Shown here in pieces: positions 1 through 64,000 of a DNA stretch of 64,000 nucleotides (the stretch's first letter is position 1; every line of letters begins with the position of its first letter). The position numbers and the translations under genes were made by a program. The DNA is taken from positions 1-64,000 of the forward strand of contig NZ_CATNVD010000015.1 in assembly GCF_951230155.1 (NCBI RefSeq). The letters run 5' to 3'. Source of the DNA: Parablautia sp. Marseille-Q6255 (lineage in GTDB: Bacteria > Bacillota > Clostridia > Lachnospirales > Lachnospiraceae). Below the pieces are notes generated by a model. The model saw nothing but the letters and a program-made list of their open reading frames with translations, did not search any database and had not been told where the DNA came from.

Positions 1-48
1 CAGTTTTTCAGAAAGTTTTTGGATTCTTTCAATATAGGTACCCCTCAT
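1..48 (-). CDS. N-terminal fragment of an unidentified protein
   Basis: An ATG at 48 opens a frame that runs off the left edge and gives 16 residues (MRGTYIERIQKLSEKL). It is preceded by AGGGGTG at suitable spacing. The fragment is too short to assign to a family. It lies beyond two terminators that end the upstream operon, so it probably belongs to a separate transcript or relies on read-through. Confidence 0.45.
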   Translation of the reverse strand, partial: MRGTYIERIQKLSEKL

Positions 49-77
49 ATACACCCCTGCCTAAATTTTATCATAAA

Positions 78-109
78 TAAAAGAATCTGCCCATCTCAAA
101 GCAGATTCT
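78..109 (-). terminator. intrinsic terminator, minus strand
   Basis: AGAATCTGC (82-90) and GCAGATTCT (101-109) form a perfect 9-bp stem with a 10-nt loop. On the minus strand it is followed by TTTTATTTATG. It is the second of two terminators after the methyltransferase gene. Confidence 0.6.
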
Positions 110-162
110 CTTAAGTTTATGATGTTGTGCATAGCAGGGGGTTTATTTTTACCGTGACACAA

Positions 163-208
163 CAAAAAGAACCAATCTACAGAAACACACCATTTCTGCA
201 GATTGGTT
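163..208 (-). terminator. strong intrinsic terminator, minus strand
   Basis: AACCAATCTACAGAA (170-184) pairs with TTCTGCAGATTGGTT (194-208), a 15-bp stem with a single A.C mismatch that becomes G.U in the minus-strand RNA, followed by CTTTTTGTTG. It ends the ABC transporter/methyltransferase operon. Confidence 0.75.
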
Positions 209-291
209 CCATGAATTACGGATGTATTTCATACGATTATAAAGAAAAATGCCCGAAATACAATGTTTTTGTATTTAATATCAACAATCTC

Positions 292-885
292 TTATGCCTG
301 CCGTTTGACACCGGACACCTGATACATTTGATTGTCTGAAATCACCACATTCACTTTAAAATAGGGATCGAATAACGTTTTCAATTTATCTGCCGTTATC
401 AAGCCATTAGATACCTTACTTGCGGCTCCTTTGTGATGTCTGTCTATATCTTCTCGGCTTGCCCCGTGAGCGATTGTAAGCCGTCCATCATTTTTCAATA
501 AAGAAGCCAGTTTCTTAATTAGATTCTGTGGTTCCGGAAAATGTGGAAAGGCATTATAAACAATAATCGCATCAAATTGAGAATCAAATTCAGCTTCCTC
601 AACATCCCCACAGACAATTCTCACTCTTTCCTCTGCCGCATATTTTTCCTCCGCAATTTTTGCCATTTCCGGCGAAATATCAATGCCTATAACAGAGGAT
701 ACCTTTCTTTCCAGATAATAAGGGATCATTACGCCCGTACCGCATGCCACATCCAAAATGTTCATATTAGCTGTCACTGAAATATTGTCCAAAATTTTTC
801 GAATAATTTCATCATTTTTCACGATCTCCGCATCCCAAGTTGGAGCGCAATGATTGAAAAATTCGATTACATCACTCTTCTTCAT
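292..885 (-). CDS. class I SAM-dependent methyltransferase
   Basis: A 197-residue protein with a Rossmann methyltransferase core. Motif I is ILDVACGTG at residues 43-51, the acidic end of strand beta2 is in GIDIS, and CGDVEEAEF and FDAIIVYNAF follow as motifs II-III. The frame extends upstream to 939, but the ATG at 885 has GGAGAG five to six bases before it and avoids overlapping the upstream gene, so I prefer it. It is the last gene of an iron-chelate-type ABC transporter operon, 46 bases after the binding-protein gene. The methyl acceptor cannot be read from sequence. By position it may modify the imported chelate or cofactor (inference). Confidence 0.85.
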   Translation of the reverse strand: MKKSDVIEFFNHCAPTWDAEIVKNDEIIRKILDNISVTANMNILDVACGTGVMIPYYLERKVSSVIGIDISPEMAKIAEEKYAAEERVRIVCGDVEEAEFDSQFDAIIVYNAFPHFPEPQNLIKKLASLLKNDGRLTIAHGASREDIDRHHKGAASKVSNGLITADKLKTLFDPYFKVNVVISDNQMYQVSGVKRQA

Positions 886-931
886 ATATACTCTCCAGTT
901 TATACAAATTTCTGTCAGCGCTTGATAAAAT

Positions 932-2101
932 TTATCCAAAAAATGTTTCGGTATCTATTTTCTGGTATCCACCAAAGCTAGTCGGACATGCGAAAATCTC
1001 TTCTGCGAGCTCCTGCCCAAGAAACATCTTTGTGATCTCATTTGTCTTTTCAGTCAGTTCAATATCTTCAAACGCTTCCGGATAAACAGTTTTCGCCACA
1101 AACCAACTGTTCATTAAGGCTATCTCGAAATTTGTATAATACGCATTATACGCCATCTCCAGATAAACCTCCCCATCTTGCCAAGCCTTGCAAGTATCAA
1201 ACATTGCAGGATCTTCTTGATACAACGGAGTAATATTTTTTACTGCCGCCGCATCTATAATCATGATATCCATCTCATTCCCAAGCGCTACAAACTTTTC
1301 TTCTTCAATTGGCTGAATGCCGTCCATGCCACTGTCATTAAGCACATTTTTCACATTTGCAATATCCAAAGAAGGAAAATGTTCCGCTGTCATCAAATGG
1401 TCCGTTGTCCCCCAGTTACCCAAACCGCAAATATATACCCCCGGTTTTTCTTCCTCTTTAATCTCTGCCGTTCTCGAAGAAATCTCCTCTGCTTCAGACG
1501 CAACAAAGTCCACTAATTCCTGCGCTCTTTCCTCCGCCTCAAAAACTGTGCCGAGCAATTCCATCGAGCCGACAAAAGCTTCGTCAAAAACCCCCTTGGG
1601 TCCGGCTTTTAGTGTAATAACAGGAACACCAAGTTGCTCCTGTAGCGCATCTTCTTTTTCAACATCTTCAAACTCAGAAATTACAATATCCGGTTCACAA
1701 GCAAGAATTTTCTCTGCCTCAGCAGCTTGCGCCATTGGTCCGCCCACACCGCAAGACGGCAGCCTTTGAAAGGTATCTCCATATACCAGTACATAAGGTC
1801 TGGCAACAGAATCAAACATCATCGGACGCTCTTCTAAGGCAGTATTATCAATGTCCTCTACTCCGCACAAAAGTTCTGTATCTCCCACATAGCTGTACAT
1901 TCTCAGTGCTCCTGCGCCAATACATACCACTCGCTCATAGCTGCCGGGTGTCACCGTGACTTTCCTGCCAATCATATCAGTAATCGTAACCTCTGTCGCT
2001 TCTTCTGCCTGAGCTACTTCTTCACATTGCGCAGACATACCGCAAACGCCAAATGTCAATACAGAAGCCAGGAGACATGCCGTAATTTTTTTAATCTTCA
2101 T
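932..2101 (-). CDS. metal-chelate ABC transporter substrate-binding protein
   Basis: A 389-residue extracellular binding protein of the FepB/BtuF class (periplasmic_binding_2 fold). The N-terminus has a charged start and a hydrophobic stretch ending near residues 20-27, fitting a secreted protein. No clean lipobox is visible (LTFGVC is atypical). The [15 protein letters not shown] opening and [14 protein letters not shown] segment are typical of the family, as is DIVISEFED. Its ATG overlaps the end of the upstream ATPase gene by 11 bases, so the genes are translationally coupled. Ligand (ferric siderophore, heme, corrinoid or other chelate) is not determinable here. Confidence 0.88.
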
Positions 2102-2861
2102 TTCCTTTTCCTCCTAAAATAATTTTTTCATTTTCTATCTCAGCTATTCTGACATCAATGTCAAAAATATCTTTGATCACTTCTTCATTGACACAGTCCT
2201 TACCACCTGCATATTTTATAACGCCGTCTTTCAAAAAGAAAAATTTATCGCCAAAATGCAGTGCCTGATTCAAATCATGCAGGGAACTCAAAATACTGAT
2301 TTTCTTTTGTTTTGCCAATTTTTTTGCTTCTTCAATAATTAAATGCTCATTTGCTATATCCAAATTGCCCGTCGGCTCATCAAAAACCATCATTTTAGGA
2401 TTCTGCGCCATAGCACGTGCAATCGCTATTTTCTGCCGCTCGCCGCCTGAAAGTTCATCTACATTTCTGTCTGCGTAATCTTCAAGATGCATATCGGCGA
2501 TAATTTTCTCTACGGCAGTATAATCATTTTCACTCGCCTTGTAGCCAAAATAAGAAACCCTTCCCATAAGGATAGAATCAAATACGGTTAATGCGCCAAA
2601 ATGAATTTCCTGGGGAACATAAGCAATGCGCCTTGCCCGTTCCCGCCGGGACATTTTTGTAAGCACCTCATCTCCAAAACAGATTTCTCCTTTTAAAGGT
2701 GTATGGATACCAAGAATATTTTTAAATAAAGTCGTCTTTCCGGAACCGTTTTTCCCAAGCAAAATTCCGATCTCTCCTTGCTCCAGCTCTAAATTAACAT
2801 GATCCAGTACCATCTTCCCCTGACGGCTATAACGAAAACTAAGATTATTTACACTCAGCAT
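2091..2861 (-). CDS. FepC/BtuD-type ABC transporter ATP-binding protein
   Basis: A 256-residue ATPase. Walker A is GKNGSGKTT (about residues 36-44), the signature is [16 protein letters not shown], Walker B is [12 protein letters not shown], followed by the H-loop in [10 protein letters not shown]. Length is normal for the FecE/FepC family. The frame is open much further upstream, but the ATG at 2861 forms an ATGA overlap with the permease stop and starts the canonical [11 protein letters not shown], so it is the real start. It powers the adjacent FecCD permease. Confidence 0.93.
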
Positions 2862-3922
2862 CAGCGATTTTCCTTTCCCGAAAAAATAATTGCCACAAAA
2901 AAAGGGGCTCCTAACAAAGAGGTAATCGCACCGACCGGCAAAGCCGCTCCATTTCCCATACTTCTGGACAGAGTATCCGAAAACAGCAGCAATAAACTGC
3001 CACTCAAAGCAGAAACTGGAATCGTAACACGATGATCCTGACCAAACAGTTTTTTCGTGATATGCGGACAAATAATACCAACGAATCCAATAATTCCAAG
3101 AAAAGATACGCATACCGCAGTAATCATAGATGCCAAAAGCATAGAGACAAATCTCAAACCTTCCACATTAACTCCCATTGTTTTTGCCGTTGCCTCTCCG
3201 CTCAGCAATGCATTCAGTTTCCATGACGTGAGCGTAAAAAACAGAATCCCCGACAATACTACGGCAAACATAATTGCATCCGTCCGGTAAGTGGCTCTCC
3301 CCAAATCTCCGAAATTCCATACCACAGCGGCAGAAAGTCCTACGTCTGTCGCATAAAACTGCAAAAGCGTAGTCGCTGCGGTCCAGACAGAACCAACAGC
3401 GATACCGGATAATACTACTACATTTGGAGAAAAGGACCGCACGGTACATAATCCTAAAATCAATACGATTGAAAATGTCGAAAATAAGAACGCAATAAAA
3501 CTGGTAGCATACGGGTTCACTCCAACCGCATAATTGGAAAGATTGTTCCCAGTAGAAAGGAATCCACCTGCAAAAGCAATGATAGAAAGATTCGCGCCAA
3601 ACACCGCCGCATTCGACACCCCTAACGTTGAAGGAGATGCCATAGAATTATTCAAAGTTGTCTGCATAATAAGACCAGAAACAGACAAACCGGCACCGGC
3701 AATCACAGCCGCTAATATTCTCGGAATACGAATATTCCATACGATCCGCACACTTGCAGCGCTGCCCTGTCCGGTCAAAGCCAAAATGCACTCCCCCGCT
3801 GACATATGAGAATATCCTAAAAATAAACATCCAATACCTAGTATAATTACTAAAACCAACAGTCCGAAAATCACAAAATAATGTTTGTGTTTTCTGTGGC
3901 TTAGTCTCTGTTTTCCCTGCAT
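2861..3922 (-). CDS. FecCD-family ABC transporter permease
   Basis: A 353-residue polytopic membrane protein of the FecCD/BtuC family. It shows [20 protein letters not shown] near residues 66-85, the typical [10 protein letters not shown] loop contacting the ATPase, and the C-terminal [15 protein letters not shown]. About nine to ten hydrophobic segments are visible. It is the first gene of the operon (permease, ATPase, binding protein, methyltransferase). A single permease gene is expected for a homodimeric transporter. The nearest good ribosome site (AGGGG) lies unusually far, about 18 bases, from this ATG, so the start is slightly uncertain. Confidence 0.92.
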
Positions 3923-3957
3923 AATAAATACTAATACCCCTGTAATGATGATTACTG

Positions 3958-3986
3958 CTTTGAGAAAGTGCTGTCTTTTCTCAAAG
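3958..3986 (-). promoter_or_regulatory. hairpin in the 5' leader of the ABC transporter operon
   Basis: CTTTGAGAAA (3958-3967) and TTTCTCAAAG (3977-3986) form a perfect 10-bp inverted repeat. It lies about 7-35 bases after the predicted transcription start. It could be an operator for a metal-responsive repressor or an RNA stem. No run of U follows, so it is not a standard terminator. Confidence 0.5.
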
Positions 3987-3999
3987 GCACATTGCCATT

Positions 4000-4028
4000 A
4001 TTATAGCATTGAATTTTTTGCTCTGTAA
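4000..4028 (-). promoter_or_regulatory. sigma-A promoter of the ABC transporter operon
   Basis: On the minus strand, TTACAG (-35, 4023-4028) and TATAAT (-10, 4000-4005) are separated by exactly 17 bases. The start of transcription would be near 3993, about 70 bases before the permease gene. Confidence 0.75.
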
Positions 4029-4251
4029 GCCCCCCGTGGGGATATTATTTTTTCAACCGAAGGCTTCAACAACAAAATTAAAAGTCCTGAAACGAACATC
4101 CTCTGGAATTCGAAATTTCCAGCGTCTCAAAACTCGTATTTTTCTGGTAACCCATTCATTTTACTAAACTGGTACTTGAAGGTTTGTTTGCTATGCAATA
4201 AAACAGGCACTTTTATATAACAAAGCAAAAAAAACTTTCAAACACAACAAT
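4029..4251. other. AT-rich intergenic stretch without a gene
   Basis: No convincing frame is present. It contains a short CCCC-CGT-GGGG stem near 4031-4041 and an inverted repeat CTGGAA/TTTCCAG around 4102-4123. It separates the NifX/MinD operon (end) from the ABC transporter promoter. Confidence 0.5.
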
Positions 4252-4279
4252 GGGGCAGGATTCCTAAGAATCCCACCCC
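4252..4279 (-). terminator. probable terminator of the NifX/MinD operon
   Basis: A two-part stem: GGGG (4252-4255) with CCCC (4276-4279), and GGATTC (4258-4263) with GAATCC (4268-4273), separated by a small internal loop. It lies 35 bases after the last gene of the operon. The U run on the minus strand comes late, so termination efficiency is uncertain. Confidence 0.5.
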
Positions 4280-4313
4280 GCCTATTGTCTCAGAATCGAA
4301 ATTTTTTAAGTAT

Positions 4314-4673
4314 TTAATGTTCACCACAGTCATCTGCATGTTCATGTTCATGGCAAATAGAACCTGTGGATTTTAATTCACCACGAAGATATGCTTTCAC
4401 AGCCATTTTCGCATCTCCTTGTGCGCCAAGAATTACTTCTACATTGCGCTCATTAAAAATATCAACAGCTCCACCGCCCATACCACCAGAGATAATAGTA
4501 TTTACGCCCATATCAGCAAGAAAATTTGGAAGAAATCCGGGCTTATGTCCTGGATTCGGAACAGATTGCTCAGAAATAATCTCACTATTTTCTGTCTCAT
4601 AAATCATAAAATTCTCACAATGTCCAAAATGTGCCCAAATTTGATTTCCATTACAAGATACTGCGATTTTCAT
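4314..4673 (-). CDS. NifX/NifB-family iron-molybdenum cluster-binding-like protein
   Basis: A 119-residue protein of the dinitrogenase iron-molybdenum cofactor family. It has the opening MKIAVSCNG, FGHCENFMIYE, and the GGMGGGAVDIF loop. The C-terminal tail is rich in His and Cys (SICHEHEHADDCGEH), suggesting metal or cluster binding. In anaerobes such proteins are encoded next to MinD-type ATPases that carry ferredoxin domains, as in the orange-protein (ORP) clusters of Desulfovibrio. No nif structural genes are nearby, so nitrogen fixation is not implied. It is the last gene of the operon. Confidence 0.85.
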   Translation of the reverse strand: MKIAVSCNGNQIWAHFGHCENFMIYETENSEIISEQSVPNPGHKPGFLPNFLADMGVNTIISGGMGGGAVDIFNERNVEVILGAQGDAKMAVKAYLRGELKSTGSICHEHEHADDCGEH

Positions 4674-4686
4674 AGCCTAGTCTCCT

Positions 4687-5547
4687 TTATACATTTAATA
4701 AATTTTTTGTTTGCTCATATATCCCTTGGATTGCCCTTGACGCAGGACAGTCTATATGAATTACACTTCTTCCATTATTTTGAGCCTTCGTTACCGTCTC
4801 ATCCAATGGGATTTTCCCAACAAACGGAATTTCATTTTCTTCACAGAAAGAGATAATTTCTTCTGTCTTTTCCAATGAAATATCATATTTGTTAATACAA
4901 ACTGCTACTGGAACATCTAACTGGTAAACCGTATCCAGTATTCTTTCCATATCTGAAATTCCTGATTGTGAGGGTTCTGCTACAATTAACACCATATCCA
5001 CTCCGCTTATAGAAGCAACTACCGGGCATCCAATACCAGGTGAACCATCAATGATAGCAAATTCTTCTTCCGAATTTTTTACTAATTGCTGTTTGACTGC
5101 CGTCACAAGTTTGCCGGAATTTCCTCTACCCATTTTCAATTTCGCTGTAGAAAAAGTTCTCTCCTCTTTATAAAGCATCAATTCTCCAGCGATATCGTCT
5201 TCCAGATGTATCGCTTTTGCCGGACAAATCTGCTCACAAACGCCACATCCTTCACATGCAAATTCATCTACGATATATTTTGATTTCACAAGTTTTATGG
5301 CATCAAATCGACAATTTGATGCACATGCGCCGCAAAACATACAGCGTAACTTATCAATTACAGCTTTTTGAGAACCATGAAAGTCTTTCCTATCCGGTAA
5401 CACATTCCTATTTTCAACAAGGTGTAGATTCGGTGCATCTACATCACAATCCGCAAATGCTTTTGCAGCAAAAAGTTCAATCATTGACGCTGCAACTGTT
5501 GTTTTTCCTGTCCCGCCCTTTCCACTTAGTATCAGAAGTTTTTTCAT
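4687..5547 (-). CDS. MinD-superfamily P-loop ATPase with inserted 2[4Fe-4S] ferredoxin domain
   Basis: A 286-residue protein (COG1149 type). Its deviant Walker A is SGKGGTGKTT (residues 8-17). Two ferredoxin motifs follow, CMFCGACASNC and CEGCGVCEQICP (about residues 69-108), and then the MinD core with IIDGSPGIGCPV and VAEPSQSG. It overlaps the next paralog upstream by four bases, so the two are coupled and may form a heterodimer. Such ATPases are thought to assemble or insert metal clusters into NifX/ORP-like proteins. The family and cluster-binding cysteines are clear, the substrate is inference. Confidence 0.9.
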   Translation of the reverse strand: MKKLLILSGKGGTGKTTVAASMIELFAAKAFADCDVDAPNLHLVENRNVLPDRKDFHGSQKAVIDKLRCMFCGACASNCRFDAIKLVKSKYIVDEFACEGCGVCEQICPAKAIHLEDDIAGELMLYKEERTFSTAKLKMGRGNSGKLVTAVKQQLVKNSEEEFAIIDGSPGIGCPVVASISGVDMVLIVAEPSQSGISDMERILDTVYQLDVPVAVCINKYDISLEKTEEIISFCEENEIPFVGKIPLDETVTKAQNNGRSVIHIDCPASRAIQGIYEQTKNLLNV

Positions 5548-6374
5548 TTTACCACCTCCGATATCTTGGCATATAATCGTTCAAATATTTCTTTTGCCTT
5601 TTGGTTCGTTTCGTATACAAGATTTCCTGCTGCATTCTGTGCTGCAATCTCACACGCAAAAGGAATCTGTTCTAAAACAGGCAACTGAAGTTTCTCACAT
5701 AATTCCTGCATCGGATTGTTCAAATCATTCACTTTATTGATCACAATTCCAAATGGTTTTTTTAATATTTTTACAAGCTTGTAAACCATCTGAAAATTAT
5801 GAACTCCAAAAATACTTGGCTCCGCAACAATCACACAATAATCTGCTTCTTTGATACTTTCCATCACTGTGCAAGCGCTTCCCGGTGGACAGTCTATGAT
5901 ATTATTCTTACAAGGTAAATTCTTTATCAATTCTCGAATAATCGGAACGCCGCTTTCTTCACCTATGTTCATAATTCCTGTTTTTACAATAATAGAACGA
6001 TGCTTACCAGTACGAATCTCACCTATTGAATAATCTTTTTCTACAACTGCCTGATTTGGACATACAATTTTGCAGCCTCCGCAAGAATGACAGACCCCAC
6101 GGAACAGCATCGGTTCCTCTTTGATGAATGCCAAAGCATTAAAATGACAGAAATCAACACATTTGCGACAGTGATTACATCTATCTGCTAAAATCTGTGG
6201 TATTTTCACACATACCTTTTGAGAACAAACATCTGTAGGTTTAAAAAATAAATGTCCATTTGGTTCTTCAACATCGCAATCAATATAAGCAGATTTCTCA
6301 ATCGCAGAAGCCAGGTTACAGGAAACGAAAGTTTTCCCGGTTCCACCTTTTCCACTTAAAACTGCTATATTCAT
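5544..6374 (-). CDS. MinD-superfamily P-loop ATPase with ferredoxin domain (paralog)
   Basis: A 276-residue paralog of its downstream neighbour. Walker A is SGKGGTGKTF (residues 7-16, with Phe where Thr is common). Cluster motifs are CNHCRKCVDFCHF and CHSCGGCKIVCP. The second motif lacks nothing, the first replaces the usual final CP by CH. The MinD core has IDCPPGSACTVMES and VAEPSIFG. Stop and start overlap with neighbours on both sides (ATGA with the downstream ATPase, shared base with the upstream NifX gene), so the set is one tightly coupled operon. Confidence 0.9.
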   Translation of the reverse strand: MNIAVLSGKGGTGKTFVSCNLASAIEKSAYIDCDVEEPNGHLFFKPTDVCSQKVCVKIPQILADRCNHCRKCVDFCHFNALAFIKEEPMLFRGVCHSCGGCKIVCPNQAVVEKDYSIGEIRTGKHRSIIVKTGIMNIGEESGVPIIRELIKNLPCKNNIIDCPPGSACTVMESIKEADYCVIVAEPSIFGVHNFQMVYKLVKILKKPFGIVINKVNDLNNPMQELCEKLQLPVLEQIPFACEIAAQNAAGNLVYETNQKAKEIFERLYAKISEVVK

Positions 6375-6742
6375 TATCTACCTCCACGTCCATGAAAACC
6401 AGAATGAAATTCTGTTAATTTTGATAATTTACACTCTTTCAATAATTCAATATTATGCTTTGCAGAACCAAATTCTGCTTTATATAATACAATTTGTCCA
6501 GTCTGAAAAACCTCCGCTGCATTTTGTCCCAATCTTGGAAGAATCACCGCTTCCACACCTGCATCAATAACAGCTTGTGCCGCTTTAATTCCAGCTCCGC
6601 CCTGAGCAGATAGCGCTGGATTCTCTATATATTTTTCTTCCTCTGTATCTGTATCAAAAATCAAAAAAAACAAAGCACGTCCAAAAGTCACACAAATATT
6701 AGTATTAATACTCTTTTCTTCCATAGGAATTGCTATCTTCAT
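6374..6742 (-). CDS. NifX/NifB-family protein
   Basis: A 122-residue NifX-like protein beginning MKIAIPMEEKS, with FGRALFFLIFDTD, the glycine-rich ENPALSAQGGAGIKAAQ and LPRLGQNAAEVF. This is the complete form of the module that is frameshifted just upstream. The frame reads back to 6808, but the ATG at 6742 with AGAGG ahead starts at the family's usual first residue. It ends in HGRGGR and shares its last base with the ATPase start downstream. Confidence 0.85.
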   Translation of the reverse strand: MKIAIPMEEKSINTNICVTFGRALFFLIFDTDTEEEKYIENPALSAQGGAGIKAAQAVIDAGVEAVILPRLGQNAAEVFQTGQIVLYKAEFGSAKHNIELLKECKLSKLTEFHSGFHGRGGR

Positions 6743-6782
6743 AATAAACCTCTTTTCTGCAAACCTCCATTTGCAACTCACT

Positions 6783-7132
6783 CTACATGTTTCCCTGAAA
6801 ACCATCATGAAAATGTGTCAATTTTTTCAACCTACCGGCATAAAAATCCTCCAGAACTTTTGTTGCTACTTTTCCTTCTGATTTATATATTTTCATTCCA
6901 GCTGCTCCAAATACATCTGCGGCATTTTGTCCGCATCGCACAGTAATTAGCACATCTACTCCCTGATCTACCAAAAACTGAGCTGCCTGTATCCCGGCTC
7001 CGCCTTGGATTTCTGCCGCCGGATTTTCCACAATTCTTCCGATATTCCCATCCTGAAAAAGAAAATGCGGTGCTCTTGCTAAACACTACAGACATCGGTT
7101 TTGTTGTCCTCCAATGGAATCGCAACCCTCAT
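6783..7132 (-). pseudogene. NifX-like module split by a one-base frameshift
   Basis: The module begins MRVAIPLEDNKTDVCS in the frame of the DUF134 gene (ATG at 7132) and hits TAG at 7079-7081. In the -1 frame the sequence goes on as ARAPHFLFQDGNIGRIVENP and then AEIQGGAGIQAAQFLV to a stop at 6783. Adding one T to the TTT at 7081-7083 restores CSVLARAPHF, a normal NifX sequence, so a single base appears lost. The intact product would be a DUF134-NifX fusion or an overlapping second gene. A sequencing error in a short T run or a real mutation are both possible. Confidence 0.7.
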
Positions 7133-7507
7133 TTTACCATCTACCTCTCGTTGTATGCCAATCTGATTCCGATAATGTTTGGGACATCCCATACACCGAC
7201 ATTGCTCATCCTTACCATCACATACTCTAAAACTTCCGCCTTCGATTTTTAATGTATATCCACTTACAAGAGCCTCCGCCATCTTCTTTCGAGCGGAATC
7301 ATAAATCGTTTGAACTGTCGTCCTTGCAATTTGCATAAACTTACTACATTCTTCCTGAGAAAACCCTTCTTTATCTATCAAGCGAATGGTTTCATACTCA
7401 TCTACCGACAAGATAATAACAGACGAATATAACTTTTCCCTTACCGGGCGGAATTCCTGAATTTCAGGTATATTACATACTTTCCTACACTTTCTTGGTC
7501 TTGGCAT
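7079..7507 (-). CDS. DUF134-family DNA-binding regulator
   Basis: A 142-residue protein starting MPRPRKCRKVC at 7507, nine codons inside the longest frame. This start has GAGGTGG just upstream. It contains a sigma-70 region-4-like helix-turn-helix (FSQEECSKFMQIARTTVQTI, about residues 53-72) and a cysteine cluster CDGKDEQCRCMGCPKHY. The last 17 residues belong to a NifX module that is cut off by a frameshift. First gene of the NifX/MinD operon, so it probably controls that operon. A dyad overlaps the promoter directly ahead of it. Confidence 0.85.
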   Translation of the reverse strand: MPRPRKCRKVCNIPEIQEFRPVREKLYSSVIILSVDEYETIRLIDKEGFSQEECSKFMQIARTTVQTIYDSARKKMAEALVSGYTLKIEGGSFRVCDGKDEQCRCMGCPKHYRNQIGIQREVDGKMRVAIPLEDNKTDVCSV

Positions 7508-7525
7508 ACCACCACCTCTGTCTTC

Positions 7526-7553
7526 ATTATACATCGTTTATGGCATATGTCAA
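7526..7553 (-). promoter_or_regulatory. consensus sigma-A promoter of the DUF134/NifX/MinD operon
   Basis: On the minus strand TTGACA (7548-7553) and TATAAT (7526-7531) are both perfect, with a 16-base spacer. Transcription should start near 7519, a few bases before the ribosome site of the DUF134 gene. Confidence 0.85.
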
Positions 7554-7558
7554 TAAAC
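7536..7558. promoter_or_regulatory. dyad operator over the -35 box
   Basis: GTTTATGG (7536-7543) and CAATAAAC (7551-7558) are inverted repeats (7 of 8 positions) separated by 7 bases. The dyad covers the spacer and the -35 box, so binding would block RNA polymerase. The adjacent DUF134 protein is the obvious candidate ligand (inference). Confidence 0.5.
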
Positions 7559-7631
7559 CATCAAATTTTCTCTGGTTTTTTGAAAAAACACGATTTATTT
7601 CCTCATATTTTTTGTATATTCCAATGTTAAA

Positions 7632-8174
7632 TTATCTTGTCCAAACAAGTGTTTTCTCATCATAATTAACGAGTTCACTATTATCCATATTGATCATTTT
7701 ATCGGTCAAATTATCAATATAATATACATGCATAATTTTCTCTGCAAAGTCATTTCCCGGCATAGATTTAATTACTTTTCCTGAGTTAAAATCTATGATA
7801 AGTCCATTTCCAGCCCTTATAAGGTGTTCATCACTTTTAACCATCTTTGTATAAAACGTTTGTGTAATTCCAATATATAAATCATATGTATCATTACTTT
7901 GGTTTACCAAAACACATTTTGCAGATTTATAATTTTTTAAATTCACTGAAATATCTAAACCTTTATCTTCTGGTATAGTCACAGAAACAATATTTTCCGT
8001 ATATTTTACTGGCATCTCCATTCCCCCAAAAAGATATGCAGCAACAATAATAAACAAAAAACTACATATTGTAATAATTATACCATTTCGAGCTTTCTTT
8101 TTACTTTTTTCGATTTCCTTACTAGCATATTCAATTGTATCTTTAATCACATATTCAGCTTCACTTTTATTCAT
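7632..8174 (-). CDS. single-pass membrane protein paired with an XRE regulator
   Basis: A 180-residue protein with a charged N-terminal region, one membrane segment at about residues 30-50 (NGIIITICSFLFIIVAAYLF), then an extracytoplasmic domain of about 130 residues with no motif I recognise. It overlaps the XRE gene by eight bases. Pairs of a small XRE repressor and a one-TM protein are common in Firmicutes. The membrane protein may sense a signal or modulate the regulator, but its function is unknown. Confidence 0.8.
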   Translation of the reverse strand: MNKSEAEYVIKDTIEYASKEIEKSKKKARNGIIITICSFLFIIVAAYLFGGMEMPVKYTENIVSVTIPEDKGLDISVNLKNYKSAKCVLVNQSNDTYDLYIGITQTFYTKMVKSDEHLIRAGNGLIIDFNSGKVIKSMPGNDFAEKIMHVYYIDNLTDKMINMDNSELVNYDEKTLVWTR

Positions 8175-8385
8175 CTTTATTTCCTCCAGTCAATAAATCA
8201 TACAGAGTTATCTCCAATATTTCTGAAAGCGGAATAAGTAAGGATATATCAGGAAACGACAGACCTCTTTCCCATTTACTTATAGCTTTATCAGTAATAT
8301 TTAATTTATCTGCCAGTTCTTTTTGTGACAGTCCATGCTTTTTTCTATTATCACTAATATATCTACCAGTTTTTTTCGCATCCAT
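8167..8385 (-). CDS. XRE-family helix-turn-helix regulator
   Basis: A 72-residue Cro/CI-type protein. The HTH spans about residues 17-42 (LSQKELADKLNITDKAISKW), followed by the typical RGLSFPDISLLIPLSEIL and a short C-terminus. It has no sensor domain. A ribosome site AAAGGGGG precedes the ATG. A promoter, TTTACT-16-TAAAAT, is visible just ahead and overlaps the upstream terminator. It is coupled to the downstream membrane protein and probably autoregulates this two-gene operon. Confidence 0.9.
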   Translation of the reverse strand: MDAKKTGRYISDNRKKHGLSQKELADKLNITDKAISKWERGLSFPDISLLIPLSEILEITLYDLLTGGNKDE

Positions 8386-8420
8386 CGTCTTCCCCCTTTC
8401 AACATCATTTTATCTCAACT

Positions 8421-8451
8421 AAAAAAAAAGTAAACCGACTCTTGGTTTACT
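8421..8451 (-). terminator. intrinsic terminator ending the decayed toxin-antitoxin transcript
   Basis: AGTAAACC (8429-8436) and GGTTTACT (8444-8451) form a perfect 8-bp stem, followed on the minus strand by nine T. It insulates the XRE operon from the decayed toxin-antitoxin unit. Confidence 0.8.
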
Positions 8452-8519
8452 CTTGAAATCAAGCAAATTTGTCAAGGCTCAAGCCTTTACTGTTTGACGA
8501 TAACTGTTTCAATAATAAA

Positions 8520-8618
8520 TTACCCCTTGTTGCCATGTGCCATAAAGCAGATATGTGTTCCCAACATCCTCTTGGCTCTGTCACAAACAATGACTTTGTA
8601 TCTCTTGTTCTCTGCCAT
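8520..8618 (-). pseudogene. truncated RelE/ParE-type toxin
   Basis: An ATG at 8618, three bases after the antitoxin stop, opens a 32-codon frame: MAENKRYKVIVCDRAKRMLG, then THICFMAHGN and a stop. It matches the start of ParE/RelE toxins (R-Y-K-V-I-V, A-K-R-M-L, F-M-A) but ends after about one third of the usual 90-100 residues. All later strands, including the usual catalytic or gyrase-binding part, are gone, so no active toxin is expected. Confidence 0.65.
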
Positions 8619-8621
8619 AGG

Positions 8622-8871
8622 CTACACCTCTACAATCACCTCATCAAGGTCAACGTCCAATTCATCAGGGATACAACCGACTCTGCCTACTATTCTGTCT
8701 TTCTCAACTCCTAAGAATTCCTCACGGAACTTCAACATTTTTTCTTTCCAATTATAAGTTTCAATATCCATAACGACCAAATCTCCCGCGCCGTTCTTAG
8801 TAAGAAAAACCAGTTCTGCAATCAATCTTATTGCAATTTGGGCGAATTGCTACAAATGGACAAATATTCAT
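8622..8871 (-). pseudogene. Phd/YefM-type antitoxin with an internal deletion
   Basis: An ATG at 8871 with a perfect AGGAGGT ahead starts MNICPFVAIRPNCNK. The frame then shifts, and the hallmark VFLTKNGAGDLVVMDIETY follows in another frame, ending at 8622. Intact Phd/YefM proteins carry about 15 more residues between these blocks, so an internal piece has been lost. The C-terminal toxin-binding half is still open. It lies directly ahead of a truncated ParE/RelE toxin in the usual antitoxin-toxin order. Confidence 0.7.
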
Positions 8872-8893
8872 GCCAACACCTCCTTGCGCCTAT

Positions 8894-8921
8894 TAGATAG
8901 CAATATTCTATCTATATTATA
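8894..8921 (-). promoter_or_regulatory. promoter -10 and palindromic operator of the decayed toxin-antitoxin unit
   Basis: TATAAT lies at 8916-8921 on the minus strand. Directly downstream of it TAGATAG (8894-8900) and CTATCTA (8908-8914) form a perfect 7-bp inverted repeat. This is the position where Phd/YefM antitoxins bind to autoregulate. Confidence 0.6.
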
Positions 8922-8958
8922 CCTAATACACACAGAAAAGTTTTCTTTTGTCCTTTAT

Positions 8959-8988
8959 AAAAAAGGCCGGATTTCTCCGACCTTTTTT
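8959..8988. terminator. bidirectional intrinsic terminator
   Basis: AAAAAGG.CGGA and TCCG.CCTTTTT form a stem with one mismatch and a 4-base loop, with A run on one side and T run on the other, so it can act on both strands. On the minus strand it ends the Rpn-like region. Confidence 0.75.
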
Positions 8989-8989
8989 A

Positions 8990-9180
8990 CTATCAGCGCA
9001 GCCTTATTATTTTGATACTTCTGAACATATTTTTCCTTCCACCGACAAGTCACAGCAGATCGTCTTAACGACATTGTAATCCATGCTTCACCGGAAAAGG
9101 AATCTTGCCATTTATCTAATACTCTACACATATCCGTCTCATTCTTTGCTGTGTGGAAAACAGCGCAAGGCTGAGTTTGA
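8990..9180 (-). pseudogene. decayed C-terminal fragment of an Rpn-like protein
   Basis: After the Rpn gene stop the minus strand stays open and encodes CAVFHTAKNETDMCRVLDKW and a further 45 or so residues without family features. The first block closely matches LFHTAKEEADMCKALEEL of the intact neighbour. There is no start codon or ribosome site. It is best explained as the remains of a second, tandem copy. Confidence 0.55.
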
Positions 9181-9183
9181 ATT

Positions 9184-10116
9184 TCAAAGATTATACTCTT
9201 GGTATAATTTCTGCCTATAAACTTTATCTTCGGTTACTCTCTCAGCATCGGCAAAACGTCTCGCTTTCAGAAGTACATTTATCAAGCTGCTAAGCCTGCT
9301 TTCTCCTTCTGCACGACCTTCTTCGCGACCTTCTGCTCGACCTTCTTCGCGACCTTCTGCTCGGCCTTCTGCTCGGCCTTCTGCAAGTCCCTCTGTAAGA
9401 ATTTTTTGTTTTATCGCCTCGATTTCAGGAGCCATCAGTTCTTCTAACGCTTTACACATATCTGCCTCCTCCTTTGCTGTGTGAAATAGTTCAGTATTTG
9501 CACGCATAACGACTTCCAAAACAGCGTCTGCGCACTCACGTTCATGTTTCCCCTGTGTCTTTTGCATATCCGACACCATTGTCCGCATATCCTGCTGCGT
9601 GAGATTTTCTGTCAGCCGGCTTAACCATCGCGATTCTTCACGGCTGACCTCAGACGTTACTACCACCTGCGTTATGAAAAACCCTTCTTTTCTGATGTAG
9701 TAGATCCCACCATAAGGTCTCTCTACTGCATAGCCATTTTCTGTAAACCATGCAAGCAGTTTTTTCGGCTTCAGGTCACGGACTAACGTGACCGTGATAT
9801 CCTCTACCAAAATTGCATTGTCAGACGTTCCAAAAGATTTGTACAAACAGGCGTACGCCAACGCTTTGAAATAATCATCGATTCCCAATCCATCACGTGG
9901 AGATTTAAACTCCATGATATTATGGCTGCGGAAGATTTTTCCGATAATACTTTTTAGTACAAGATCTTTCTTCTTCGTCACAATGAGCAGGTCAATCTGC
10001 AATGGTTTTGAGCTGAGGTTATACTCCCGGTCAAACAACAGATTTTCAGAATCATCCAAGAACTCAAGTTCCATGGCACTACAGAAAGCAGGATGCCACT
10101 GTATTTTTTGCTGCAT
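9184..10116 (-). CDS. Rpn/PD-(D/E)XK-nuclease-like protein with a GR-repeat tail
   Basis: A 310-residue protein. Near the N-terminus a PD-(D/E)XK signature is visible: QIDLLIV (Asp), then NIMEFKS (Glu-x-Lys) in front of DGLGIDDYFKALAYACLY. The middle is helical. The C-terminus has about seven four-residue units of the type AEGR/EEGR, encoded by a 12-bp tandem repeat, then a short basic end. This layout is that of Rpn-type recombination-promoting nuclease/transposase-like proteins common in Lachnospiraceae. I choose the ATG at 10116, which has AGGAG nine bases ahead, over an upstream GTG at 10161. Single-gene unit. Confidence 0.75.
   Translation of the reverse strand: MQQKIQWHPAFCSAMELEFLDDSENLLFDREYNLSSKPLQIDLLIVTKKKDLVLKSIIGKIFRSHNIMEFKSPRDGLGIDDYFKALAYACLYKSFGTSDNAILVEDITVTLVRDLKPKKLLAWFTENGYAVERPYGGIYYIRKEGFFITQVVVTSEVSREESRWLSRLTENLTQQDMRTMVSDMQKTQGKHERECADAVLEVVMRANTELFHTAKEEADMCKALEELMAPEIEAIKQKILTEGLAEGRAEGRAEGREEGRAEGREEGRAEGESRLSSLINVLLKARRFADAERVTEDKVYRQKLYQEYNL
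9314..9385. repeat. 12-bp tandem repeat coding for A-E-G-R units
   Basis: Six near-identical 12-base units, alternating CGACCTTCTTCG, CGACCTTCTGCT and CGGCCTTCTGCT on the plus strand. The reading frame is kept whatever the copy number, so the tail length can vary by slippage. Confidence 0.85.
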
Positions 10117-10161
10117 CTTTTGTATCTCCTTTCTATATTTTCGTAAGAAAGGTACTGTCAC

Positions 10162-10723
10162 TGATATAGAAGCTACAGTCTTCTATATTTTCTTACATAT
10201 TTAATATGTGTTTTTATACCAGTTCCAGCATAGCTATATTATAAGCTGATTCAAGCGTTTTTGCAATACCTTCTCAATATCCACCATTGGCAATACCATT
10301 TCTATTCTTTGTGGTGTTTGATTCTATAATTTACTTCAAATTTATCTATCAAAACGATATGGACCGCTACACATTGAATTACGTTGAAATAATATGCAGT
10401 TGTCAATAAAACTATCATTCTATTTTCTGCATTCTCTCCCTGTATCCTCCCATTTCTTCTGCTTTGACCTCCTGCTTTTGGTTTTCTTTCATTCTATACA
10501 CCACATGCCAAACAGTATGCAGACGCACGCACCTAATCTCATCAGTAATACCGCTATATCATAACTGTTTTAGATGCCGCAATATTCTTTTCTCATAGAG
10601 TAGCGGTTGAATTTTTCATCCGCCTATCCTACCATAATAAATAACTGTTTCCAATCAAACGCCGAAAGATAAATCACAGTTTGCGCCTCTTACAAGGACA
10701 TTTCTGCCCTCTCTAAGTTTTTC
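10162..10723. other. gene-poor stretch with remnants of a small-protein gene
   Basis: No full-length gene. On the minus strand, 10489-10575 encodes AVLLMRLGACVCILFGMWCIE after a one-base frameshift from KTVMI. It resembles the small hydrophobic frame at 15867-15986. The rest is AT-rich and shows nothing recognisable. Confidence 0.45.
10415..10492 (-). CDS. possible 25-residue ORF
   Basis: ATG at 10492 overlaps the TGA of the degraded hydrophobic frame (ATGA) and encodes MKENQKQEVKAEEMGGYRER plus five residues, a charged helical peptide. The overlap suggests former translational coupling. No ribosome site of its own is seen, and the upstream partner is frameshifted, so it may be a remnant. 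Function unknown. Confidence 0.25.
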   Translation of the reverse strand: MKENQKQEVKAEEMGGYRERMQKIE

Positions 10724-10771
10724 ATGAAAAGGAAAAAGATGGCTAATGACAACCATCTTTTTCCTTTTCAT
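10724..10771 (-). terminator. strong intrinsic terminator of the GH3 gene
   Basis: A perfect 19-bp inverted repeat, ATGAAAAGGAAAAAGATGG (10724-10742) with its complement at 10753-10771, and a 10-base loop. The T-rich arm and GAAAAACTT after it fit a terminator for the minus strand, 57 bases after the GH3 stop. Confidence 0.8.
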
Positions 10772-10828
10772 ATTTTATAGTGCGTATTCAAACCAGCATG
10801 TTAATTGCCTCATCATAACATTCGTTTT

Positions 10829-13800
10829 TTATCCTTCTTGTTGTTTTTTCTTATTTTTACGATATCTGTTAAAGGCAATTATTTCCCATGCCACTAGTGC
10901 AAGAATAACAACTACATCTACTACATATAGAGCAATTACCCAATTAGGTGTTTCTACTGTTCTCATCATTACATTAGAATTTGCCAATGCATATAGTGTT
11001 CCATGTGCTGCATTTCGTAATGCATTAACTGTACCTGCAGAATCGCGGTCAATATAAAAATCTTCTGTAATACTGAACGCTAACATTTTTGTACCTCCGG
11101 TACGAATAGCTAAATTTTGATTCATATACCAGCCTCCAGCCATCGCATCAGTAATAACAGAACCATTAAATCCCCACTCGTTTCGTAGGATATCAGTCAA
11201 TAACGCTTCTGAACCACCACTCCAAATAGTTCCAATAGCATTCATTGAAGTCATAACACCCATTGCCCCTGCTTTTACCGGATACTCAAATGCTTTAAGA
11301 TAAATTTCTCTAGCAGCCTGCTCATTTGTCCATGTACAAATACCATTCTGTCTATAGTTATCCTGTTCATTAAATGCGAAATGTTTGACATAACAAATAA
11401 GTCCATTTTCTGTTGCACCTGCTACCTCTCCTGCCGAAATAACGCCCGACAGGTATCCATCCTCGGAATAATATTCAAAATTTCTTCCACCAAATGCACT
11501 CCTATGGATATTCATAGCCGGGCCATACCATCCTGCACAATTAATTTCCGCACACTCTTTCGCTATCTGAATTCCTTTTTCTTTTGCCAATTCTTTATTC
11601 CAAGTGCATGCTAACATAACCTGCCCCGGATATCCAACACCTGCAGCTGCATTGTAATTGCTATGAACACCCGTAGGCCCATCACAGTCTTCCGTTGCTG
11701 AAAGTCCGATTTTTTCAATCGCAATTGTATGATATCCTCCATCAGCTGATAATTGAGCCATTTCATCTACCGTCAACTGATCTAATAACGCATCCCATTT
11801 GGGATCATCATAATCTACTCCAGTCAAGTCCGAAAGCATGACTCCGTTATCTGCTCCAGTTATCGGCATTTCGATATCTTCATCATCATAATCTGCTGCA
11901 TTAAACGTAGTAAAACTTGTATAATTCTCAAGTGCTTCTTCATTCATACTAAACTCTGTCGGAGCAGCTATCGTTTTTTCATAATTTGCAAACCCATCGG
12001 CTCGACTTAAATACTCCACATCACCTTCTGCAAATCCCAAATGATTCTGTGCTACTTCTTTATCGGAAGATCGCGCCCCCTCATGTTCTTCATCATATAT
12101 AATATCTTCTTCTACAACAGTAACATATGTATCAATTATGGTATGCGAATCTGAGCAAAGATTGATTTCATATTCTCCTGCTTCTAACACATATGCACCA
12201 TTTTCACTCTTAATACATTCCGAATCGTAAGAAGACATATCTTCATATGCAAATGTAATCTCTAATGTTTGAGATGCCCCTGGTTCTAACAATTCTGTCT
12301 TTGCAAATTCAATCAAGTTTGCAGATGCCTTTTCTATTCCTCCGTTCGTATACGGTGGATTATAAAAAATTTCCGCCACATACTTACCTGCCGTATCACC
12401 TGTATTTGTCACATCTATACTAAGCGTAATATCGTCTCCTGTGTCTTTTACATCTGCAATTTTCGACTCAAAAGTTGTATAACTCATTCCATATCCGAAA
12501 GGATACTGCACAACTTCTTCATAATTTATTAACCCTTCTTCAGCGGCTGTTTCATAAAACTTATATCCCACATAAATACCTTCGGAATAGTTTAAGAATT
12601 TCGCTACATTCTCTTCACTGCCCGTTACTTCTGCATAATTATCATAAGATGTACCGCCAAAATTATTTACAGTAGGCGTATTTAATAAATCATATACATA
12701 TGTATCTGCCAGATGTCCTGAAGGATTGACTTCGCCATTGAGTACCCGTCCTAATGAATCAAATCCTACTTCTCCAGGTGCAGCACATAACACTGCTGCT
12801 TTAATACTCTCATAATCTTCAAGCCATCCAAGTTCCATCGCATTAGATGAATTCACCACCACAACCACATTGTCAAATTCTTTGCAAACTCGTTCTACCA
12901 TTTTACTCTCTCGATTACTTAATTCAAGATAACTTTTTTTTGCATCCAAATCATCTTCTTGAGTTCCAAAAGTATAGTACTGGGCAAGTTCTCCATATTG
13001 AACATTGTGCTCATCGGTCTTTGTCAAACTTTGAGGCACATCAAACCCTTCTCCACCAGTACGACTGATAACAATCAGCGCCGTATCGGAAAATTCTACT
13101 GCTTTTTTAAAAATTTCTGCTTCTTCATATTCTTCTATAGTAGGTTCCGGAATTGTCCAATCACCTTTTTTTGAGCCCAATTCTCTCAAACGTATTGTCC
13201 CAACTGGCCTTTCTGAACGAAATTTTTCATAAAAATCAATCAGTTCCGTATTTACTTCATATCCTGCATTCTCTAATCCCTGTATCAATGTTGTAGACTT
13301 TTCTTCGCTTGTTGCACCCGATCCGGTTCCCCCATAAAGTGGGCGAACACTCGACCATCCAAATAAATTTAATTTTGTTCCTTTTTTTATCGGCAATCCA
13401 TTATCATCATTTTTCAATAAAACAATTCCCTCTGAAGCAATCTGATCAGCTATTTTCCGCCCGGTTTCCAACGTTTCTTCTGATACTTTTGTTTCTTCGC
13501 TAAAAATACTATTAAATATAGAATATTCAATATCCAACATAATCCAATTTGCAGCAATCAGAACAGATAAAATCATTGCAATCGGAGCTTGAATCCGAAC
13601 CAGTTTTCTCTTTATCTTTTCCATTTTACTCGCTAACACTATTACAACAATCCCTGCAACAATTACCACTCCCACTATAATCAGTGGAATCTTGCAGGCA
13701 TTCAATGCATCCATAAGATCGGTAGTAGTAATCCCTAAACCACCTCCAAACATTAAATTGTAAATCTTAACTGTTGCAAAAGTTAACATTAAAGTCGCAA

Positions 13801-13843
13801 TAATCACTATTATTGTTGGTAATACCCATTTTCTTTTCTTCAT
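10829..13843 (-). CDS. membrane-anchored GH3 glycosidase with permuted domain order
   Basis: A 1004-residue protein. Three membrane segments lie near residues 7-28, 53-72 and 87-104, and one near the C-terminus. The GH3 alpha/beta sandwich comes first (IASEGIVLLKNDDNGLPI), then a fibronectin-III-like domain (YPFGYGMSYTTFES), and last the GH3 TIM-barrel domain (ATEDCDGPTG, VKHFAFNEQ, and VITDAMAG with the predicted nucleophile Asp899). Normal GH3 enzymes have the barrel first. The swapped order is known from Butyrivibrio and Ruminococcus beta-glucosidases. I prefer the ATG at 13843 (GGGAGAG ahead) over the one at 13909. Likely substrate is a beta-glucoside or xyloside at the cell surface. Confidence 0.88.
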   Translation of the reverse strand: MKKRKWVLPTIIVIIATLMLTFATVKIYNLMFGGGLGITTTDLMDALNACKIPLIIVGVVIVAGIVVIVLASKMEKIKRKLVRIQAPIAMILSVLIAANWIMLDIEYSIFNSIFSEETKVSEETLETGRKIADQIASEGIVLLKNDDNGLPIKKGTKLNLFGWSSVRPLYGGTGSGATSEEKSTTLIQGLENAGYEVNTELIDFYEKFRSERPVGTIRLRELGSKKGDWTIPEPTIEEYEEAEIFKKAVEFSDTALIVISRTGGEGFDVPQSLTKTDEHNVQYGELAQYYTFGTQEDDLDAKKSYLELSNRESKMVERVCKEFDNVVVVVNSSNAMELGWLEDYESIKAAVLCAAPGEVGFDSLGRVLNGEVNPSGHLADTYVYDLLNTPTVNNFGGTSYDNYAEVTGSEENVAKFLNYSEGIYVGYKFYETAAEEGLINYEEVVQYPFGYGMSYTTFESKIADVKDTGDDITLSIDVTNTGDTAGKYVAEIFYNPPYTNGGIEKASANLIEFAKTELLEPGASQTLEITFAYEDMSSYDSECIKSENGAYVLEAGEYEINLCSDSHTIIDTYVTVVEEDIIYDEEHEGARSSDKEVAQNHLGFAEGDVEYLSRADGFANYEKTIAAPTEFSMNEEALENYTSFTTFNAADYDDEDIEMPITGADNGVMLSDLTGVDYDDPKWDALLDQLTVDEMAQLSADGGYHTIAIEKIGLSATEDCDGPTGVHSNYNAAAGVGYPGQVMLACTWNKELAKEKGIQIAKECAEINCAGWYGPAMNIHRSAFGGRNFEYYSEDGYLSGVISAGEVAGATENGLICYVKHFAFNEQDNYRQNGICTWTNEQAAREIYLKAFEYPVKAGAMGVMTSMNAIGTIWSGGSEALLTDILRNEWGFNGSVITDAMAGGWYMNQNLAIRTGGTKMLAFSITEDFYIDRDSAGTVNALRNAAHGTLYALANSNVMMRTVETPNWVIALYVVDVVVILALVAWEIIAFNRYRKNKKKQQEG

Positions 13844-14372
13844 TATTACTCTCTCCCATCTCATTTTTGAAAAATGCAGCCGTTTAGTTTTCTCTCTTCC
13901 ATTACTCATCTCTGACCAAATTCTTTAAAGTCTATTCTTCCAATCCCACAAAATCAAAAGTACAGCACTTTCCTTTTATATCGTACTATACGTTCTCCAT
14001 TTTTCTCCGTAACACTCCACTACAATCTTTGCAAGTTCAATTAGCCCATTGGAAACTTTGCAAATCAAAAAATTTTCATTTGCTATTTGTCCTCACATAA
14101 TTACAGAAATTCCATTAATTCCACTTCTGATTACGAATGAAACCTCCTTTCTTGTGCCAGCTTTAAATTTTTCTAAAAAACAATGTTCTCTCCTCCTTCT
14201 TTTTAATAAAATCAAAAATTTTTTCAAATAAATCTGAATATAAACATCCTAACATTATTTTCCTGAATCTATATAGCTATTTCATAAATCGTCTTTTTTA
14301 TTTCATAAACTGTCTTTTTCTTTATAAAATAGCCATTTCTTCTTACATCAGCATTGGTGCTAGAATATAAAT
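13844..14372. other. long AT-rich leader/upstream region of the GH3 gene
   Basis: No credible gene. Two good ribosome sites (AAAGGAGG and AAGGAGGAG, minus strand, about 14150 and 14200) are followed only by very short frames lacking ATG. A 21-bp direct repeat lies at 14279-14320. The IS3-family element is inserted just beyond. Confidence 0.5.
14279..14320. repeat. two 21-bp tandem direct repeats, operator-like
   Basis: ATTTCATAAATCGTCTTTTT (14279-14298) and ATTTCATAAACTGTCTTTTT (14300-14319) are direct repeats with a period of exactly 21 bases, two turns of the helix. This geometry is typical for AraC-type activators. The GH3 gene is the only downstream gene on the minus strand. Confidence 0.55.
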
Positions 14373-14450
14373 AGTACAAGTCAAAATGAGAATTCCTTAT
14401 AAGAAAAATCATGGTACAATGTAGGTACCGCACTGAAGGAGGAACTCATT

Positions 14451-14735
14451 ATGGCAAAGCACTATGACAAACAATTTAAGCTGGATGCAGTCCAGTATTA
14501 TCATGATCACAAGAACTTAGGACTGCAAGGCTGTGCTACAAACTTAGGAATCAGTCAGCAGACATTATCACGCTGGCAGAAAGAACTGCGTGAAACAGGT
14601 GATATTGAAAGCCGTGGTTCCGGTAACTATGCTTCTGATGAAGCAAAAGAAATCGCACGATTAAAACGAGAATTACGAGATGCACAGGATGCCCTTGAAG
14701 TATTAAAAAAAGCAATCAACATTCTGGGAAAATGA
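14451..14735 (+). CDS. IS3-family transposase OrfA
   Basis: A 94-residue protein with an N-terminal helix-turn-helix of the transposase_8 type (FKLDAVQYYHD, then LGISQQTLSRWQKEL) and a C-terminal leucine-zipper-like helix (EIARLKRELRDAQDALEVLK). It starts after GGAGGAACTCATT. Near its end, A AAA AAA G at 14705-14712 in the zero frame is a classical -1 slippery site, so an OrfAB fusion transposase can be made. OrfA alone usually acts as a regulator. Confidence 0.92.
   Translation: MAKHYDKQFKLDAVQYYHDHKNLGLQGCATNLGISQQTLSRWQKELRETGDIESRGSGNYASDEAKEIARLKRELRDAQDALEVLKKAINILGK
14705..14711 (+). promoter_or_regulatory. -1 programmed frameshift site
   Basis: The run of seven A is read TTA AAA AAA in orfA. 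A -1 slip joins orfA to the orfB frame (AGC AAT CAA ... ATG ACG). Such slippery heptamers are standard in IS3-family elements. Confidence 0.6.
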
Positions 14736-15646
14736 CGGAAGCCATTTATCTCGAAGTTAAGGAGATGGCAGAAACTGCCCATAAGGCAAAACGCCGGGTT
14801 TCTGTCTCCGGAATGTTGAAACATCTTGGCGTTTCTCGTTCTGGTTATCATGCATGGCTAAAACGTGTTCCTTCTAATACAGAAAAAAGACGTGAAGCCG
14901 TAAAAGCTAAAATCAAAGATATTTATGATGAATCTAAACAGAATTATGGTGCCCCTAAAATTACCAGGGAATTGCGTAAATCAGGAGAAATCATCTCCGA
15001 GCGTACCGTTGGTAAGTATATGAAACAAATGGGCATCAAAGCTCAATGGAGCAAGCCATGGACCATCACGACCAAAGATTCTGACTTCAGCAGCGAATTA
15101 AAAAATATCCTTGATGAACAGTTTCATCCAGAACGACCAAATGCTGTTTGGTGTTCTGACATCACATATATCTGGACGATAGACGGATTTGTTTATCTGA
15201 CCAGTATTATGGACTTATATTCCAGAAAAATCATTGCCTGGACACTTTCCAAAACATTGGAAGTATCCTGCGTGATTGAAACAATAAAGAAAGCCAAAGC
15301 AAGACGCAATATCGATAAACCTTTAATTTTGCATTCAGACCGCGGAAGCCAGTATGTATCAAAAGAATACAAACGTGTAACCGCAACCATGCAGTGTAGT
15401 TATTCTAAAAAGGCATATCCATGGGATAATGCATGTATTGAGTCGTTCCACTCCCTGATTAAGAGAGAATGGCTGAATCGGTTTAAGATTCGAGATTATG
15501 ATCATGCATATCGTTTGATTTTCGAATATTTAGAAGCATTCTACAATACGAAACGAATTCATAGTCACTGTGATTATATGTCACCAAATGATTATGAAGA
15601 GCTGTATCGTAGGCTTCAGCAGGGCGAATTGCAGATGGCAGGTTAA
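14732..15646 (+). CDS. IS3-family transposase OrfB (DDE integrase)
   Basis: A 304-residue protein with an HTH_21-like region (NYGAPKITRELRK) and an rve integrase core. The catalytic triad is visible: Asp in WCSDITYI, Asp in HSDRGSQY and Glu in ACIESFHS, with the usual spacing of 35 residues between the last two. Its ATG overlaps the orfA stop (ATGA). In IS3 elements the active enzyme is normally the OrfAB fusion made by frameshifting. No truncation is seen. Confidence 0.93.
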   Translation: MTEAIYLEVKEMAETAHKAKRRVSVSGMLKHLGVSRSGYHAWLKRVPSNTEKRREAVKAKIKDIYDESKQNYGAPKITRELRKSGEIISERTVGKYMKQMGIKAQWSKPWTITTKDSDFSSELKNILDEQFHPERPNAVWCSDITYIWTIDGFVYLTSIMDLYSRKIIAWTLSKTLEVSCVIETIKKAKARRNIDKPLILHSDRGSQYVSKEYKRVTATMQCSYSKKAYPWDNACIESFHSLIKREWLNRFKIRDYDHAYRLIFEYLEAFYNTKRIHSHCDYMSPNDYEELYRRLQQGELQMAG

Positions 15647-15680
15647 GATGAGGAAAACCTCATTTTAACTTGTACTAAAT

Positions 15681-15866
15681 CTTGACATAGGACCACATTA
15701 AAATCTTAATGGTAAACCACTTCAAAAGAGTTCCATCTATAACACAGGTAAACGTAATATCTCTTCTGAAACATTTGAGGCTTATTTCCATAAGTAATGT
15801 ACACAAAATGCCTTTCCAGTTTTAAATATAAATTCCTATTTCTTGCTTTCCATTTCATCCAGATAT
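15681..15866. other. non-coding stretch with a short coding-like remnant
   Basis: On the plus strand, 15702-15797 reads NLNGKPLQKSSIYNTGKRN and a further 12 residues to a stop with no start codon. It looks like the C-terminal end of a lost gene, unidentified. Nothing else is recognisable. Confidence 0.3.
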
Positions 15867-15986
15867 TCAAACTTGAATACCTTTTTCACACATACGTCCT
15901 ATTCCAAATAACACACAAACACTAAAATTCAATGGCGTTAGCAATACCGCTATGATCATAACTGTTTTTAACGCTTCAATGTTCAT
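15867..15986 (-). CDS. small hydrophobic ORF, 39 residues
   Basis: ATG at 15986, with AGGAG only two bases ahead (tight spacing), encodes MNIEALKTVMIIAVLLTPLN, FSVCVLFGIG and RMCEKGIQV, a likely single membrane helix. A one-base shift after MCEK would give a longer, more charged tail (VFKFEYLDEMESKK). A degraded relative lies at 10489-10575. Two related copies in one window make a real small protein family plausible, but function is unknown. Confidence 0.35.
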   Translation of the reverse strand: MNIEALKTVMIIAVLLTPLNFSVCVLFGIGRMCEKGIQV

Positions 15987-16000
15987 TTCTCCTACTAACG

Positions 16001-16031
16001 AAAAAAAGGGCCACTGCCAATGCAGTAGCCC
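16001..16031 (-). terminator. intrinsic terminator of the SpaA-repeat protein gene
   Basis: GGGC.ACTGC (16008-16017) pairs with GCAGT.GCCC (16022-16031) with one mismatch and a four-base loop, followed by seven T on the minus strand. It lies 14 bases after the stop. Confidence 0.85.
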
Positions 16032-16044
16032 CGTCCTTTTACAA

Positions 16045-19000
16045 TCAGTTTTTCTTTTTCTGATACCAAATAATTGCTATAATCCCACCAAGGTAAAAAA
16101 GAGCCAGCATTGCTGGTAACCATATCTTTGCACCGCTGTCTGTAGCATGCTGCTTCTCACTTTCAGATCCTTCTATGCTTGTCAGCTCCTTCGTAACAAT
16201 AATTTCTTTGGTTTGGGAATCCTTATATGGAAAAACAACCGAAATCTCCTTCTCATCCACACCATATCCGTTTGGCATTTTTGTTTTCTTCAACACATAT
16301 TCCAGATCTTCAACATAAATTCCATCCTCGTAAACAGCCGTTGGAAGTGCCTTGCTCTTTGCCGTGCCGGTCGCATCTGTTACCAATGTTCCCACCTCTT
16401 TCCCTGATTTCTTTTCCCGTAAAACAAATGTGACGCCGGCAAGCGCTTGTTTGCTGTTGCTATCCGTACACTTAATTACCAATCGTCCCACGGGACGGGA
16501 ATCCTTCATAGTTACCACCTGAGTTTCGCCGATATCTTTAACTTCGCATTTTAAATCTTCTGCCAGCAGGTATCCTTTTGGCGCCTGCTTTTCATGAAGG
16601 ATATAACTTCCAACCGGAAGTTTTTCAATCTGGTGCGTTTTTCCTGTAGATGTCCAGCTTTCTACGGTTTTGCCCGCTTCATCAAGAAGCATCAGCTTTG
16701 CTCCCGATATTCCCCAGGAGCCTGTCGGATCAGTCTTAGAAAATTCTGCCTTTATCATATCTGTCTCCATCACATATTTCTGGACAGCTGCCGTGTTTTC
16801 CACCACAATTTCCATACTTTTTGCGGTAGCATAACCGTTTACCGGAGATTGTTCTACCAGCTTATACGTCTTTCCCGCCATCAGTCCATGTATCACATGG
16901 GGCTTATTTTCAGAAACCCATGTCTCTACTGCATTCCCAGCCACATCCAGCACTTCCAAAGTAGCACCCGGAAGTGCTTTTTTTGTCGTCTGATCTATTT
17001 TATGGATTTCTACTACCGTAGGTTCCCCCTCAAATACAAAAGAATAGGAAGTATTTCCACCCTGGTCTGCAAATACGAATTCCTGCGTTTCTCCACGATT
17101 TGCAAATCCTTCTGGGGCCTGAAGCTCCTTGACATAATAGCTTCCTCCCACCGGAAGATCTGCCACAAACCGTATTTTTCCATCCTCCCCAGTGGTCTTT
17201 AGCTCAATCAAACTATCTGCCTTTAATAGTACAGCTCCTGTATGGGAGAGAATGTCCTTCTTTGTAAAAAGTCCAAACACTGCACCGGAAAGATTGTAAT
17301 CTGATCCCTTTTCCCTTTTCAGGATTTCAATCTGTATCCGCTGACGACTGTTCTGCCAGTTTTCATCATAAAAAACCACTGGCGTATCCTGACCGCGATA
17401 AGTCAAATCTACATATCTTCGTTTTTCATCCAGCACATGCCCGTATTCTGTAGCCGCTTCTTTTACATAATACCTTCCAAGAGGAAGCTGCTCCAGAGAA
17501 GCAATTCCGCTCCTGTTTGTTTTGATCGTGGCAATCAGTTCGTCTGCCCCATAATAATCCGGACTTACCCCATCTGCAGCTTTAATCGTCTCAGCTGCAT
17601 AAACTTCAAAGGTTACGTTCTGTAAACTGCCGCTGATATATTCAAAAAAATGCTCCACTATATTTTTGGAATGTTCGGAAAATGTCACTTTATCTAAGAA
17701 TTCCCCTTTTTTGTTAATAAGTAGCTGTGCAGTCGGAACCGTACCGGTCATGGTGACTTTTTGTATCTCTTCTGTATCCGCAACAGTAAAAGTAATCTGG
17801 TCCGCAAGCAGATACCCATATGGTGCGGTCTCTTCCCACAGGGTGTATGTTTTCCCTGTTTTCAGTCCTTTGAGTACATGCGGTTTCCCCTTGACAGAAA
17901 CCCAGGAATCCACTGTTTTACCGGTATCGTCTAGCACGTGCAAAGATGCCCCGTCCAGATCCGCCCCGGTTACAAGGTCTGTTTTTGTAATCGCTACCTG
18001 CGTTGGTTTATTCTTCTTTACTGCAAAAAGGCTGATAACCGGAATCTCCTGCCCCTGATATGTTGCAGAAAACTCCAAAATCTCGTCAGAAGAAGCATAC
18101 CCTTTTGGCGGTTTCAATTCCCTGACATAATAAGTACCAAATGGCAGGTCTGTCTCAAATGCCGCCTTGCCCTGCTCGTTGCTTGTGACTTTTTCTAACA
18201 GCGTATCTTCTTTTACCAAAATATTCTCCCCTGCTCGGATCGGCTCCTGGTTATACAGTCCAAACACTGCGCCAGATAGGACATGGCTGGTCTTTGCATC
18301 CCGTTTTTCTACGGTGATCTCTACTTTTTGCCGCTCATTTTCAAAAAGGGCTTCCTTCACAACCACCGGCATATTCTGGCCTTCGTAGGAAAAGGTTACT
18401 TCCTGTGCAGGATTCTTTAATACGAAGCCTTCCGGCGCTTTCTTTTCCTCAATACGGTACGTGCCAAGCGGCAGATCCTCTACTACTGCTTCCCCGTTCT
18501 CATCTGTTACGGCCGTAGCAACCAGCACATCTTTTTCATATTCCACACACCGTTTTCCCTGTGCATCCTTCTGGTGATCCGGTGTGTAGATGGTTTCAGC
18601 TGCATATAGATCAAACGCAGCGCCGGGTAACGATTTTTTTGCATAATGAAAGGTTTTCTTGTAAGCTTCAAGGGATTCTCCCACTGTTTTTATAACAAGC
18701 CTTCCTTTGGTGGCACGATTGGCATAAGGCACGGTAATGACAGCTTCGCTGCTGATTTCTTCTGTCTCATGGGCGGTATTGCTGTCTACCTTGACCTCTA
18801 TATATTCCGGATTCAGCGTATATCCCTCTGGCGCGGTTACTTCCTCAATGCGGTAGGATCCGCAGGGCAACGCATCCGGAAGGATCAGACAGCCGGTTTC
18901 ATCCGTAAAATAAGATTTATGGACGACCGTAGACGGATAAGAGGTAACCTGCTCCACATATTTTTCATTCTTCAGATCATATATTTTAAACTCTGTGCCT

Positions 19001-21051
19001 GATAAAAGCACGCTTTTCTTAGTGTCCTCATCCAACTTAACAATTTTTAGTTTCGCCTGAAATTCCGATTTCACAAGTATCTTCCAAACCTGCGGTTCCG
19101 TTTGGTTTTCCGAAATCACAATTTTGAAATCTTCTGCCGGAGTCAGGTTATGGGGAACAGTTGTTTCCCGTATGATATAGCTTCCATACGGTATCGCAAC
19201 AGAACAGACATAGCCACGTTCATCTGTAATGAGTTCGGTCTTTCCACCTGGCGTCAAAACAACAGGTACAGCGTTGGAAAAATCGTAGGTTCCCTCTTCA
19301 TTTTTCTTAAGGCTGCTTTCCAAATAAGCAGAAAATCCAGCTCCTTTTAAAAGATCTGTCTGTTCGTTATCTACTACTTTAATCAACTGAAAAGGCTGCT
19401 TTTTTACCTGTGTCTTGGAAATAGTCGTGCGGATCACCGTTTTCGTCATATCCCCTTCATATCCACAGTTTAAATTGTGTTCCTTGGGATCGGGTAAATA
19501 CCCTTCCGGCGGTGTCAGTTCTTTGACATAATATTTTCCCAGATAAAGGTCCTTTGCTTCTGCATTTCCCATTTCATCTACGGTCATGGTGGCTACCTGT
19601 TCCCCGGCCTGGTAAAGCACACCGGATTTCTGATCTGGGTGGACAATATCTTCTCTTGCGAATATGCCATATTCCGCTCCTTGAAATTTCGCATCCCCCT
19701 GTGGTACATTTTTCGTTTCGACATCTTCCTTTGTCAACAAAATGGCCGCATCCACCCGTTCATGGGAAAATATATGGGTAAAAAATAGCTTTGCTTCCCT
19801 GTCATTGGTATAGGAAAACGAAAACGAATAAACATCTTTGGTATTGCGGAAATATCCATCAGGGGCTTTTTCTTCTTTTATATAGTAAGACTGCCGGATG
19901 GGAAGGTCTGACTGAAAGACTACTTTTCCCTCTTCATTCGCTGTAACCGTTTCCAGCCGGGTATCCTTTTTTACAACCACGGAACCATCGGAAGCAGTTA
20001 TGTCCTGTGCCGCGTATAATCCGTAAATTCCTCCTGCAAGTGTGTTTTTTGTCTCTTTATCCTCCCCGGCTACAGAAACTTCCGCTTTTTGTCTTTCATT
20101 TGTAAAAGAAACCTGTCCTTCCTCTTTTCCATCTGCAAGCGTAATCACTTTTGCTTCTCCCATGCAGATAAAATTATCTGGAGCTTTTTCTTCTATTACC
20201 CGGTATGTGCCAAAAGGAAGCTCCAAAAGCTCTGTGCTGCCCTCCTCCCCGGTAACCAGCGCTTCTTTGACAAGCTCGCCTTTTTTATAAATCAATCTCC
20301 CATCAGTGCCTTTTACCTCTGTCTCTGCATAAACATGATAAACAGCGTCTTTTTGCGGTTGTTTCGTATATCGAAACGTCACGCCGCCTTCTGTTGCCTG
20401 TGCCCCGCTCAAAACTTCTCCTTCTTTGAATATCTGCATGGACCCTTTCGATATTTCGTCCGGTACTTCTATCCTTTCCTCATCTGAAGGAGTGTCCTCC
20501 GGTTCCTTGGCATCTGAAGATTCTTCCTGAAAAACACCGGCTTCCGTTCCTGACACTATCCCAGTCGCCTTTTCTGTCGCTGGTTCTGTCTCTTCTGTGC
20601 TTGTTTCCTGACTGCTGTTTTGCTGCTCTTTTGATGTTTCTGCTTCCCTTGATGTGACTATGATATTTCTGGCAAGCAGATACGTTTCCCCTGTCTTTTG
20701 TGTGACTTGATAGACACACTTATAAATTCCGGGAACATTTACATCAAACGCACTCCCATCTTGCATAGCTGCTATTTTTAGCTCTGCCGTTTCCCCTTCC
20801 GGAAGCTTTAAATCCGTAAAATCTGTCTCAACCGCAAAAGGCGTTCCGGCTGCCAGAGTAAGCTCCAGCTTTGGCATAACTTCTACCTCCGAAAAAAGCT
20901 CCGTGTTGTCCGTTTTTTCCGTTTCCTGTATCTCATAGGCGGTACCGGTCCCGGCTGCTTTTGTAAAAGCGCCTGAGCCAAAGAGCGTAGTGCAGCACAT
21001 AGCAACAGCCAGTGCACCCGCAATCCATCTTTTTCTGTGATTCTTTTCCAA
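16045..21051 (-). CDS. giant SpaA/Cna_B-repeat surface protein without a canonical LPXTG
   Basis: A 1668-residue secreted protein. A signal peptide (RKRWIAGALAVAMCC, cut near AFTKAAG) is followed by a Thr/Glu-rich spacer (about 130-200) and about 13 SpaA/Cna_B-type domains. Their ends are recognisable as LPFGTYRVIEEKAP, YYVKELTPPEGY, YRIEEVTAPEGY and similar. Such domains form rod-like stalks, often with internal isopeptide bonds. The C-terminus has a membrane helix and a KKK tail, but HATDSGAKIWLP stands where LPXTG is expected. The start is TTG at 21051 with AGGAG nine bases ahead. An out-of-frame ATG at 21122 with AAAGGAGGG might be a leader. Probably an adhesin or stalk of the element. 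Confidence 0.85.
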   Translation of the reverse strand: MEKNHRKRWIAGALAVAMCCTTLFGSGAFTKAAGTGTAYEIQETEKTDNTELFSEVEVMPKLELTLAAGTPFAVETDFTDLKLPEGETAELKIAAMQDGSAFDVNVPGIYKCVYQVTQKTGETYLLARNIIVTSREAETSKEQQNSSQETSTEETEPATEKATGIVSGTEAGVFQEESSDAKEPEDTPSDEERIEVPDEISKGSMQIFKEGEVLSGAQATEGGVTFRYTKQPQKDAVYHVYAETEVKGTDGRLIYKKGELVKEALVTGEEGSTELLELPFGTYRVIEEKAPDNFICMGEAKVITLADGKEEGQVSFTNERQKAEVSVAGEDKETKNTLAGGIYGLYAAQDITASDGSVVVKKDTRLETVTANEEGKVVFQSDLPIRQSYYIKEEKAPDGYFRNTKDVYSFSFSYTNDREAKLFFTHIFSHERVDAAILLTKEDVETKNVPQGDAKFQGAEYGIFAREDIVHPDQKSGVLYQAGEQVATMTVDEMGNAEAKDLYLGKYYVKELTPPEGYLPDPKEHNLNCGYEGDMTKTVIRTTISKTQVKKQPFQLIKVVDNEQTDLLKGAGFSAYLESSLKKNEEGTYDFSNAVPVVLTPGGKTELITDERGYVCSVAIPYGSYIIRETTVPHNLTPAEDFKIVISENQTEPQVWKILVKSEFQAKLKIVKLDEDTKKSVLLSGTEFKIYDLKNEKYVEQVTSYPSTVVHKSYFTDETGCLILPDALPCGSYRIEEVTAPEGYTLNPEYIEVKVDSNTAHETEEISSEAVITVPYANRATKGRLVIKTVGESLEAYKKTFHYAKKSLPGAAFDLYAAETIYTPDHQKDAQGKRCVEYEKDVLVATAVTDENGEAVVEDLPLGTYRIEEKKAPEGFVLKNPAQEVTFSYEGQNMPVVVKEALFENERQKVEITVEKRDAKTSHVLSGAVFGLYNQEPIRAGENILVKEDTLLEKVTSNEQGKAAFETDLPFGTYYVRELKPPKGYASSDEILEFSATYQGQEIPVISLFAVKKNKPTQVAITKTDLVTGADLDGASLHVLDDTGKTVDSWVSVKGKPHVLKGLKTGKTYTLWEETAPYGYLLADQITFTVADTEEIQKVTMTGTVPTAQLLINKKGEFLDKVTFSEHSKNIVEHFFEYISGSLQNVTFEVYAAETIKAADGVSPDYYGADELIATIKTNRSGIASLEQLPLGRYYVKEAATEYGHVLDEKRRYVDLTYRGQDTPVVFYDENWQNSRQRIQIEILKREKGSDYNLSGAVFGLFTKKDILSHTGAVLLKADSLIELKTTGEDGKIRFVADLPVGGSYYVKELQAPEGFANRGETQEFVFADQGGNTSYSFVFEGEPTVVEIHKIDQTTKKALPGATLEVLDVAGNAVETWVSENKPHVIHGLMAGKTYKLVEQSPVNGYATAKSMEIVVENTAAVQKYVMETDMIKAEFSKTDPTGSWGISGAKLMLLDEAGKTVESWTSTGKTHQIEKLPVGSYILHEKQAPKGYLLAEDLKCEVKDIGETQVVTMKDSRPVGRLVIKCTDSNSKQALAGVTFVLREKKSGKEVGTLVTDATGTAKSKALPTAVYEDGIYVEDLEYVLKKTKMPNGYGVDEKEISVVFPYKDSQTKEIIVTKELTSIEGSESEKQHATDSGAKIWLPAMLALFYLGGIIAIIWYQKKKN

Positions 21052-21157
21052 ATGTTCGTTCTCCTTTCATAGCCTGCTTTGTTTTCTGGTTTTGATTTTT
21101 TCGGTTTATCCCGGATCTGCATGTCTTCCCTCCTTTCCTACGCCAATGATAGGCAAA

Positions 21158-21185
21158 CAAAAAAGAAGCTGTCCTCTCCAGCTTC
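21158..21185 (-). terminator. intrinsic terminator in front of the SpaA-repeat gene
   Basis: GAAGCTG (21165-21171) and CAGCTTC (21179-21185) form a perfect 7-bp stem, followed on the minus strand by TTTTTTG. It is the second of two hairpins between the ATPase genes and the surface protein gene. Confidence 0.65.
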
Positions 21186-21214
21186 CCTTTTGTCTGACTA
21201 CCCCGCTATTTTAA

Positions 21215-21240
21215 AAGAAGAAAACCGCCATTGCTGGCGG
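21215..21240 (-). terminator. intrinsic terminator after the ATPase cluster
   Basis: CCGCCA (21225-21230) and TGGCGG (21235-21240) with a TTGC loop, followed on the minus strand by TTTTCTTCTTTT. It ends the three-gene ATPase/nuclease transcript. Confidence 0.7.
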
Positions 21241-21316
21241 CTCTCTGTATTCCGTAACACGGCGCTTGTATATTTTCGATTGTCCGATTTTTCTGTTCGT
21301 TAAACAGCACTTTCGT

Positions 21317-22918
21317 TTAAACAACAGCCTCTATAATCTTCCTGCCTTCTATTTCCATTTCCCGGACTCCAATCTGCTTTTTCTGATTAAAATTAAAGCT
21401 AAGCAGATACCCGGTCTGCAATCCATAATCTTCCAGATATTCTGCTATCTGATGCTCGCCACGGGAATGGTATTCATTGCCCCGCCAGATTTTTGTTTCC
21501 ACAACAAACTGTTCTCCCCGATAATCCACGATAATATCGGTTCTTCCAAGGCTTCGGGTACGCGCTTCCACATAGTAGTTTCCGGTTCCATTGATGATGG
21601 GGCGCAGATAAAGAAGAAAATAGCGCCGACCCTCCTCTTCCAGAAAACTATCTTTCTGATTTCCGTACAACTCGTGGAAATGCTCTACAAATTTTTCCAA
21701 AACCCGCCTCATATCTAAATGCCCATCACGAATAAACAGATTTTTGTCCAACAGGGAAGCTTTATACATATCCGAAGACCGAAGCTCCTCCTGGGAAAGA
21801 AAATGATTATAAAGCAGCGTATCAAAAATACGGTTTGCCGGAATCACCCTGCCATCTGCATTTTTTACAAACCCGAACATTTCTGCAAGGGAAATCACCG
21901 GATTTGTTGGATTATACGTGATCGGCTTTCCAAAAAACAACAGCTCTTTTAACATCTGCTCCAGATCCGGATAATCGGTAAGTTTACCAATCAGGGACTC
22001 AAACAGTGTATTATTTTCCAGCAGCAGCATCCGTACTGCCGCCAAAAAACCTTCTTTATTCCACGCACTGTTCGTTTTGGTTCCGTCTCCGATTTTTTCA
22101 TCCAACAGCTTACAAAGTCTGGACACCAGATACGGATAGCCCGAGGTATACGCATACAAAAGCGCAGCCATTTTTCCGGTATCCATACCGGTATCATGAT
22201 CTTTTTCGTATTCCCTGAGCATTCCTTCTATTTCTTCTTCGGACAAACTCATATCCACGTCAAAGTCTGCCGCTATATTCCACGGGCTGTTCGTTTTATG
22301 ATCGTCCGGCTTCCGGATTTTACGTTTCAGATTTTTAATGTCATATACCCCTGCCAGGATAACGGACTGGAAGGTGACGATTCCTTTGGTATCTCTTTGC
22401 AGGTAATAGCTGCGCAGCTGGGCAAGAAAATCCAAAAACACCTGATTATTAGAAGCGCTGTCTACTTCGTCAATCATCAGGATGACAGGCTTTTCGCTGC
22501 ACTTACAGACACGCTGCAGAAATCTGGATAAGACCATCAGGTTCATTTCCGTTGTATACGTTTCTGCCGCATGGTACATCTCCTTCATAATCGCGGCCAT
22601 ATCCGGCGTTTTTTCTGCATTGCGCCGCTGCATTTCCTGCAAAAGCAATTCCAAAAAAGCCTTAGAAAAAGTCGCCTCATCCTGGAAAGCCATACTTCCA
22701 AGATCCTGAAAGTCCAGCCAGAGTACAAAATAATCCTTTGAAAGTCCTTTATCCAGAGCGGCCAGCGTTGTGGTTTTTCCATACTGTCTTGCTCTGTTTA
22801 TCGTAAAATACGATCCGGCATCTACCAACTTTTGGATTTGCCGAATACGCCTTGTCATATCAGCCATATAATGTTTTTTTGGTATACACGGTCCCGTAAC
22901 ATTAAATACCTTTGTCAC
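21317..22918 (-). CDS. AAA-like ATPase fused to a PD-(D/E)XK nuclease domain (AAA_35-like)
   Basis: A 533-residue protein starting at a GTG (22918) that shares a base with the upstream stop (TAGTG) and has CGGAGTG ahead. N-terminal FNVTGPCIPKKHYMADM leads to Walker A in RARQYGKTTTLAAL and Walker B VILMIDEVDSAS. The C-terminus has a PD-(D/E)XK fold: GRTDIIVDYRG (Asp) and FVVETKIWRG (Glu-x-Lys), then YLLSFNFNQK. This is the AAA-like family abundant in Lachnospiraceae with no established role. Third gene of a cargo cluster of similar proteins. Confidence 0.85.
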   Translation of the reverse strand: MTKVFNVTGPCIPKKHYMADMTRRIRQIQKLVDAGSYFTINRARQYGKTTTLAALDKGLSKDYFVLWLDFQDLGSMAFQDEATFSKAFLELLLQEMQRRNAEKTPDMAAIMKEMYHAAETYTTEMNLMVLSRFLQRVCKCSEKPVILMIDEVDSASNNQVFLDFLAQLRSYYLQRDTKGIVTFQSVILAGVYDIKNLKRKIRKPDDHKTNSPWNIAADFDVDMSLSEEEIEGMLREYEKDHDTGMDTGKMAALLYAYTSGYPYLVSRLCKLLDEKIGDGTKTNSAWNKEGFLAAVRMLLLENNTLFESLIGKLTDYPDLEQMLKELLFFGKPITYNPTNPVISLAEMFGFVKNADGRVIPANRIFDTLLYNHFLSQEELRSSDMYKASLLDKNLFIRDGHLDMRRVLEKFVEHFHELYGNQKDSFLEEEGRRYFLLYLRPIINGTGNYYVEARTRSLGRTDIIVDYRGEQFVVETKIWRGNEYHSRGEHQIAEYLEDYGLQTGYLLSFNFNQKKQIGVREMEIEGRKIIEAVV

Positions 22919-24618
22919 TATATCACTCCGTTTCTTTGTACTTTTACTTTGCAGCGTTTCATATAACATGCAATCCCATACTTTAAAATCTCATTCACTC
23001 CGTTTTCCCGTAGCTCCTCGTCGTACTTTCTTGTCTCTACCTGCTTTAAAGCTCTTTCACAGGCAGCGTCAAGGTTTCCGTCACCTGCGTATTTCACCTC
23101 GATCAGAATTGCTGTCTCACTGTTTTCCATTTCGATCAGAATGTCACTGTAGCCTTCTCCAGTTTCCTGATTAGAAAATATCCCCCATTCTTCTTTGATG
23201 CCCAAAATTCCAAGCAGAATACCATGATAAAAGTTCTCTTTCATTTCCTTTCTTACAAAGGTGTCCCGTATACTGATGGTCTTTTTCAGGTAACTTTCAA
23301 AAATATCTTCAACCTTCTTTTCCTCTCCATTTTTCAGTGCCTCACAAAATCTGCCCAACGTATCCCCGTCTTTTGCAACACTTTCTTTGAAATACTCCAT
23401 AATCTGGGTTTTAAAAATATCCCGGATTTCCAAATTCGGTATCCGCAGCTTGAACTTTCTCGCATCCACCTGACCGGACTGCGTTAAATACCCAGTTGAA
23501 AATAATACGCTCCAGATATTCTCGATAGACTCATACATTTCCTTATAAGTCAGTTCCGGATGAATGGTTTTTGTGATACTCTCCCCGGCCATCAAACGCT
23601 CAATCTCCCGCTTTGTGGTCAGATTTTTCGACTGCCGGATAAATTCCTTCACTTCTGCGTTGCTGCTTGTATTGATCCAGTAATTCTGAGGAATTGCTTC
23701 CCTGTTTGTGCGCAGACTTCGAAGATAGGAAACCACATCCCACGGACAATATACATCCACGTTTCCGAAGCGGTATCCATCATACCATTCTTTGATACTT
23801 TCATACTTATCCGTACATTCATAATACGTTAAAAGGTCACGTACCTCCTGATCTGTAAATCCAAAATATTCATCAAAATCGACATCTGCAATCGTAAAGG
23901 TTGTAAAGTTATTAAGTCCTGTAAAGATACTTTCTTTCGAGATGCGCATACATCCAGTAAGCACTGCAAGCTTCAGACTGCTGTTTGTTTTTAACGCCTG
24001 TTCCAACAGATTGCGAATCAGAAATACCATCTGGTCATAGTATCCATTTGCAAAGGCTTTTGCTAACGGAACATCATACTCATCAATCAATAAAATCACT
24101 TTTGTACCATAATGCTTTTCCAACAATTCCGACAGCCTTCTTAACCCGCCGCAAAAAACAGCCTCACTCATGCTGCTGTCCAAAAGTGCTTTATATTCCG
24201 ACTTGTCATAGTCACTCAAAACTTCACTGTCGAGAAGAAACTGCATGCTGCCAGCTGCAGTTTTCATAATCTGCACAGCAAAATCAAAAGCGCCCTCATA
24301 AGTAGCTGCATTAATTCCTTTTAAGGAAACAGAGATCACGGGATATTTTCCCATATATTCATCGCACAGCTTCGAATCTTTTAAAATTCCCAAACCATCA
24401 AATATGCCCGGATCCCCCTCAATCGAAAAGAAATATTCCAGCATACTCATCGTTAAGGTTTTCCCAAAACGTCTTGGTCTGGTCAATAAATTTACTATCC
24501 CGCCGTTAGTAAGCAGTTCCGAGATCAGTCCTGTCTTATCTACGTAATAATAGCCATCCTTTATAAGCTGCTCAAAGTTTTCCACGCCTACCGGAAGTCG
24601 TTTTTTTTCTTCACTCAT
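22918..24618 (-). CDS. AAA-ATPase-like/PD-(D/E)XK protein (PF09820-PF08011 type)
   Basis: A 566-residue protein. It opens with RLPVGVENFEQLIKDGYYYV and DKTGLISELL, then Walker A in TRPRRFGKTLTMSML and Walker B VILLIDEYDVPLAKAF. The mid-region has EYFGFTDQEVRDLL and EWYDGYRFG. The C-terminal nuclease-like domain shows YSDILIEM (Asp) and AILIEVKYAG (Glu-x-Lys). Preferred start is the ATG at 24618 (AGGGG ahead), 13 codons inside the longest frame. Translationally coupled to the next gene. Role unknown; the ATPase-nuclease layout would suit a defence or DNA-processing function (inference). Confidence 0.87.
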   Translation of the reverse strand: MSEEKKRLPVGVENFEQLIKDGYYYVDKTGLISELLTNGGIVNLLTRPRRFGKTLTMSMLEYFFSIEGDPGIFDGLGILKDSKLCDEYMGKYPVISVSLKGINAATYEGAFDFAVQIMKTAAGSMQFLLDSEVLSDYDKSEYKALLDSSMSEAVFCGGLRRLSELLEKHYGTKVILLIDEYDVPLAKAFANGYYDQMVFLIRNLLEQALKTNSSLKLAVLTGCMRISKESIFTGLNNFTTFTIADVDFDEYFGFTDQEVRDLLTYYECTDKYESIKEWYDGYRFGNVDVYCPWDVVSYLRSLRTNREAIPQNYWINTSSNAEVKEFIRQSKNLTTKREIERLMAGESITKTIHPELTYKEMYESIENIWSVLFSTGYLTQSGQVDARKFKLRIPNLEIRDIFKTQIMEYFKESVAKDGDTLGRFCEALKNGEEKKVEDIFESYLKKTISIRDTFVRKEMKENFYHGILLGILGIKEEWGIFSNQETGEGYSDILIEMENSETAILIEVKYAGDGNLDAACERALKQVETRKYDEELRENGVNEILKYGIACYMKRCKVKVQRNGVI

Positions 24619-24638
24619 GACATCACACCCCTTCTTAT

Positions 24639-24678
24639 GAAATCTCTCTGTCAACATTTTTGCTTTCAGAGAGATTTC
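24639..24678. repeat. perfect 12-bp inverted repeat in the ATPase leader
   Basis: GAAATCTCTCTG (24639-24650) and CAGAGAGATTTC (24667-24678), 16-base loop. It sits between two ATPase genes, just ahead of the ribosome site of the downstream one. No U run follows, so an RNA stem or operator is more likely than a terminator. Confidence 0.55.
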
Positions 24679-24705
24679 ATTTTGCTGACAGCTGTGGTTT
24701 CTGTT

Positions 24706-26331
24706 TTAAACCAGTTTTTGTTCTTCTATTTTACACCTGTGCTTTTTCGTCTGTTTGTCGTATCCAATACCCACCAGCAAAATCCGCTCAATCTTTTTCT
24801 CGTTTTTGGCTTTCTTTCCGGTAAAACGAACCAGATAGTTTTTCTCTCTGATTTGGTCAATCGCCTCTTCCGGAGAGTGATTTACCTTCAATTCCAAAAT
24901 CATCCCGGTTTTTACGGAAGGCATCTCCGGATAAAAAATAAAATCTACAAATCCTTTGCCTGCTTTTTCTTCCCGTTCCACCCGATAATAATCTCTCGCA
25001 GCTAAATAAGTCAGATTCACCACTGCGCTTAATTCTGTTTCATGGTTATAGGAGAGAATTGGAGTTTCTATCTCGTGGGTTTCTTCCAGGATCTGTTCCA
25101 TGGTTTCGGTATCTCCCCTAAGGGTTGCCTCCAGCATCTTTTCCGACGCCTTTGCCAGGCGATACACATATCCCAAGGACTCTTCCCGCTTTAGCATATC
25201 GGAAAACTGATCCATTAATTCCTTATTCGGAATAAATACTTCCCCGTCTTCATAGCTCAAAAATCCATAAACCACCATAGCGGAAAAAATCTGTTCTTTT
25301 GTCTTTAACTCCTGCGAGGTTGCTGCATATTCCCAGATTTTTGCAGGTATCGACTGCCCGGATACCATTAGTGCCAGATCGTCTTTTACCGCATCTACAT
25401 TATTTTTAATGTAATAAAAGATCTCGTCATACGGTCCGGAGCTGGTCCAGTAATTTCCCAGATTATTATTGGATAAGGACATGACTACAGAACGGGGATT
25501 ATATAACCGTTCTCCGCCCTTGGTATGATATCCGTCATACCATTTTTTCAGTCCTTCTCTGGTTACTTGTGCAGATTCAATCCCCATTTTCTCGTAACGG
25601 GCAAATAAAGCATCCACCTCCTGATCTGTAAAGCCAAAATACTCAGAAAACCGCTCCTCCGATGCCATGGTAAATTCACTGAACATATTTAATTCCGATC
25701 CACTGCTGTATTTCGCAATTGGAAGGATACCTGTCATATAGGCAAGCCGAACATAAGGCCGGTCTTTTAAAAGGTTCCGAAGAAACATCAGATATTCTTT
25801 CTTATCCTGCTCTGTGATAAAGTCCTGATGAAAAATAAAGTCCCATTCATCCAGAACAAAAATAAACCTTGCCGTTTCATCCTGTGAATACAACTCCAAA
25901 AGAGCATCCGCTGCATTATCAATCCCTTCCAGGTCCAGTTTCCTGTATTCCCTTTTGAAATCACGCAGTAGCCTATTTTCAATTCGATCAATATAATCTC
26001 TATAAGAACTGCATCTGCTTCCAAGCTCATTAAATGAAATATGGATCACTGGGAATTGATTGAGAAATTTATCATAATCCACTGTTTGGGAAATCAGCAG
26101 AGGATCAAAAATATCCCTTGCATCACAGGCATCGGAAAAAAAGGCAGAAATCATATTTGCCGTTACTGTTTTTCCAAACCGCCTTGGTCTGGTAATACAG
26201 ATATGATTATTTCCAGTCTGAACCAGAGGAAATAATTCCTCCAGTATTTTAGATTTATCTACAAAAAAATTTTTTTCTGTCTCGCTTTTGTATAAGGTAT
26301 ATGCAGTTTTACTGTTCAAATAAACTCCCAT
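24706..26331 (-). CDS. AAA-ATPase-like/PD-(D/E)XK protein, first of the cluster
   Basis: A 541-residue relative of the next gene. YLNSKTAYTLYKSE and NFFVDKSKILEELFPL precede Walker A in TRPRRFGKTVTANMI. Walker B is RFIFVLDEWDFIFH, with Trp in place of Tyr after Glu. EYFGFTDQEVDALFARYE and KKWYDGYHTK are shared with the paralog. The nuclease-like domain has GKGFVDFIFYPE (Asp) and GMILELKVNH (Glu-x-Lys). A promoter lies about 105 bases upstream, so the three genes probably form one transcript separate from the replication genes. Confidence 0.87.
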   Translation of the reverse strand: MGVYLNSKTAYTLYKSETEKNFFVDKSKILEELFPLVQTGNNHICITRPRRFGKTVTANMISAFFSDACDARDIFDPLLISQTVDYDKFLNQFPVIHISFNELGSRCSSYRDYIDRIENRLLRDFKREYRKLDLEGIDNAADALLELYSQDETARFIFVLDEWDFIFHQDFITEQDKKEYLMFLRNLLKDRPYVRLAYMTGILPIAKYSSGSELNMFSEFTMASEERFSEYFGFTDQEVDALFARYEKMGIESAQVTREGLKKWYDGYHTKGGERLYNPRSVVMSLSNNNLGNYWTSSGPYDEIFYYIKNNVDAVKDDLALMVSGQSIPAKIWEYAATSQELKTKEQIFSAMVVYGFLSYEDGEVFIPNKELMDQFSDMLKREESLGYVYRLAKASEKMLEATLRGDTETMEQILEETHEIETPILSYNHETELSAVVNLTYLAARDYYRVEREEKAGKGFVDFIFYPEMPSVKTGMILELKVNHSPEEAIDQIREKNYLVRFTGKKAKNEKKIERILLVGIGYDKQTKKHRCKIEEQKLV

Positions 26332-26434
26332 AAGCTACTGCACCTCCATCTATTCTCTCTTACTATTTTACCATGTGTGAATCTGCCCTACAAGAAAATC
26401 TGTTCTGTTTTACCGTATGCTTTCCATTAAATGA

Positions 26435-26463
26435 ATTATAGCATAGTTTATATTTCCTGTAAA
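26435..26463 (-). promoter_or_regulatory. promoter of the ATPase/nuclease cluster
   Basis: TTTACA (26458-26463) and TATAAT (26435-26440) on the minus strand with a 17-base spacer. The -35 box overlaps the stop region of the primase gene. Confidence 0.65.
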
Positions 26464-26466
26464 ATC

Positions 26467-27708
26467 TCACGCACTTTTTGCTGCCTTTCGGTTTTTCTCC
26501 AGGCAGAGCATCCAGTCATCAATTCCTTTATAATTTCCCCTCCATATGCCGTTTTGATCCGTATCCCAGGTGAGCCGCCGGTATTGCAGTCCCAGTTCTT
26601 CACAGATTTCATAAAGCTTCAGACATCCGCTGCGGATCATATCCCGTTTCTGTCTCTTTTTCGGACATTCCACGCCATAAACATAGCCCGCTCTTTCTTC
26701 ACAGCTTTTGCACGTGTCATTGTAATCCTGCCGACACGTCAAAGAAAGCATCTTATCCATATCGTAGCATTCCAGGACTGTCCGCAAGCCCTTTTTCTTC
26801 AGCATTTCCAGAATCCCCTGCAGTCCTTTATAATTGGAAACGCCCGGAACCCCGATATATGCCTGTCCGGTCATCTGGTATGCGATCTCCGCTTTTAAGA
26901 TTCCCTCTGTCACCCGGATCGTAGACCCGGAAAAGGTTCCGGAAAGGCTTGCCAGACTTTTACTGGAAGTTCCTCCTTTTAAACCGCTGCTGGTAAACCA
27001 GACATATTTTCTTTTATCTTTAGGATGATCCAAACGGATCTGAAACCCACACAGCATCCCTTCTGCCGAATAAACCGGACAAAGATAGCCGGAATTGGCT
27101 GGATAAAATGCGGTTTCCCAGTCCCCGTTTCTGTTGACGTAAAAACCTGGCACGCCTTTTAGGTGATACCCTTCCAAAAGCAGCTTTCTGGCAATCCTTT
27201 CGGAATCACTGCTTTGTGTACTCCGATAGCCCACACGTTTCATCCGCTCCACTGCCGCTTCAGACAATCCCCTCTTTAACAAATCCGCACGATGCTTTTC
27301 TTTGAGATCAAGCATGGCAAGCATCCTACGATACACTTCATCCAAATAATAAAGATCCTGTGCGTGGTCCAGGGCTTTCTCTTCTTTCCTGTATTCCGTT
27401 TGCCGAATAAAAGGAGTCTCTCTTTTCAGCTCGCTTCGAATCTGGCGGTACGCTTCTTTATACTGGTCGATTCCGTACAAGCCTTTCAGTTCCGCATACA
27501 GGGTAAGCATATTTCCAGAAGCCCCACAGTGGAAACAATGATAGACGTTTTTCACTTCTCCGTCTTTACAGACACAAAAACTACATTTTCCTCTGGTATC
27601 ACCGCAAAAAGGGCAGACAACACGGAATTCATCCCGTCGGTTTCCCAGCCGGTGAATGCCGAAAAGATCCGCTACATCTGCTATAGTAAATAATTCCGCA
27701 TAGGCCAT
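26467..27708 (-). CDS. CHC2 zinc-finger primase-like protein with Toprim-type domain
   Basis: A 413-residue protein. The N-terminus has a DnaG-type zinc finger (CPFCGDTRGKC near residue 33 and YHCFHCGASGNML near 56). The middle has LCGFQIRLDHP, and the later part VTEGILKAEIAYQ and GVPGVSNYKG with TVLECYDMD, resembling Toprim/DUF3854 nucleotidyl-transfer domains. Likely primes replication of the element after transfer. Its start is only 16 bases after a terminator-like hairpin, so its expression may depend on read-through. Confidence 0.8.
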   Translation of the reverse strand: MAYAELFTIADVADLFGIHRLGNRRDEFRVVCPFCGDTRGKCSFCVCKDGEVKNVYHCFHCGASGNMLTLYAELKGLYGIDQYKEAYRQIRSELKRETPFIRQTEYRKEEKALDHAQDLYYLDEVYRRMLAMLDLKEKHRADLLKRGLSEAAVERMKRVGYRSTQSSDSERIARKLLLEGYHLKGVPGFYVNRNGDWETAFYPANSGYLCPVYSAEGMLCGFQIRLDHPKDKRKYVWFTSSGLKGGTSSKSLASLSGTFSGSTIRVTEGILKAEIAYQMTGQAYIGVPGVSNYKGLQGILEMLKKKGLRTVLECYDMDKMLSLTCRQDYNDTCKSCEERAGYVYGVECPKKRQKRDMIRSGCLKLYEICEELGLQYRRLTWDTDQNGIWRGNYKGIDDWMLCLEKNRKAAKSA

Positions 27709-27723
27709 AATTGTTCCTTTCTA

Positions 27724-27751
27724 TAAAAAGAAGCGCACCTAAGTGCGCTTC
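27724..27751 (-). terminator. terminator-like hairpin between the ERF and primase genes
   Basis: GAAGCGCAC (27730-27738) and GTGCGCTTC (27743-27751) form a perfect 9-bp stem with a four-base loop, followed by TTTTTA on the minus strand. The primase ribosome site follows at once. Confidence 0.8.
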
Positions 27752-27757
27752 CAGTCT

Positions 27758-28861
27758 CTATGCTGCCGCATAAACCTCTGCCTCCACCAAGACTCTGGCA
27801 GCTTCCTTCATTTCTTTATTCCCTCCTCGATAGCTGTTTGCAATCCATTTCAGTGTTGCCCAGCCTTTCGGTGTTTTTGCCATATCTCCCAGCGGGTGCC
27901 CCATATACGGTCCAAAATCACAAATCTTGGATTTGGCCTTTTCCACTTCCTGATCAACGGATGGTACCTCTGCTTCAAACGTTTCCGCCTCAGAAAAAGG
28001 AACTTCGTCTTTCGCTGTTACCATTCGGAACCCGTCACTGTTCGTTTCCTCTTCTACCGTAAACTCCTCTTCTGCTTCAATATCCGCATCAAAGGGTTCT
28101 TCCTCTGGCAAAGCGGTATCTGGTTCCGCCTCTTCTTTCTTTTGATTGACCGCTTTTTCTTCCTGCGCCTTTCCAGCCAGTGATACAGCATTCCCATTAC
28201 GGACTTGTGGATTTTTTACAGTTTCTATCTCTTCCGGCCGGTCATCCAGATCATCCTCCGGAACAAAGGCTCGAACAGCTACGCTCTCTGTTTTTGCAGG
28301 TTTCACCTGATTTTCCTTTTGTGAGCGCTTTTCCACTTTCGGATTTTCTGTCTGTTTGGCTCTCTCTGGCTTTTTAGAAGCCTCTTCCTTTTTCGTGGAG
28401 GCTTCCTTTTTCCCGTGCATATCCGGATCTTCCTCTCCATTTTGCGAAATGTTGAATTTATTGAGCAGATAATATTTCAGGCCATAGGTTATCGCAGTCC
28501 CTTTTGCTTTATCTGCCACATCATTGCTCCCCACCAGATGAATGACCGAAGTGAGCTTCTCTTCCGGATGATCTGCATTAATCCAGCAGATTTCCAGATC
28601 TGCTTCGTACCTCCAGATATTTCCATCCCGAACAAGAAAAACAGGTCTGCCGGATTCATCCGTCTGTGTTGCGATCTCCCGGATAATGTCAAAATCCACA
28701 CCATATTTATTTAAAGCCGGCGTCAGAAACTGGTTGATGTCATCCAGCTTTACAAAATCATAATCCACTTCTTCACTGTAACGTTTACGGATCAATGCCG
28801 GAAGTTTCTTCCTTATTTTAATCATCTTCTGGTTCAAGTTTAAATAACTGTATTTCTTCAT
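27758..28861 (-). CDS. ERF-family single-strand annealing protein
   Basis: A 367-residue protein. The N-terminal 150 residues match the ERF recombinase domain: VKLDDINQFLTPALNKYGVD, and NDVADKAKGTAITYGLKYYL, the most typical block. A long Lys/Glu-rich linker follows (about residues 155-300), and then a C-terminal domain (FGPYMGHPLGDMAKTPKGW and WATLKWIANSYRGG). ERF proteins anneal single strands in phage and plasmid recombination. Here it probably helps recombination or repair of transferred DNA. The linker's biased composition is typical for such proteins in mobile elements. Confidence 0.85.
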   Translation of the reverse strand: MKKYSYLNLNQKMIKIRKKLPALIRKRYSEEVDYDFVKLDDINQFLTPALNKYGVDFDIIREIATQTDESGRPVFLVRDGNIWRYEADLEICWINADHPEEKLTSVIHLVGSNDVADKAKGTAITYGLKYYLLNKFNISQNGEEDPDMHGKKEASTKKEEASKKPERAKQTENPKVEKRSQKENQVKPAKTESVAVRAFVPEDDLDDRPEEIETVKNPQVRNGNAVSLAGKAQEEKAVNQKKEEAEPDTALPEEEPFDADIEAEEEFTVEEETNSDGFRMVTAKDEVPFSEAETFEAEVPSVDQEVEKAKSKICDFGPYMGHPLGDMAKTPKGWATLKWIANSYRGGNKEMKEAARVLVEAEVYAAA

Positions 28862-28883
28862 TCGTTTCCTCCATTTCTTGTAT

Positions 28884-29588
28884 TCATGCGATTTTCTGTG
28901 TTCCCTGAATGCGTCCTGTTTTGCACATATTCGATTCCATGCGCCTCATTTCCTCTCTGACACAACCATAGTAAATGCGTTTTTGAGAAATTTGCGGAAG
29001 GTCTTTTTTGATCCATTCCCATGCGGTTTTATCCACATATGAATCCTCATAATTTAAATACTGCAGAAATTCCGCATCAGAAAAGAGATGTTTCTGGGAA
29101 GTGAATGTAAAATACGGTACATACACTATATCCAGTGACCGTTTTCCCCGTTTTTGGTATTTCTCCGCCGCTGTAAGGATCTGCTCCCGGTCGATGACCG
29201 GAATTAAGTCTTTTACCGTGTATCCACAGGAAATTACCAGCTCATCCCAGAAATTTTTAATAATAATTCTTCCTTTTGCTGATACCTTACACTCCAGTTT
29301 CCTTTGTATATCATCCTTTCCAGGAAAAGAAAACACGGTTGAAATCCCTGCGATATGGTAAAGTAAAGCATTTACTTCATAGAGTGTATCATCCGTTTTC
29401 CGGAATACCCCATACAGATTCGGCTCTTGCATCTTACCTTGCTGTTCAAAAGAGAAATTTCCATAGATCAATGTGCACTTTTCTATTTCTGTTTTCCTCA
29501 ATCCCGGATAGGCTTGTATTTTCCCCGTAAGCCAAGAAAAGAACGTCTGTGTCTCTTTTGTAATCCAGTCTGGTAAAAGTTGTTTCAT
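28884..29588 (-). CDS. conserved element protein of unknown function
   Basis: A 234-residue protein with start MKQLLPDWITKETQTFFSWL at 29588, 59 codons inside the longest frame and preceded by GGGAGG. No motif is recognised. It contains YGVFRKTDDTLYEVNALLYH and a C-terminal basic stretch. The soluble, mixed alpha/beta composition and its place between the annealing protein and another unknown gene suggest a DNA-handling accessory role. Function cannot be assigned. Confidence 0.7.
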   Translation of the reverse strand: MKQLLPDWITKETQTFFSWLTGKIQAYPGLRKTEIEKCTLIYGNFSFEQQGKMQEPNLYGVFRKTDDTLYEVNALLYHIAGISTVFSFPGKDDIQRKLECKVSAKGRIIIKNFWDELVISCGYTVKDLIPVIDREQILTAAEKYQKRGKRSLDIVYVPYFTFTSQKHLFSDAEFLQYLNYEDSYVDKTAWEWIKKDLPQISQKRIYYGCVREEMRRMESNMCKTGRIQGTQKIA

Positions 29589-29607
29589 CTCCAGGCCTCC
29601 CTGCATT

Positions 29608-30726
29608 TTAATATTTAATATCGCCCGGCAGGTCAAAATCATGCCACCGTTTGGAGATACACTTTGCAATCTTTTCTTCCAGCCGCAAGAGCCCGCTTTC
29701 TGTTTCACCTTCCTGTCTTGCAATGGACAATACCTCACAAATGCCGCAATAAACCTCATATGCACTGCAGGGCTCTTCTCCAGCTACTGCTTTATAGCTC
29801 TCTACAGTCTCTGCAACCAACTTTTTACCAAATCCTGCTTTGCTCATAATTCCTGCCATGGTATTAATGGGATAATTGATGTGGATGCTGCAAAGCCGCA
29901 TCACATCCCGAAGAACTTCCCGATAATAATCGAATACCAATTCCATATTATCCTCAAAATCTCGGATTGTTTTGCAGTCTTTATGGCGTACTTTCATGGC
30001 TTCTCCCAAAATAAGCACCTGACCGGGACTTTTCAGAGAATAAAAGATATTTGCCCCGGAGGCTCCCACATCTGACGTGGTAATACGGACCTCGGCAAAC
30101 AACTTTTCGGGAGCATTCTTCCCATATTGTTTCATCAATTCCTGATATACTTTTGTCAGTTTAGCATCCTCCAACTCCCATACAGCACTTGTTCTGGTAT
30201 GATCTGCATATCCCATTACAAAACGGGCATTTTCATAATCCCCATTTACATAAGCAGAAGAAACCATATAGATTTCCGGCATGGAAAGGATGGAATAATC
30301 TTTTTCATCCCCGGACAATACTGCCCTCACCTTTCCTTCACAAAACCGGAGCAGTGCTTTTCCCTTTGCAACCTTGAGGCACTTATTTAATATGTCTGCA
30401 AAAACATCTGTTTTGACATCCGAAAGGGCACTCCCTTCGATTCTAGCACGTCCTTTTAAAGTTTTCAGTGCCGTTGTTCCGAGCAGATATACACACCCTG
30501 GAGTTTTCAGTAAAAGAGAAGTATGCTTCTTGGTATCCTGCAGCAGTGCTTCCATATCTGCACCTTCCACTGCTGTACATTCGTCTGCATTTTCTGTTGC
30601 CGACAATACGGTAATGCTCTGACTTGGCACCCGTATCCAATCTGAACGATCTTCCACCTCCCCCAGATATTCATGAAACTTTACTTCGTCTTCAAAAACT
30701 TTTTCAAAATCATCTTTATAGTACAT
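29608..30726 (-). CDS. conserved element protein, possibly DUF932-like
   Basis: A 372-residue soluble protein. It has WIRVPSQSITVLS near residue 30, CVYLLGTTALKTLKGRARI, MPEIYMVSSAYVNGDYENAR and ITTSDVGASGANIFYSL. The general layout recalls DUF932-type proteins of phages and plasmids, but I am not sure. It lies 19 bases upstream of the next gene in the replication/accessory operon. The ribosome site is GGAGG-like ahead of ATG 30726. Confidence 0.7.
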   Translation of the reverse strand: MYYKDDFEKVFEDEVKFHEYLGEVEDRSDWIRVPSQSITVLSATENADECTAVEGADMEALLQDTKKHTSLLLKTPGCVYLLGTTALKTLKGRARIEGSALSDVKTDVFADILNKCLKVAKGKALLRFCEGKVRAVLSGDEKDYSILSMPEIYMVSSAYVNGDYENARFVMGYADHTRTSAVWELEDAKLTKVYQELMKQYGKNAPEKLFAEVRITTSDVGASGANIFYSLKSPGQVLILGEAMKVRHKDCKTIRDFEDNMELVFDYYREVLRDVMRLCSIHINYPINTMAGIMSKAGFGKKLVAETVESYKAVAGEEPCSAYEVYCGICEVLSIARQEGETESGLLRLEEKIAKCISKRWHDFDLPGDIKY

Positions 30727-30742
30727 AAAGCCTCCCTTCCCG

Positions 30743-30880
30743 TCAGGCCGGCGTACCTAAAGCGATTCCGATGCTGCATATTCTTCCGTCACCAACGCAA
30801 AAACAATATCCGTCTTCTGCCATTTCCAGAAGTGTCTCAAGTTCCAGTTCATTTGCGCGTTCCCATTCGACCATTATCAT
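30743..30880 (-). CDS. 45-residue conserved small protein
   Basis: ATG at 30880, with AAAGGAGG five bases ahead, encodes MIMVEWERANELELETLLEM, then AEDGYCFCVGDGRICSIGIA and LGTPA. The C-terminal half has the pattern C-F-C-V-G-D-G-R-I. It is the first gene of the accessory operon after the operator-flanked promoter at 31121-31175. Function unknown. Confidence 0.6.
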   Translation of the reverse strand: MIMVEWERANELELETLLEMAEDGYCFCVGDGRICSIGIALGTPA

Positions 30881-31120
30881 AGGCTCCTCCTTTACATCAT
30901 TTGTATGTTTAGTTTCTTTAATAAAATAAAATGGTTCCTCCTCTCTTTTTCCGCACAAAAAAAGACACAAAAGAATCATTCTTCCTTTGTATCTTCCTGC
31001 ACATTTTATTTTCTTTTCCAATTTCGGGTACTTGCCCCAAAAATTATGCTTCCGGAATGTCCGGAACAAAATGAAAACTCCTGTCTTTATCATAGACAGC
31101 AAAAGTTTTAATTCACTTTC

Positions 31121-31175
31121 AGACTAACACAATATATTGTAAATGTCAAATATTTTAATCTATATATTGTGTCAG
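31121..31175 (-). promoter_or_regulatory. promoter with inverted operator half-sites
   Basis: On the minus strand TTGACA (31144-31149) is followed 17 bases later by TAGTCT (31121-31126), a weak -10. CTAACACAATATAT (31124-31137) and ATATATTGTGTCAG (31162-31175) are inverted repeats (13 of 14) placed on both sides of the -35 box. A repressor bound to both would close the promoter. It serves the accessory/replication genes from 30880 downward. The surrounding 30881-31396 has no gene. Confidence 0.65.
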
Positions 31176-31217
31176 TTTCTATTTTCAGAAAGAAATAGTA
31201 ACACTATAAGGATCAAT

Positions 31218-31253
31218 CCGGGCAAGGGGTTTTTTAACTCCATCCTCACCCGG
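31218..31253 (-). promoter_or_regulatory. RNA hairpin, minus strand
   Basis: CCGGGCAAGG (31218-31227) and CCTCACCCGG (31244-31253). Two positions mispair as DNA plus-strand RNA (C.A, A.C) but form G.U pairs in the minus-strand RNA, so the stem is a minus-strand RNA structure. It follows the cold-shock gene. There is no U run after it. Confidence 0.45.
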
Positions 31254-31396
31254 TTGAAAGCTCTATTTCCTACCGTTTTAGGAATAAATGGATATATAAT
31301 AGTGTATTGATTCTCTTTTTCCGGTTTCCGAACCGCCGTTATGACCTATCTCAAATCTATATTTTGAAACCGTTTATTTCCGGCACTCCCACCTGT

Positions 31397-31633
31397 CTAT
31401 TCTTTTTTTACTTCTCTTTTCTCCAATGGTGTAATCTCTCTTGCCAGTTTCCGTCCGTTTCCATCCTCACCAACGGTAAACTCCACAGACTGCCCGGAAG
31501 AAAGTTTTTTAAATCCCTCCTGCTGGATCTGTGAGAAGTGTACAAAATAATCCACTCCTTCTTTATCTGTAATAAAACCATAGCCTCTGCCTGCACTGAA
31601 CCATTTTACAGTTCCTTTTACTCTGTTTTCCAT
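31397..31633 (-). CDS. cold-shock domain protein (CspA family)
   Basis: A 78-residue single cold-shock domain. The opening is VKGTVKWFSAGRGYGFI, with RNP1 RGYGFI, and RNP2 is YFVHF. The ending KLAREITPLEKREVKKE has a basic tail. The ATG at 31633 (AGGAG nine bases ahead) gives the family's usual start. Such proteins bind single-stranded nucleic acid and melt RNA structure. In this element it could act as an RNA chaperone for the many structured leaders (inference). Confidence 0.93.
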   Translation of the reverse strand: MENRVKGTVKWFSAGRGYGFITDKEGVDYFVHFSQIQQEGFKKLSSGQSVEFTVGEDGNGRKLAREITPLEKREVKKE

Positions 31634-31684
31634 AATGTCTATCTCCTTTACTTGGTAATTCTGCATGTATAGTTTTTTGCTATT

Positions 31685-31738
31685 TTAATGTAATGATTTC
31701 TGCTTTCCTGCTGCGCATGGCGCACGAATCTGATGCAT
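31685..31738 (-). CDS. possible 17-residue leader peptide before the cold-shock gene
   Basis: ATG at 31738 has a near-perfect AAAGGAGGTCTT ribosome site and encodes MHQIRAPCAAGKQKSLH before TAA, about 50 bases ahead of the cold-shock gene. It is too short for homology. The strength of the ribosome site argues for translation. Confidence 0.35.
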   Translation of the reverse strand: MHQIRAPCAAGKQKSLH

Positions 31739-31799
31739 AAGACCTCCTTTTAAATCACTTGAAAGAAACAAATATGCTTATTTCCTGTAAGCAAATCCA

Positions 31800-34700
31800 T
31801 TAAGCGGTTGATTTCTTTCTTGTAAACAGGAGAATGCCACCTGCCAAAGCAAGCAGTGCAACTCCAATGAATCCATAACTCCATCCACCAAATCCTCCCG
31901 TCTGCGGAAGGATAAACTGCGGCTCGTTGGTAATCTCATACAGACAGTCATAAAAGAACCATTTTCCCGTGTAACCGGAATCCTCCTTGGCACTTTTGAA
32001 ATCCACATTTCCATATTTTTCTGCCTCTGCTTTTGTCATGGTAATCGGAAGCTTAACTGTGATTTTATCTTTTAATAAGGTCTGTCCCGGTACTGTCTTT
32101 ACCTCTGTGATTTCATACGTTCCATGATCCAGATTTTCAAAAGCGATTTCACCTTTTTTATCTGTCTGAAAGCGTTTCGTTTCCCCTTCCTTTAACAGCC
32201 GTTTATATGGCTTGGCCAATCCTGTATCCGTTTCTGCCGCTTTTACAAATTTTATTTCAAACTCCACGCCTGCTAATGGGTTTGTTCCCGTTTTATCATA
32301 TTTCTTTATACGAATTTTTCCTGGCACCAGTTCATTGTAAAGCCGCTTCACGGTCAACTTCTGTTTCTTGGTAGCAAATCCATGAATGGTATCATCAATC
32401 TGGTAGTTTGCCGGTGCTTTTACTTCCTGTATTGTCACATAACCCCCTATCGGAAGGATAATTTTTCCAGAAGATGGATCCGTATAAAAAGTATCACTCT
32501 TCATTGCTGCATCTTCCTGATAGACATGCTTAGGATCCATATATACTTTTCCTTTTGTATCTGATTTCAAATACCAGGTTTTCTTTAACTGTCCAGCATT
32601 TGCCGTAGAATCATCGTAATAGCAAACTTTAAAGACTACACCTGGAATCGGTTTTCCATGCATGGACAATTTTTCTACCAATGCATCCAGTTCCATAAAG
32701 TCATAAGGTTCACTAAATCCTTCTGTAAAGGAAGCCGTTTTTTGTTTTAATGCATCCGCAGGCATTGTAACCGTTACGGAAACCGTCTTTTCTGCCACCT
32801 GATGTCCAGCAGGAGCCGTCAATTCCTTAACATAATAAGTAGACGTTCCTACTCCTGCCTTCAGATAATAGACTGGCGTCTTTCCTTCTTCATTTGTCCG
32901 AAGCACATTGTCTGCAACTTTTTCTGTTAGCTTCTGATCCGAATAAAGCTGCACCCGTTTGGTACATGCCGAATCAGCAAATACGCCAAAAGTTGCATTT
33001 GCCAGACTATAGGGCTTCAAATTTAAAATTTCTGGACTCGCTTTCGATGCCTTTTCCACTTTCAATTTCCAGTAACGCAAAGAATCTACCGAAGTAGGAA
33101 TATCTCCCTTTACAGCCAATTTCCGTATGGTATAAGCTCCTGCTGCATCTTTTTGTGCAACCAACTCCACCATATACGTATTCAGATCTAACTCATAAAC
33201 ATCGGATGGCGGTTTAACTTCCTTGATACGCACAAAACCAAACGGTAACATAGGAACCGTCTTTTTGGGATTTTCAATAATCGCATCACTCTGATATGTC
33301 TTTCCCTGATCCGTAAACGACTCTACATAATGTGCATGATCATAAGATAAAACGCCATTTTTATCCGTTTTAAAATACCAAGTTCTTTTCGGTGAAAATG
33401 CGTCACTGCCTTCTGTACTATACTCTACCTTATAGATAGCTCCCTCTACCGGCAATCCAGAATCATCTACTTTTGTCAAAAGCTTTCCATTAAAATACAT
33501 CGGATAATTATAAATCCAGTTATTGGATGCCATGGAATCATAATCTGCATTATTTACCTTTTCATGAAGCTTTACTACACCGCTGTCTTTTTCTGTAATT
33601 ACCACTGGCCCATAAATATCTGTATTTTGTGTACATCCTGCAATACGTCTTGTCTCTATGACGTAATATGTCCCTGGATCTAAAATATCGGAATCCCCAT
33701 AAACGGTATCATCTTCTTTTTCATTTAAAATGATAGTACCTTCTGGTGTAACCGATGTATCCAGTACTTTTGTCGTCGGATTATAGGCAGATTCTGGATA
33801 AATGGCAAAAGTTGTCTTCAAATAGCCATATTTATCCGGATTTATTTCCATAAATTCTGGATAAGCAAATCTCTTATAAACTCTTAATTTTGCCCCATTT
33901 GTCAAAGAAGAATAAGTTTTGGACCCATAAAATCCCTGATAATTTCCATGCTGGTCGCTTCCCGGATGCAAACTACAGATAATTTTCAAACGGTAATCTT
34001 CTCCTCGCTTCTGAATATAACACCGAAACGTCACATCATATGAGCTATGTGGCCACAATCCCAGATAGTCATGCCCGCTAGCACAGTTGACATTAAAATT
34101 TGTCAGTTTCTCAGGATCAATATCATACCCCTGTTCCGTAATCCAAGCATCAATTTCGCTACGTTTTTGAGAAATCTGTGCCGTACCAGTATTGCATCCA
34201 CCTACACTTCCTGAAACATACGAATGGTTTGTGGTATTTGCATCCCCTGTTGTAACCTGTCCTTTAATTTTTTTACTATCTACCGTTGACCATGTGGCCG
34301 CAGTTTCCAAGTATGCATCACCATCTTTTTCTGTTTTTCCAAGTGCGATGTCTTCCAAATGCTCCATATCTGTATCCGACAATTGACTAATGGAAAGCTC
34401 TTCCAGCTGAAAGTCATCCCCGCTTGCCCAGCCGCCTCCAGTAAAAAACTTAGCAGATTGATAATCCGGTCGGTACATAGAAAATATGACCGCTTCATTT
34501 AAATCCTTTGGCAGTTCCACACGTAGATTTCTGGAACCGTCTCCATTATCGGAAATCATACAACAATCTGTTGTCATTTCTTTGGAGGAAGAAGTAAGCT
34601 TCACATCATACTCCGGATCAATACACGTTATAGTAAAGAGATCCTCCGTTCCTACTTTTACCAGATCCCCATATCCACTGAAATGGCTGTCTGTTTCTCT

Positions 34701-37523
34701 TCGAAACAAAATCGTGGATTCTGTAGATGTCAAATAAATGCCCGGTTCCAAATTTTCTTTTGCAACAACGGTTACAGAATTGGCAACATACCAGGTATAT
34801 TCCGGATAAAGAAAATATGACATCTCATAAGTAACCGTATAGGTTCCTTCTTTGGCTACGTCAAACCCACCATCATCTGCCAGATTATTTACTTTAAATG
34901 TTTCCGGGTTGTAATCAATCAAAAGTCCGTAAATATCAAACTCCGAGTCATCTTTTAAAACCGTAAACTCCCTTCCTGAAACCGTTTCACCCCGATATTT
35001 TGGAACAATACCACCATACCCTTCATTTCTGTCCTGTGTTACAGAAGATGGCATCAGATTCTCCAACAAAGCAGAGCCTTGTGTTGCAAGGCTTCGATCA
35101 TCCGTATATTCAAAAGTTACAAACAAATTCCAGCTATAATTCTCCACATCTTTACGCGTACAGATATAGGGAACCTGAAATCTTTCTCCTACCGCTATGG
35201 TATGCTCCGGTATCTCATCTGCGCAGGAAACAGATACCCTCTCATCTTCCTGATATGGATTATATCCTGCAAAATCAAATTCGGTATCTCTGACCCAAAT
35301 TTTGTGTGTCTCAGAAACAGTAGAACCTTTTCCAGGATATGGACCATCTTCTTCCATACCAGCCATATCAGAACTTTCTTCCTCCATGAGATCACTCTCT
35401 TCGGTTTTAGACATTTCCATTTCTTCCGTCTTAGGCGGAGCTGCTACATAATCAGTTGTATACACCAGACCTTTATTTAACGGAATGCCTTCCAATCCTG
35501 TCATAGATACCTGTCCGCTAAACTTTGCCGCAGCTTCAGATGTCGTACCTGCAACCACATTGTAGTCTACGGTTGCCCCATAATTAGAAGAAGAAACACG
35601 AACGCCTTTTTCATTGCAGGAGCCGACGATCACTGCTTCTGTAACCGATCCAGGCATATAGTCTATAGCATCTGCTCCGTTATTTCCTGCTGCGCCTACA
35701 ACAATAATACCCATGGATATTGCTTTTTGGATTTCCGCCTCCAAAACTGCATTCATCAGGTTCCTTTTTGAGGATAAAGACAGATTGATAATTGAAGCAC
35801 CCTGTTCTATTGCATATTCCATTCCTGCAACAATTGCGGAAACCGTACCTCTCCCATCATTTCCCATCACTCTTATAGATAAAATCTCCGCATTGGGGTT
35901 TGCTCCAGTCATCGCAGAAACCATCTCGTTCCCATGAGCATGTCCTTCCAAGACATCATCAATTAAGGATACTCTGCCAATCACATTTTCAGATGCAGAA
36001 GCGCCGGTATCCAAAAGTGCAATTACCCTGTTTTTCCCATCGGGCAGAAAAACAGCGCCTTCCATCTCGGAAAGCGCTGTTACCGGATTGTATGCATTTT
36101 CTTTTGGAATTTCTTCTATCTCCATGTCCGATATATCAGAAGCAATTTCCAAAAAGGCATCTGGTTCTACTGCATCCACGATTTCTTTATAGTACACATA
36201 TGCAGCCATGCACCGTTCTACGGTCTCATACTCGATTAGATAAATATTTCCATAACTTCCAATCACAGCATCTGACGACAGGATGTTTTGAGGATCTGCG
36301 GTCATAACGAGAAGTCTTCTGGAGGAAAAATCTTCAATGCAAAGATTTTGGGGTACAATTTCTGATAGAATATCCTTTTCTTCCTGCGTGGGTTCTTTTT
36401 GTTGCGTTTCTTCCGGAAGTTTTTCCTTTTCTTCCTGCTCTTGGAGTTCATCCGATTTTTCCGGCGCAGCGGAAGGCTCCGTATTCTCCTTGGATTCTTC
36501 TGCCACTTTTTCCTTCCATCCAATGATGCACTTTTCAAATACATTCGTTGCGTTTTCCGGCGAAACAATTGCACTTGCCACTACCGTTTCTGCCTGATCG
36601 TTTAACAACGGAAACGTACCGGTAAGCATATCCCCTTTTGGAATATCCATTTCAATGTAGCGAGCGGTAAGCTTCTCTGCTTCTCTGGTTTCACAAAGAT
36701 AAGCAGAAGCGTTCCAAATATTGCCCTCTTGGTTTGTAATCATCACTGGAAAACTTCCATCCTCATTACAGGTTGGAAACGTTATTTCGTTGCAAGCTTC
36801 TGTAAGCAACTCCTCTGGTATCATTTTTCCATTCGTTTCACTTCCTTGGTAATCCCAGAAATAAATCCGAAGTTTCATATCCTCCTGCATAGGATTAAAC
36901 GCATCTACCTTTAGATTTTGAACGGTACCTGCCGCCTCTGGGTCTGGCACCTCATCACTTGATTCCAAAAGTTCCCGTGTAAGCGTTATCTCAACAAGTT
37001 CTGTCATCTGTATCTCTTCATGGTTTGACTCCGTATCGAAATCCTGCTTATCAGGCGCATCCATATCTGGTTCTTTCTGAAGAGTTTCTCCGATTTCTTC
37101 TTTTAATGATTCTGTGTCTTCTTCCTTTTCATCGGAGATCTCTCCCTCTATATCCGGTATTTCCTCTGTTTCCTTCTCCGGTGTCTGAGATTCTGCCTGT
37201 CCTACTATTTCCTGTGTTTGCTCTGTTTTCTCTTCCGTCTGTCCAGTCTCTGTAAAAGAATCGTTCCCTGGTTCTATTTCCGAAAATTCTGTTTTTGGCA
37301 GCTCTGGCTCGAAATCCTCTGTTTCTAACGGTTCCATACATTCTGTTTTCTGGGTTTCTGTTTCCGAAATCAGACCTTCTTCTATTTTAACAGTTTCTTT
37401 TTCCGCTTCACTCTCCACTTGTGGCGCAGTCGCATAAACTGCTAAGGTCGATGGCGATATTACTGACAACACCAGCGACATCAGAAGGGTAACGGAAATA
37501 AATTTTTCCAATTTCCATTTCAT
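31800..37523 (-). CDS. LPXTG adhesin with a subtilase (S8) domain and SpaA repeats
   Basis: A 1907-residue cell-wall protein. Signal peptide (FISVTLLMSLVLSVIS, cut near AVYA), then a long Glu/Thr-rich stretch (40-200). A subtilisin-like domain has Asp505 (ALLDTGAS), His530 (HGNEMVSAM) and Ser662 (AGTTSEAAAKFSG), with the oxyanion Asn in AAGNNG, so the triad is complete. A large unassigned region follows (about 720-1300), then about five SpaA/Cna_B domains. The end is the sorting signal LPQTGGFGG, a membrane helix and RKK. It abuts the class C sortase gene. Probably the tip or accessory pilin, with possible host- or self-processing activity. Confidence 0.88.
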   Translation of the reverse strand: MKWKLEKFISVTLLMSLVLSVISPSTLAVYATAPQVESEAEKETVKIEEGLISETETQKTECMEPLETEDFEPELPKTEFSEIEPGNDSFTETGQTEEKTEQTQEIVGQAESQTPEKETEEIPDIEGEISDEKEEDTESLKEEIGETLQKEPDMDAPDKQDFDTESNHEEIQMTELVEITLTRELLESSDEVPDPEAAGTVQNLKVDAFNPMQEDMKLRIYFWDYQGSETNGKMIPEELLTEACNEITFPTCNEDGSFPVMITNQEGNIWNASAYLCETREAEKLTARYIEMDIPKGDMLTGTFPLLNDQAETVVASAIVSPENATNVFEKCIIGWKEKVAEESKENTEPSAAPEKSDELQEQEEKEKLPEETQQKEPTQEEKDILSEIVPQNLCIEDFSSRRLLVMTADPQNILSSDAVIGSYGNIYLIEYETVERCMAAYVYYKEIVDAVEPDAFLEIASDISDMEIEEIPKENAYNPVTALSEMEGAVFLPDGKNRVIALLDTGASASENVIGRVSLIDDVLEGHAHGNEMVSAMTGANPNAEILSIRVMGNDGRGTVSAIVAGMEYAIEQGASIINLSLSSKRNLMNAVLEAEIQKAISMGIIVVGAAGNNGADAIDYMPGSVTEAVIVGSCNEKGVRVSSSNYGATVDYNVVAGTTSEAAAKFSGQVSMTGLEGIPLNKGLVYTTDYVAAPPKTEEMEMSKTEESDLMEEESSDMAGMEEDGPYPGKGSTVSETHKIWVRDTEFDFAGYNPYQEDERVSVSCADEIPEHTIAVGERFQVPYICTRKDVENYSWNLFVTFEYTDDRSLATQGSALLENLMPSSVTQDRNEGYGGIVPKYRGETVSGREFTVLKDDSEFDIYGLLIDYNPETFKVNNLADDGGFDVAKEGTYTVTYEMSYFLYPEYTWYVANSVTVVAKENLEPGIYLTSTESTILFRRETDSHFSGYGDLVKVGTEDLFTITCIDPEYDVKLTSSSKEMTTDCCMISDNGDGSRNLRVELPKDLNEAVIFSMYRPDYQSAKFFTGGGWASGDDFQLEELSISQLSDTDMEHLEDIALGKTEKDGDAYLETAATWSTVDSKKIKGQVTTGDANTTNHSYVSGSVGGCNTGTAQISQKRSEIDAWITEQGYDIDPEKLTNFNVNCASGHDYLGLWPHSSYDVTFRCYIQKRGEDYRLKIICSLHPGSDQHGNYQGFYGSKTYSSLTNGAKLRVYKRFAYPEFMEINPDKYGYLKTTFAIYPESAYNPTTKVLDTSVTPEGTIILNEKEDDTVYGDSDILDPGTYYVIETRRIAGCTQNTDIYGPVVITEKDSGVVKLHEKVNNADYDSMASNNWIYNYPMYFNGKLLTKVDDSGLPVEGAIYKVEYSTEGSDAFSPKRTWYFKTDKNGVLSYDHAHYVESFTDQGKTYQSDAIIENPKKTVPMLPFGFVRIKEVKPPSDVYELDLNTYMVELVAQKDAAGAYTIRKLAVKGDIPTSVDSLRYWKLKVEKASKASPEILNLKPYSLANATFGVFADSACTKRVQLYSDQKLTEKVADNVLRTNEEGKTPVYYLKAGVGTSTYYVKELTAPAGHQVAEKTVSVTVTMPADALKQKTASFTEGFSEPYDFMELDALVEKLSMHGKPIPGVVFKVCYYDDSTANAGQLKKTWYLKSDTKGKVYMDPKHVYQEDAAMKSDTFYTDPSSGKIILPIGGYVTIQEVKAPANYQIDDTIHGFATKKQKLTVKRLYNELVPGKIRIKKYDKTGTNPLAGVEFEIKFVKAAETDTGLAKPYKRLLKEGETKRFQTDKKGEIAFENLDHGTYEITEVKTVPGQTLLKDKITVKLPITMTKAEAEKYGNVDFKSAKEDSGYTGKWFFYDCLYEITNEPQFILPQTGGFGGWSYGFIGVALLALAGGILLFTRKKSTA

Positions 37524-38395
37524 TTAAGTAGTCCTCCTTTTCGACTTTTAAAAACAAAACGAATTCCCATAAATATAACAATTCCTAGCGTAAAAATTCC
37601 AATACTGATCAAGACATCTCTTTTATACTCCTGCATCCATTTTGATTCTACTGGTTGTGACGAAAATGCCTCGCTTGCCATATCCTCTGTGCGTTCTGTT
37701 CGTTTTCCTCTTACCAGCAATCGATGGGAATTTACACCATAAGGGGTACAAGTCACTAAGGTACACAAATCTTTTCCCGGTATAATAGCAAGTTCTTCTA
37801 AGTCAGATGGAAACACAGTTTTAATCTGATCCACTTCATAAGCCAGTGTCTCTCCACAAACGCTTAAAAAAAAGAGGTCTCCCACTTTCAATTCTGCAAG
37901 ATCTGTAAACAGCTTTGCATGGCTTAACCCAGTGTGCCCTGTAATTACACAGTGTGTGCTGGCACCACCTATGGGAAACGAGCTTTCTTTTAGATGCCCT
38001 GCGCCCGCCTCCAGCGTCTGCTCCGAGGTTCCGTGATAGATTGGCAGTGAAATATTAATTGACGGAATTTTGACAAACCCCATAACCCCATCTGCAGTCA
38101 TACAAAGGATAGAATCATAATGTTCCTCCAGACTTTCATCTCCTTCTTCCGAGAAAGGGTCGGACAATCTCACATAACCGCTTGCAAGCCTTTCATTGTA
38201 TTGCTTAGCCCGTTGCATCTGTAACTGCTTTTTGGAATCATCCACCGTTTCCGCTGTCTTCTCCACCAACCGGACCAACGAATCTGTCCGATGCTCAAAT
38301 ACATAGTTCGCAACATAAGGATATAAAATCAAACCAGCAGCGCTTAGGAAAAGCAGGAGCACCAGCAAAAATTTTGTGATGCTCCGTTTTTTCAT
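37520..38395 (-). CDS. class C (pilus-assembly) sortase
   Basis: A 291-residue membrane protein with an N-terminal helix (FLLVLLLFLSAAGLILYP) and a C-terminal helix (IFTLGIVIFMGIRF), the topology of class C sortases. The catalytic residues are His in ITGHTGL, Cys in LVTCTPYG and Arg in HRLLVRG. The lid motif DPF is present in RLSDPFSEEG. It lies between the pilin and the adhesin and overlaps both by a few bases, so it likely polymerises this pilus. I prefer the ATG at 38395 (AAAGAGG ahead) to a TTG at 38404. Confidence 0.93.
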   Translation of the reverse strand: MKKRSITKFLLVLLLFLSAAGLILYPYVANYVFEHRTDSLVRLVEKTAETVDDSKKQLQMQRAKQYNERLASGYVRLSDPFSEEGDESLEEHYDSILCMTADGVMGFVKIPSINISLPIYHGTSEQTLEAGAGHLKESSFPIGGASTHCVITGHTGLSHAKLFTDLAELKVGDLFFLSVCGETLAYEVDQIKTVFPSDLEELAIIPGKDLCTLVTCTPYGVNSHRLLVRGKRTERTEDMASEAFSSQPVESKWMQEYKRDVLISIGIFTLGIVIFMGIRFVFKSRKGGLLK

Positions 38396-38400
38396 CAAAC

Positions 38401-40263
38401 TCAAGCCTCTTTCTTAGATTTTTTTACCAGTATCACAACTCCTGCCAGCGCAACGGAACAGCCCGCAAGAGTAAAGAGAATCGTTCCATATCCGCCTGTC
38501 TGCGGCAGTTCAAATGTAGAAGTATTTACAACCGTCATATCTACACGTGCATTGGTTGAATTCACATCTTTCACCCCATCCACACTCATAGCTGTATTTT
38601 TACCATCTACCGTAGCACTTGCTCTCTCGCCGGCAGTTTCAATCATATGTTTATGTGCATTACCGGCAATATCTTTTGCATCGTAAAGTGTGGTACGTGA
38701 GGGAACAAACTCGTCTACCGTACATTTAATATCAATTGTAATCGGCTCCTTTAACAAGGAGTATCCAGCAGACGTATGGATTTCCGTTAATAGATAGGTA
38801 TTTGCTTCCAGACCATTGATGAGCAGCTTTCCAGTTCCATCCGGACTGAATATGGTGCCGTCCTCTTCTTTTGCTCCCTTACTTGCATCTGTCACATAAT
38901 ACAATCCGTCCTCTGCTTTTTTTGCAACGACATAATGGCCGTCTGTTTCATTTTTCAGGACAAACTGCACCTTCGTAGGATCTCCCTTTGTTTTGGTGTC
39001 TGTAAACTCTTTCTTGATATGCAGACCAAAGGTATATACGCGGCAGCGGTCTTCCAGCGTGTCCATATAATCCATACTGGTTCGTTTCCAGGTAAGGGTA
39101 ACGTCATTGGTATTACCGGCATCTCCCAGAACCGAAGTGGCATCTGAATTTATGGTTGCGGAATAAGAAACGACCAGCCAGCACTGGGAAAGTGTCGGAT
39201 CAATCTCTTTTAGCCCTTCCTGGGTCGGAGAAACCGTCATTTGGTTATAATCGCTGTTACTGCCAGTATAGGTTTCCTCAAACGCAGAACTTCCATGTTC
39301 CCATGTTTTAATCGCATTTGCCGTATGATTCATTCTGGCATCTGCCTCGTTATTATAAAAATAAATCGCAGCATCTTTATTATAGGTAAGCCCTTTATCC
39401 ATCTTGTCTACAAACGTGTACTGCGTTAAATATGTGGATTCTGATGTGATCTTAGGCAGGTGGCTGACAAAAATATAATCCATCACATCCCCTTGCGATC
39501 CGGTGGCAATATCCCCATACTCCGGCTTATCATACAACGTTGCATCATCATGCTGCCGTACCATCTTATCCAAATCTGGAATATTGGTCTGATTCTTGGG
39601 ATACACATTGACGTCATAGAACCAATTGTTCCCATCTTGATCTGTCATGGGAAGGGAAACAAAAAACGGATCTACCGTTGTATGCACATTTGCCGGAACC
39701 TTCGTTTCAAGAAACAGATAAAGACCTACGGAAAGCCCGGTGGCAGATGTAGTCCCATCTGCTTTTGTAAGGGGCATGCGCGTGGAACCGCTAGCCGATA
39801 CAATATAATTTTCCAAAATATTCTTTCCAGCCGTATTATCCGTAAGAGTATCTGCCATCGCTTGGTTCAGTTCATCTGACGTATGCTTATGATCCCCTCT
39901 TGTATCAGTGAGGTTCATAGCGGCTTCCAATGCCGGAGGAATATCATAGAGCACCTTTATGTTTCCATTTACACTTTCCGTATGGATGTCTCCTACTTTC
40001 GCATATGTAAATTCAACGCCTTCTATTACATAATCTTTCAATGTTGCTTCCGCTTGCGCATCTTGTTTTCCATTTGCCGTATACTGATAAATGTCAATCC
40101 CATCTTCTGTTGCTGCAGTCATATCATATTTATGAATTGTAACGGATGCACTTCTTGCGGTATCAATCAAATCATTTGGTGCTGCAGAAACGGATAATAC
40201 ACCAGAAGCCCCACATGCCACAGCTAATAATACTGCACTTAAATTTATCACAAATTTTCTCAT
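38401..40263 (-). CDS. major pilin (SpaA/FimA type) with LPQTG sorting signal
   Basis: A 620-residue pilin. Signal peptide (INLSAVLLAVACG, cut near VSAAP), then a pilin motif with the acceptor Lys in WFYDVNVYPKNQ, isopeptide-forming SpaA-type domains, and a C-terminal LPQTGGYGT, membrane helix and KKSKK tail. Presence of both the pilin motif and the sorting signal marks it as the backbone subunit joined by the class C sortase. ATG at 40263 has AAAGGAG ten bases ahead. An in-frame ATG at 40296, right after the upstream stop, is the alternative. Confidence 0.92.
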   Translation of the reverse strand: MRKFVINLSAVLLAVACGASGVLSVSAAPNDLIDTARSASVTIHKYDMTAATEDGIDIYQYTANGKQDAQAEATLKDYVIEGVEFTYAKVGDIHTESVNGNIKVLYDIPPALEAAMNLTDTRGDHKHTSDELNQAMADTLTDNTAGKNILENYIVSASGSTRMPLTKADGTTSATGLSVGLYLFLETKVPANVHTTVDPFFVSLPMTDQDGNNWFYDVNVYPKNQTNIPDLDKMVRQHDDATLYDKPEYGDIATGSQGDVMDYIFVSHLPKITSESTYLTQYTFVDKMDKGLTYNKDAAIYFYNNEADARMNHTANAIKTWEHGSSAFEETYTGSNSDYNQMTVSPTQEGLKEIDPTLSQCWLVVSYSATINSDATSVLGDAGNTNDVTLTWKRTSMDYMDTLEDRCRVYTFGLHIKKEFTDTKTKGDPTKVQFVLKNETDGHYVVAKKAEDGLYYVTDASKGAKEEDGTIFSPDGTGKLLINGLEANTYLLTEIHTSAGYSLLKEPITIDIKCTVDEFVPSRTTLYDAKDIAGNAHKHMIETAGERASATVDGKNTAMSVDGVKDVNSTNARVDMTVVNTSTFELPQTGGYGTILFTLAGCSVALAGVVILVKKSKKEA

Positions 40264-40299
40264 AAGCTTTAAGCTCCTTTCCAAATATTTTTTCATTAG

Positions 40300-41319
40300 T
40301 TACCTTTTCTTTTTCAGACGAAGGATAATAATTAATACGGTAACAAAAATGCAGATTACCGGAAGAAACACTCGGAGCAAGTCCTCTTTTTCGGCAAGTG
40401 TTTCCGTAAATCGGTTTTCCAAAACAATACCTTTTCCAGCAAGCTCTTTTTCGGCCAGTTTTTTTACGGTTACCCCTTGCTCCTTGAATTTTTTTGTGAC
40501 AGTCTTTTCTGTGTTTCCCTTTACTTCCCTCTCACAATAGATCACTAACCGGTACTCTGTTCCGGGCGACATATAAGGATAACAGGAAAAAAGCGTGACC
40601 ATATCTTTTCCTTCCTGAATATTCAAAATATCACATTCGCTCGCATGGATAATTTCCGTACCAGTTACCTGATAAGTCAGTTTTTCCCAAAGATTTCGGA
40701 TATGGATTTTGGAACCAATTTTTAACTGGTCGATATCACGGAAATAAGCACTTCCTTTCCAGCCTCTATGAGTCGCTATCACACAGTTTGTATTCCTCCC
40801 TCCTACTGGCATGCTTGTTTCTGTTAAAACAACAGCTCCACTACTCATATTTGATTCTGTCGCCCCGATAGCAAGCGGAAGCGATACGGAAATATCCGGA
40901 AGTTCAATATGCCCTACCACGCTGGAGCCATGATTCAACTCTTTTATATTTACTGGTGTTTGTCTAAAATTCCATGCATCTGTAATATCCTGGCCTTCTA
41001 AATATAAATGAGTATTGTATTCCTGTAATGCTTTCAAAAAATCCAAAGAACCGGAAGTAGATATTTCTTTATCTCCCACCTGTGCTTCCGATCCTACTTC
41101 AGCATTTTCTTTTCTTTGGAGTTTCCTGTCATCCCCTTCCTCTGTAAAAAGCGGTTCTGCAATCTGCTGGATTTCTCTTTGATTTCTCCATTCCCTGTAA
41201 TCTGGGTAAAGGAAAATAGCTATGCCCGTCACTAATATTAAGATTCCGATTACTGTTTTTGTGATTTTATTCCTCATACCTTTCTGTCTCTGAACCGCAT
41301 ACCGACGTTTTATTTTCAC
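40300..41319 (-). CDS. second class C-like sortase, without a lid motif
   Basis: A 339-residue sortase. N-terminal helix VIGILILVTGIAIFLYP and C-terminal helix VFLPVICIFVTVLIIIL. Catalytic His in VIATHRGW, Cys in TLFSCYPYM and Arg in YRLVIYCER. No DPW/DPF lid motif is visible before the catalytic domain, unlike its neighbour, so it may attach the pilus base or a specific subunit rather than polymerise. The start is a GTG at 41319 directly behind GGGGAG and overlapping the upstream stop; an ATG at 41277 is possible. Confidence 0.9.
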   Translation of the reverse strand: MKIKRRYAVQRQKGMRNKITKTVIGILILVTGIAIFLYPDYREWRNQREIQQIAEPLFTEEGDDRKLQRKENAEVGSEAQVGDKEISTSGSLDFLKALQEYNTHLYLEGQDITDAWNFRQTPVNIKELNHGSSVVGHIELPDISVSLPLAIGATESNMSSGAVVLTETSMPVGGRNTNCVIATHRGWKGSAYFRDIDQLKIGSKIHIRNLWEKLTYQVTGTEIIHASECDILNIQEGKDMVTLFSCYPYMSPGTEYRLVIYCEREVKGNTEKTVTKKFKEQGVTVKKLAEKELAGKGIVLENRFTETLAEKEDLLRVFLPVICIFVTVLIIILRLKKKR

Positions 41320-41840
41320 CTCCCCATACTATCTTTTATTTCCTGGTTATCTCTAATTTTCTCCAATCCCAAGAACGAACCTGTATCAAACATTGCATCT
41401 ACTTGTCGAATTCCTAGCAGGGTCTTGTTTTTTTCCCTGAAATAAAACCGATACCTCTTACCCTGTTCTACTGAAAGCTTTTTACTTAATAAAAGTTCTG
41501 TATACGATCCGTCCTTTTGGCAAACTTTCAGATTTTGAAACTGCCCCGGCATCCCTTTTTTTATTTCTTCCACAATCCCTGTTACCATTTCATATCGGCC
41601 TTTTACCGCATCCCGAAAGACCACCAAAGCCTGAATCCCAACTGCTACACTTAAAAAAACGGACCATACAAAAAATCCGGCGTTTTGCCATCGAATTCCA
41701 AAAAATATACCCGAAATCAGGAAAAAAAGAGACAGGATACCAAGTTTTTGTATCCTGTCTAAAAAAATAGTAGGTATGTTCTGCATACTTTCAAAATGTC
41801 TTCTTGCAACCGCTTTCTTATCCGACCTCTGGAATTTCAC
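41316..41840 (-). CDS. membrane protein of the pilus operon, unknown function
   Basis: About 174 residues with two membrane segments (LGILSLFFLISGIFFGI and FVWSVFLSVAVGIQAL) and a cytoplasmic C-terminal domain containing KRYRFYFREKNKTLLGIRQV. The start is unclear: GTG at 41840 behind GGAGG, or ATG at 41786. It is overlapped by the preceding gene and shares an ATGA-like junction with the sortase, so it belongs to the pilus operon. No family recognised. Confidence 0.65.
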   Translation of the reverse strand: MKFQRSDKKAVARRHFESMQNIPTIFLDRIQKLGILSLFFLISGIFFGIRWQNAGFFVWSVFLSVAVGIQALVVFRDAVKGRYEMVTGIVEEIKKGMPGQFQNLKVCQKDGSYTELLLSKKLSVEQGKRYRFYFREKNKTLLGIRQVDAMFDTGSFLGLEKIRDNQEIKDSMGR

Positions 41841-42444
41841 ATTTAATAGGTACCTCCTCAATATTTTTAAATAAAATCTGTTTTCTGATATACAGGATAC
41901 GAATGCTTTTTAAGAATTCCTGCTTTTTTCCTTTGCCTTCTAAGCGCTCCAGATGCTTTCGGACACTTCCTTCTGTTTCCAACATTTTTAAAAATTTTTC
42001 TTCCTGTTGTGTCAATATTTCTTTTTTAAATGCCCGCATAGAAAAACGCAATCCTTTCCCCATAGACATACTATTTAGAAAAACAGGAATCCGTTGTATA
42101 AAATGATAAGAAACACAGGTCATAATTCCAGAACATATCAATCTGTCAATTGCGGTCTTGGCTTGCTCCCCTTCCACAGCGGCGATTAAACCTCTTCGCT
42201 CTAACCGACGCAGGCAATACAAAACTTCTACTTCCTCCAGCTTTTTTGCATTTTCTCCAAAAGCAATCCGTAAAAGGCTTTCCACACGATTTCGAATTTC
42301 TTGCTCTTCGCAGAAGGCCCATAAGAGAGCACTCCATATTTCTGTTTCCATACCTGTTAAAATTTTTTCTTCTTCCATGATTCGAACACAAAATCGTCCA
42401 TCATAGGTGTTTTTTTTCACACCGATTGCCGTGTACCATTTCAT
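41818..42444 (-). CDS. unknown soluble protein of the pilus operon
   Basis: A 208-residue protein with a strong AGGAGG ribosome site. Helical, with CLRRLERRGLIAAVEGEQAK resembling a winged-helix hairpin, and a basic C-terminus (SIRILYIRKQILFKN). It may be a regulator, but no family is recognised. Lies between two membrane-protein genes in the pilus transcript. Confidence 0.65.
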   Translation of the reverse strand: MKWYTAIGVKKNTYDGRFCVRIMEEEKILTGMETEIWSALLWAFCEEQEIRNRVESLLRIAFGENAKKLEEVEVLYCLRRLERRGLIAAVEGEQAKTAIDRLICSGIMTCVSYHFIQRIPVFLNSMSMGKGLRFSMRAFKKEILTQQEEKFLKMLETEGSVRKHLERLEGKGKKQEFLKSIRILYIRKQILFKNIEEVPIKCEIPEVG

Positions 42445-42456
42445 AATCCTTTCCTC

Positions 42457-43110
42457 CTAAAATAGTTCCATAACTTCCATGATTTTAGGAAGTACATATC
42501 CAAGAGCCAAAGCTACGCCAAGACAGAAACTCACATTTGGTTTTCGCATGCTCCAGACAGTTTGATGCTTTGTTCCTATAATCCGTACCCGTCCAGGCAC
42601 ATTCCAGCAGAAAGTCCGGTAAAACTGTATGAATTTTTCTCTATCAAACCCAAAAGAACGGACACAGAAAATTCGTCTCTTTTGTTCTTCTTCATCCAAC
42701 AATATAAAGCTTTCCAGTTCCTCCTGTCGTTCTATCAGTACCACATAAAATTCCGGTATCCCGCGTCTAACCCCTTCTACGATTTTATCAATTTCATCAT
42801 AGAAAATACGGCAGGATTCATAATGTCCGTTTTTCTCCGGCTGGCAGACTGCAAGGCTGTCTTCATCCAACTCCAGATAACAGTATTGTGCTTCCATAAT
42901 TTTCTGGCTCATACGGATAATCTGCCGAATGAATAAACAAAATACTACTGCCAGTGCACTGCATATATAAATCCTATCCCAGGACTGTTTCTGATAAAGA
43001 AGATACAGGCAAATTCCTTCCGCTACGCTTATAAGCGCCACAAGAATGTCGTACCGCTCCCGAAGATCCATCAGCCTGTATACATCATCTTCCGTCGCTT
43101 GTAATCGCAA
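42457..43110 (-). CDS. membrane protein of unknown function
   Basis: A 217-residue protein starting at TTG 43110 with AGGGGTGG ahead. Two adjacent membrane segments (ILVALISVAEGICLYLLY and IYICSALAVVFCLFI) are followed by a soluble domain of about 110 residues (IFYDEIDKIVEGVRRGIPEF) and a C-terminal hydrophobic end. The layout recalls PH-like membrane-associated domains, unproven. Twelve bases ahead of the next gene. Confidence 0.65.
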   Translation of the reverse strand: MRLQATEDDVYRLMDLRERYDILVALISVAEGICLYLLYQKQSWDRIYICSALAVVFCLFIRQIIRMSQKIMEAQYCYLELDEDSLAVCQPEKNGHYESCRIFYDEIDKIVEGVRRGIPEFYVVLIERQEELESFILLDEEEQKRRIFCVRSFGFDREKFIQFYRTFCWNVPGRVRIIGTKHQTVWSMRKPNVSFCLGVALALGYVLPKIMEVMELF

Positions 43111-43125
43111 TGCTATCCACCCCTT

Positions 43126-43590
43126 CTATGCTGAATTCTGTTTCCTGGTTTCAAAATTGTGTCCCCCTTTCCTTAATCTTTGGTGCAGTTTCACAAATTC
43201 CGTGCATTCCCGAATGGTTTCTCCGCATAGATATTCGGAAAACATTCCGATATGCATATCTCTTTCCCTGAGATTCAACCGGTTCTGCAGCCAGATATAG
43301 GTGCTGTGCCTGGTCATATAGCCTTCTTTCCACAAAGCATCCAGTGCCCTATGAGCCTGTATCCGTTTATTCCGTAAATCACTGTTTGCTAGGGTGCCTT
43401 TGGGACGCATACTCTTTTCGTGCACCCCTACATAAGCATCACATTCAGGATAGCCGCTGCAGACATACAAATAGGAATTTGGATTCAGAGTATCCTTTCC
43501 ATACACGTAAGAAGCCGACCGAAGAACGGCTGTCCTTCGGCAATACGGACAGATCACAGGCTTTTGTCTTTCTTTATGTTTTCTTGCCAT
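43126..43590 (-). CDS. zinc-finger protein (DUF3268-like)
   Basis: A 154-residue protein. Two pairs of cysteines, VICPYCRRTAV (near residue 13) and YVCSGYPECDAYVGVH, form a zinc finger as in zinc-finger-containing DUF3268 proteins of conjugative elements. The C-terminal part (ALDALWKEGYMTRHSTYIWL) is helical. The ATG at 43590, with GGAGG six bases ahead, is the most likely start. Between the S1-domain gene and the membrane protein gene. Probably nucleic-acid binding. Confidence 0.78.
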   Translation of the reverse strand: MARKHKERQKPVICPYCRRTAVLRSASYVYGKDTLNPNSYLYVCSGYPECDAYVGVHEKSMRPKGTLANSDLRNKRIQAHRALDALWKEGYMTRHSTYIWLQNRLNLRERDMHIGMFSEYLCGETIRECTEFVKLHQRLRKGGHNFETRKQNSA

Positions 43591-43665
43591 ACACATCCTC
43601 CCTTCCTTTAATACCTGCATTTTATAAAATTCGCTTTTCCTGTGACAACAGTATTTTGAAATTTT

Positions 43666-44631
43666 TTACATTCCGCGCTTGATCAACCTTGTAATGATTC
43701 CCTCTGCTACTTCATAGTTGTCATTAATTCTGGTAACTACAAAGCCTATCTTGTCTTTTTTCGCAGGCAGTGCCGGCATATTACAGGAATGAGCTACCGC
43801 ATTTACACCAATATCCAGCCGGATGAAATATGTGCCCTTATAAACATCGGTAATGGTTCCCACATATTTTCCCTGTTTGTGACACTTTTTCAAATTATCT
43901 TTATTGACATTTGCCGTAGCACTTTTGGCATCCACCGATACTGCCAAATCTTCCGGAGAATCCCCATGAATTTCATGTACCGTTACCAGCACCAAATCCC
44001 CTATTTGAAATTTTTCTGAAGCATCAATCATCCATTCCCACGCCATATCTCTTGCCCGAACAGATACTTCTACTCCAAACACCTCCAATCGTACAGCTTT
44101 CGGCGCCACCGCAATCACACGTGCCTGAGCCAGACGCCCTGGATAAATCATCTGCTGCGCCCCTTCTTCCTCTGGGAAATAAAACATCTGGCGTTTTTTT
44201 AACATAGCGTCTTTTCGTGATGCCACAACGCTTTTCGTTTTCGTATCCAGATCTTTGATAATAAAATCAATCTCACATCCTAGCATGTTATTTGCGATTC
44301 TGGTCTGCCGATTTAATGTATCAGCATTTTCTCTTCCATCCCCGCTTAGATTTATCATCATTTCATTCATGGGAATAATAATGCGAAATCCATTAAAATA
44401 TGTGACCGCAACAACCCAGCCACTTTCCAGCTTTTCTACACCTCCCAACTCTCCCGTTAAAATCTTTCTGGTACGGTGTGCATTTAACAACTGATGCCAC
44501 CTGGCATCCTCCTGCTCTTCCATGCTTTCCACCTTTGAATCTACCTCAATGGTAAGTATGCCATCAACCACCGCTCTTGGCACTTTCTTTTCCGGCGTTA
44601 TTACTCCGGATATTTTTTTAGTTTCCTCCAT
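43666..44631 (-). CDS. S1-domain RNA-binding protein of the element
   Basis: A 321-residue protein with at least two S1-like OB folds in its C-terminal half, one around RLAQARVIAVAPKAVRLEV and one around GKYVGTITDVYKGTYFIRLD. N-terminal GVITPEKKVPRAVVDGILTI and FNGFRIIIPMNEMM precede. ATG at 44631 has GGGAGG ahead. It is the first gene after a promoter that resembles the VirB2-operon promoter, and before the pilus operon. S1 domains bind RNA; a role in reading through the leader terminators of this element is possible (inference). Confidence 0.82.
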   Translation of the reverse strand: MEETKKISGVITPEKKVPRAVVDGILTIEVDSKVESMEEQEDARWHQLLNAHRTRKILTGELGGVEKLESGWVVAVTYFNGFRIIIPMNEMMINLSGDGRENADTLNRQTRIANNMLGCEIDFIIKDLDTKTKSVVASRKDAMLKKRQMFYFPEEEGAQQMIYPGRLAQARVIAVAPKAVRLEVFGVEVSVRARDMAWEWMIDASEKFQIGDLVLVTVHEIHGDSPEDLAVSVDAKSATANVNKDNLKKCHKQGKYVGTITDVYKGTYFIRLDIGVNAVAHSCNMPALPAKKDKIGFVVTRINDNYEVAEGIITRLIKRGM

Positions 44632-44663
44632 AAACTTCCTCCCATCTTTTTTTATAATAAAGA

Positions 44664-44713
44664 AAAAGCACAAAAAAACAACCTTATAAAAAAGCTGCTT
44701 TCTTTGTGCTTTT
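44664..44713 (-). terminator. terminator-like hairpin in the leader of the S1/pilus operon
   Basis: AAAAGCACAAA (44664-44674) and TTTGTGCTTTT (44703-44713) pair perfectly over 11 bases, and further A/T pairs extend the stem. It lies about 10-60 bases after the predicted transcription start and before the S1-domain gene. The U-rich descending arm fits termination or attenuation. Confidence 0.55.
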
Positions 44714-44727
44714 CTTTTACGAATACC

Positions 44728-44756
44728 ATTGTATAATGGAGCGAATTGAAAGTCAA
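44728..44756 (-). promoter_or_regulatory. promoter P1 of the S1-protein/pilus operon
   Basis: TTGACT (-35, 44751-44756) and TACAAT (-10, 44728-44733) with 17 bases between, on the minus strand. The -35 overlaps the stop region of the upstream gene. Upstream, GCAATTCTATC (44770-44780) and tandem TTTTGGTCGCA / TTTTGGTTGCA (44784-44805) recall the elements at the VirB2 promoter. ACCATTGTATAA is common to both -10 regions. Confidence 0.7.
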
Positions 44757-45109
44757 TATCGCTGCAAATGCAATTCTATCGTGTTTTGGTCGCATTTTGG
44801 TTGCATCATTTCTTTTAACCCTTCTTCATACCGAAGCTCTGAGAAATACCATATTTTGCCTTCGATTTTTCGGCATATCCTCTGCTCTTTGAGGTATGGA
44901 AAACCAGCAGCTTCCGGATTATCTCTCTTCCATCCGGTTTTCTCATAAAATTCCTGCTCCGTTTCATAAATCTCGATACAGCTTTTTGCCAATTCCAGAC
45001 GTGAAACATCATCCTCCGGAATACTAAGGTCAAATTCCCTTTCAAGCATTCTCTTAAAACTATAACGGATCAGGGAATTTTCCCTTATTTCTATTGTAGG
45101 AACAAGCAT
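44753..45109 (-). CDS. unknown element protein
   Basis: A 118-residue acidic, soluble protein. It contains RYSFKRMLEREFDLSIPEDD and KIEGKIWYFSELRYEEGLKE. No family recognised. It lies between the coupling protein gene and promoter P1, whose upstream elements are embedded in its last codons. Confidence 0.65.
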   Translation of the reverse strand: MLVPTIEIRENSLIRYSFKRMLEREFDLSIPEDDVSRLELAKSCIEIYETEQEFYEKTGWKRDNPEAAGFPYLKEQRICRKIEGKIWYFSELRYEEGLKEMMQPKCDQNTIELHLQRY

Positions 45110-45126
45110 TCCTATATTCCCCCTTC

Positions 45127-46956
45127 CTATTTTTCAAACAGATCTTCTACTTTTGTAACTACGCCATTCTTTCTGTCGTCTTTCTTCTCTCGCTTTGGCG
45201 GCATCATACCCAAATCCAAAATCACCTGCTCTGGTTGTGTTTCATACGCTTCCTTTGGTTCTTCTTTCACAGAAAATACATCTTTTTCCCATTTCCAAGC
45301 TTCATACCATTTTGGTATATGCTGCTCCACCTTTTCCATGGTAAGCTTTCCTGCATCCGCATGTTCCGTATAATCCATCTTACGAAAGCGCATCACCTTC
45401 TGCCCCCTGATAATCAAAAGCCCCATATCCAACGGATAGCGCAGGATTTCATCCGGCAAAAGAAGCTGGCGTTTACCAACAGACGATGATTCTGAATATT
45501 CCGGTACATAATCCGTTGCCCGAATTGTATAATAATTTTTCCGAACAGAAGAAACAGATACCGTCGTCTCCCCAGTACGATCACTAAAATAAGTAGCGGT
45601 TGTCATATCATTGCAGCCCAGAAAAATAGAAAAATCACAGCCTCCAAGAATTTCTTCCCACTGATTATCTGGGTATCTATTCTGAAGCTGCGGTATATTC
45701 TGATAAAGGATGCTCATACCGATTCCCCTTGACCTGGCGGTTGCCAGTTTCTTCTTAAAATCCGGAACCACTCCGATATTTGGAAATTCATCCAGAATAA
45801 AATTCATGGGAATTGGAAGCTTTCTTGCCTCTGTTCGGTCTGCAAACCGTACCAATTTAATACTTAGAAATGACGTGAACAGTGTTGCAAGCATATCATA
45901 TGTAGAATCCTGATCTGAAGTAATACAAAAATAAGCACACTTTTCTCTCGCCGGCAATGTTAAATCGATATCCGTATGGCTGGTAATCTGCTGTACCAAT
46001 TTATTTTGTAAAATTTGAAGTCGTGTACCAAGCCCCAACACAGCATTCCCTTTCACCTTCTCTGCTTTGGAAAACAACTGATACGGACCTTTTGCCGGAT
46101 GATTTGTTGGCAGACGTTCGAAAATAGAGTCCAGTGCTTCCACGCTTTTATTTAGCAAAAGCTTATAAGCTTCCGGAAAAGTTTTTTTATCTTCCGGGTA
46201 TTCCTCATAAACATACAGACATAATGCTTTTAGAAGATCCATTTCTACATTATCATAAAAATGATCGAACTTATCTGTGGTATTACGGATCACTACATCA
46301 CAGAATACATCAATCAATTCTCCGTTGTCAATTTCAGCCAGACAATTCCATGCATCCGAATGAGTTAATTGAATCAAATTTAACTGCTTAACTGTGTAGC
46401 CTTCCTCCTTTAAATATGCGCACAAATCTTCATACAGTTCTGATTTCGGATCTGTTATGTACATGCTTTCCTCACGCCGCACACACTGCAGCGCCATAAC
46501 TCGCGCAAATGCTCTGGATTTCATGGAGCCTTGTGAACCACAGACAGCTATATTTCTATTCAACCTGGAATCCGTAGGCAGACTTAAAATCTCTCCTGTT
46601 TCCGGCTCTTTTCCAAAAATGATTCCTGTCACACTTTTTGTATCCATATCCGTCTGTAGAATTTTGGCCAATTCTTCTTTTTTCATAAAGCCAGCAGTTC
46701 CATAAGTACCTTGACTGGAAATCTCAAAATTCCGTTCATCCTGCTCATCATTTCCAGTTCCACGCAATACAATGAGTACTGCCAAAACGACAAAAATCAC
46801 AATAACAACTAGCGCACCAGTTCTTCCTGCCACTGTCAAGATGCCTCGTCTGATACAGGTTAATGGATTTAAATCTACCTTTGCCTCTGTCAGGAAAAGG
46901 TTCATAAATCCCCCAACATAGGCAGCCAAAAACAGCATCCCTGTTACAAAAACCAT
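45127..46956 (-). CDS. type IV coupling protein (VirD4/TraG family)
   Basis: A 609-residue inner-membrane ATPase that delivers the relaxosome to the secretion channel. Two N-terminal membrane segments (TGMLFLAAYVGGFMNLF and GALVVIVIFVVLAVLIVL), Walker A in AVCGSQGSMKSRA, Walker B in MNFILDEFPNIG, and the family's RSRGIGMSILYQNIPQLQ block. The true start is uncertain: the frame is open upstream of this ATG and reads KEKAKKQKWKI, a plausible cytoplasmic leader, but without ATG, GTG or TTG. Gene overlaps the end of the replication initiator region. Confidence 0.93.
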   Translation of the reverse strand: MVFVTGMLFLAAYVGGFMNLFLTEAKVDLNPLTCIRRGILTVAGRTGALVVIVIFVVLAVLIVLRGTGNDEQDERNFEISSQGTYGTAGFMKKEELAKILQTDMDTKSVTGIIFGKEPETGEILSLPTDSRLNRNIAVCGSQGSMKSRAFARVMALQCVRREESMYITDPKSELYEDLCAYLKEEGYTVKQLNLIQLTHSDAWNCLAEIDNGELIDVFCDVVIRNTTDKFDHFYDNVEMDLLKALCLYVYEEYPEDKKTFPEAYKLLLNKSVEALDSIFERLPTNHPAKGPYQLFSKAEKVKGNAVLGLGTRLQILQNKLVQQITSHTDIDLTLPAREKCAYFCITSDQDSTYDMLATLFTSFLSIKLVRFADRTEARKLPIPMNFILDEFPNIGVVPDFKKKLATARSRGIGMSILYQNIPQLQNRYPDNQWEEILGGCDFSIFLGCNDMTTATYFSDRTGETTVSVSSVRKNYYTIRATDYVPEYSESSSVGKRQLLLPDEILRYPLDMGLLIIRGQKVMRFRKMDYTEHADAGKLTMEKVEQHIPKWYEAWKWEKDVFSVKEEPKEAYETQPEQVILDLGMMPPKREKKDDRKNGVVTKVEDLFEK

Positions 46957-47009
46957 GATCTTCCATTTCTGTTTTTTCGCTTTTTCCTTCCCCCTTTGTG
47001 TCAGTCCTT

Positions 47010-47990
47010 TTAATCCAGTGATTGATAATATTGATACAGGTTTCCATAATAACTGCTCATGGTATGTACAGAATTGTAAAGTGCAGTGATCAGTACAGCA
47101 CGGATATTTCTGGCTTTGGTTTGTGTCTCATCCATTCGCTCCAACACATATTCCACATGTTCCTTGCTAAGCTTTGCAAACTGTGCTTTCACAATACTTG
47201 CTGGTTTATCTTCTTTGTTAACCCGTATTACCTGTGCAGTCGATGTCATAACATCCGTCATAATGCCTACAATTTCCTCAATCCGTTTATCATAAGGATA
47301 ATCAAATTTAAGAACCTCATAATCAATCTGCTTCCGTATCCGTTCCTTTGCAGTCTCGAAAGAAACGAAACGGAAATCTTTGTTGTAATCTATGTTTGTA
47401 GTATCTGTATTTGTATCACTTTTTTGAGTGACATCTCTCACGGATTCTGGGGACACCATATACCCTGTATCAGAGATACCTCTCCCCGATTTTGGGGATA
47501 CCTCTCCCTCAAATCGGGGAGAGCCCTTACATGCTTTTCTTTCCTCACCAAAATTTTCCGGATAGGTCAGTTGTTCCAGAATGTCTACATGCAGTTCTAA
47601 GAACAGTACATTGGATACCAGATGTCCACCTCTTTCAATGGTTCGAAATACCCGCTTTATCACACCCAATTTTTCCAATTCTACCACTGCATTGGTTGCG
47701 TCCCGTTTTGTAAAACCAAACTGATCTGCCATCTGCTGATAGCTTCGCTGAAGGAGATCTGACCGGAAGCGCTTTTTTTAACCAATCAATTGTCCAGTCA
47801 TTTCGTCACGTACCTCCACCGGACGATACCAATACACAATATCTGCCAAAATAATGATTGCATTCAAATTGGGTTTACCCGTCGCTTTTAATATGGTTTG
47901 AAACCATGACATCGGAATGATATTTCCCGTGATACGCAAATGGCTCATTTTATCTACCGCTGGACTTCCGGTCTTGAACATATCTTCCAT
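47010..47990 (-). pseudogene. replication initiator (DnaD-like/DUF6017 type) broken by one in-frame stop
   Basis: ATG at 47990, with AAGGGG ahead, encodes a winged-helix N-terminus (MSWFQTILKATGKPNLNAII, YWYRPVEVRDEMTGQLIG), then TAA at 47778-47780. The same frame goes on at once as KKRFRSDLLQRSYQQMADQF and continues to 47010. The C-terminal part (RIRKQIDYEVLKFDYP and NIRAVLITALYNSVHTMSSY) is typical of DUF6017 at the end of element replication initiators. One base change (TAT/TAC to TAA, a Tyr codon) explains it. Residues 71 onward could only be made by read-through or restart at ATG 47732, which has no ribosome site. Confidence 0.75.
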
Positions 47991-48024
47991 GCCACCAGCC
48001 CCTTTCCGCAGTTAGCAATGGCAT

Positions 48025-49092
48025 TTATTCCATACTTTCCTGTAAAAACAGTACAGCTTTCTGTGTTATCACCGCCTGTATAGTTACAGTCTCTCCCAAA
48101 TACTGCTTCAACGCTTCTGCCTGATAATCGAAGCATACAATGGTTCCCGTCCTGTTCCAGAGCATTTCTTTTTTTATGCGTAGCAGCTGCTGCATGTCCA
48201 ATTCATAACAAAAATATACTGGATTTCCATGTGCATCATATCCCTCACTAAGATCGTACTCTCGTTCTTTCTTTTGAACGATCATATTGCCAAGAAACTG
48301 ATGCCATTTCTTTTGTTTCCCTGTATCTGTTAATAGACATACCTGTAGCCGCGCATCTTCACACATAGGAATATAATAATAACGCTCATAGATATCATCC
48401 ACCTGAAACAATTCTCCTCGGATTCCACCGTCACTTTCCAGCAATTCTTCTAAAAAGTCCATGTTTCGCCCAAGAATGACCGCATCTGCCCTTTGAAACA
48501 TTCCTATCTTCAAAAGTTCCCGTTCAGTCCAAATACGCATAGAGCGTTCCAGCTTCTTTGCCCACTTCATTCTTTGCTCCATCGTATTATAGACTACATA
48601 AGCAGATTTCCCGGACAGCAACACCCCACATGCCCTGGAGCCATTGATGGCATCACAGCCATTTTTATATTCTGTACTTCCGTAATATGCTGCTGTTTCC
48701 ACTCCGTTTTTTTCAATGCCCTTTCCCCATACAGGTTTTTGGCTCCGAAAAATGCGAACTCCCATTTTCCAAAAGAAAATCCATACCTCGCTCATTCTAT
48801 GGAGACGTACTCTTTTTTTCAGCTCACTTTTTACGTGTGCCGTCTGAAGGCTTTCTTGAAGAAAATACGCCGTATCTTCCCTGCAATACTCCAGCATATG
48901 CCTCCGTCCCTTTTCACGCAACACATATCCCCTGTACCCATCTTTATTTCTTACCGAAATATACCCATCCTTTTTTAATCCGGTAAGCAAGGACGCCGCA
49001 TAAGAGTCCGATTCAACAACCTTACCGACCAGCTGTACCGGCATCTCTCCACATACGGCAATCATACGCAATAAACTGTCACGCTTTCTCAA
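48025..49092 (-). CDS. winged-helix protein of the transfer element, unknown role
   Basis: About 355 residues, starting at TTG 49092 behind AAGGGGGG. N-terminal winged helix (LLRMIAVCGEMPVQLVGKVV and LKKDGYISVRNKDGYRGYVL), then a region without known motifs containing YVVYNTMEQRMKWAKKLERS and TGTIVCFDYQAEALKQYLG. It precedes the replication initiator by 34 bases. Its position and DNA-binding domain suggest an accessory role in replication or DNA processing. I cannot exclude a diverged relaxase-accessory function. Confidence 0.65.
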   Translation of the reverse strand: MRKRDSLLRMIAVCGEMPVQLVGKVVESDSYAASLLTGLKKDGYISVRNKDGYRGYVLREKGRRHMLEYCREDTAYFLQESLQTAHVKSELKKRVRLHRMSEVWIFFWKMGVRIFRSQKPVWGKGIEKNGVETAAYYGSTEYKNGCDAINGSRACGVLLSGKSAYVVYNTMEQRMKWAKKLERSMRIWTERELLKIGMFQRADAVILGRNMDFLEELLESDGGIRGELFQVDDIYERYYYIPMCEDARLQVCLLTDTGKQKKWHQFLGNMIVQKKEREYDLSEGYDAHGNPVYFCYELDMQQLLRIKKEMLWNRTGTIVCFDYQAEALKQYLGETVTIQAVITQKAVLFLQESME

Positions 49093-49196
49093 TAGCCCCC
49101 CCTTTCTGATCACACCGCCCATCCGTACCCTATACGATGCATACTTGGGTACTCGCTTCGATTAATCTATACTGTTTTTCCTGATTTTACAGTTAT

Positions 49197-49982
49197 TTAT
49201 GGTGGCTTTCCCATGTCGATTACTGGTACCGGAAAATCTCCGCCTTTTTCGATAGCGAAAATAGATGATTTATTCACAATATTTCCAGAAATACTGGCAG
49301 AATCTGTAATATAAATAAGGGTCTTATCAGCTTCTCCCAATCTGGTGATATGACAGGTATCTACATAAAGTCCGCTGTCCGATTGTAAAAAAAAATTTGA
49401 TAATACATCCAGCACATGTTTTTCTTCAAAATTATCATGATCTCTCACGCGTCCAATAGGTAATTCTCTATCATAAATATGCACGAAGCATACCATGCAA
49501 GCTTGATATGTTGGTATCAGCATGCCAGCAGCTTTTTGCTCCATACACCAGTGTTGACAGGCTATATATAGCGGTTTGTAGATATAATCTGTATAGGCTT
49601 CTTTTCTATGCGGAATCAACATCGGAAGGGATACTCTTAAATTCCCGTTCTCTTCTAAAATAGTAATTCCGTGAATTTCTACAAGGTCTACCTGGTATTG
49701 TTCATACTGCTTTGGGTTCAGCATAACTTCCATAGAAAGACGTCTTAACTTTTCCGTCAATTTTTCTCCGCATTTGGAAGCTTCAACAATCATATCCGCA
49801 AAACTGCTGTATTTTAAACCTGTCTGTTTTCTCGTACAGGCAAAAAGGATACTGCGTGCATCTGCCAAAAGATGCTCTACCTCTGTAGCTGTTTTTTGTG
49901 CATCATCTAACTGTTTTTTCAGTTTTCCAAGAACATTACTCTCCTGTTTGTTTTCGGTAATATTCAATTTTCCCATCCTCAT
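49197..49982 (-). CDS. conserved element protein, DUF6100-like
   Basis: A 261-residue protein. N-terminal coiled-coil (LKKQLDDAQKTATEVEHLLA), KQTGLKYSSFADMIVEASKC, and HGITILEENGNLRVSLPMLI followed by EAYTDYIYKPLYIACQHWCM. Proteins like this (DUF6100, from memory) recur in Firmicute conjugative elements. Role unknown. It overlaps the end of the upstream gene by 47 bases. Confidence 0.68.
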   Translation of the reverse strand: MRMGKLNITENKQESNVLGKLKKQLDDAQKTATEVEHLLADARSILFACTRKQTGLKYSSFADMIVEASKCGEKLTEKLRRLSMEVMLNPKQYEQYQVDLVEIHGITILEENGNLRVSLPMLIPHRKEAYTDYIYKPLYIACQHWCMEQKAAGMLIPTYQACMVCFVHIYDRELPIGRVRDHDNFEEKHVLDVLSNFFLQSDSGLYVDTCHITRLGEADKTLIYITDSASISGNIVNKSSIFAIEKGGDFPVPVIDMGKPP

Positions 49983-50484
49983 CCACCGTGCAAAAACCTA
50001 CTACATCTGGGATCTGTATTTGCGGTATATCTTCCAGATTTTCCACGACTACAATATGCCCGCAGCCTTCTATCCGTTTCCTTGCAAACAGGTTATTGAT
50101 AAGACTAATTTCCTCCTGTGAAACATACAAAATATCATATAGTTCACCATCACCCACAAAAATAATCCTTATCGGATATTCCTCTTTGTCTGCCAGAAAA
50201 TGTTGCTCTACCTTCTTTTGATCCATGATTCCCAAAAGTGCCCAGACACATCGAAGCGTTCCATAATCCCTTACGTTTTGTGCTGCTTCGCTAAGTGCTA
50301 CCAGCTTTGTTTCCGGATTGACGATAATCTCCCGTTCTTTCTCCAGCACACTTAATGCCTTTCCTACAAACCGTTCCCGTCCATCTTTTGCAAAATATGC
50401 ATAAATCTGGCTTTTATAAAGCACGTTATACTTTTGAATCAGTTCTCTAGTTTCCTGCTCTACCGCTCTTTGCTTATTCTCCAT
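49936..50484 (-). CDS. conserved element protein, DUF5697-like
   Basis: A 182-residue protein. Start MENKQRAVEQETRELIQKYN at 50484, then winged-helix-like VLYKSQIYAYFAKDGRERF, a middle ELYDILYVSQEEISLINNLF, and end VVGFCTVDEDGKIEYYRK. Such proteins (DUF5697, from memory) are encoded beside VirB4 in clostridial elements. Likely nucleic-acid binding, function unknown. Confidence 0.68.
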   Translation of the reverse strand: MENKQRAVEQETRELIQKYNVLYKSQIYAYFAKDGRERFVGKALSVLEKEREIIVNPETKLVALSEAAQNVRDYGTLRCVWALLGIMDQKKVEQHFLADKEEYPIRIIFVGDGELYDILYVSQEEISLINNLFARKRIEGCGHIVVVENLEDIPQIQIPDVVGFCTVDEDGKIEYYRKQTGE

Positions 50485-50533
50485 CAGTTTTTGCATCCTT
50501 TCCGTTTTAATTTTTATACACCAATATTGCGTC

Positions 50534-50588
50534 TTTTAGGACGTATAAGACATTTCTAAACAAATCTTTTTCCTTATGCGTCCTAAAA
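50534..50588. repeat. long inverted repeat after the VirB4 gene
   Basis: TTTTAGGACGTATAAG (50534-50549) and CTTATGCGTCCTAAAA (50573-50588) match over 16 bases with one G.U-type mismatch, 23-base loop. It lies in the only gap between VirB4 and the next gene. It may be an RNA processing or partial terminator stem, or a binding site. Confidence 0.6.
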
Positions 50589-50608
50589 GGTGTTTTATAC
50601 AACAACTT

Positions 50609-53392
50609 CTATTCCGTATCCCCCCTTTTTCCATATGCCTCTGAACCAAATTTTTGGATTCTGCTTTTTAGTTCCTGCAAATCTCTCCTATCTGTCGTGA
50701 TTAAATCTTTTTCTAACTGACTTGCTTTAAATTCCACAACCAGATTGTTATTATTGGTAGAGATCAGACCATTTCCCCTTTCAAAATGGACGATTGCGTT
50801 CAGTTCCGCTTCTGACAGATCCAGTTCCTCCCGTATCCGCTCCGCCTCAGCATTTTCCATATTTAAAATAATCTTCGTCTTTGCATTGTTGAGAATCCCA
50901 CGCCCAAGCTTTCCACCTTTTAATGCAAAGAAATCCACCAAATCCTGTGTTGCACACACTGCCGATCCGCCATATGCCCGGATTACCTTAAAGATTTCCA
51001 GTAAATATTCTCCAGCAAGTTCATTAGATGCTAAAAGTTTCCATGCCTCATCAACAAAAATTGCTTTTTCCACTGTCCGATCCTCTTTGGCCTTTGTCCA
51101 TACAAAATCAAGGGCAACAAACATCCCAATGAGAAGATCCCCGGACAATTCTGAAATATCAAGTACCACATATTTATTATTCAGATCCACATTGGTCTGC
51201 TGATTAAAGCTAGAGGCAGAACCATTTACCAGGCGGTTTAAAATATTTGCCATTCTCCGGCATTCTTGCTTTCTTAGCAACACCTCGTATAAATCCCCCA
51301 AGATCGGCATTCTGCGATAGCACCCCGGATGACCTGGATCTTCAAGGCTTTGGTTGTCATGCGTGATTCCTTTTTCCATATACGCAATTACAAGCGCTTC
51401 ATCCAAAAGCTGCTTTTCCTCATGTGTCATATCTGGTATCAGAAGACTAAAAAAAATATGAAGGCTCTGGATTTTCAGGGCAAGTGCAGAACGTTCTGTG
51501 TAACCATCTAAAAGATCACTGGTTGCCGTATCTGTTGGACGTATCTCCATAACATTAATGCAGTTTGAAGACGCCGGAGAAATCTGGATAAAGGTGCCTC
51601 CGATATTGCTACAGGCTCTGGAAAATTCATGGCCCTTATCCGGTGAAATGATAAAAACCTGAATTCCTTTGCGTCGCATTCGAAGTGCCATAAGCTGCAT
51701 CGTAAAGGTCTTGCCTGCTCCAGATGTTCCCATAATAGCAATATTGGCATTTTTATAGATCTGCGTATTAAAAATATCTACGATCACAAGTGAGCTATTT
51801 GCTTTATTTACTCCCATCATAATACCGTCTTTATCTGACATCTCATAAGATGCAAACGGATAACAGGCTGCCAGACCGGAGGTCAGCACATTTCTCTTGG
51901 AACGCTCGTAAATATTTTTATCCAGGAAAAGCAGCGGAAGGGAAGATAAAAATCCCTGTTCTTCGCGGAAAATGCAGGTTGAAGTACCAATATCCTGAGA
52001 GTTTAAGAGCTTTGTCATTTCTTTTGCTCTCCACTCAACCTCTTTTGCACTATATCCGGTAACAGTAATCAGAATACTCATATAGTAAAACTCTTCACTG
52101 CCTCCAAGCCCACGTTTTAAATAATAACCCGAACGAATGGATTCGCTCAGATTATCAAAATCACTGTTCGTATCATAGGTATCTTTAATCTTTGAACGGT
52201 TCAACCGGATTCTCCTCCCAATACGATCCATACTTTTTACCTTATCCTGTTTGAATACAAAAATATCCACATCAATCCCTTCCCCGGCGTTGATGAGCAG
52301 CGACAGCCATCCTGCCGGAACTCGGGTCCGATATTTTTGCGATGGAATGAACAGATAGGTATGATATACCCCGTCAATTACCGTGTAATTCCTGCTGCGA
52401 AATTCTATTGTTTTCGGTGCAATCAACTCTGTTATGGGAATTAGCTTTATACTATCCTCTCCATTTTCTTCCAGATAATAATCCCGCACTTTACGAATTC
52501 GTTCATCAAAGCTTATGCTTCTGGCTGTCTGCCGATTTAACATCTGGTAAAGTGTTTCTGCCAGAAATCTGGTTTCATTTTCATGTTCCAAAACCACATT
52601 GCCACATAAGGCCATATATTTCTTTGCTGTCTGGACAACAGATTTCATATACAGGAATACATCTTTTTCTTCCGGATTCTTATTCCCATGATAAGATTGA
52701 TACTCAAAGACCATGAAAAAACGTCTGGTAATTGCTTCCTTGGCGCTCAATGTCTGAATCAGCCGGGCATAGTCCTCCTGAAGGAGACGGCATCGTTCAT
52801 CCGTCTCCTTTTCGGCTTCCTGCCAGATATTTTCCAGATATTCTTGAATATCTGCCTTTTTTGATACCACTTTAAATTGAATTTTTACTGGCGCGATTTT
52901 CAAATAGGACATAAAAGAAAAAATGATATTTCTCTGCTCCGTTGGCGAACGCAGCAAAAAATTGATTGGCAAAACCTCTACAAATTTCACATAACGGTTA
53001 TCTGTAGTCCGGATAATTCCATGTTGTATTTGACGTATCGGGAGATAAGAAGACGCCCAGGTAAGTGGCAGAAGATCCAATTCTTTTGTCCTTTCCTGTA
53101 CTTTTTCCCTTTTTGCCGCAGGTTTCTCAGCTTTTTGCGATTCATCCTGCTCCGGTATCTGGACCAGCTCCTTTTTCAGAATCCGTACTTCCAATTCCTG
53201 TTCTTTGATTCTGTGGTACTCCCTTTTTTCGTCTTCCTTTCGCCTCCATTCCGCTTCTTTCCTCTTCATCTGGTACTGTTTTCGTTCCTCACGGTGTTTT
53301 TTCCTTGAATTCCTCAGTTCTTCTTTTTCGTCTTTTTTCGCCTGTTTCAATCTCCGTTTCAATTCTTTGACTTCGCTTCCGATTTCTGACAC
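50609..53392 (-). CDS. VirB4/TraE-family conjugation ATPase
   Basis: A 927-residue ATPase of the type IV secretion channel. It has an unusually long, highly charged coiled-coil N-terminus (about residues 1-105). The VirB4 core follows with Walker A in IMGTSGAGKTFTM and Walker B in KAIFVDEAWKLL, plus VCATQDLVDFFALKGG. The start taken is GTG 53392 directly after GGGAG; it overlaps the VirB3-like gene by over 100 bases, so a later start is possible, though no better ribosome site is seen. Energises pilus/channel assembly and DNA transfer. Confidence 0.95.
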   Translation of the reverse strand: MSEIGSEVKELKRRLKQAKKDEKEELRNSRKKHREERKQYQMKRKEAEWRRKEDEKREYHRIKEQELEVRILKKELVQIPEQDESQKAEKPAAKREKVQERTKELDLLPLTWASSYLPIRQIQHGIIRTTDNRYVKFVEVLPINFLLRSPTEQRNIIFSFMSYLKIAPVKIQFKVVSKKADIQEYLENIWQEAEKETDERCRLLQEDYARLIQTLSAKEAITRRFFMVFEYQSYHGNKNPEEKDVFLYMKSVVQTAKKYMALCGNVVLEHENETRFLAETLYQMLNRQTARSISFDERIRKVRDYYLEENGEDSIKLIPITELIAPKTIEFRSRNYTVIDGVYHTYLFIPSQKYRTRVPAGWLSLLINAGEGIDVDIFVFKQDKVKSMDRIGRRIRLNRSKIKDTYDTNSDFDNLSESIRSGYYLKRGLGGSEEFYYMSILITVTGYSAKEVEWRAKEMTKLLNSQDIGTSTCIFREEQGFLSSLPLLFLDKNIYERSKRNVLTSGLAACYPFASYEMSDKDGIMMGVNKANSSLVIVDIFNTQIYKNANIAIMGTSGAGKTFTMQLMALRMRRKGIQVFIISPDKGHEFSRACSNIGGTFIQISPASSNCINVMEIRPTDTATSDLLDGYTERSALALKIQSLHIFFSLLIPDMTHEEKQLLDEALVIAYMEKGITHDNQSLEDPGHPGCYRRMPILGDLYEVLLRKQECRRMANILNRLVNGSASSFNQQTNVDLNNKYVVLDISELSGDLLIGMFVALDFVWTKAKEDRTVEKAIFVDEAWKLLASNELAGEYLLEIFKVIRAYGGSAVCATQDLVDFFALKGGKLGRGILNNAKTKIILNMENAEAERIREELDLSEAELNAIVHFERGNGLISTNNNNLVVEFKASQLEKDLITTDRRDLQELKSRIQKFGSEAYGKRGDTE

Positions 53393-53783
53393 CTCCCTGC
53401 TTTTTTCTCTTTTGTTCCCGGCGTTGCTGTTTTTTCTGTTTTTTCAAAATTCTCCTGCTCCGCTTTAACCGATACTGGCCGTTTGGGACTGTAAGAACCC
53501 GGCGTCTCACAAGGTACTGGATGAAATGAAAAACAAACGAAAAAATGCTCTCACCCTGAACACCAATTACTGCAAAAATGGCAGTGGGGAGAATCAGGAT
53601 GACTCCTGCATATATCCGTCCTCTTACACTTAGTTTCATCGCCATCAAGAGTTGAAACAATAAAAAAACCAGAAGTACTGCTTCCACAGCATTTCTAGTT
53701 TCTACTCTTCCTGACAAAATCGTTCCCTCTTTTGCAAAATTGGGCGGTATGGTATAAATGTCTGTATGTTCTTTCCCTGACAT
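53289..53783 (-). CDS. PrgI/VirB3-like conjugation protein
   Basis: A 164-residue protein. It starts DIYTIPPNFAKEGTILSGRV and has two membrane segments (AVLLVFLLFQLLMAM and IYAGVILILPTAIFAVIGV), as in PrgI-type proteins encoded directly ahead of VirB4. The C-terminal 60 residues are extremely Arg/Lys-rich and overlap the VirB4 start in another frame. Probably an inner-membrane component of the channel. Confidence 0.85.
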   Translation of the reverse strand: MSGKEHTDIYTIPPNFAKEGTILSGRVETRNAVEAVLLVFLLFQLLMAMKLSVRGRIYAGVILILPTAIFAVIGVQGESIFSFVFHFIQYLVRRRVLTVPNGQYRLKRSRRILKKQKKQQRREQKRKKQGGVRNRKRSQRIETEIETGEKRRKRRTEEFKEKTP

Positions 53784-53806
53784 ATTACCCCTCCTGCATC
53801 GCTTTT

Positions 53807-54580
53807 TTATTCATATTTGTTTTGTTTTCTGCGCAGTAATATAATTCCTGCTGCACAAATCACACAAATACCACCAAACAAAAATACAATTTTTTTCTTA
53901 CCTGTTTCTGGCATTTTACGCTCCTCCTTTCCTGTCATTTTTTCTTTCGATACGTCCCGCTCTTTCTTTTCGGAATTCGTTGTTTCCTGCTTCTCCCCCA
54001 GTTTAGTATCCTGTAGTTTTTTGTGTACCACAACTTTCATTACCCGGATATCTTTTGCCGGAATAAAAACAGCCTGATCGGAAAATTTGGTTACATAGTT
54101 CTCTCCATTTTCACTGGCCTTTACCGATTGAATCAAATACTCTCCGCTGTTTACAGCAACATTTTTACTGTAAAAGTCCTGTTCACTCAGCTGTACTTTT
54201 TTCTGCAATCCACTTTTCTCTTCCAGTACCAATGAAATTGTGCCGTGAAAATCTTCAAATACTTCTGCACGAATCGCGATCACAGCAGGTATTTGCTCTG
54301 TACCGGTATAGTTTTCTTCCAGTTTTTCTCTCTTTTGGTCATCTGTTTTTTGGATTACAGAACCATCTTCCCCAAACTGGACATATTTTCCGGCAGGATT
54401 GACTGAATCATACGCCCACGTTCCGGTAATCTTTGTTCCATCATCCTGATAAGCATATCCATCCTGCCATTGGGTAATGACAGGCAGTTCCCCAGCCTTC
54501 CCTTTTACAGAAACTGGTAACAGAAGCAATATCCCCATAAACATCCAAATTCCAAAACCAAACCTCTTTTTTGTCTGCAT
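53807..54580 (-). CDS. secreted surface protein with MPETG sorting signal
   Basis: A 257-residue protein in the transfer operon. Signal peptide (GFGIWMFMGILLLLPVSV), QWQDGYAYQDDGTKITGTWA near the start, a Ser/Lys/Glu-rich spacer, then MPETGKKK, a membrane helix (IVFLFGGICVICAAGIIL) and RRKQ. MPETG is a variant of LPXTG, so it is probably anchored by one of the sortases encoded here. The ATG at 54580 has GGGAGG ahead. It may act in contact with the recipient cell wall. Confidence 0.8.
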   Translation of the reverse strand: MQTKKRFGFGIWMFMGILLLLPVSVKGKAGELPVITQWQDGYAYQDDGTKITGTWAYDSVNPAGKYVQFGEDGSVIQKTDDQKREKLEENYTGTEQIPAVIAIRAEVFEDFHGTISLVLEEKSGLQKKVQLSEQDFYSKNVAVNSGEYLIQSVKASENGENYVTKFSDQAVFIPAKDIRVMKVVVHKKLQDTKLGEKQETTNSEKKERDVSKEKMTGKEERKMPETGKKKIVFLFGGICVICAAGIILLRRKQNKYE

Positions 54581-54594
54581 GTCTTTCCTCCCTG

Positions 54595-56667
54595 TTATTT
54601 CCCGATGATCCAAAACGCCCCTTCTGCTAAATCCCGTCCATAAGAAGTGATCGTCTCTACGCTGTAGACCTTACCTGTACGCTCACGGCTGGCACAATCG
54701 GCAATCGTAATATATCCGTCTCTGGTTACTCCAGTCAAAACAATAAAGTGCCCGCTGCCGCTTCCAGTGATCGTGTACGCTTCACAGATTTCTACCACCA
54801 TCTTTCCCTCTTTTAAGGACTGTACCACATATCCCATCCGATCCTTTCCCACACGTTCACAGGTAAGTCCCCAGTGATGGGCAGCATTGGTCGGAAAAGA
54901 ATGTGCGGTTCCTACGCCACTTACATATTCACCATTTGAAATGGAGTACGCACAGGTCATCTGCGGATTTACTGTCTGTCCGGTCAGAGTAGAGATTACA
55001 ATTGCCATGGATGTGGGACCGCACCCCGCCGCACCAATTGTACTGGTGCCATAAGGCATACTTCCCCAGGGTTCCTCTCCCTGATTGTAATATACAACCC
55101 GTCTCTGGCAGTTCTCTACCGTATCATACGTGATGATATCTCCCGAAGCATCAATATTTCCAAAATAAGAATCTCCTGCCCCACTTCCTCCGGTTATAAA
55201 ATCCGTCCATCTGAACAGTGAGAAAAATCCATTTCTTAATGCTTCTATCCCATCCTGCATCAGTTCCAATACACGGATAATCAGATTAAAGGTTCCTTCA
55301 TTTGTGACAAATCGGTACTGATAACCATTCACACTGTTGTTTGGCTGTGCATTCAGCATCAGGGCAAGGGTATATTCCACGCGTTTTGCCTGCACAGGCT
55401 GGTTTTCTTCCCAGACATTCCCACCCTCAGCCAAAAGCTGGTCGTAAATTGCCTTTTCTATTTCCATCCGGCCATTTTCTGTCTGGGTGTAGTATATCGT
55501 CTGGACAGATTCTGTTTCTTTTTCATCCGTAACCGACCAGGAAAACAGACGGTCAAGGTTTTGCTCCACCTCTTCTTTTAATATTTCATATGCCCGTTGT
55601 ACTTCACCATCCGTCTCGGAAGATTCTCCGGTATCTGCAGGAACTGTCCGTTGTTCCTGTATGCTTACATACCCCAGTACTTTTTTTACATAATCCTGTG
55701 TTTCTTTATAAGGTGGAATCTGATACCCATATTCGACTACCGCATTTGGTCCTGCATTATAAGCAGCAATGGCAAGTTCCAGTCCGTTTGAATAATTCCT
55801 GAACTGCTCAATATTCTGGGCAATATATTTTGCCCCTCCCATGATATTCTGGTATGGATCATAAGGGTCTGAAACACCCAATCCAGCCGCTGTTGACGGC
55901 ATAAGCTGCATAATACCGATTGCTCCTGCCCCTGACACCACGTTTGGGATAAATTCAGATTCTACCTTCGCCATTGCAATCAATAGCGCAGCCGGAACAT
56001 TATAGGTGCGTGCCGCCTCATGAAAATACGCATCATACGGACTGCTTAAATTTGTCGACATATCAAGCCCAAGGCTGTTTTCATATCCAAGAAAAGAATC
56101 CAGCGTCCCGCGATCACAGTTTTCTGCCAGCATAACGGCCAGATAATGGCTGATATTGCGTTTTAGCTTCGTTTCATACTCATCTACTACTACCAGCTCA
56201 TGTTCTGCATAGTGAGCTGCCTGATCTGCCTGGATTTCCTGTAAATTCCTGTCCCTCTCCCCTACAAGAAGTGCATGAATTTCCTTCGCATATGATTCCT
56301 TTTCCATGACCAATTCCACCCTTGCCCTTAGATTGGACATTTGTGCTGACTGGGCTTCATTTGCAAAAGAATCTGCATCCGCAAATCCTAAAAACGTAAG
56401 TATAATCCCTATCAAGTTCGCAATAATAAACATCCAGAGGAAAAGAAATAAAAAAATACCGACAACGATTTTCCAAAATATCTTACTGGAAACCAAAGCG
56501 CCAACCACGGTTCCTAAAGGACCTGCCAACGCTGTTCCTGTTGCTGCGCCGGCAGCCGCCATTCCTCCTTGCGCAGCTGCACTGACCGCATAGGCAGCCT
56601 GCGCAGTATGGGCCGCAATATTCACACTGTTCTCCAATGGGGAAGAATCTGTCCCGTTTTCCTGCAT
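54595..56667 (-). CDS. VirB1-like cell-wall hydrolase: SLT transglycosylase plus C39-like peptidase
   Basis: A 690-residue membrane-anchored enzyme. N-terminal Ala/Gly-rich region and membrane helix (VVGIFLFLFLWMFIIANLIG). The SLT lytic transglycosylase domain has its catalytic Glu in AMAKVESEF, then GAIGIMQLMPSTAAGLG and LAIAAYNAGPNAV. The C-terminal C39-like domain has Cys in AAGCGPTSMAIVI and His in GSGHFIVLTG. This is the two-enzyme wall hydrolase found in Gram-positive conjugation systems, which opens peptidoglycan for the channel. Twelve bases from the VirB6 gene. Confidence 0.93.
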   Translation of the reverse strand: MQENGTDSSPLENSVNIAAHTAQAAYAVSAAAQGGMAAAGAATGTALAGPLGTVVGALVSSKIFWKIVVGIFLFLFLWMFIIANLIGIILTFLGFADADSFANEAQSAQMSNLRARVELVMEKESYAKEIHALLVGERDRNLQEIQADQAAHYAEHELVVVDEYETKLKRNISHYLAVMLAENCDRGTLDSFLGYENSLGLDMSTNLSSPYDAYFHEAARTYNVPAALLIAMAKVESEFIPNVVSGAGAIGIMQLMPSTAAGLGVSDPYDPYQNIMGGAKYIAQNIEQFRNYSNGLELAIAAYNAGPNAVVEYGYQIPPYKETQDYVKKVLGYVSIQEQRTVPADTGESSETDGEVQRAYEILKEEVEQNLDRLFSWSVTDEKETESVQTIYYTQTENGRMEIEKAIYDQLLAEGGNVWEENQPVQAKRVEYTLALMLNAQPNNSVNGYQYRFVTNEGTFNLIIRVLELMQDGIEALRNGFFSLFRWTDFITGGSGAGDSYFGNIDASGDIITYDTVENCQRRVVYYNQGEEPWGSMPYGTSTIGAAGCGPTSMAIVISTLTGQTVNPQMTCAYSISNGEYVSGVGTAHSFPTNAAHHWGLTCERVGKDRMGYVVQSLKEGKMVVEICEAYTITGSGSGHFIVLTGVTRDGYITIADCASRERTGKVYSVETITSYGRDLAEGAFWIIGK

Positions 56668-56678
56668 ATTCTCACCCC

Positions 56679-59015
56679 CTAATACATCCTGTTACTATCC
56701 TTCGTGCTTCTGTGTTCCTGATTCTTCGGCAGATCCCTGCGCGATTTAGGAACCTCCCATGATCCGCGGGATGCTTGTCCATCTTCCTGTGCTTTCGTAT
56801 CTCCGGAAGGTATGCAACCGGCCGATAATGGATTCATTTGACCCTCCGGCTGTTCTTCTGGCTCCTCTAGCCCTTCCATTTCTGCAGAAAATTCTTCCGA
56901 CTTTTCTGCTTTAAATGTCGGTTCACCGGATAGCAGCTCTCCTCCCATAGAAGGATTTCCGTTTTCATTTTGTTCGGAGTATTCTCCACCAAAAAATCCT
57001 TTTTCTTCTGATGCCGCATTTTCATTCTGCACAGAGGAATCCGTAGTAGCTGCAGCGTCCATATAATTGAAAGAGGCTCTCGGCATTTGCTCAAAATCAC
57101 CGTCATCTTCTAAAGCATTGGTAGCTGCATCTGATAAATCCTGATTTCCGTATAATTCAAGCCCTTCCGTTTCAAATCCGGCTCCCAGTTCTTCAAACAT
57201 GTCATTTTGGGTACCAGATAGTTCGGTACTGTGTATTGCCCCTTCCGCACCTGCTGCCATTTCTGTATTTCGTCCAGTTCCTATACCGCTTCTACTTGCT
57301 AATGTTGTATTCCCATATACATCACCGGCTGCTCCAGAAGAAACACCTTCACGTTCTATGCCGCTACTCATACTTTCTATGGTATTACCCTCCAGTTCCA
57401 TAGCCACATCTTCCACTCCGTCTACAATGTTCTCTTCTACAGGATAATCGCCAATTTCACTGATGATCCCAGCATCGCTTCCTGTATAGCCCGTTTGTGC
57501 AACAGATTCTGCTGACATCATTGCTTCCGCTATAGGATCCTCACTATTTTCTATTTGGTTGAACTCGATTTCGGTTTGAACCGATCCGTCTCCTGTCTGA
57601 ATCGATCCAGTTTGTTCCAATCCACCTTCGACTCCATTCAACTCGCTCCCTGATTGAGCTAATTCATGTCCAGCTTCCTCCTCATATCCAGGAATTGTGC
57701 TGTATCCTATTTCCATAGGTGTATCTTCCTGTCCAGGAAGCGGATTATTTGAGGAATCTATTGCAGCATCACTTTCAACTTGATCCATTCTTCCAATTCC
57801 AGCTCCCATATCTGACTGAACACCCGTATCGCTTTCCTGAGCAGATGCGCTTGCTTCCGCAGTGATCCCAAGTTCATCCAACACACCTGTTTCTGCCGGC
57901 TGATCTGTATAGTCACTGCCTTCTCCATAACCATTTTCGGATGGCGGAGTGTCAAAATCTTCGGAAACGGTATCTGCCATATTCATCGACTGTTTTGGTT
58001 CCTCTCCTGGTGTCATCGGAATCGGACCAGCAAACTCCTCTGTCATACCGCCGGACGTAGCTGCCTGTGAGGTTTCTCCACCTTCCGGAGAGCCTCCTCC
58101 GTTTGTAGAATCTCCACCCTTCCCGATTTGAGAAAAAATTCTGCTTGCTGCCATGATAAGTCCCATTGCACCCATTCCAGCAGAAGGACGTCCCAAATTA
58201 ACCCCGAGAGAAGCCATATAAGAGTCTAGTTTAAATGTAATTTTGCAAAATCCAACCAGACAAAGTGTCGCCACAAAAAATTTTGTAAATCCGTAGGTAG
58301 AAGCCATCATATTTCCATACCCGGATAAGAACATTTTCATACACCATGCGTTCAAAATGATCAAAACCATCTGTCCTCCGAACATTTTTGCCCACGATCC
58401 AAGAATGTTGTTGGTCGCTTTGGAACCTCCGGTAGAGAATGCCAATGGCGCTGTATAAGAAAACACGCCAAGCAGGACATACCTTTCCGCGATCACAAAT
58501 AACATTTTGAAGTAATTCCATGCTACTACAAACTGCATGATCAACATTAAAAGAGCAATACTCAAAGAACCAATTCCCAGTGTTTCTGTAACGCCTTCCA
58601 ATGCAGAAACAAAACCGGAGAAACTTTCTACTTTAATTTCCGTCCCAACTACCCACTGGTACGGCGTACCAGCAATGCGTAAAATATAATTTACAAGCGG
58701 TTTCGCTGCTATTACAAAAAATAGAGAAATTGCAGAACGGATCAGTAATTCTATCGGCTCTTCTCCATTTACGCTTTTTCCAAACATGGACTTAAAAAGC
58801 TGCCATACTAAAATCAAAAGCAGTATGGCAATTCCCATGGGAACAATAACATTTTGATAAAGGACAGTAACAACAGAAAACAGTTCCTCAAACAAAGACA
58901 GGTTGCAGGAAAGAAGTTCTGTAAACATTTCTGTTACCAGTTCCATCATATCAACGATGAACTGTGAACAGATTTCTCTGATCCCTTCAAGTAAAAGTTC
59001 TAATAACCACCCCAT
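56679..59015 (-). CDS. VirB6/TrbL-like channel protein with a long acidic tail
   Basis: A 778-residue protein. The first 300 residues hold about six to seven membrane segments (MGIAILLLILVWQLF, SLSIALLMLIMQFVVAW, MVLIILNAWCMKMF, FFVATLCLVGFCKI), as in TrbL/VirB6 proteins. The remaining about 470 residues are a Gly/Ser/Glu/Gln-rich, low-complexity tail, longer than usual. The ribosome site GGAGG (59039-59043) is 23 bases from the ATG, separated by a small perfect hairpin. Forms the inner-membrane channel. Confidence 0.88.
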   Translation of the reverse strand: MGWLLELLLEGIREICSQFIVDMMELVTEMFTELLSCNLSLFEELFSVVTVLYQNVIVPMGIAILLLILVWQLFKSMFGKSVNGEEPIELLIRSAISLFFVIAAKPLVNYILRIAGTPYQWVVGTEIKVESFSGFVSALEGVTETLGIGSLSIALLMLIMQFVVAWNYFKMLFVIAERYVLLGVFSYTAPLAFSTGGSKATNNILGSWAKMFGGQMVLIILNAWCMKMFLSGYGNMMASTYGFTKFFVATLCLVGFCKITFKLDSYMASLGVNLGRPSAGMGAMGLIMAASRIFSQIGKGGDSTNGGGSPEGGETSQAATSGGMTEEFAGPIPMTPGEEPKQSMNMADTVSEDFDTPPSENGYGEGSDYTDQPAETGVLDELGITAEASASAQESDTGVQSDMGAGIGRMDQVESDAAIDSSNNPLPGQEDTPMEIGYSTIPGYEEEAGHELAQSGSELNGVEGGLEQTGSIQTGDGSVQTEIEFNQIENSEDPIAEAMMSAESVAQTGYTGSDAGIISEIGDYPVEENIVDGVEDVAMELEGNTIESMSSGIEREGVSSGAAGDVYGNTTLASRSGIGTGRNTEMAAGAEGAIHSTELSGTQNDMFEELGAGFETEGLELYGNQDLSDAATNALEDDGDFEQMPRASFNYMDAAATTDSSVQNENAASEEKGFFGGEYSEQNENGNPSMGGELLSGEPTFKAEKSEEFSAEMEGLEEPEEQPEGQMNPLSAGCIPSGDTKAQEDGQASRGSWEVPKSRRDLPKNQEHRSTKDSNRMY

Positions 59016-59022
59016 CCGTTGT

Positions 59023-59043
59023 ATATCCTAAAGGATATCCTCC
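59023..59043 (-). promoter_or_regulatory. ribosome site with a hairpin between SD and start codon
   Basis: On the minus strand GGAGG (59039-59043) is followed by ATATCC-TTTA-GGATAT (59023-59038), a perfect 6-bp stem, then ACAACGG and ATG. Folding the stem would leave about seven bases between SD and ATG, a normal spacing. Confidence 0.6.
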
Positions 59044-59085
59044 TTTCCATTGCCGGGAGAGCACCGGCTGTATTTTTGTTTACAT

Positions 59086-59484
59086 TTAACCTGCAAACAT
59101 AGCCTTTGGAATTATCTTTTCGAGATATGTTACAATTGCACCCAAAGTCATCAGAGCTGCCCAGCAGATGACAATTCGTTTCAACCAGGAACGGGATTCA
59201 TCCACGGTTCTCCCTGATTTTGAAAAGTTCATTAAAAACAGGCATACTGCCGCGCATACAACAGCTGCCACCGTTGCAATTCCTGCTACGTCTGTATATA
59301 CGGTCTGCATAGCGGTTTTGGCAGTGCCAAAAATATCAGATGCCAAAACCGGCATTCCTGCTGCCGTCACGAATGTTACTGTCATAAAGGCAAGAAATGC
59401 AAGACGGGGAACCAACACAAACCGATGATTCCCCGCCTCTAAAGTCCTTATATCTGTTTTCTTACTCCTTTTCTTTGCTGCCAA
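59086..59484 (-). CDS. VirB2/TrbC-like conjugation pilin
   Basis: A 132-residue small membrane protein with three hydrophobic segments (LAFLAFMTVTFVTAAGMPV ending in ALAS-like cleavage region VLAS, IATVAAVVCAAVCLFLM, and IVICWAALMTLGAIVTYL). Size and layout fit VirB2-type subunits of Gram-positive systems. The start is a TTG at 59484 with GAGGAGG seven bases ahead. It is the first gene of the transfer operon, behind promoter P2 and a terminator-like hairpin. Confidence 0.82.
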   Translation of the reverse strand: MAAKKRSKKTDIRTLEAGNHRFVLVPRLAFLAFMTVTFVTAAGMPVLASDIFGTAKTAMQTVYTDVAGIATVAAVVCAAVCLFLMNFSKSGRTVDESRSWLKRIVICWAALMTLGAIVTYLEKIIPKAMFAG

Positions 59485-59512
59485 TCAATCACCTCCTCTC
59501 TTCTAAAATGCA

Positions 59513-59543
59513 GAAAAAAAGACAATCCCTTTCAGGACTGTCT
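59513..59543 (-). terminator. terminator-like hairpin in the leader of the transfer operon
   Basis: GACAATCC (59521-59528) and GGACTGTC (59535-59542) pair with one G.U, followed by seven T on the minus strand. It lies between promoter P2 and the VirB2 gene, so it must be read through to express transfer. TGCATG/CATGCA (about 59572-59590) just upstream could form a competing stem. Confidence 0.7.
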
Positions 59544-59606
59544 CACTTTATAAAATTCTGCGGCTCTCCATGCATGTCTTTCGCATGCACAAAACTTTAC
59601 GCTACC

Positions 59607-59635
59607 ATTGTATAAATTTTAAAGTCATATGTCAA
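59607..59635 (-). promoter_or_regulatory. promoter P2 of the VirB2-VirB6-VirB4 transfer operon
   Basis: TTGACA (-35, 59630-59635) and TACAAT (-10, 59607-59612) with a 17-base spacer on the minus strand. Upstream, AGTCGCAAT occurs twice (59645-59653 and 59666-59674), exactly 21 bases apart, the second inside GCAATTCTATC (59670-59680). The same sequence lies upstream of P1. Confidence 0.8.
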
Positions 59636-59680
59636 TATCGTCTCAGTCGCAATCATGTCCGCTAAAGTCGCAATTCTATC

Positions 59681-59984
59681 TACGACTATATTCTTATAAC
59701 AAATAAAAAATCTACAGTGCCCGAATCCCCAATCCAACATTGACAATTAAAAATCACTTCCTTATTCCATCTTCTTTTTCAACAAGTCCATAAGTTGGGG
59801 ATGAAGTAACATATCTCTAATACAATACCCATAAGTACTGTTTCTTTTGCTAGCCCCCTCTAATTTCTGGAAAAGCCACGAATTATCCTAACAATCCGTG
59901 GCTTCCCAGACTCATATTTCTTTACTCTTCCATATCATCTATATATAATAAATATATCAACAATAAAGTACTGTATATAGTATT
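59681..59984. other. intergenic stretch with a terminator and a coding-like remnant
   Basis: AAGCCACG (59873-59880) and CGTGGCTT (59897-59904) form an 8-bp stem followed by TTTTCC on the minus strand, the likely end of the sigma-like operon. Between 59764 and 59870 the minus strand reads GASKRNSTYGYCIRD and MLLHPQLMDLLKKKME without a ribosome site, possibly a gene remnant. Confidence 0.4.
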
Positions 59985-60176
59985 TCATTTTTTATTATAT
60001 GGAAATTTTTTAATGCAAACAAGAATCCGATATACAAACTCCTGATAAAGATCTTCATCGAATTTTCCATCCACAAATGCATATTTAATCATCAATGGTC
60101 GGTACATTTCAATTATTTTCATCATAGCCTCTTTATCTTCCTTCCGTGCCCGAAAGAAAAGTTCTTCAAATCCCAT
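59985..60176 (-). CDS. small sigma-region-2-like regulator (Tn916 Orf8-like)
   Basis: A 63-residue protein: LFFRARKEDKEAMMKIIEMY, then LMIKYAFVDGKFDEDLYQEF and VYRILVCIKKF, resembling sigma-70 region 2 in short proteins of Tn916-like elements. It overlaps the upstream region-4-like gene by 11 bases, so the two may act together as a split sigma-like regulator. Confidence 0.75.
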   Translation of the reverse strand: MGFEELFFRARKEDKEAMMKIIEMYRPLMIKYAFVDGKFDEDLYQEFVYRILVCIKKFPYNKK

Positions 60177-60606
60177 TGTTTCTGCCTCCTAAAATTATCC
60201 GTATTTTTTTGATTGCATTGTAATATGTATTCTCTACCTTTTTTTGTTTTATGTTCAGCATACTACTGATTTCTTCAAAGCTTTTCAAATACAAAATCCT
60301 TAACAGTAAAATCTCTTTCTGATCCTTATTAAGACCAGATACAGCCCGATATATTTTGGAGTTGCTGATCTGATCCAATAACAGTTGAATCTGTAACACC
60401 TCTTGTCCTAAATTTTCCGATAATTTCTCAACCTGCTGCAAAATATCATCCATTCCCTCCTCGTTCACGTCTTCATTTTCAAACAATATTACTTCACTGT
60501 TTCTAATTTTTGTCCTTTTTTCCAAATATTCACTTTTTGTATATTTTATGGATGCCTTTACATATGCACTGAACTGGTTTAATAAGTCTTTTTCTTCTAC
60601 GTTCAT
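60166..60606 (-). CDS. sigma-70 region-4-like regulator (Tn916 Orf7-like)
   Basis: A 146-residue protein. The C-terminal half is a sigma region 4: SGLNKDQKEILLLRILYLKS and FEEISSMLNIKQKKVENTYY, with ending AIKKIRIILGG. The N-terminal half is helical and acidic. The ATG at 60606 has AAGGAG eight bases ahead, and this ribosome site is locked in a perfect 11-bp inverted repeat (60614-60652). Likely a regulator of conjugation genes, as Orf7/Orf8 are in Tn916. Confidence 0.78.
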   Translation of the reverse strand: MNVEEKDLLNQFSAYVKASIKYTKSEYLEKRTKIRNSEVILFENEDVNEEGMDDILQQVEKLSENLGQEVLQIQLLLDQISNSKIYRAVSGLNKDQKEILLLRILYLKSFEEISSMLNIKQKKVENTYYNAIKKIRIILGGRNNGI

Positions 60607-60613
60607 TTTTATT

Positions 60614-60652
60614 CTCCTTTTTGATTTTTTTTGATTGGATTTCAAAAAGGAG
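60614..60652 (-). promoter_or_regulatory. hairpin hiding the ribosome site of the sigma-like gene
   Basis: CTCCTTTTTGA (60614-60624) and TCAAAAAGGAG (60642-60652) are a perfect 11-bp inverted repeat with a 17-base loop. On the minus-strand RNA the arm at 60614-60618 is the AGGAG ribosome site of the gene starting at 60606, so folding would block its translation. Confidence 0.65.
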
Positions 60653-61009
60653 GTGAACGTACCTTACATGGTTTCTTTATAAGTTTTACTGTTTTTAATT
60701 GCAAATTTTGACTGAAATATTGATAACTTTTCATATTCCGACAAGCAAAAAAAATAGCTGCCAGAAATAATTTCTGACAGCTTTTGGGACTCAATTTTAT
60801 TCTTTTTTCCTCGCCTGCTATATCAATTTTGATCAGTCCCTCGACTCCCAGAACAACCAATTTGCCTTAAAATATAACTATTATTTTCGGTTAAATTGCC
60901 GGGAGGCTTTTGTATACTGAGTTTATTTCAGTTTAATCATTATATATTATATCAGATATTCGTCTTATATCTCCCACCTTTTTATATATTTTAAACAATA
61001 TATTTTTTC
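60653..61009. other. structured leader region upstream of the sigma-like genes
   Basis: Minus strand: a -10-like TATAAT near 60950, then a 300-base leader with a terminator hairpin (60747-60782) and a frame of 72 codons from TTG 60860 to a stop at 60642. The stop codon of that frame lies in the anti-SD arm of the hairpin at 60614-60652. GGGACT/AGTCCC may form a further long-range stem. Confidence 0.45.
60747..60782 (-). terminator. intrinsic terminator in the sigma-like gene leader
   Basis: AGCTG.CAGAAA and TTTCTG.CAGCT (60756-60782) form a stem with one mismatch (G.U in the minus RNA) and a three-base loop, followed by ATTTTTTTT on the minus strand. Confidence 0.7.
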
Positions 61010-61432
61010 TTATATTTCTGTTTCTGAACTTCTTTTTTGTAAGAATTCTTCAATATCACCATCAAATGCTTCCATCTCATCCAATACTATTGTTTCAATT
61101 TTTTCAAAATCAAAATCAATTTGTTCTGATGTCATTGCCTTCTCCTGTTCTTGTTCAATGTATTCTGTCAACTTTTCCTTTGAAATCCCTTTTGTGAAAC
61201 AAAAACCACATTCTGGACAAATTCGATTTTTCTTTGAAATTAACGTATGACACTTCGGACATTCTTTTTTTATTGCACCTCTAAATAAAAGTAAAACTGC
61301 ATATCCTGCAAAGAGCATTGTACCTCCTGCTGCAAAAAACACGCCATAATGCCCGTTACCAGCTATAAACCACCAGCCCAAAAACTGCATAATGGCTATA
61401 CCACATAAAATTTGCATCCTCTTACTTTTCAT
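61010..61432 (-). CDS. zinc-ribbon membrane protein
   Basis: A 140-residue protein. Two membrane segments (ILCGIAIMQFLGWWFIA and GVFFAAGGTMLFAGYAVLLL) are followed by a zinc ribbon (CPKCHTLISKKNRICPECGF) and an acidic C-terminal tail. Its ATG directly follows the ParR stop codon, so it is in the partition operon. No function known. The zinc ribbon may mediate protein contacts at the membrane. Confidence 0.72.
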   Translation of the reverse strand: MKSKRMQILCGIAIMQFLGWWFIAGNGHYGVFFAAGGTMLFAGYAVLLLFRGAIKKECPKCHTLISKKNRICPECGFCFTKGISKEKLTEYIEQEQEKAMTSEQIDFDFEKIETIVLDEMEAFDGDIEEFLQKRSSETEI

Positions 61433-61789
61433 TTATAGCTTAGTCTCCTTTCCCAAAAACTCAAACATCTGGTAATTTCTTTTCATTAGTTCTATTTCTG
61501 CTTGTTCTGCTGAAGATCTATCTGCTCTCACTTCCACAAAATGTCTATCCTTCTTCTGTTCTTCTATCATAGAAATTTCGCCATTTTTCTTTTTACTTGG
61601 CGAAAAAAAAAGATTACTTTCACCTTCAGATAGATCACCATTTTCTTTCCCCCAGTATGCAAGGACAGCTTTTACAATATACCGGGCTTTTTTGCGTCCA
61701 CAAGCATTCAGGAAAGCACATACCTTCCTATGATTTTCGTCTGTCTCGTCAAACTTTAAATTAAATCGGTACGGATCCTGTTTGCTCAT
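61433..61789 (-). CDS. ParR-like centromere-binding protein
   Basis: A 118-residue protein directly after and overlapping the ParM gene by 29 bases, the classical parMR order. N-terminal RFNLKFDETDENHRKVCAFL and RKKARYIVKAVLAYWG resemble the ribbon-helix-helix region of ParR proteins. A short basic/acidic tail follows. It probably binds a repeated parC site near the promoter and loads ParM filaments. Assignment rests partly on position. Confidence 0.7.
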   Translation of the reverse strand: MSKQDPYRFNLKFDETDENHRKVCAFLNACGRKKARYIVKAVLAYWGKENGDLSEGESNLFFSPSKKKNGEISMIEEQKKDRHFVEVRADRSSAEQAEIELMKRNYQMFEFLGKETKL

Positions 61790-62738
61790 CTGCCTCCACC
61801 TCCTCTTTACATTCTATTTTGTATTGCATCCTATATCCTTTAGCATTTGCCATTGTATCATTGATGATAAAATATTCTCCTCGGTATTTTTTCCATACTT
61901 CTTGGATAAATTCTGATAATAAAATTGCTCCTCCACCAACAAACACGGTCTGAGTTGTTTTAAAGTCAATCCCAAGTTCCCGGAAAATACCAAGAAGCTC
62001 TATTACATGCTTTCCTGCAATTTCTTTCACACGTTCCTGTAAGTCTAAAGAGAGCTGCATTTTCTTACCCATTATGATATTATCAATATCCGTTTCTTCT
62101 AATAAGACACTATACCTCTGCCGAATTCCTGCTTTGATTAGACGATACATTTTTATTACCCCTTCTTCCAGTGAGTCTACATAACTCGGTTCCAGGCATC
62201 CGTAACGCAAAATCATATAATCCACTGTAAAACCGCCAATATCAATAACAAGTACTTTGGGATAAGTAAACAGTCGTTTTTGCCCAGCTACAAGACAATA
62301 CGCTGCATATGCCTGTATATAAACCCGCACATCAGAGAATACAATTTTATACCAGTTGTTTTTATAAGCGAAAGAAATAATCTCACCGTCACGGTAAAAA
62401 TATTCGTAAAATGTCCTGCGCTGCCTACCGTAGTGCGCCGGCGGCAATCCCACCAGTAGTTTTACATCAATCAGTCCACTAGGAATCATTTTTTCCTGCA
62501 TTTCATTTTTTTCAAATTCTTTTGCAATAGCAAACAAAGTTAAAACAAAATATCTATCGTCTTCCGTTTTGTCTTCCATGTAAGAAAGCCTTCTACTCGT
62601 AATCCTGTAATACTGCCCGTCATAGGTAAGAACATCTTCCTGCTCCCCTGGCATTTGATCCAACACTTCTACTCCTGCATGAAATTCGGTTGTTTCCGTT
62701 TTCACCATTTTATTTCCTGTATCTACTGCAATAATCAT
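61761..62738 (-). CDS. ParM-like actin-type ATPase
   Basis: A 325-residue actin-fold protein. Phosphate-1 motif IIAVDTGNKMVKT at the start, KLLVGLPPAHYGRQ, phosphate-2 VLVIDIGGFTVDYMIL and the adenosine motif VFVGGGAILLS. Length and motifs fit ParM/Alp plasmid segregation proteins. With ParR it would separate copies of the element, which suggests that this element persists as a circular replicating form at times. Ribosome site AAAGGAG is 12 bases ahead of ATG. Confidence 0.88.
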   Translation of the reverse strand: MIIAVDTGNKMVKTETTEFHAGVEVLDQMPGEQEDVLTYDGQYYRITSRRLSYMEDKTEDDRYFVLTLFAIAKEFEKNEMQEKMIPSGLIDVKLLVGLPPAHYGRQRRTFYEYFYRDGEIISFAYKNNWYKIVFSDVRVYIQAYAAYCLVAGQKRLFTYPKVLVIDIGGFTVDYMILRYGCLEPSYVDSLEEGVIKMYRLIKAGIRQRYSVLLEETDIDNIIMGKKMQLSLDLQERVKEIAGKHVIELLGIFRELGIDFKTTQTVFVGGGAILLSEFIQEVWKKYRGEYFIINDTMANAKGYRMQYKIECKEEVEADEQTGSVPI

Positions 62739-62803
62739 ATAGTTTCAGTCTCCTTTCTCTCTAAGCGTCTTTCTATACATTTTCTATGTGTCCTTGCACT
62801 TTC

Positions 62804-62833
62804 ACTATAGTTTTTACGATAAATCTGTGTCAA
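62804..62833 (-). promoter_or_regulatory. promoter of the ParM/ParR operon
   Basis: TTGACA (62828-62833) and TATAGT (62804-62809) on the minus strand with an 18-base spacer, about 65 bases ahead of the ParM gene. Confidence 0.65.
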
Positions 62834-62848
62834 CAGTATCCAAAAATT

Positions 62849-63406
62849 TTATTTTTCTTCATAATTCTCTTGAAATTGCTCCAGTAATCGAATATCTTCA
62901 CTTTCGTACCCCCACAAGATACCGCTTACTGCCTCAAATGCCTTTTCCCTCCAACGAAAATAGGTTGCTCTATGTATGCGTGTAAAATTTGGAAAATGCG
63001 GTTCTAATTTGTCCAAAATTTCCTCTATATTTTCCGCCTTATAAGCCGACAGATAACTATAATACAGAACCCAATAATAACGTTCTCCATTTGGATGATA
63101 ATTCCGCATCAATTCAACTGCTTCATCAATCAATTTCAAAAATTTATTTGAACGATTAATCGATTCTATTCTCTCCTTTTCTCCAGAAAGATCCTGGTTA
63201 ATATCCATTCCAGCCTGATACATACTATCTAAAAATGAATCTACATCTGTACCATATTCTAGCTGAAACCGATGTTTCACCTGATTTATTTTTATCTGCA
63301 TTCGCCAGTTTACAGCACGATAAATTTTAAAAAGTGCTGCAACATTATGATAATTTTTATTTTCCTGACCTTTATACTCTTCTGTTATAATTCCAGACTT
63401 TCCCAT
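62849..63406 (-). CDS. unknown soluble element protein
   Basis: A 185-residue helical protein. Start MGKSGIITEEYKGQENKNYH at 63406, then IYRAVNWRMQIKINQVKHRF and a C-terminal part YSYLSAYKAENIEEILDKLE and HRATYFRWREKAFEAVSGIL. The last block resembles the helix-turn-helix of phage ArpU/RinA-like late regulators (sigma-region-4-like), so a transcriptional role is possible. Two bases after the stop of a small membrane-protein gene. Confidence 0.65.
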   Translation of the reverse strand: MGKSGIITEEYKGQENKNYHNVAALFKIYRAVNWRMQIKINQVKHRFQLEYGTDVDSFLDSMYQAGMDINQDLSGEKERIESINRSNKFLKLIDEAVELMRNYHPNGERYYWVLYYSYLSAYKAENIEEILDKLEPHFPNFTRIHRATYFRWREKAFEAVSGILWGYESEDIRLLEQFQENYEEK

Positions 63407-63408
63407 TT

Positions 63409-63555
63409 TTATTTCTTGTCCTTTCCGGCATTTGACTTCCATTTTTTCTGGTATAATTGCTCCATAATCTCATCCTCCTGCTTTCCCTGAACAATACAGC
63501 AGTATAAAATAAGCAAAAGAACTATTATCACCAAGATAATACCTGCAATTATCAT
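63409..63555 (-). CDS. 48-residue single-helix membrane protein
   Basis: ATG at 63555 with GGGAGGAGAAT ahead encodes MIIAGIILVIIVLLLILYCC, then IVQGKQEDEIMEQLYQKKWK and a basic tail. The N-terminal 22 residues are a membrane helix. The strong ribosome site and tight coupling to the next gene (two bases between stop and ATG) support it as real. Function unknown. Confidence 0.6.
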   Translation of the reverse strand: MIIAGIILVIIVLLLILYCCIVQGKQEDEIMEQLYQKKWKSNAGKDKK

Positions 63556-63639
63556 ATTCTCCTCCCATTCTTCATTAAAATAATCTTCTTTGTTTGTCCT
63601 CTAACAAAAAGAAGTAAAAAAATTATTTTTTCTGTAAAA

Positions 63640-63683
63640 TAAAAAAAGATTATAACAGTCACTAAAATGAACTATTATAATCT
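63640..63683 (-). terminator. intrinsic terminator of the macro-domain gene
   Basis: AGATTATAA (63647-63655) and TTATAATCT (63675-63683) pair perfectly, extended by AGT/ACT after one mismatch. Seven T follow on the minus strand. Confidence 0.75.
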
Positions 63684-63717
63684 CTACATAATAAAACAAA
63701 AAATGCAAATAAATTAC

Positions 63718-64000
63718 CTACGGCAAACGTCGAATGACTTCCTGATAAGCAATTTCTGTTCTCTCATCAAACAGAACCCATATAATCGTGTCCATCTCTC
63801 CTACGTGTTCTTGCATGAATTCGTATGCTACACCAACGGCAATTTCAGCCGCCAACTTTACAGGAAAACCATATACCCCTGTTGAAATAGAAGGAAATGC
63901 TATAGAACGAATTCCATAGTCAATCGCGAGCTGCAAACTATTTTGATAGCAAAATGCCAGAAAGCTCCGCTCATTTTGCTCACCACCTTGCCAAACCGAT
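63718..64000 (-). CDS. macro-domain (ADP-ribose-binding) protein, 5' end outside the window
   Basis: About 94 C-terminal residues, running off the right edge. The frame reads SVWQGGEQNERSFLAFCYQN, then AIDYGIRSIAFPSISTGVYGFP, the highly conserved macro-domain block, and MQEHVGEMDTIIWVLFDE. It is of the O-acetyl-ADP-ribose deacetylase (YmdB-like) type. It likely removes or binds ADP-ribose. The terminator right after it shows that it is the last gene of its transcript. The missing start prevents a judgement on its link to the element. Confidence 0.85.
   Translation of the reverse strand, partial: SVWQGGEQNERSFLAFCYQNSLQLAIDYGIRSIAFPSISTGVYGFPVKLAAEIAVGVAYEFMQEHVGEMDTIIWVLFDERTEIAYQEVIRRLP

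Follow-up and report, generated by a model that had tools for sequence, protein, structure and literature searches.

A putative sortase-assembled pilus cassette at the end of a VirD4-linked S1-domain operon in a clostridial conjugative element

The window, by which we mean the whole 64,000-nucleotide stretch that was analyzed, consists of bases 1-64000 of a 131-kb contig in a genome of 3.79 Mb. A conjugative element spans roughly 14-63.5 kb of it, mainly on the minus strand, and contains a ParM-like gene, a sigma-region-4 gene, a transfer operon, an S1-domain operon, and replication-type and accessory genes. The transfer operon has the order VirB2-like, VirB6-like, transglycosylase-C39, MPETG protein, PrgI-like, VirB4, DUF5697, DUF6100, DUF6017 and VirD4. 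The names VirB2, VirB6 and PrgI are tentative and based on size and position, and we take the transglycosylase-C39 gene to be VirB1-like. Pfam recognizes the VirB4 ATPase and the transglycosylase in this one operon, and VirB6 is assigned by size and position only. No relaxase, site-specific integrase or replication gene was recognized by Pfam among the window proteins scanned. The stretch 60166-60645 encodes a sigma-70 region 4 protein; behind it comes a short frame that to the eye looks like a region 2 of its own, a split arrangement as in Tn916. Three tandem AAA-ATPase-like/PD-(D/E)XK genes (21317-26331) lie between a large SpaA-domain protein and the replication-type genes. Also in the window, 10829-13909 encodes a glycoside hydrolase family 3 protein with its C-terminal domain ahead of its N-terminal domain.

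The minus strand of 31800-41319 is a putative sortase-assembled pilus cassette with genes for a pair of class C sortases, a backbone pilin of the SpaH/EbpB type and an LPQTG protein of 1907 residues (Table 1). The first-pass annotation, made from the letters of the DNA, had reported these four genes inside a conjugative element beside the coupling protein gene, and protein models and motifs agree with it on each of these points. The pilin has the motif YPKN at residue 232, an E-box-like YLLTEIHTSAGY at 501 and LPQTG at 597. The genes expected of a sortase-assembled pilus operon, i.e., a class C sortase, a motif-bearing backbone pilin and an accessory LPXTG subunit, are all present, and the four genes are open with their key motifs intact. 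The GTG first codon of the divergent sortase overlaps the stop codon of u5, the gene in front of it. From the S1 gene through the LPQTG protein gene the open frames overlap or are at most 45 bp apart (starts as mechanically listed), and therefore a single transcript that joins the S1 operon to the pilus genes is plausible.

Table 1. Features of the element in the window, with the evidence for each
Feature	Position	Strand	Evidence
Cold-shock-domain gene (Csp)	31397..31666	-	beside u5 in relatives; CSD found in homologue
1907-aa LPQTG wall-anchored protein	31800..37523	-	Pfam S8 1.6e-15, SpaA 3.9e-30
Class C sortase with DPF lid, TLVTC (probable pilin polymerase, SrtC2)	37520..38404	-	NF033745 265.6 bits; PDB class C sortases
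Backbone pilin, SpaH/EbpB type	38401..40296	-	NF033902 169.8 bits vs 95; PF16555
Second, divergent class C sortase (TLFSC, without DPF lid)	40300..41319	-	NF033745 162.1 bits vs cut-off 160
u5, element backbone, last gene ahead of cassette	41316..41861	-	between u6 and Csp in relatives; hydrophobic stretches by eye
u6, element backbone	41818..42444	-	relatives; winged-helix match at E 0.06 only
u7, element backbone	42457..43110	-	present in relatives
DUF3268 zinc-finger protein, backbone	43126..43620	-	PF11672 8.8e-40
S1 RNA-binding-domain protein, first operon gene	43666..44631	-	PF00575 4e-7; after VirD4 in relatives
S1 leader, nested hairpin and T-runs (terminator-like)	44640..44725	-	fold z = -5.7
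S1-operon promoter TTGACT-N17-TACAAT	44728..44756	-	pattern match; relatives' promoters
VirD4 coupling protein, CD1115 family	45127..46956	-	NF045973 391.7 bits vs cut-off 250
VirB4-type ATPase	50609..53392	-	PF19044 7.7e-21
Transglycosylase and C39-like peptidase	54595..56667	-	PF01464, PF13529
Transfer-operon promoter TTGACA-N17-TACAAT	59607..59635	-	pattern match; relatives' promoters

The 1907-residue protein had been annotated as an adhesin. It has an LPQTG anchor (residue 1872) and SpaA/prealbumin-like domains, whose region is similar to PDB 7k1u (4.2e-46), an entry with the name 'Collagen-binding Adhesin'. The annotation leaves out a subtilase-like (S8) domain at about residues 480-700, which follows an acidic N-terminal region and matches subtilisins at 2e-18. 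D505, H530 and N614 align with the subtilisin Asp, His and oxyanion Asn, and together with S662 they are invariant in all 119 sequences that could be aligned out of 120, the window protein included. S662, in GTTSEAAA, would presumably be the catalytic serine. The Pfam and subtilisin alignments, including those with a profile of the large protein, end short of this residue, and so protease activity is doubtful. The protein is possibly the pilus tip or an accessory subunit. It has at least 28 homologues at 59-88% identity over the queried region. Homologues of the subtilase part also occur in genomes without a window-type element, at 53% in a genome of the same genus and at 51 and 49% in two others, and near the latter two no pilin or sortase of the window kind was matched. 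Among 397 family members (at most three candidates scored per genome) the adhesin core was found at E <= 1e-60 in this genome only, which suggests that the cassette is rare among species representatives.

Two further genes of the element were overlooked in the first reading. The small transfer-operon protein at 53807-54613 ends in an MPETG-like sorting signal, and it has homologues in 25 of 33 VirD4 loci, several of the remaining loci being cut by contig ends. The other gene (16045-21051) encodes a 1668-residue protein with 13 SpaA domains and lacks an LPXTG motif; its homologues in relatives are 61% (L152) and 36% (L154) identical. The gene that follows its homologue in the An81 element encodes a class-B-like sortase. 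No trace of such a sortase was found beside 16045-21051 in the window; an IS3-type transposase gene (14451-15646) lies there instead, at what is presumably the element's edge. Another contig of the same genome holds a second VirD4 locus (L225, contig C14, 6293-14160), in which a 1742-residue LPXTG SpaA protein, 53% like the window's, is encoded upstream of VirD4.

The border between the element and its cassette is seen by comparison with relatives, that is, with 63 loci found through VirD4; gene order was read in 33 of these and in further loci, and all 63 were scanned for sortases and pilins. The fullest order is VirD4-orf118-S1-DUF3268-u7-u6-u5-Csp-o372-...-ERF-DnaG-like, with parts missing in some loci. 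Both u5 and Csp are kept in 12 loci, 10 of them distinct (L042/L062 and L065/L067 are near-duplicate pairs), and in all 12 the aligned ends of the two genes are 54-203 bp apart, versus about 9.7 kb in the window. Since u5 adjoins Csp in the relatives, the backbone comprises S1, DUF3268 and u5-u7, and the cassette is 31800-41319. Three 'unknown' genes had been counted as part of the pilus locus, behind the S1 gene; gene order in the relatives rules this out for u5-u7 and places S1, like DUF3268, in the element backbone as well. No sortase or pilin was found in any of the 12 loci, and therefore the VirD4 transfer family does not need the cassette. The check proposed in the first-pass annotation, whether the pilus genes always travel with VirB4/VirD4, thus has a negative answer.

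The S1 open frame extends over 43666-44673, with the probable start at the ATG at 44631. The low-confidence model of u7 (mean pLDDT 68) has long helices and then a beta domain, with no PDB match at E <= 0.001 and weak PH-like matches only, and u6 has a match of 22% in the Vescimonas plasmid described below.

The S1 operon and the transfer operon have similar promoters. The S1 promoter, TTGACT-N17-TACAATGGT (44756), recurs with one mismatch only at 59635, ahead of the transfer operon, and within the window TTGACT-N17-TACAATGGTA of S1 and TTGACA-N17-TACAATGGTA of the transfer operon are mutual best matches. To this extent the promoter match claimed in the first reading stands. With three mismatches allowed, the pattern has four matches versus 2.5 expected, and so it is weak by itself. 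In relatives, the S1 and transfer promoters have 11-bp-phased GCGAC repeats in common: GCG, in TTGCGAC-like units, occupies 23 of 36 positions at -15, -26 or -37 from the -35 box in 12 distinct promoters from both operons (nine S1, three transfer). Shuffles that kept base composition only gave a mean of 0.32 and a maximum of 3 at that phase, and a mean of 1.6 and a maximum of 5 at the best of any phase. Five of the 18 S1 upstream regions were without a promoter in this count, two were too short, and four S1/transfer promoters were duplicates. In the window the repeats are imperfect. The S1 promoter has one exact unit of three and the transfer promoter has one exact unit and two that are off by one base; two ATTGCGAC repeats lie upstream of the latter (59646-59653 and 59667-59674).

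Both operons open with a terminator-like hairpin ahead of the first gene. A hairpin is present in each of the 18 S1 leaders folded, 14 of which were aligned, and the transfer leader (59500-59606) has both a hairpin and a segment (GTAAAGTTTTGTGCATG...GGAGAGCC) of which the sequence is conserved in three elements. A known RNA family was dropped as a candidate, as Rfam gave no match in the window or the transfer leader at the thresholds used. The phased repeats common to both promoters and the leader hairpins suggest shared activation of the two operons plus control in their leaders. To assign an action at these leaders to the S1 and cold-shock proteins would be speculation.

Pilins related to the one in the window also occur in other settings. 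Five genomes of the same genus have pilins 46-67% identical to it and no VirD4 of the window kind at E <= 1e-100; in the 6-20 kb read around each of these pilins, sortases and LPXTG proteins were matched and no transfer genes were, the closest pilin (67%) being on a contig of only 5.9 kb. The first-pass annotation had held that pilus genes apart from transfer genes in relatives would speak against its proposal, and these five genomes supply part of such a case. More widely, the pilin model found 42 loci in 36 genomes among 391 class members, with few candidates scored per genome. Among the other 41 clostridial pilin loci, two have a VirD4 gene within 20 kb on the same contig versus 0.67 expected, a count that is lowered by contig ends and by the small number of candidates scored in each genome. 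There is therefore no general tie between pilins and transfer genes, and a general nearness of pilins to VirD4 was ruled out.

The cassette itself probably does stay with the element in a sub-clade. Among the matches listed, five of 28 adhesin clusters (>=59% identity) share the exact longest-contig size with a u7 cluster, which is the reason for this view, and 12 of the 28 do so with a pilin cluster; shifted controls gave a mean of 0.03 for each comparison, with maxima of 1 and 2. For u7 versus pilin clusters, two longest-contig sizes are shared among the matches listed, which is not above the control (mean 0.24, maximum 4). The comparison used the best 120 of 500 matches for the adhesin, 120 of 138 for u7 (118 distinct values) and 120 of 3371 for the pilin (71 distinct values).

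Plasmid and phage-labelled sequence records show a similar arrangement. Out of 72,556 plasmid records, five match VirD4 and three match the pilin (E <= 1e-60), and one, Vescimonas fastidiosa pMM35_02, matches both. Among 50,697 phage-labelled records, ten match VirD4 (1e-40) and one the pilin (1e-20), the record with both being MT835683.1, an unverified faecal metagenome contig. All five plasmid VirD4 records and three of the ten phage-labelled ones were read gene by gene. The order in pMM35_02 is VirD4, S1, a small protein, a SpaA protein, a pilin and two class C sortases; further on there are DUF3268 and u6-/u5-like genes. The record MT835683.1 has VirD4 and the pilin cassette in the same order. 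The two records are 83% identical in the pilin, 87 and 89% in the sortases and 70% in the SpaA protein, but only 32% in VirD4, 41% in VirB4 and 24% in S1. These values imply that one cassette moved between divergent transfer systems and came to lie in the same place. It is thus well supported that another pilus cassette was recruited to the VirD4-S1 operon in divergent elements. The window cassette represents another pilin lineage (39-40% to the pilins of the two records) at the opposite end of the same operon. In a third record, MT836282.1, a sortase of ambiguous class and a SpaA protein follow VirD4-S1. Scans of viral contigs with the adhesin, the window pilin, S1 and the Vescimonas pilin confirmed no relative, and the VirD4 alignment gave four distant loci there.

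A class C sortase together with a pilin is present in two of 88 VirD4 loci (L209 and L211) besides the window, the loci being partly non-independent; these two were opened for their pilin match, which biases the share among VirD4 loci, whereas the record counts are unbiased. Eleven of the 88 loci are without S1 and have an An81-like sortase gene 208-928 bp after VirD4; the An81 sortase is class-B-like at 138 bits versus a cut-off of 154. Seventeen distant VirD4 loci (L071-L099) have a sortase of about 187 residues 7.7-9.3 kb downstream, which is fragmented in six. Several of these loci have split frames for the sortase and VirD4, which may reflect pseudogenes or a different genetic code. This survey of 88 loci suggests that sortases are frequent companions of the VirD4 transfer family and that a full pilus is rarer. 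On a Streptococcus equinus plasmid (L210, NZ_CP046630.1, 2452-15411), a pilin 54% identical to the window's, a class C sortase and an adhesin with a GbpC/Spa domain are encoded about 5 kb from a gene with a TraM-recognition domain.

Sortase pili of the SpaA/EbpB kind are found in Corynebacterium, Enterococcus and Lactobacillus. The window pilus is like them in its class C sortases, its D1 pilin with a YPK motif and LPXTG, its E-box-like motif and its large LPXTG partner, and unlike them in that its genes are in a VirD4-linked conjugation operon and that the large partner has a subtilase-like domain. The novelty is this placement and the protease-like partner, not the pilus itself. Likewise, the element shares the VirD4 model NF045973, VirB4, DUF5697, DUF6100 and DUF6017 with the CD1115-family VirD4 elements of Clostridia, which we take to be Tn1549/CTn-like, and is set apart from them by its pilus cassette and by the S1-domain operon that follows VirD4. 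The titles and abstract openings searched, mostly outside subscription journals, named no sortase pilus in a type IV secretion operon of Clostridia.

Surface proteins encoded alongside transfer genes are known from PrgB of pCF10 and the TIE adhesin of pLS20, but the window has in addition a pilin and its own polymerizing sortases; pLS20 is reported to lack a sortase gene and to use an adhesin that no sortase anchors (PMC8092201). Closer in kind are the sortase pilus operons of Lactococcus pSH74 and Enterococcus pBEE99, which are on plasmids. Overexpression of the pSH74 pilus cluster in Lactococcus is reported to have led to aggregation and more conjugation (PMC5152845). In pBEE99 the pilus operon is flanked by two insertion sequence (IS) elements, and the stretches seen of it and of two other enterococcal plasmids have no annotated transfer gene beside the pilus operon. 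An accessory pilus of a conjugative element is also known from the IncI plasmid TP114, whose type IV pilus is reported to be needed for transfer in broth and in the gut (PMC9045228); the likeness is one of role only, the machinery being unrelated and Gram-negative.

We propose that the pilus cassette was captured at the 3' end of the S1-DUF3268-u7-u6-u5 operon, which is conserved behind VirD4 within a family of conjugative elements of Clostridia. Transcription of the cassette would start at the S1 promoter, and as that promoter is similar to the one of the transfer operon, the pilus would be made as the element prepares for transfer. SrtC2 would polymerize the backbone pilin and attach the large protein with its subtilase-like and SpaA domains, most probably as the tip, a sortase would anchor the pilus, and the structure may then help the donor to reach and hold recipients. 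We give this reading as a whole, a captured cassette that is induced together with transfer and serves mating contact, a probability of roughly 0.5. A narrower form, in which the pilus is a dedicated mating organ, polymerized by sortase, wall-bound with a subtilase tip, induced along with the type IV secretion genes and repeatedly taken up at VirD4-S1 by divergent systems, is tentative and would more probably be wrong than right. Several results count against a mating role: the terminator-like hairpin between the promoter and S1, the absence of the cassette from the 12 related loci, the small number of pilin loci near VirD4, the imperfect repeats in the window and the u7-pilin cluster comparison, which does not exceed its control.

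The main rival explanation is that the cassette is accessory colonization cargo that binds mucus or gut surfaces and helps the host cell, from which the element gains indirectly. The same-genus pilins in genomes without the window-type VirD4, the IS-flanked operon of pBEE99 and the enterococcal plasmid stretches without annotated transfer genes, the dispensability of the cassette in relatives and the likeness of the SpaA region to a collagen-binding adhesin all favor it, and we regard it as a serious contender. It accounts less well for the promoter likeness to the transfer operon and for the placement in a VirD4-linked operon. The mating-contact role is somewhat likelier than colonization cargo, mainly in view of the uptake of pilus cassettes by divergent transfer elements at this same operon.

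The invariant Asp, His, Asn and candidate Ser of the large protein would be unexpected in a pure adhesin, and they raise the further prospect that the structure carries a protease on the cell surface and works between bacteria once contact is made, by trimming surface proteins of recipients or competitors or in surface exclusion, instead of in simple adhesion. As subtilisin alignments stop ahead of the catalytic serine, such activity is doubtful and we consider this explanation improbable. Least probable is that the pilus genes landed beside VirD4 by chance or are a decaying, non-functional remnant. The IS3-type transposase at the presumed element edge, and the failure to recognize a relaxase or site-specific integrase among the proteins scanned, would fit this idea, but the four genes are open with overlapping frames and key motifs, the large protein has the homologues given above, and recruitment has recurred elsewhere.

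In conclusion, if the mating-contact reading is true, the uptake of a pilus cassette by divergent clostridial elements at their VirD4-linked operon would bear on how genes spread among gut bacteria, and pili of this kind may let some Gram-positive bacteria grip their mating partners.
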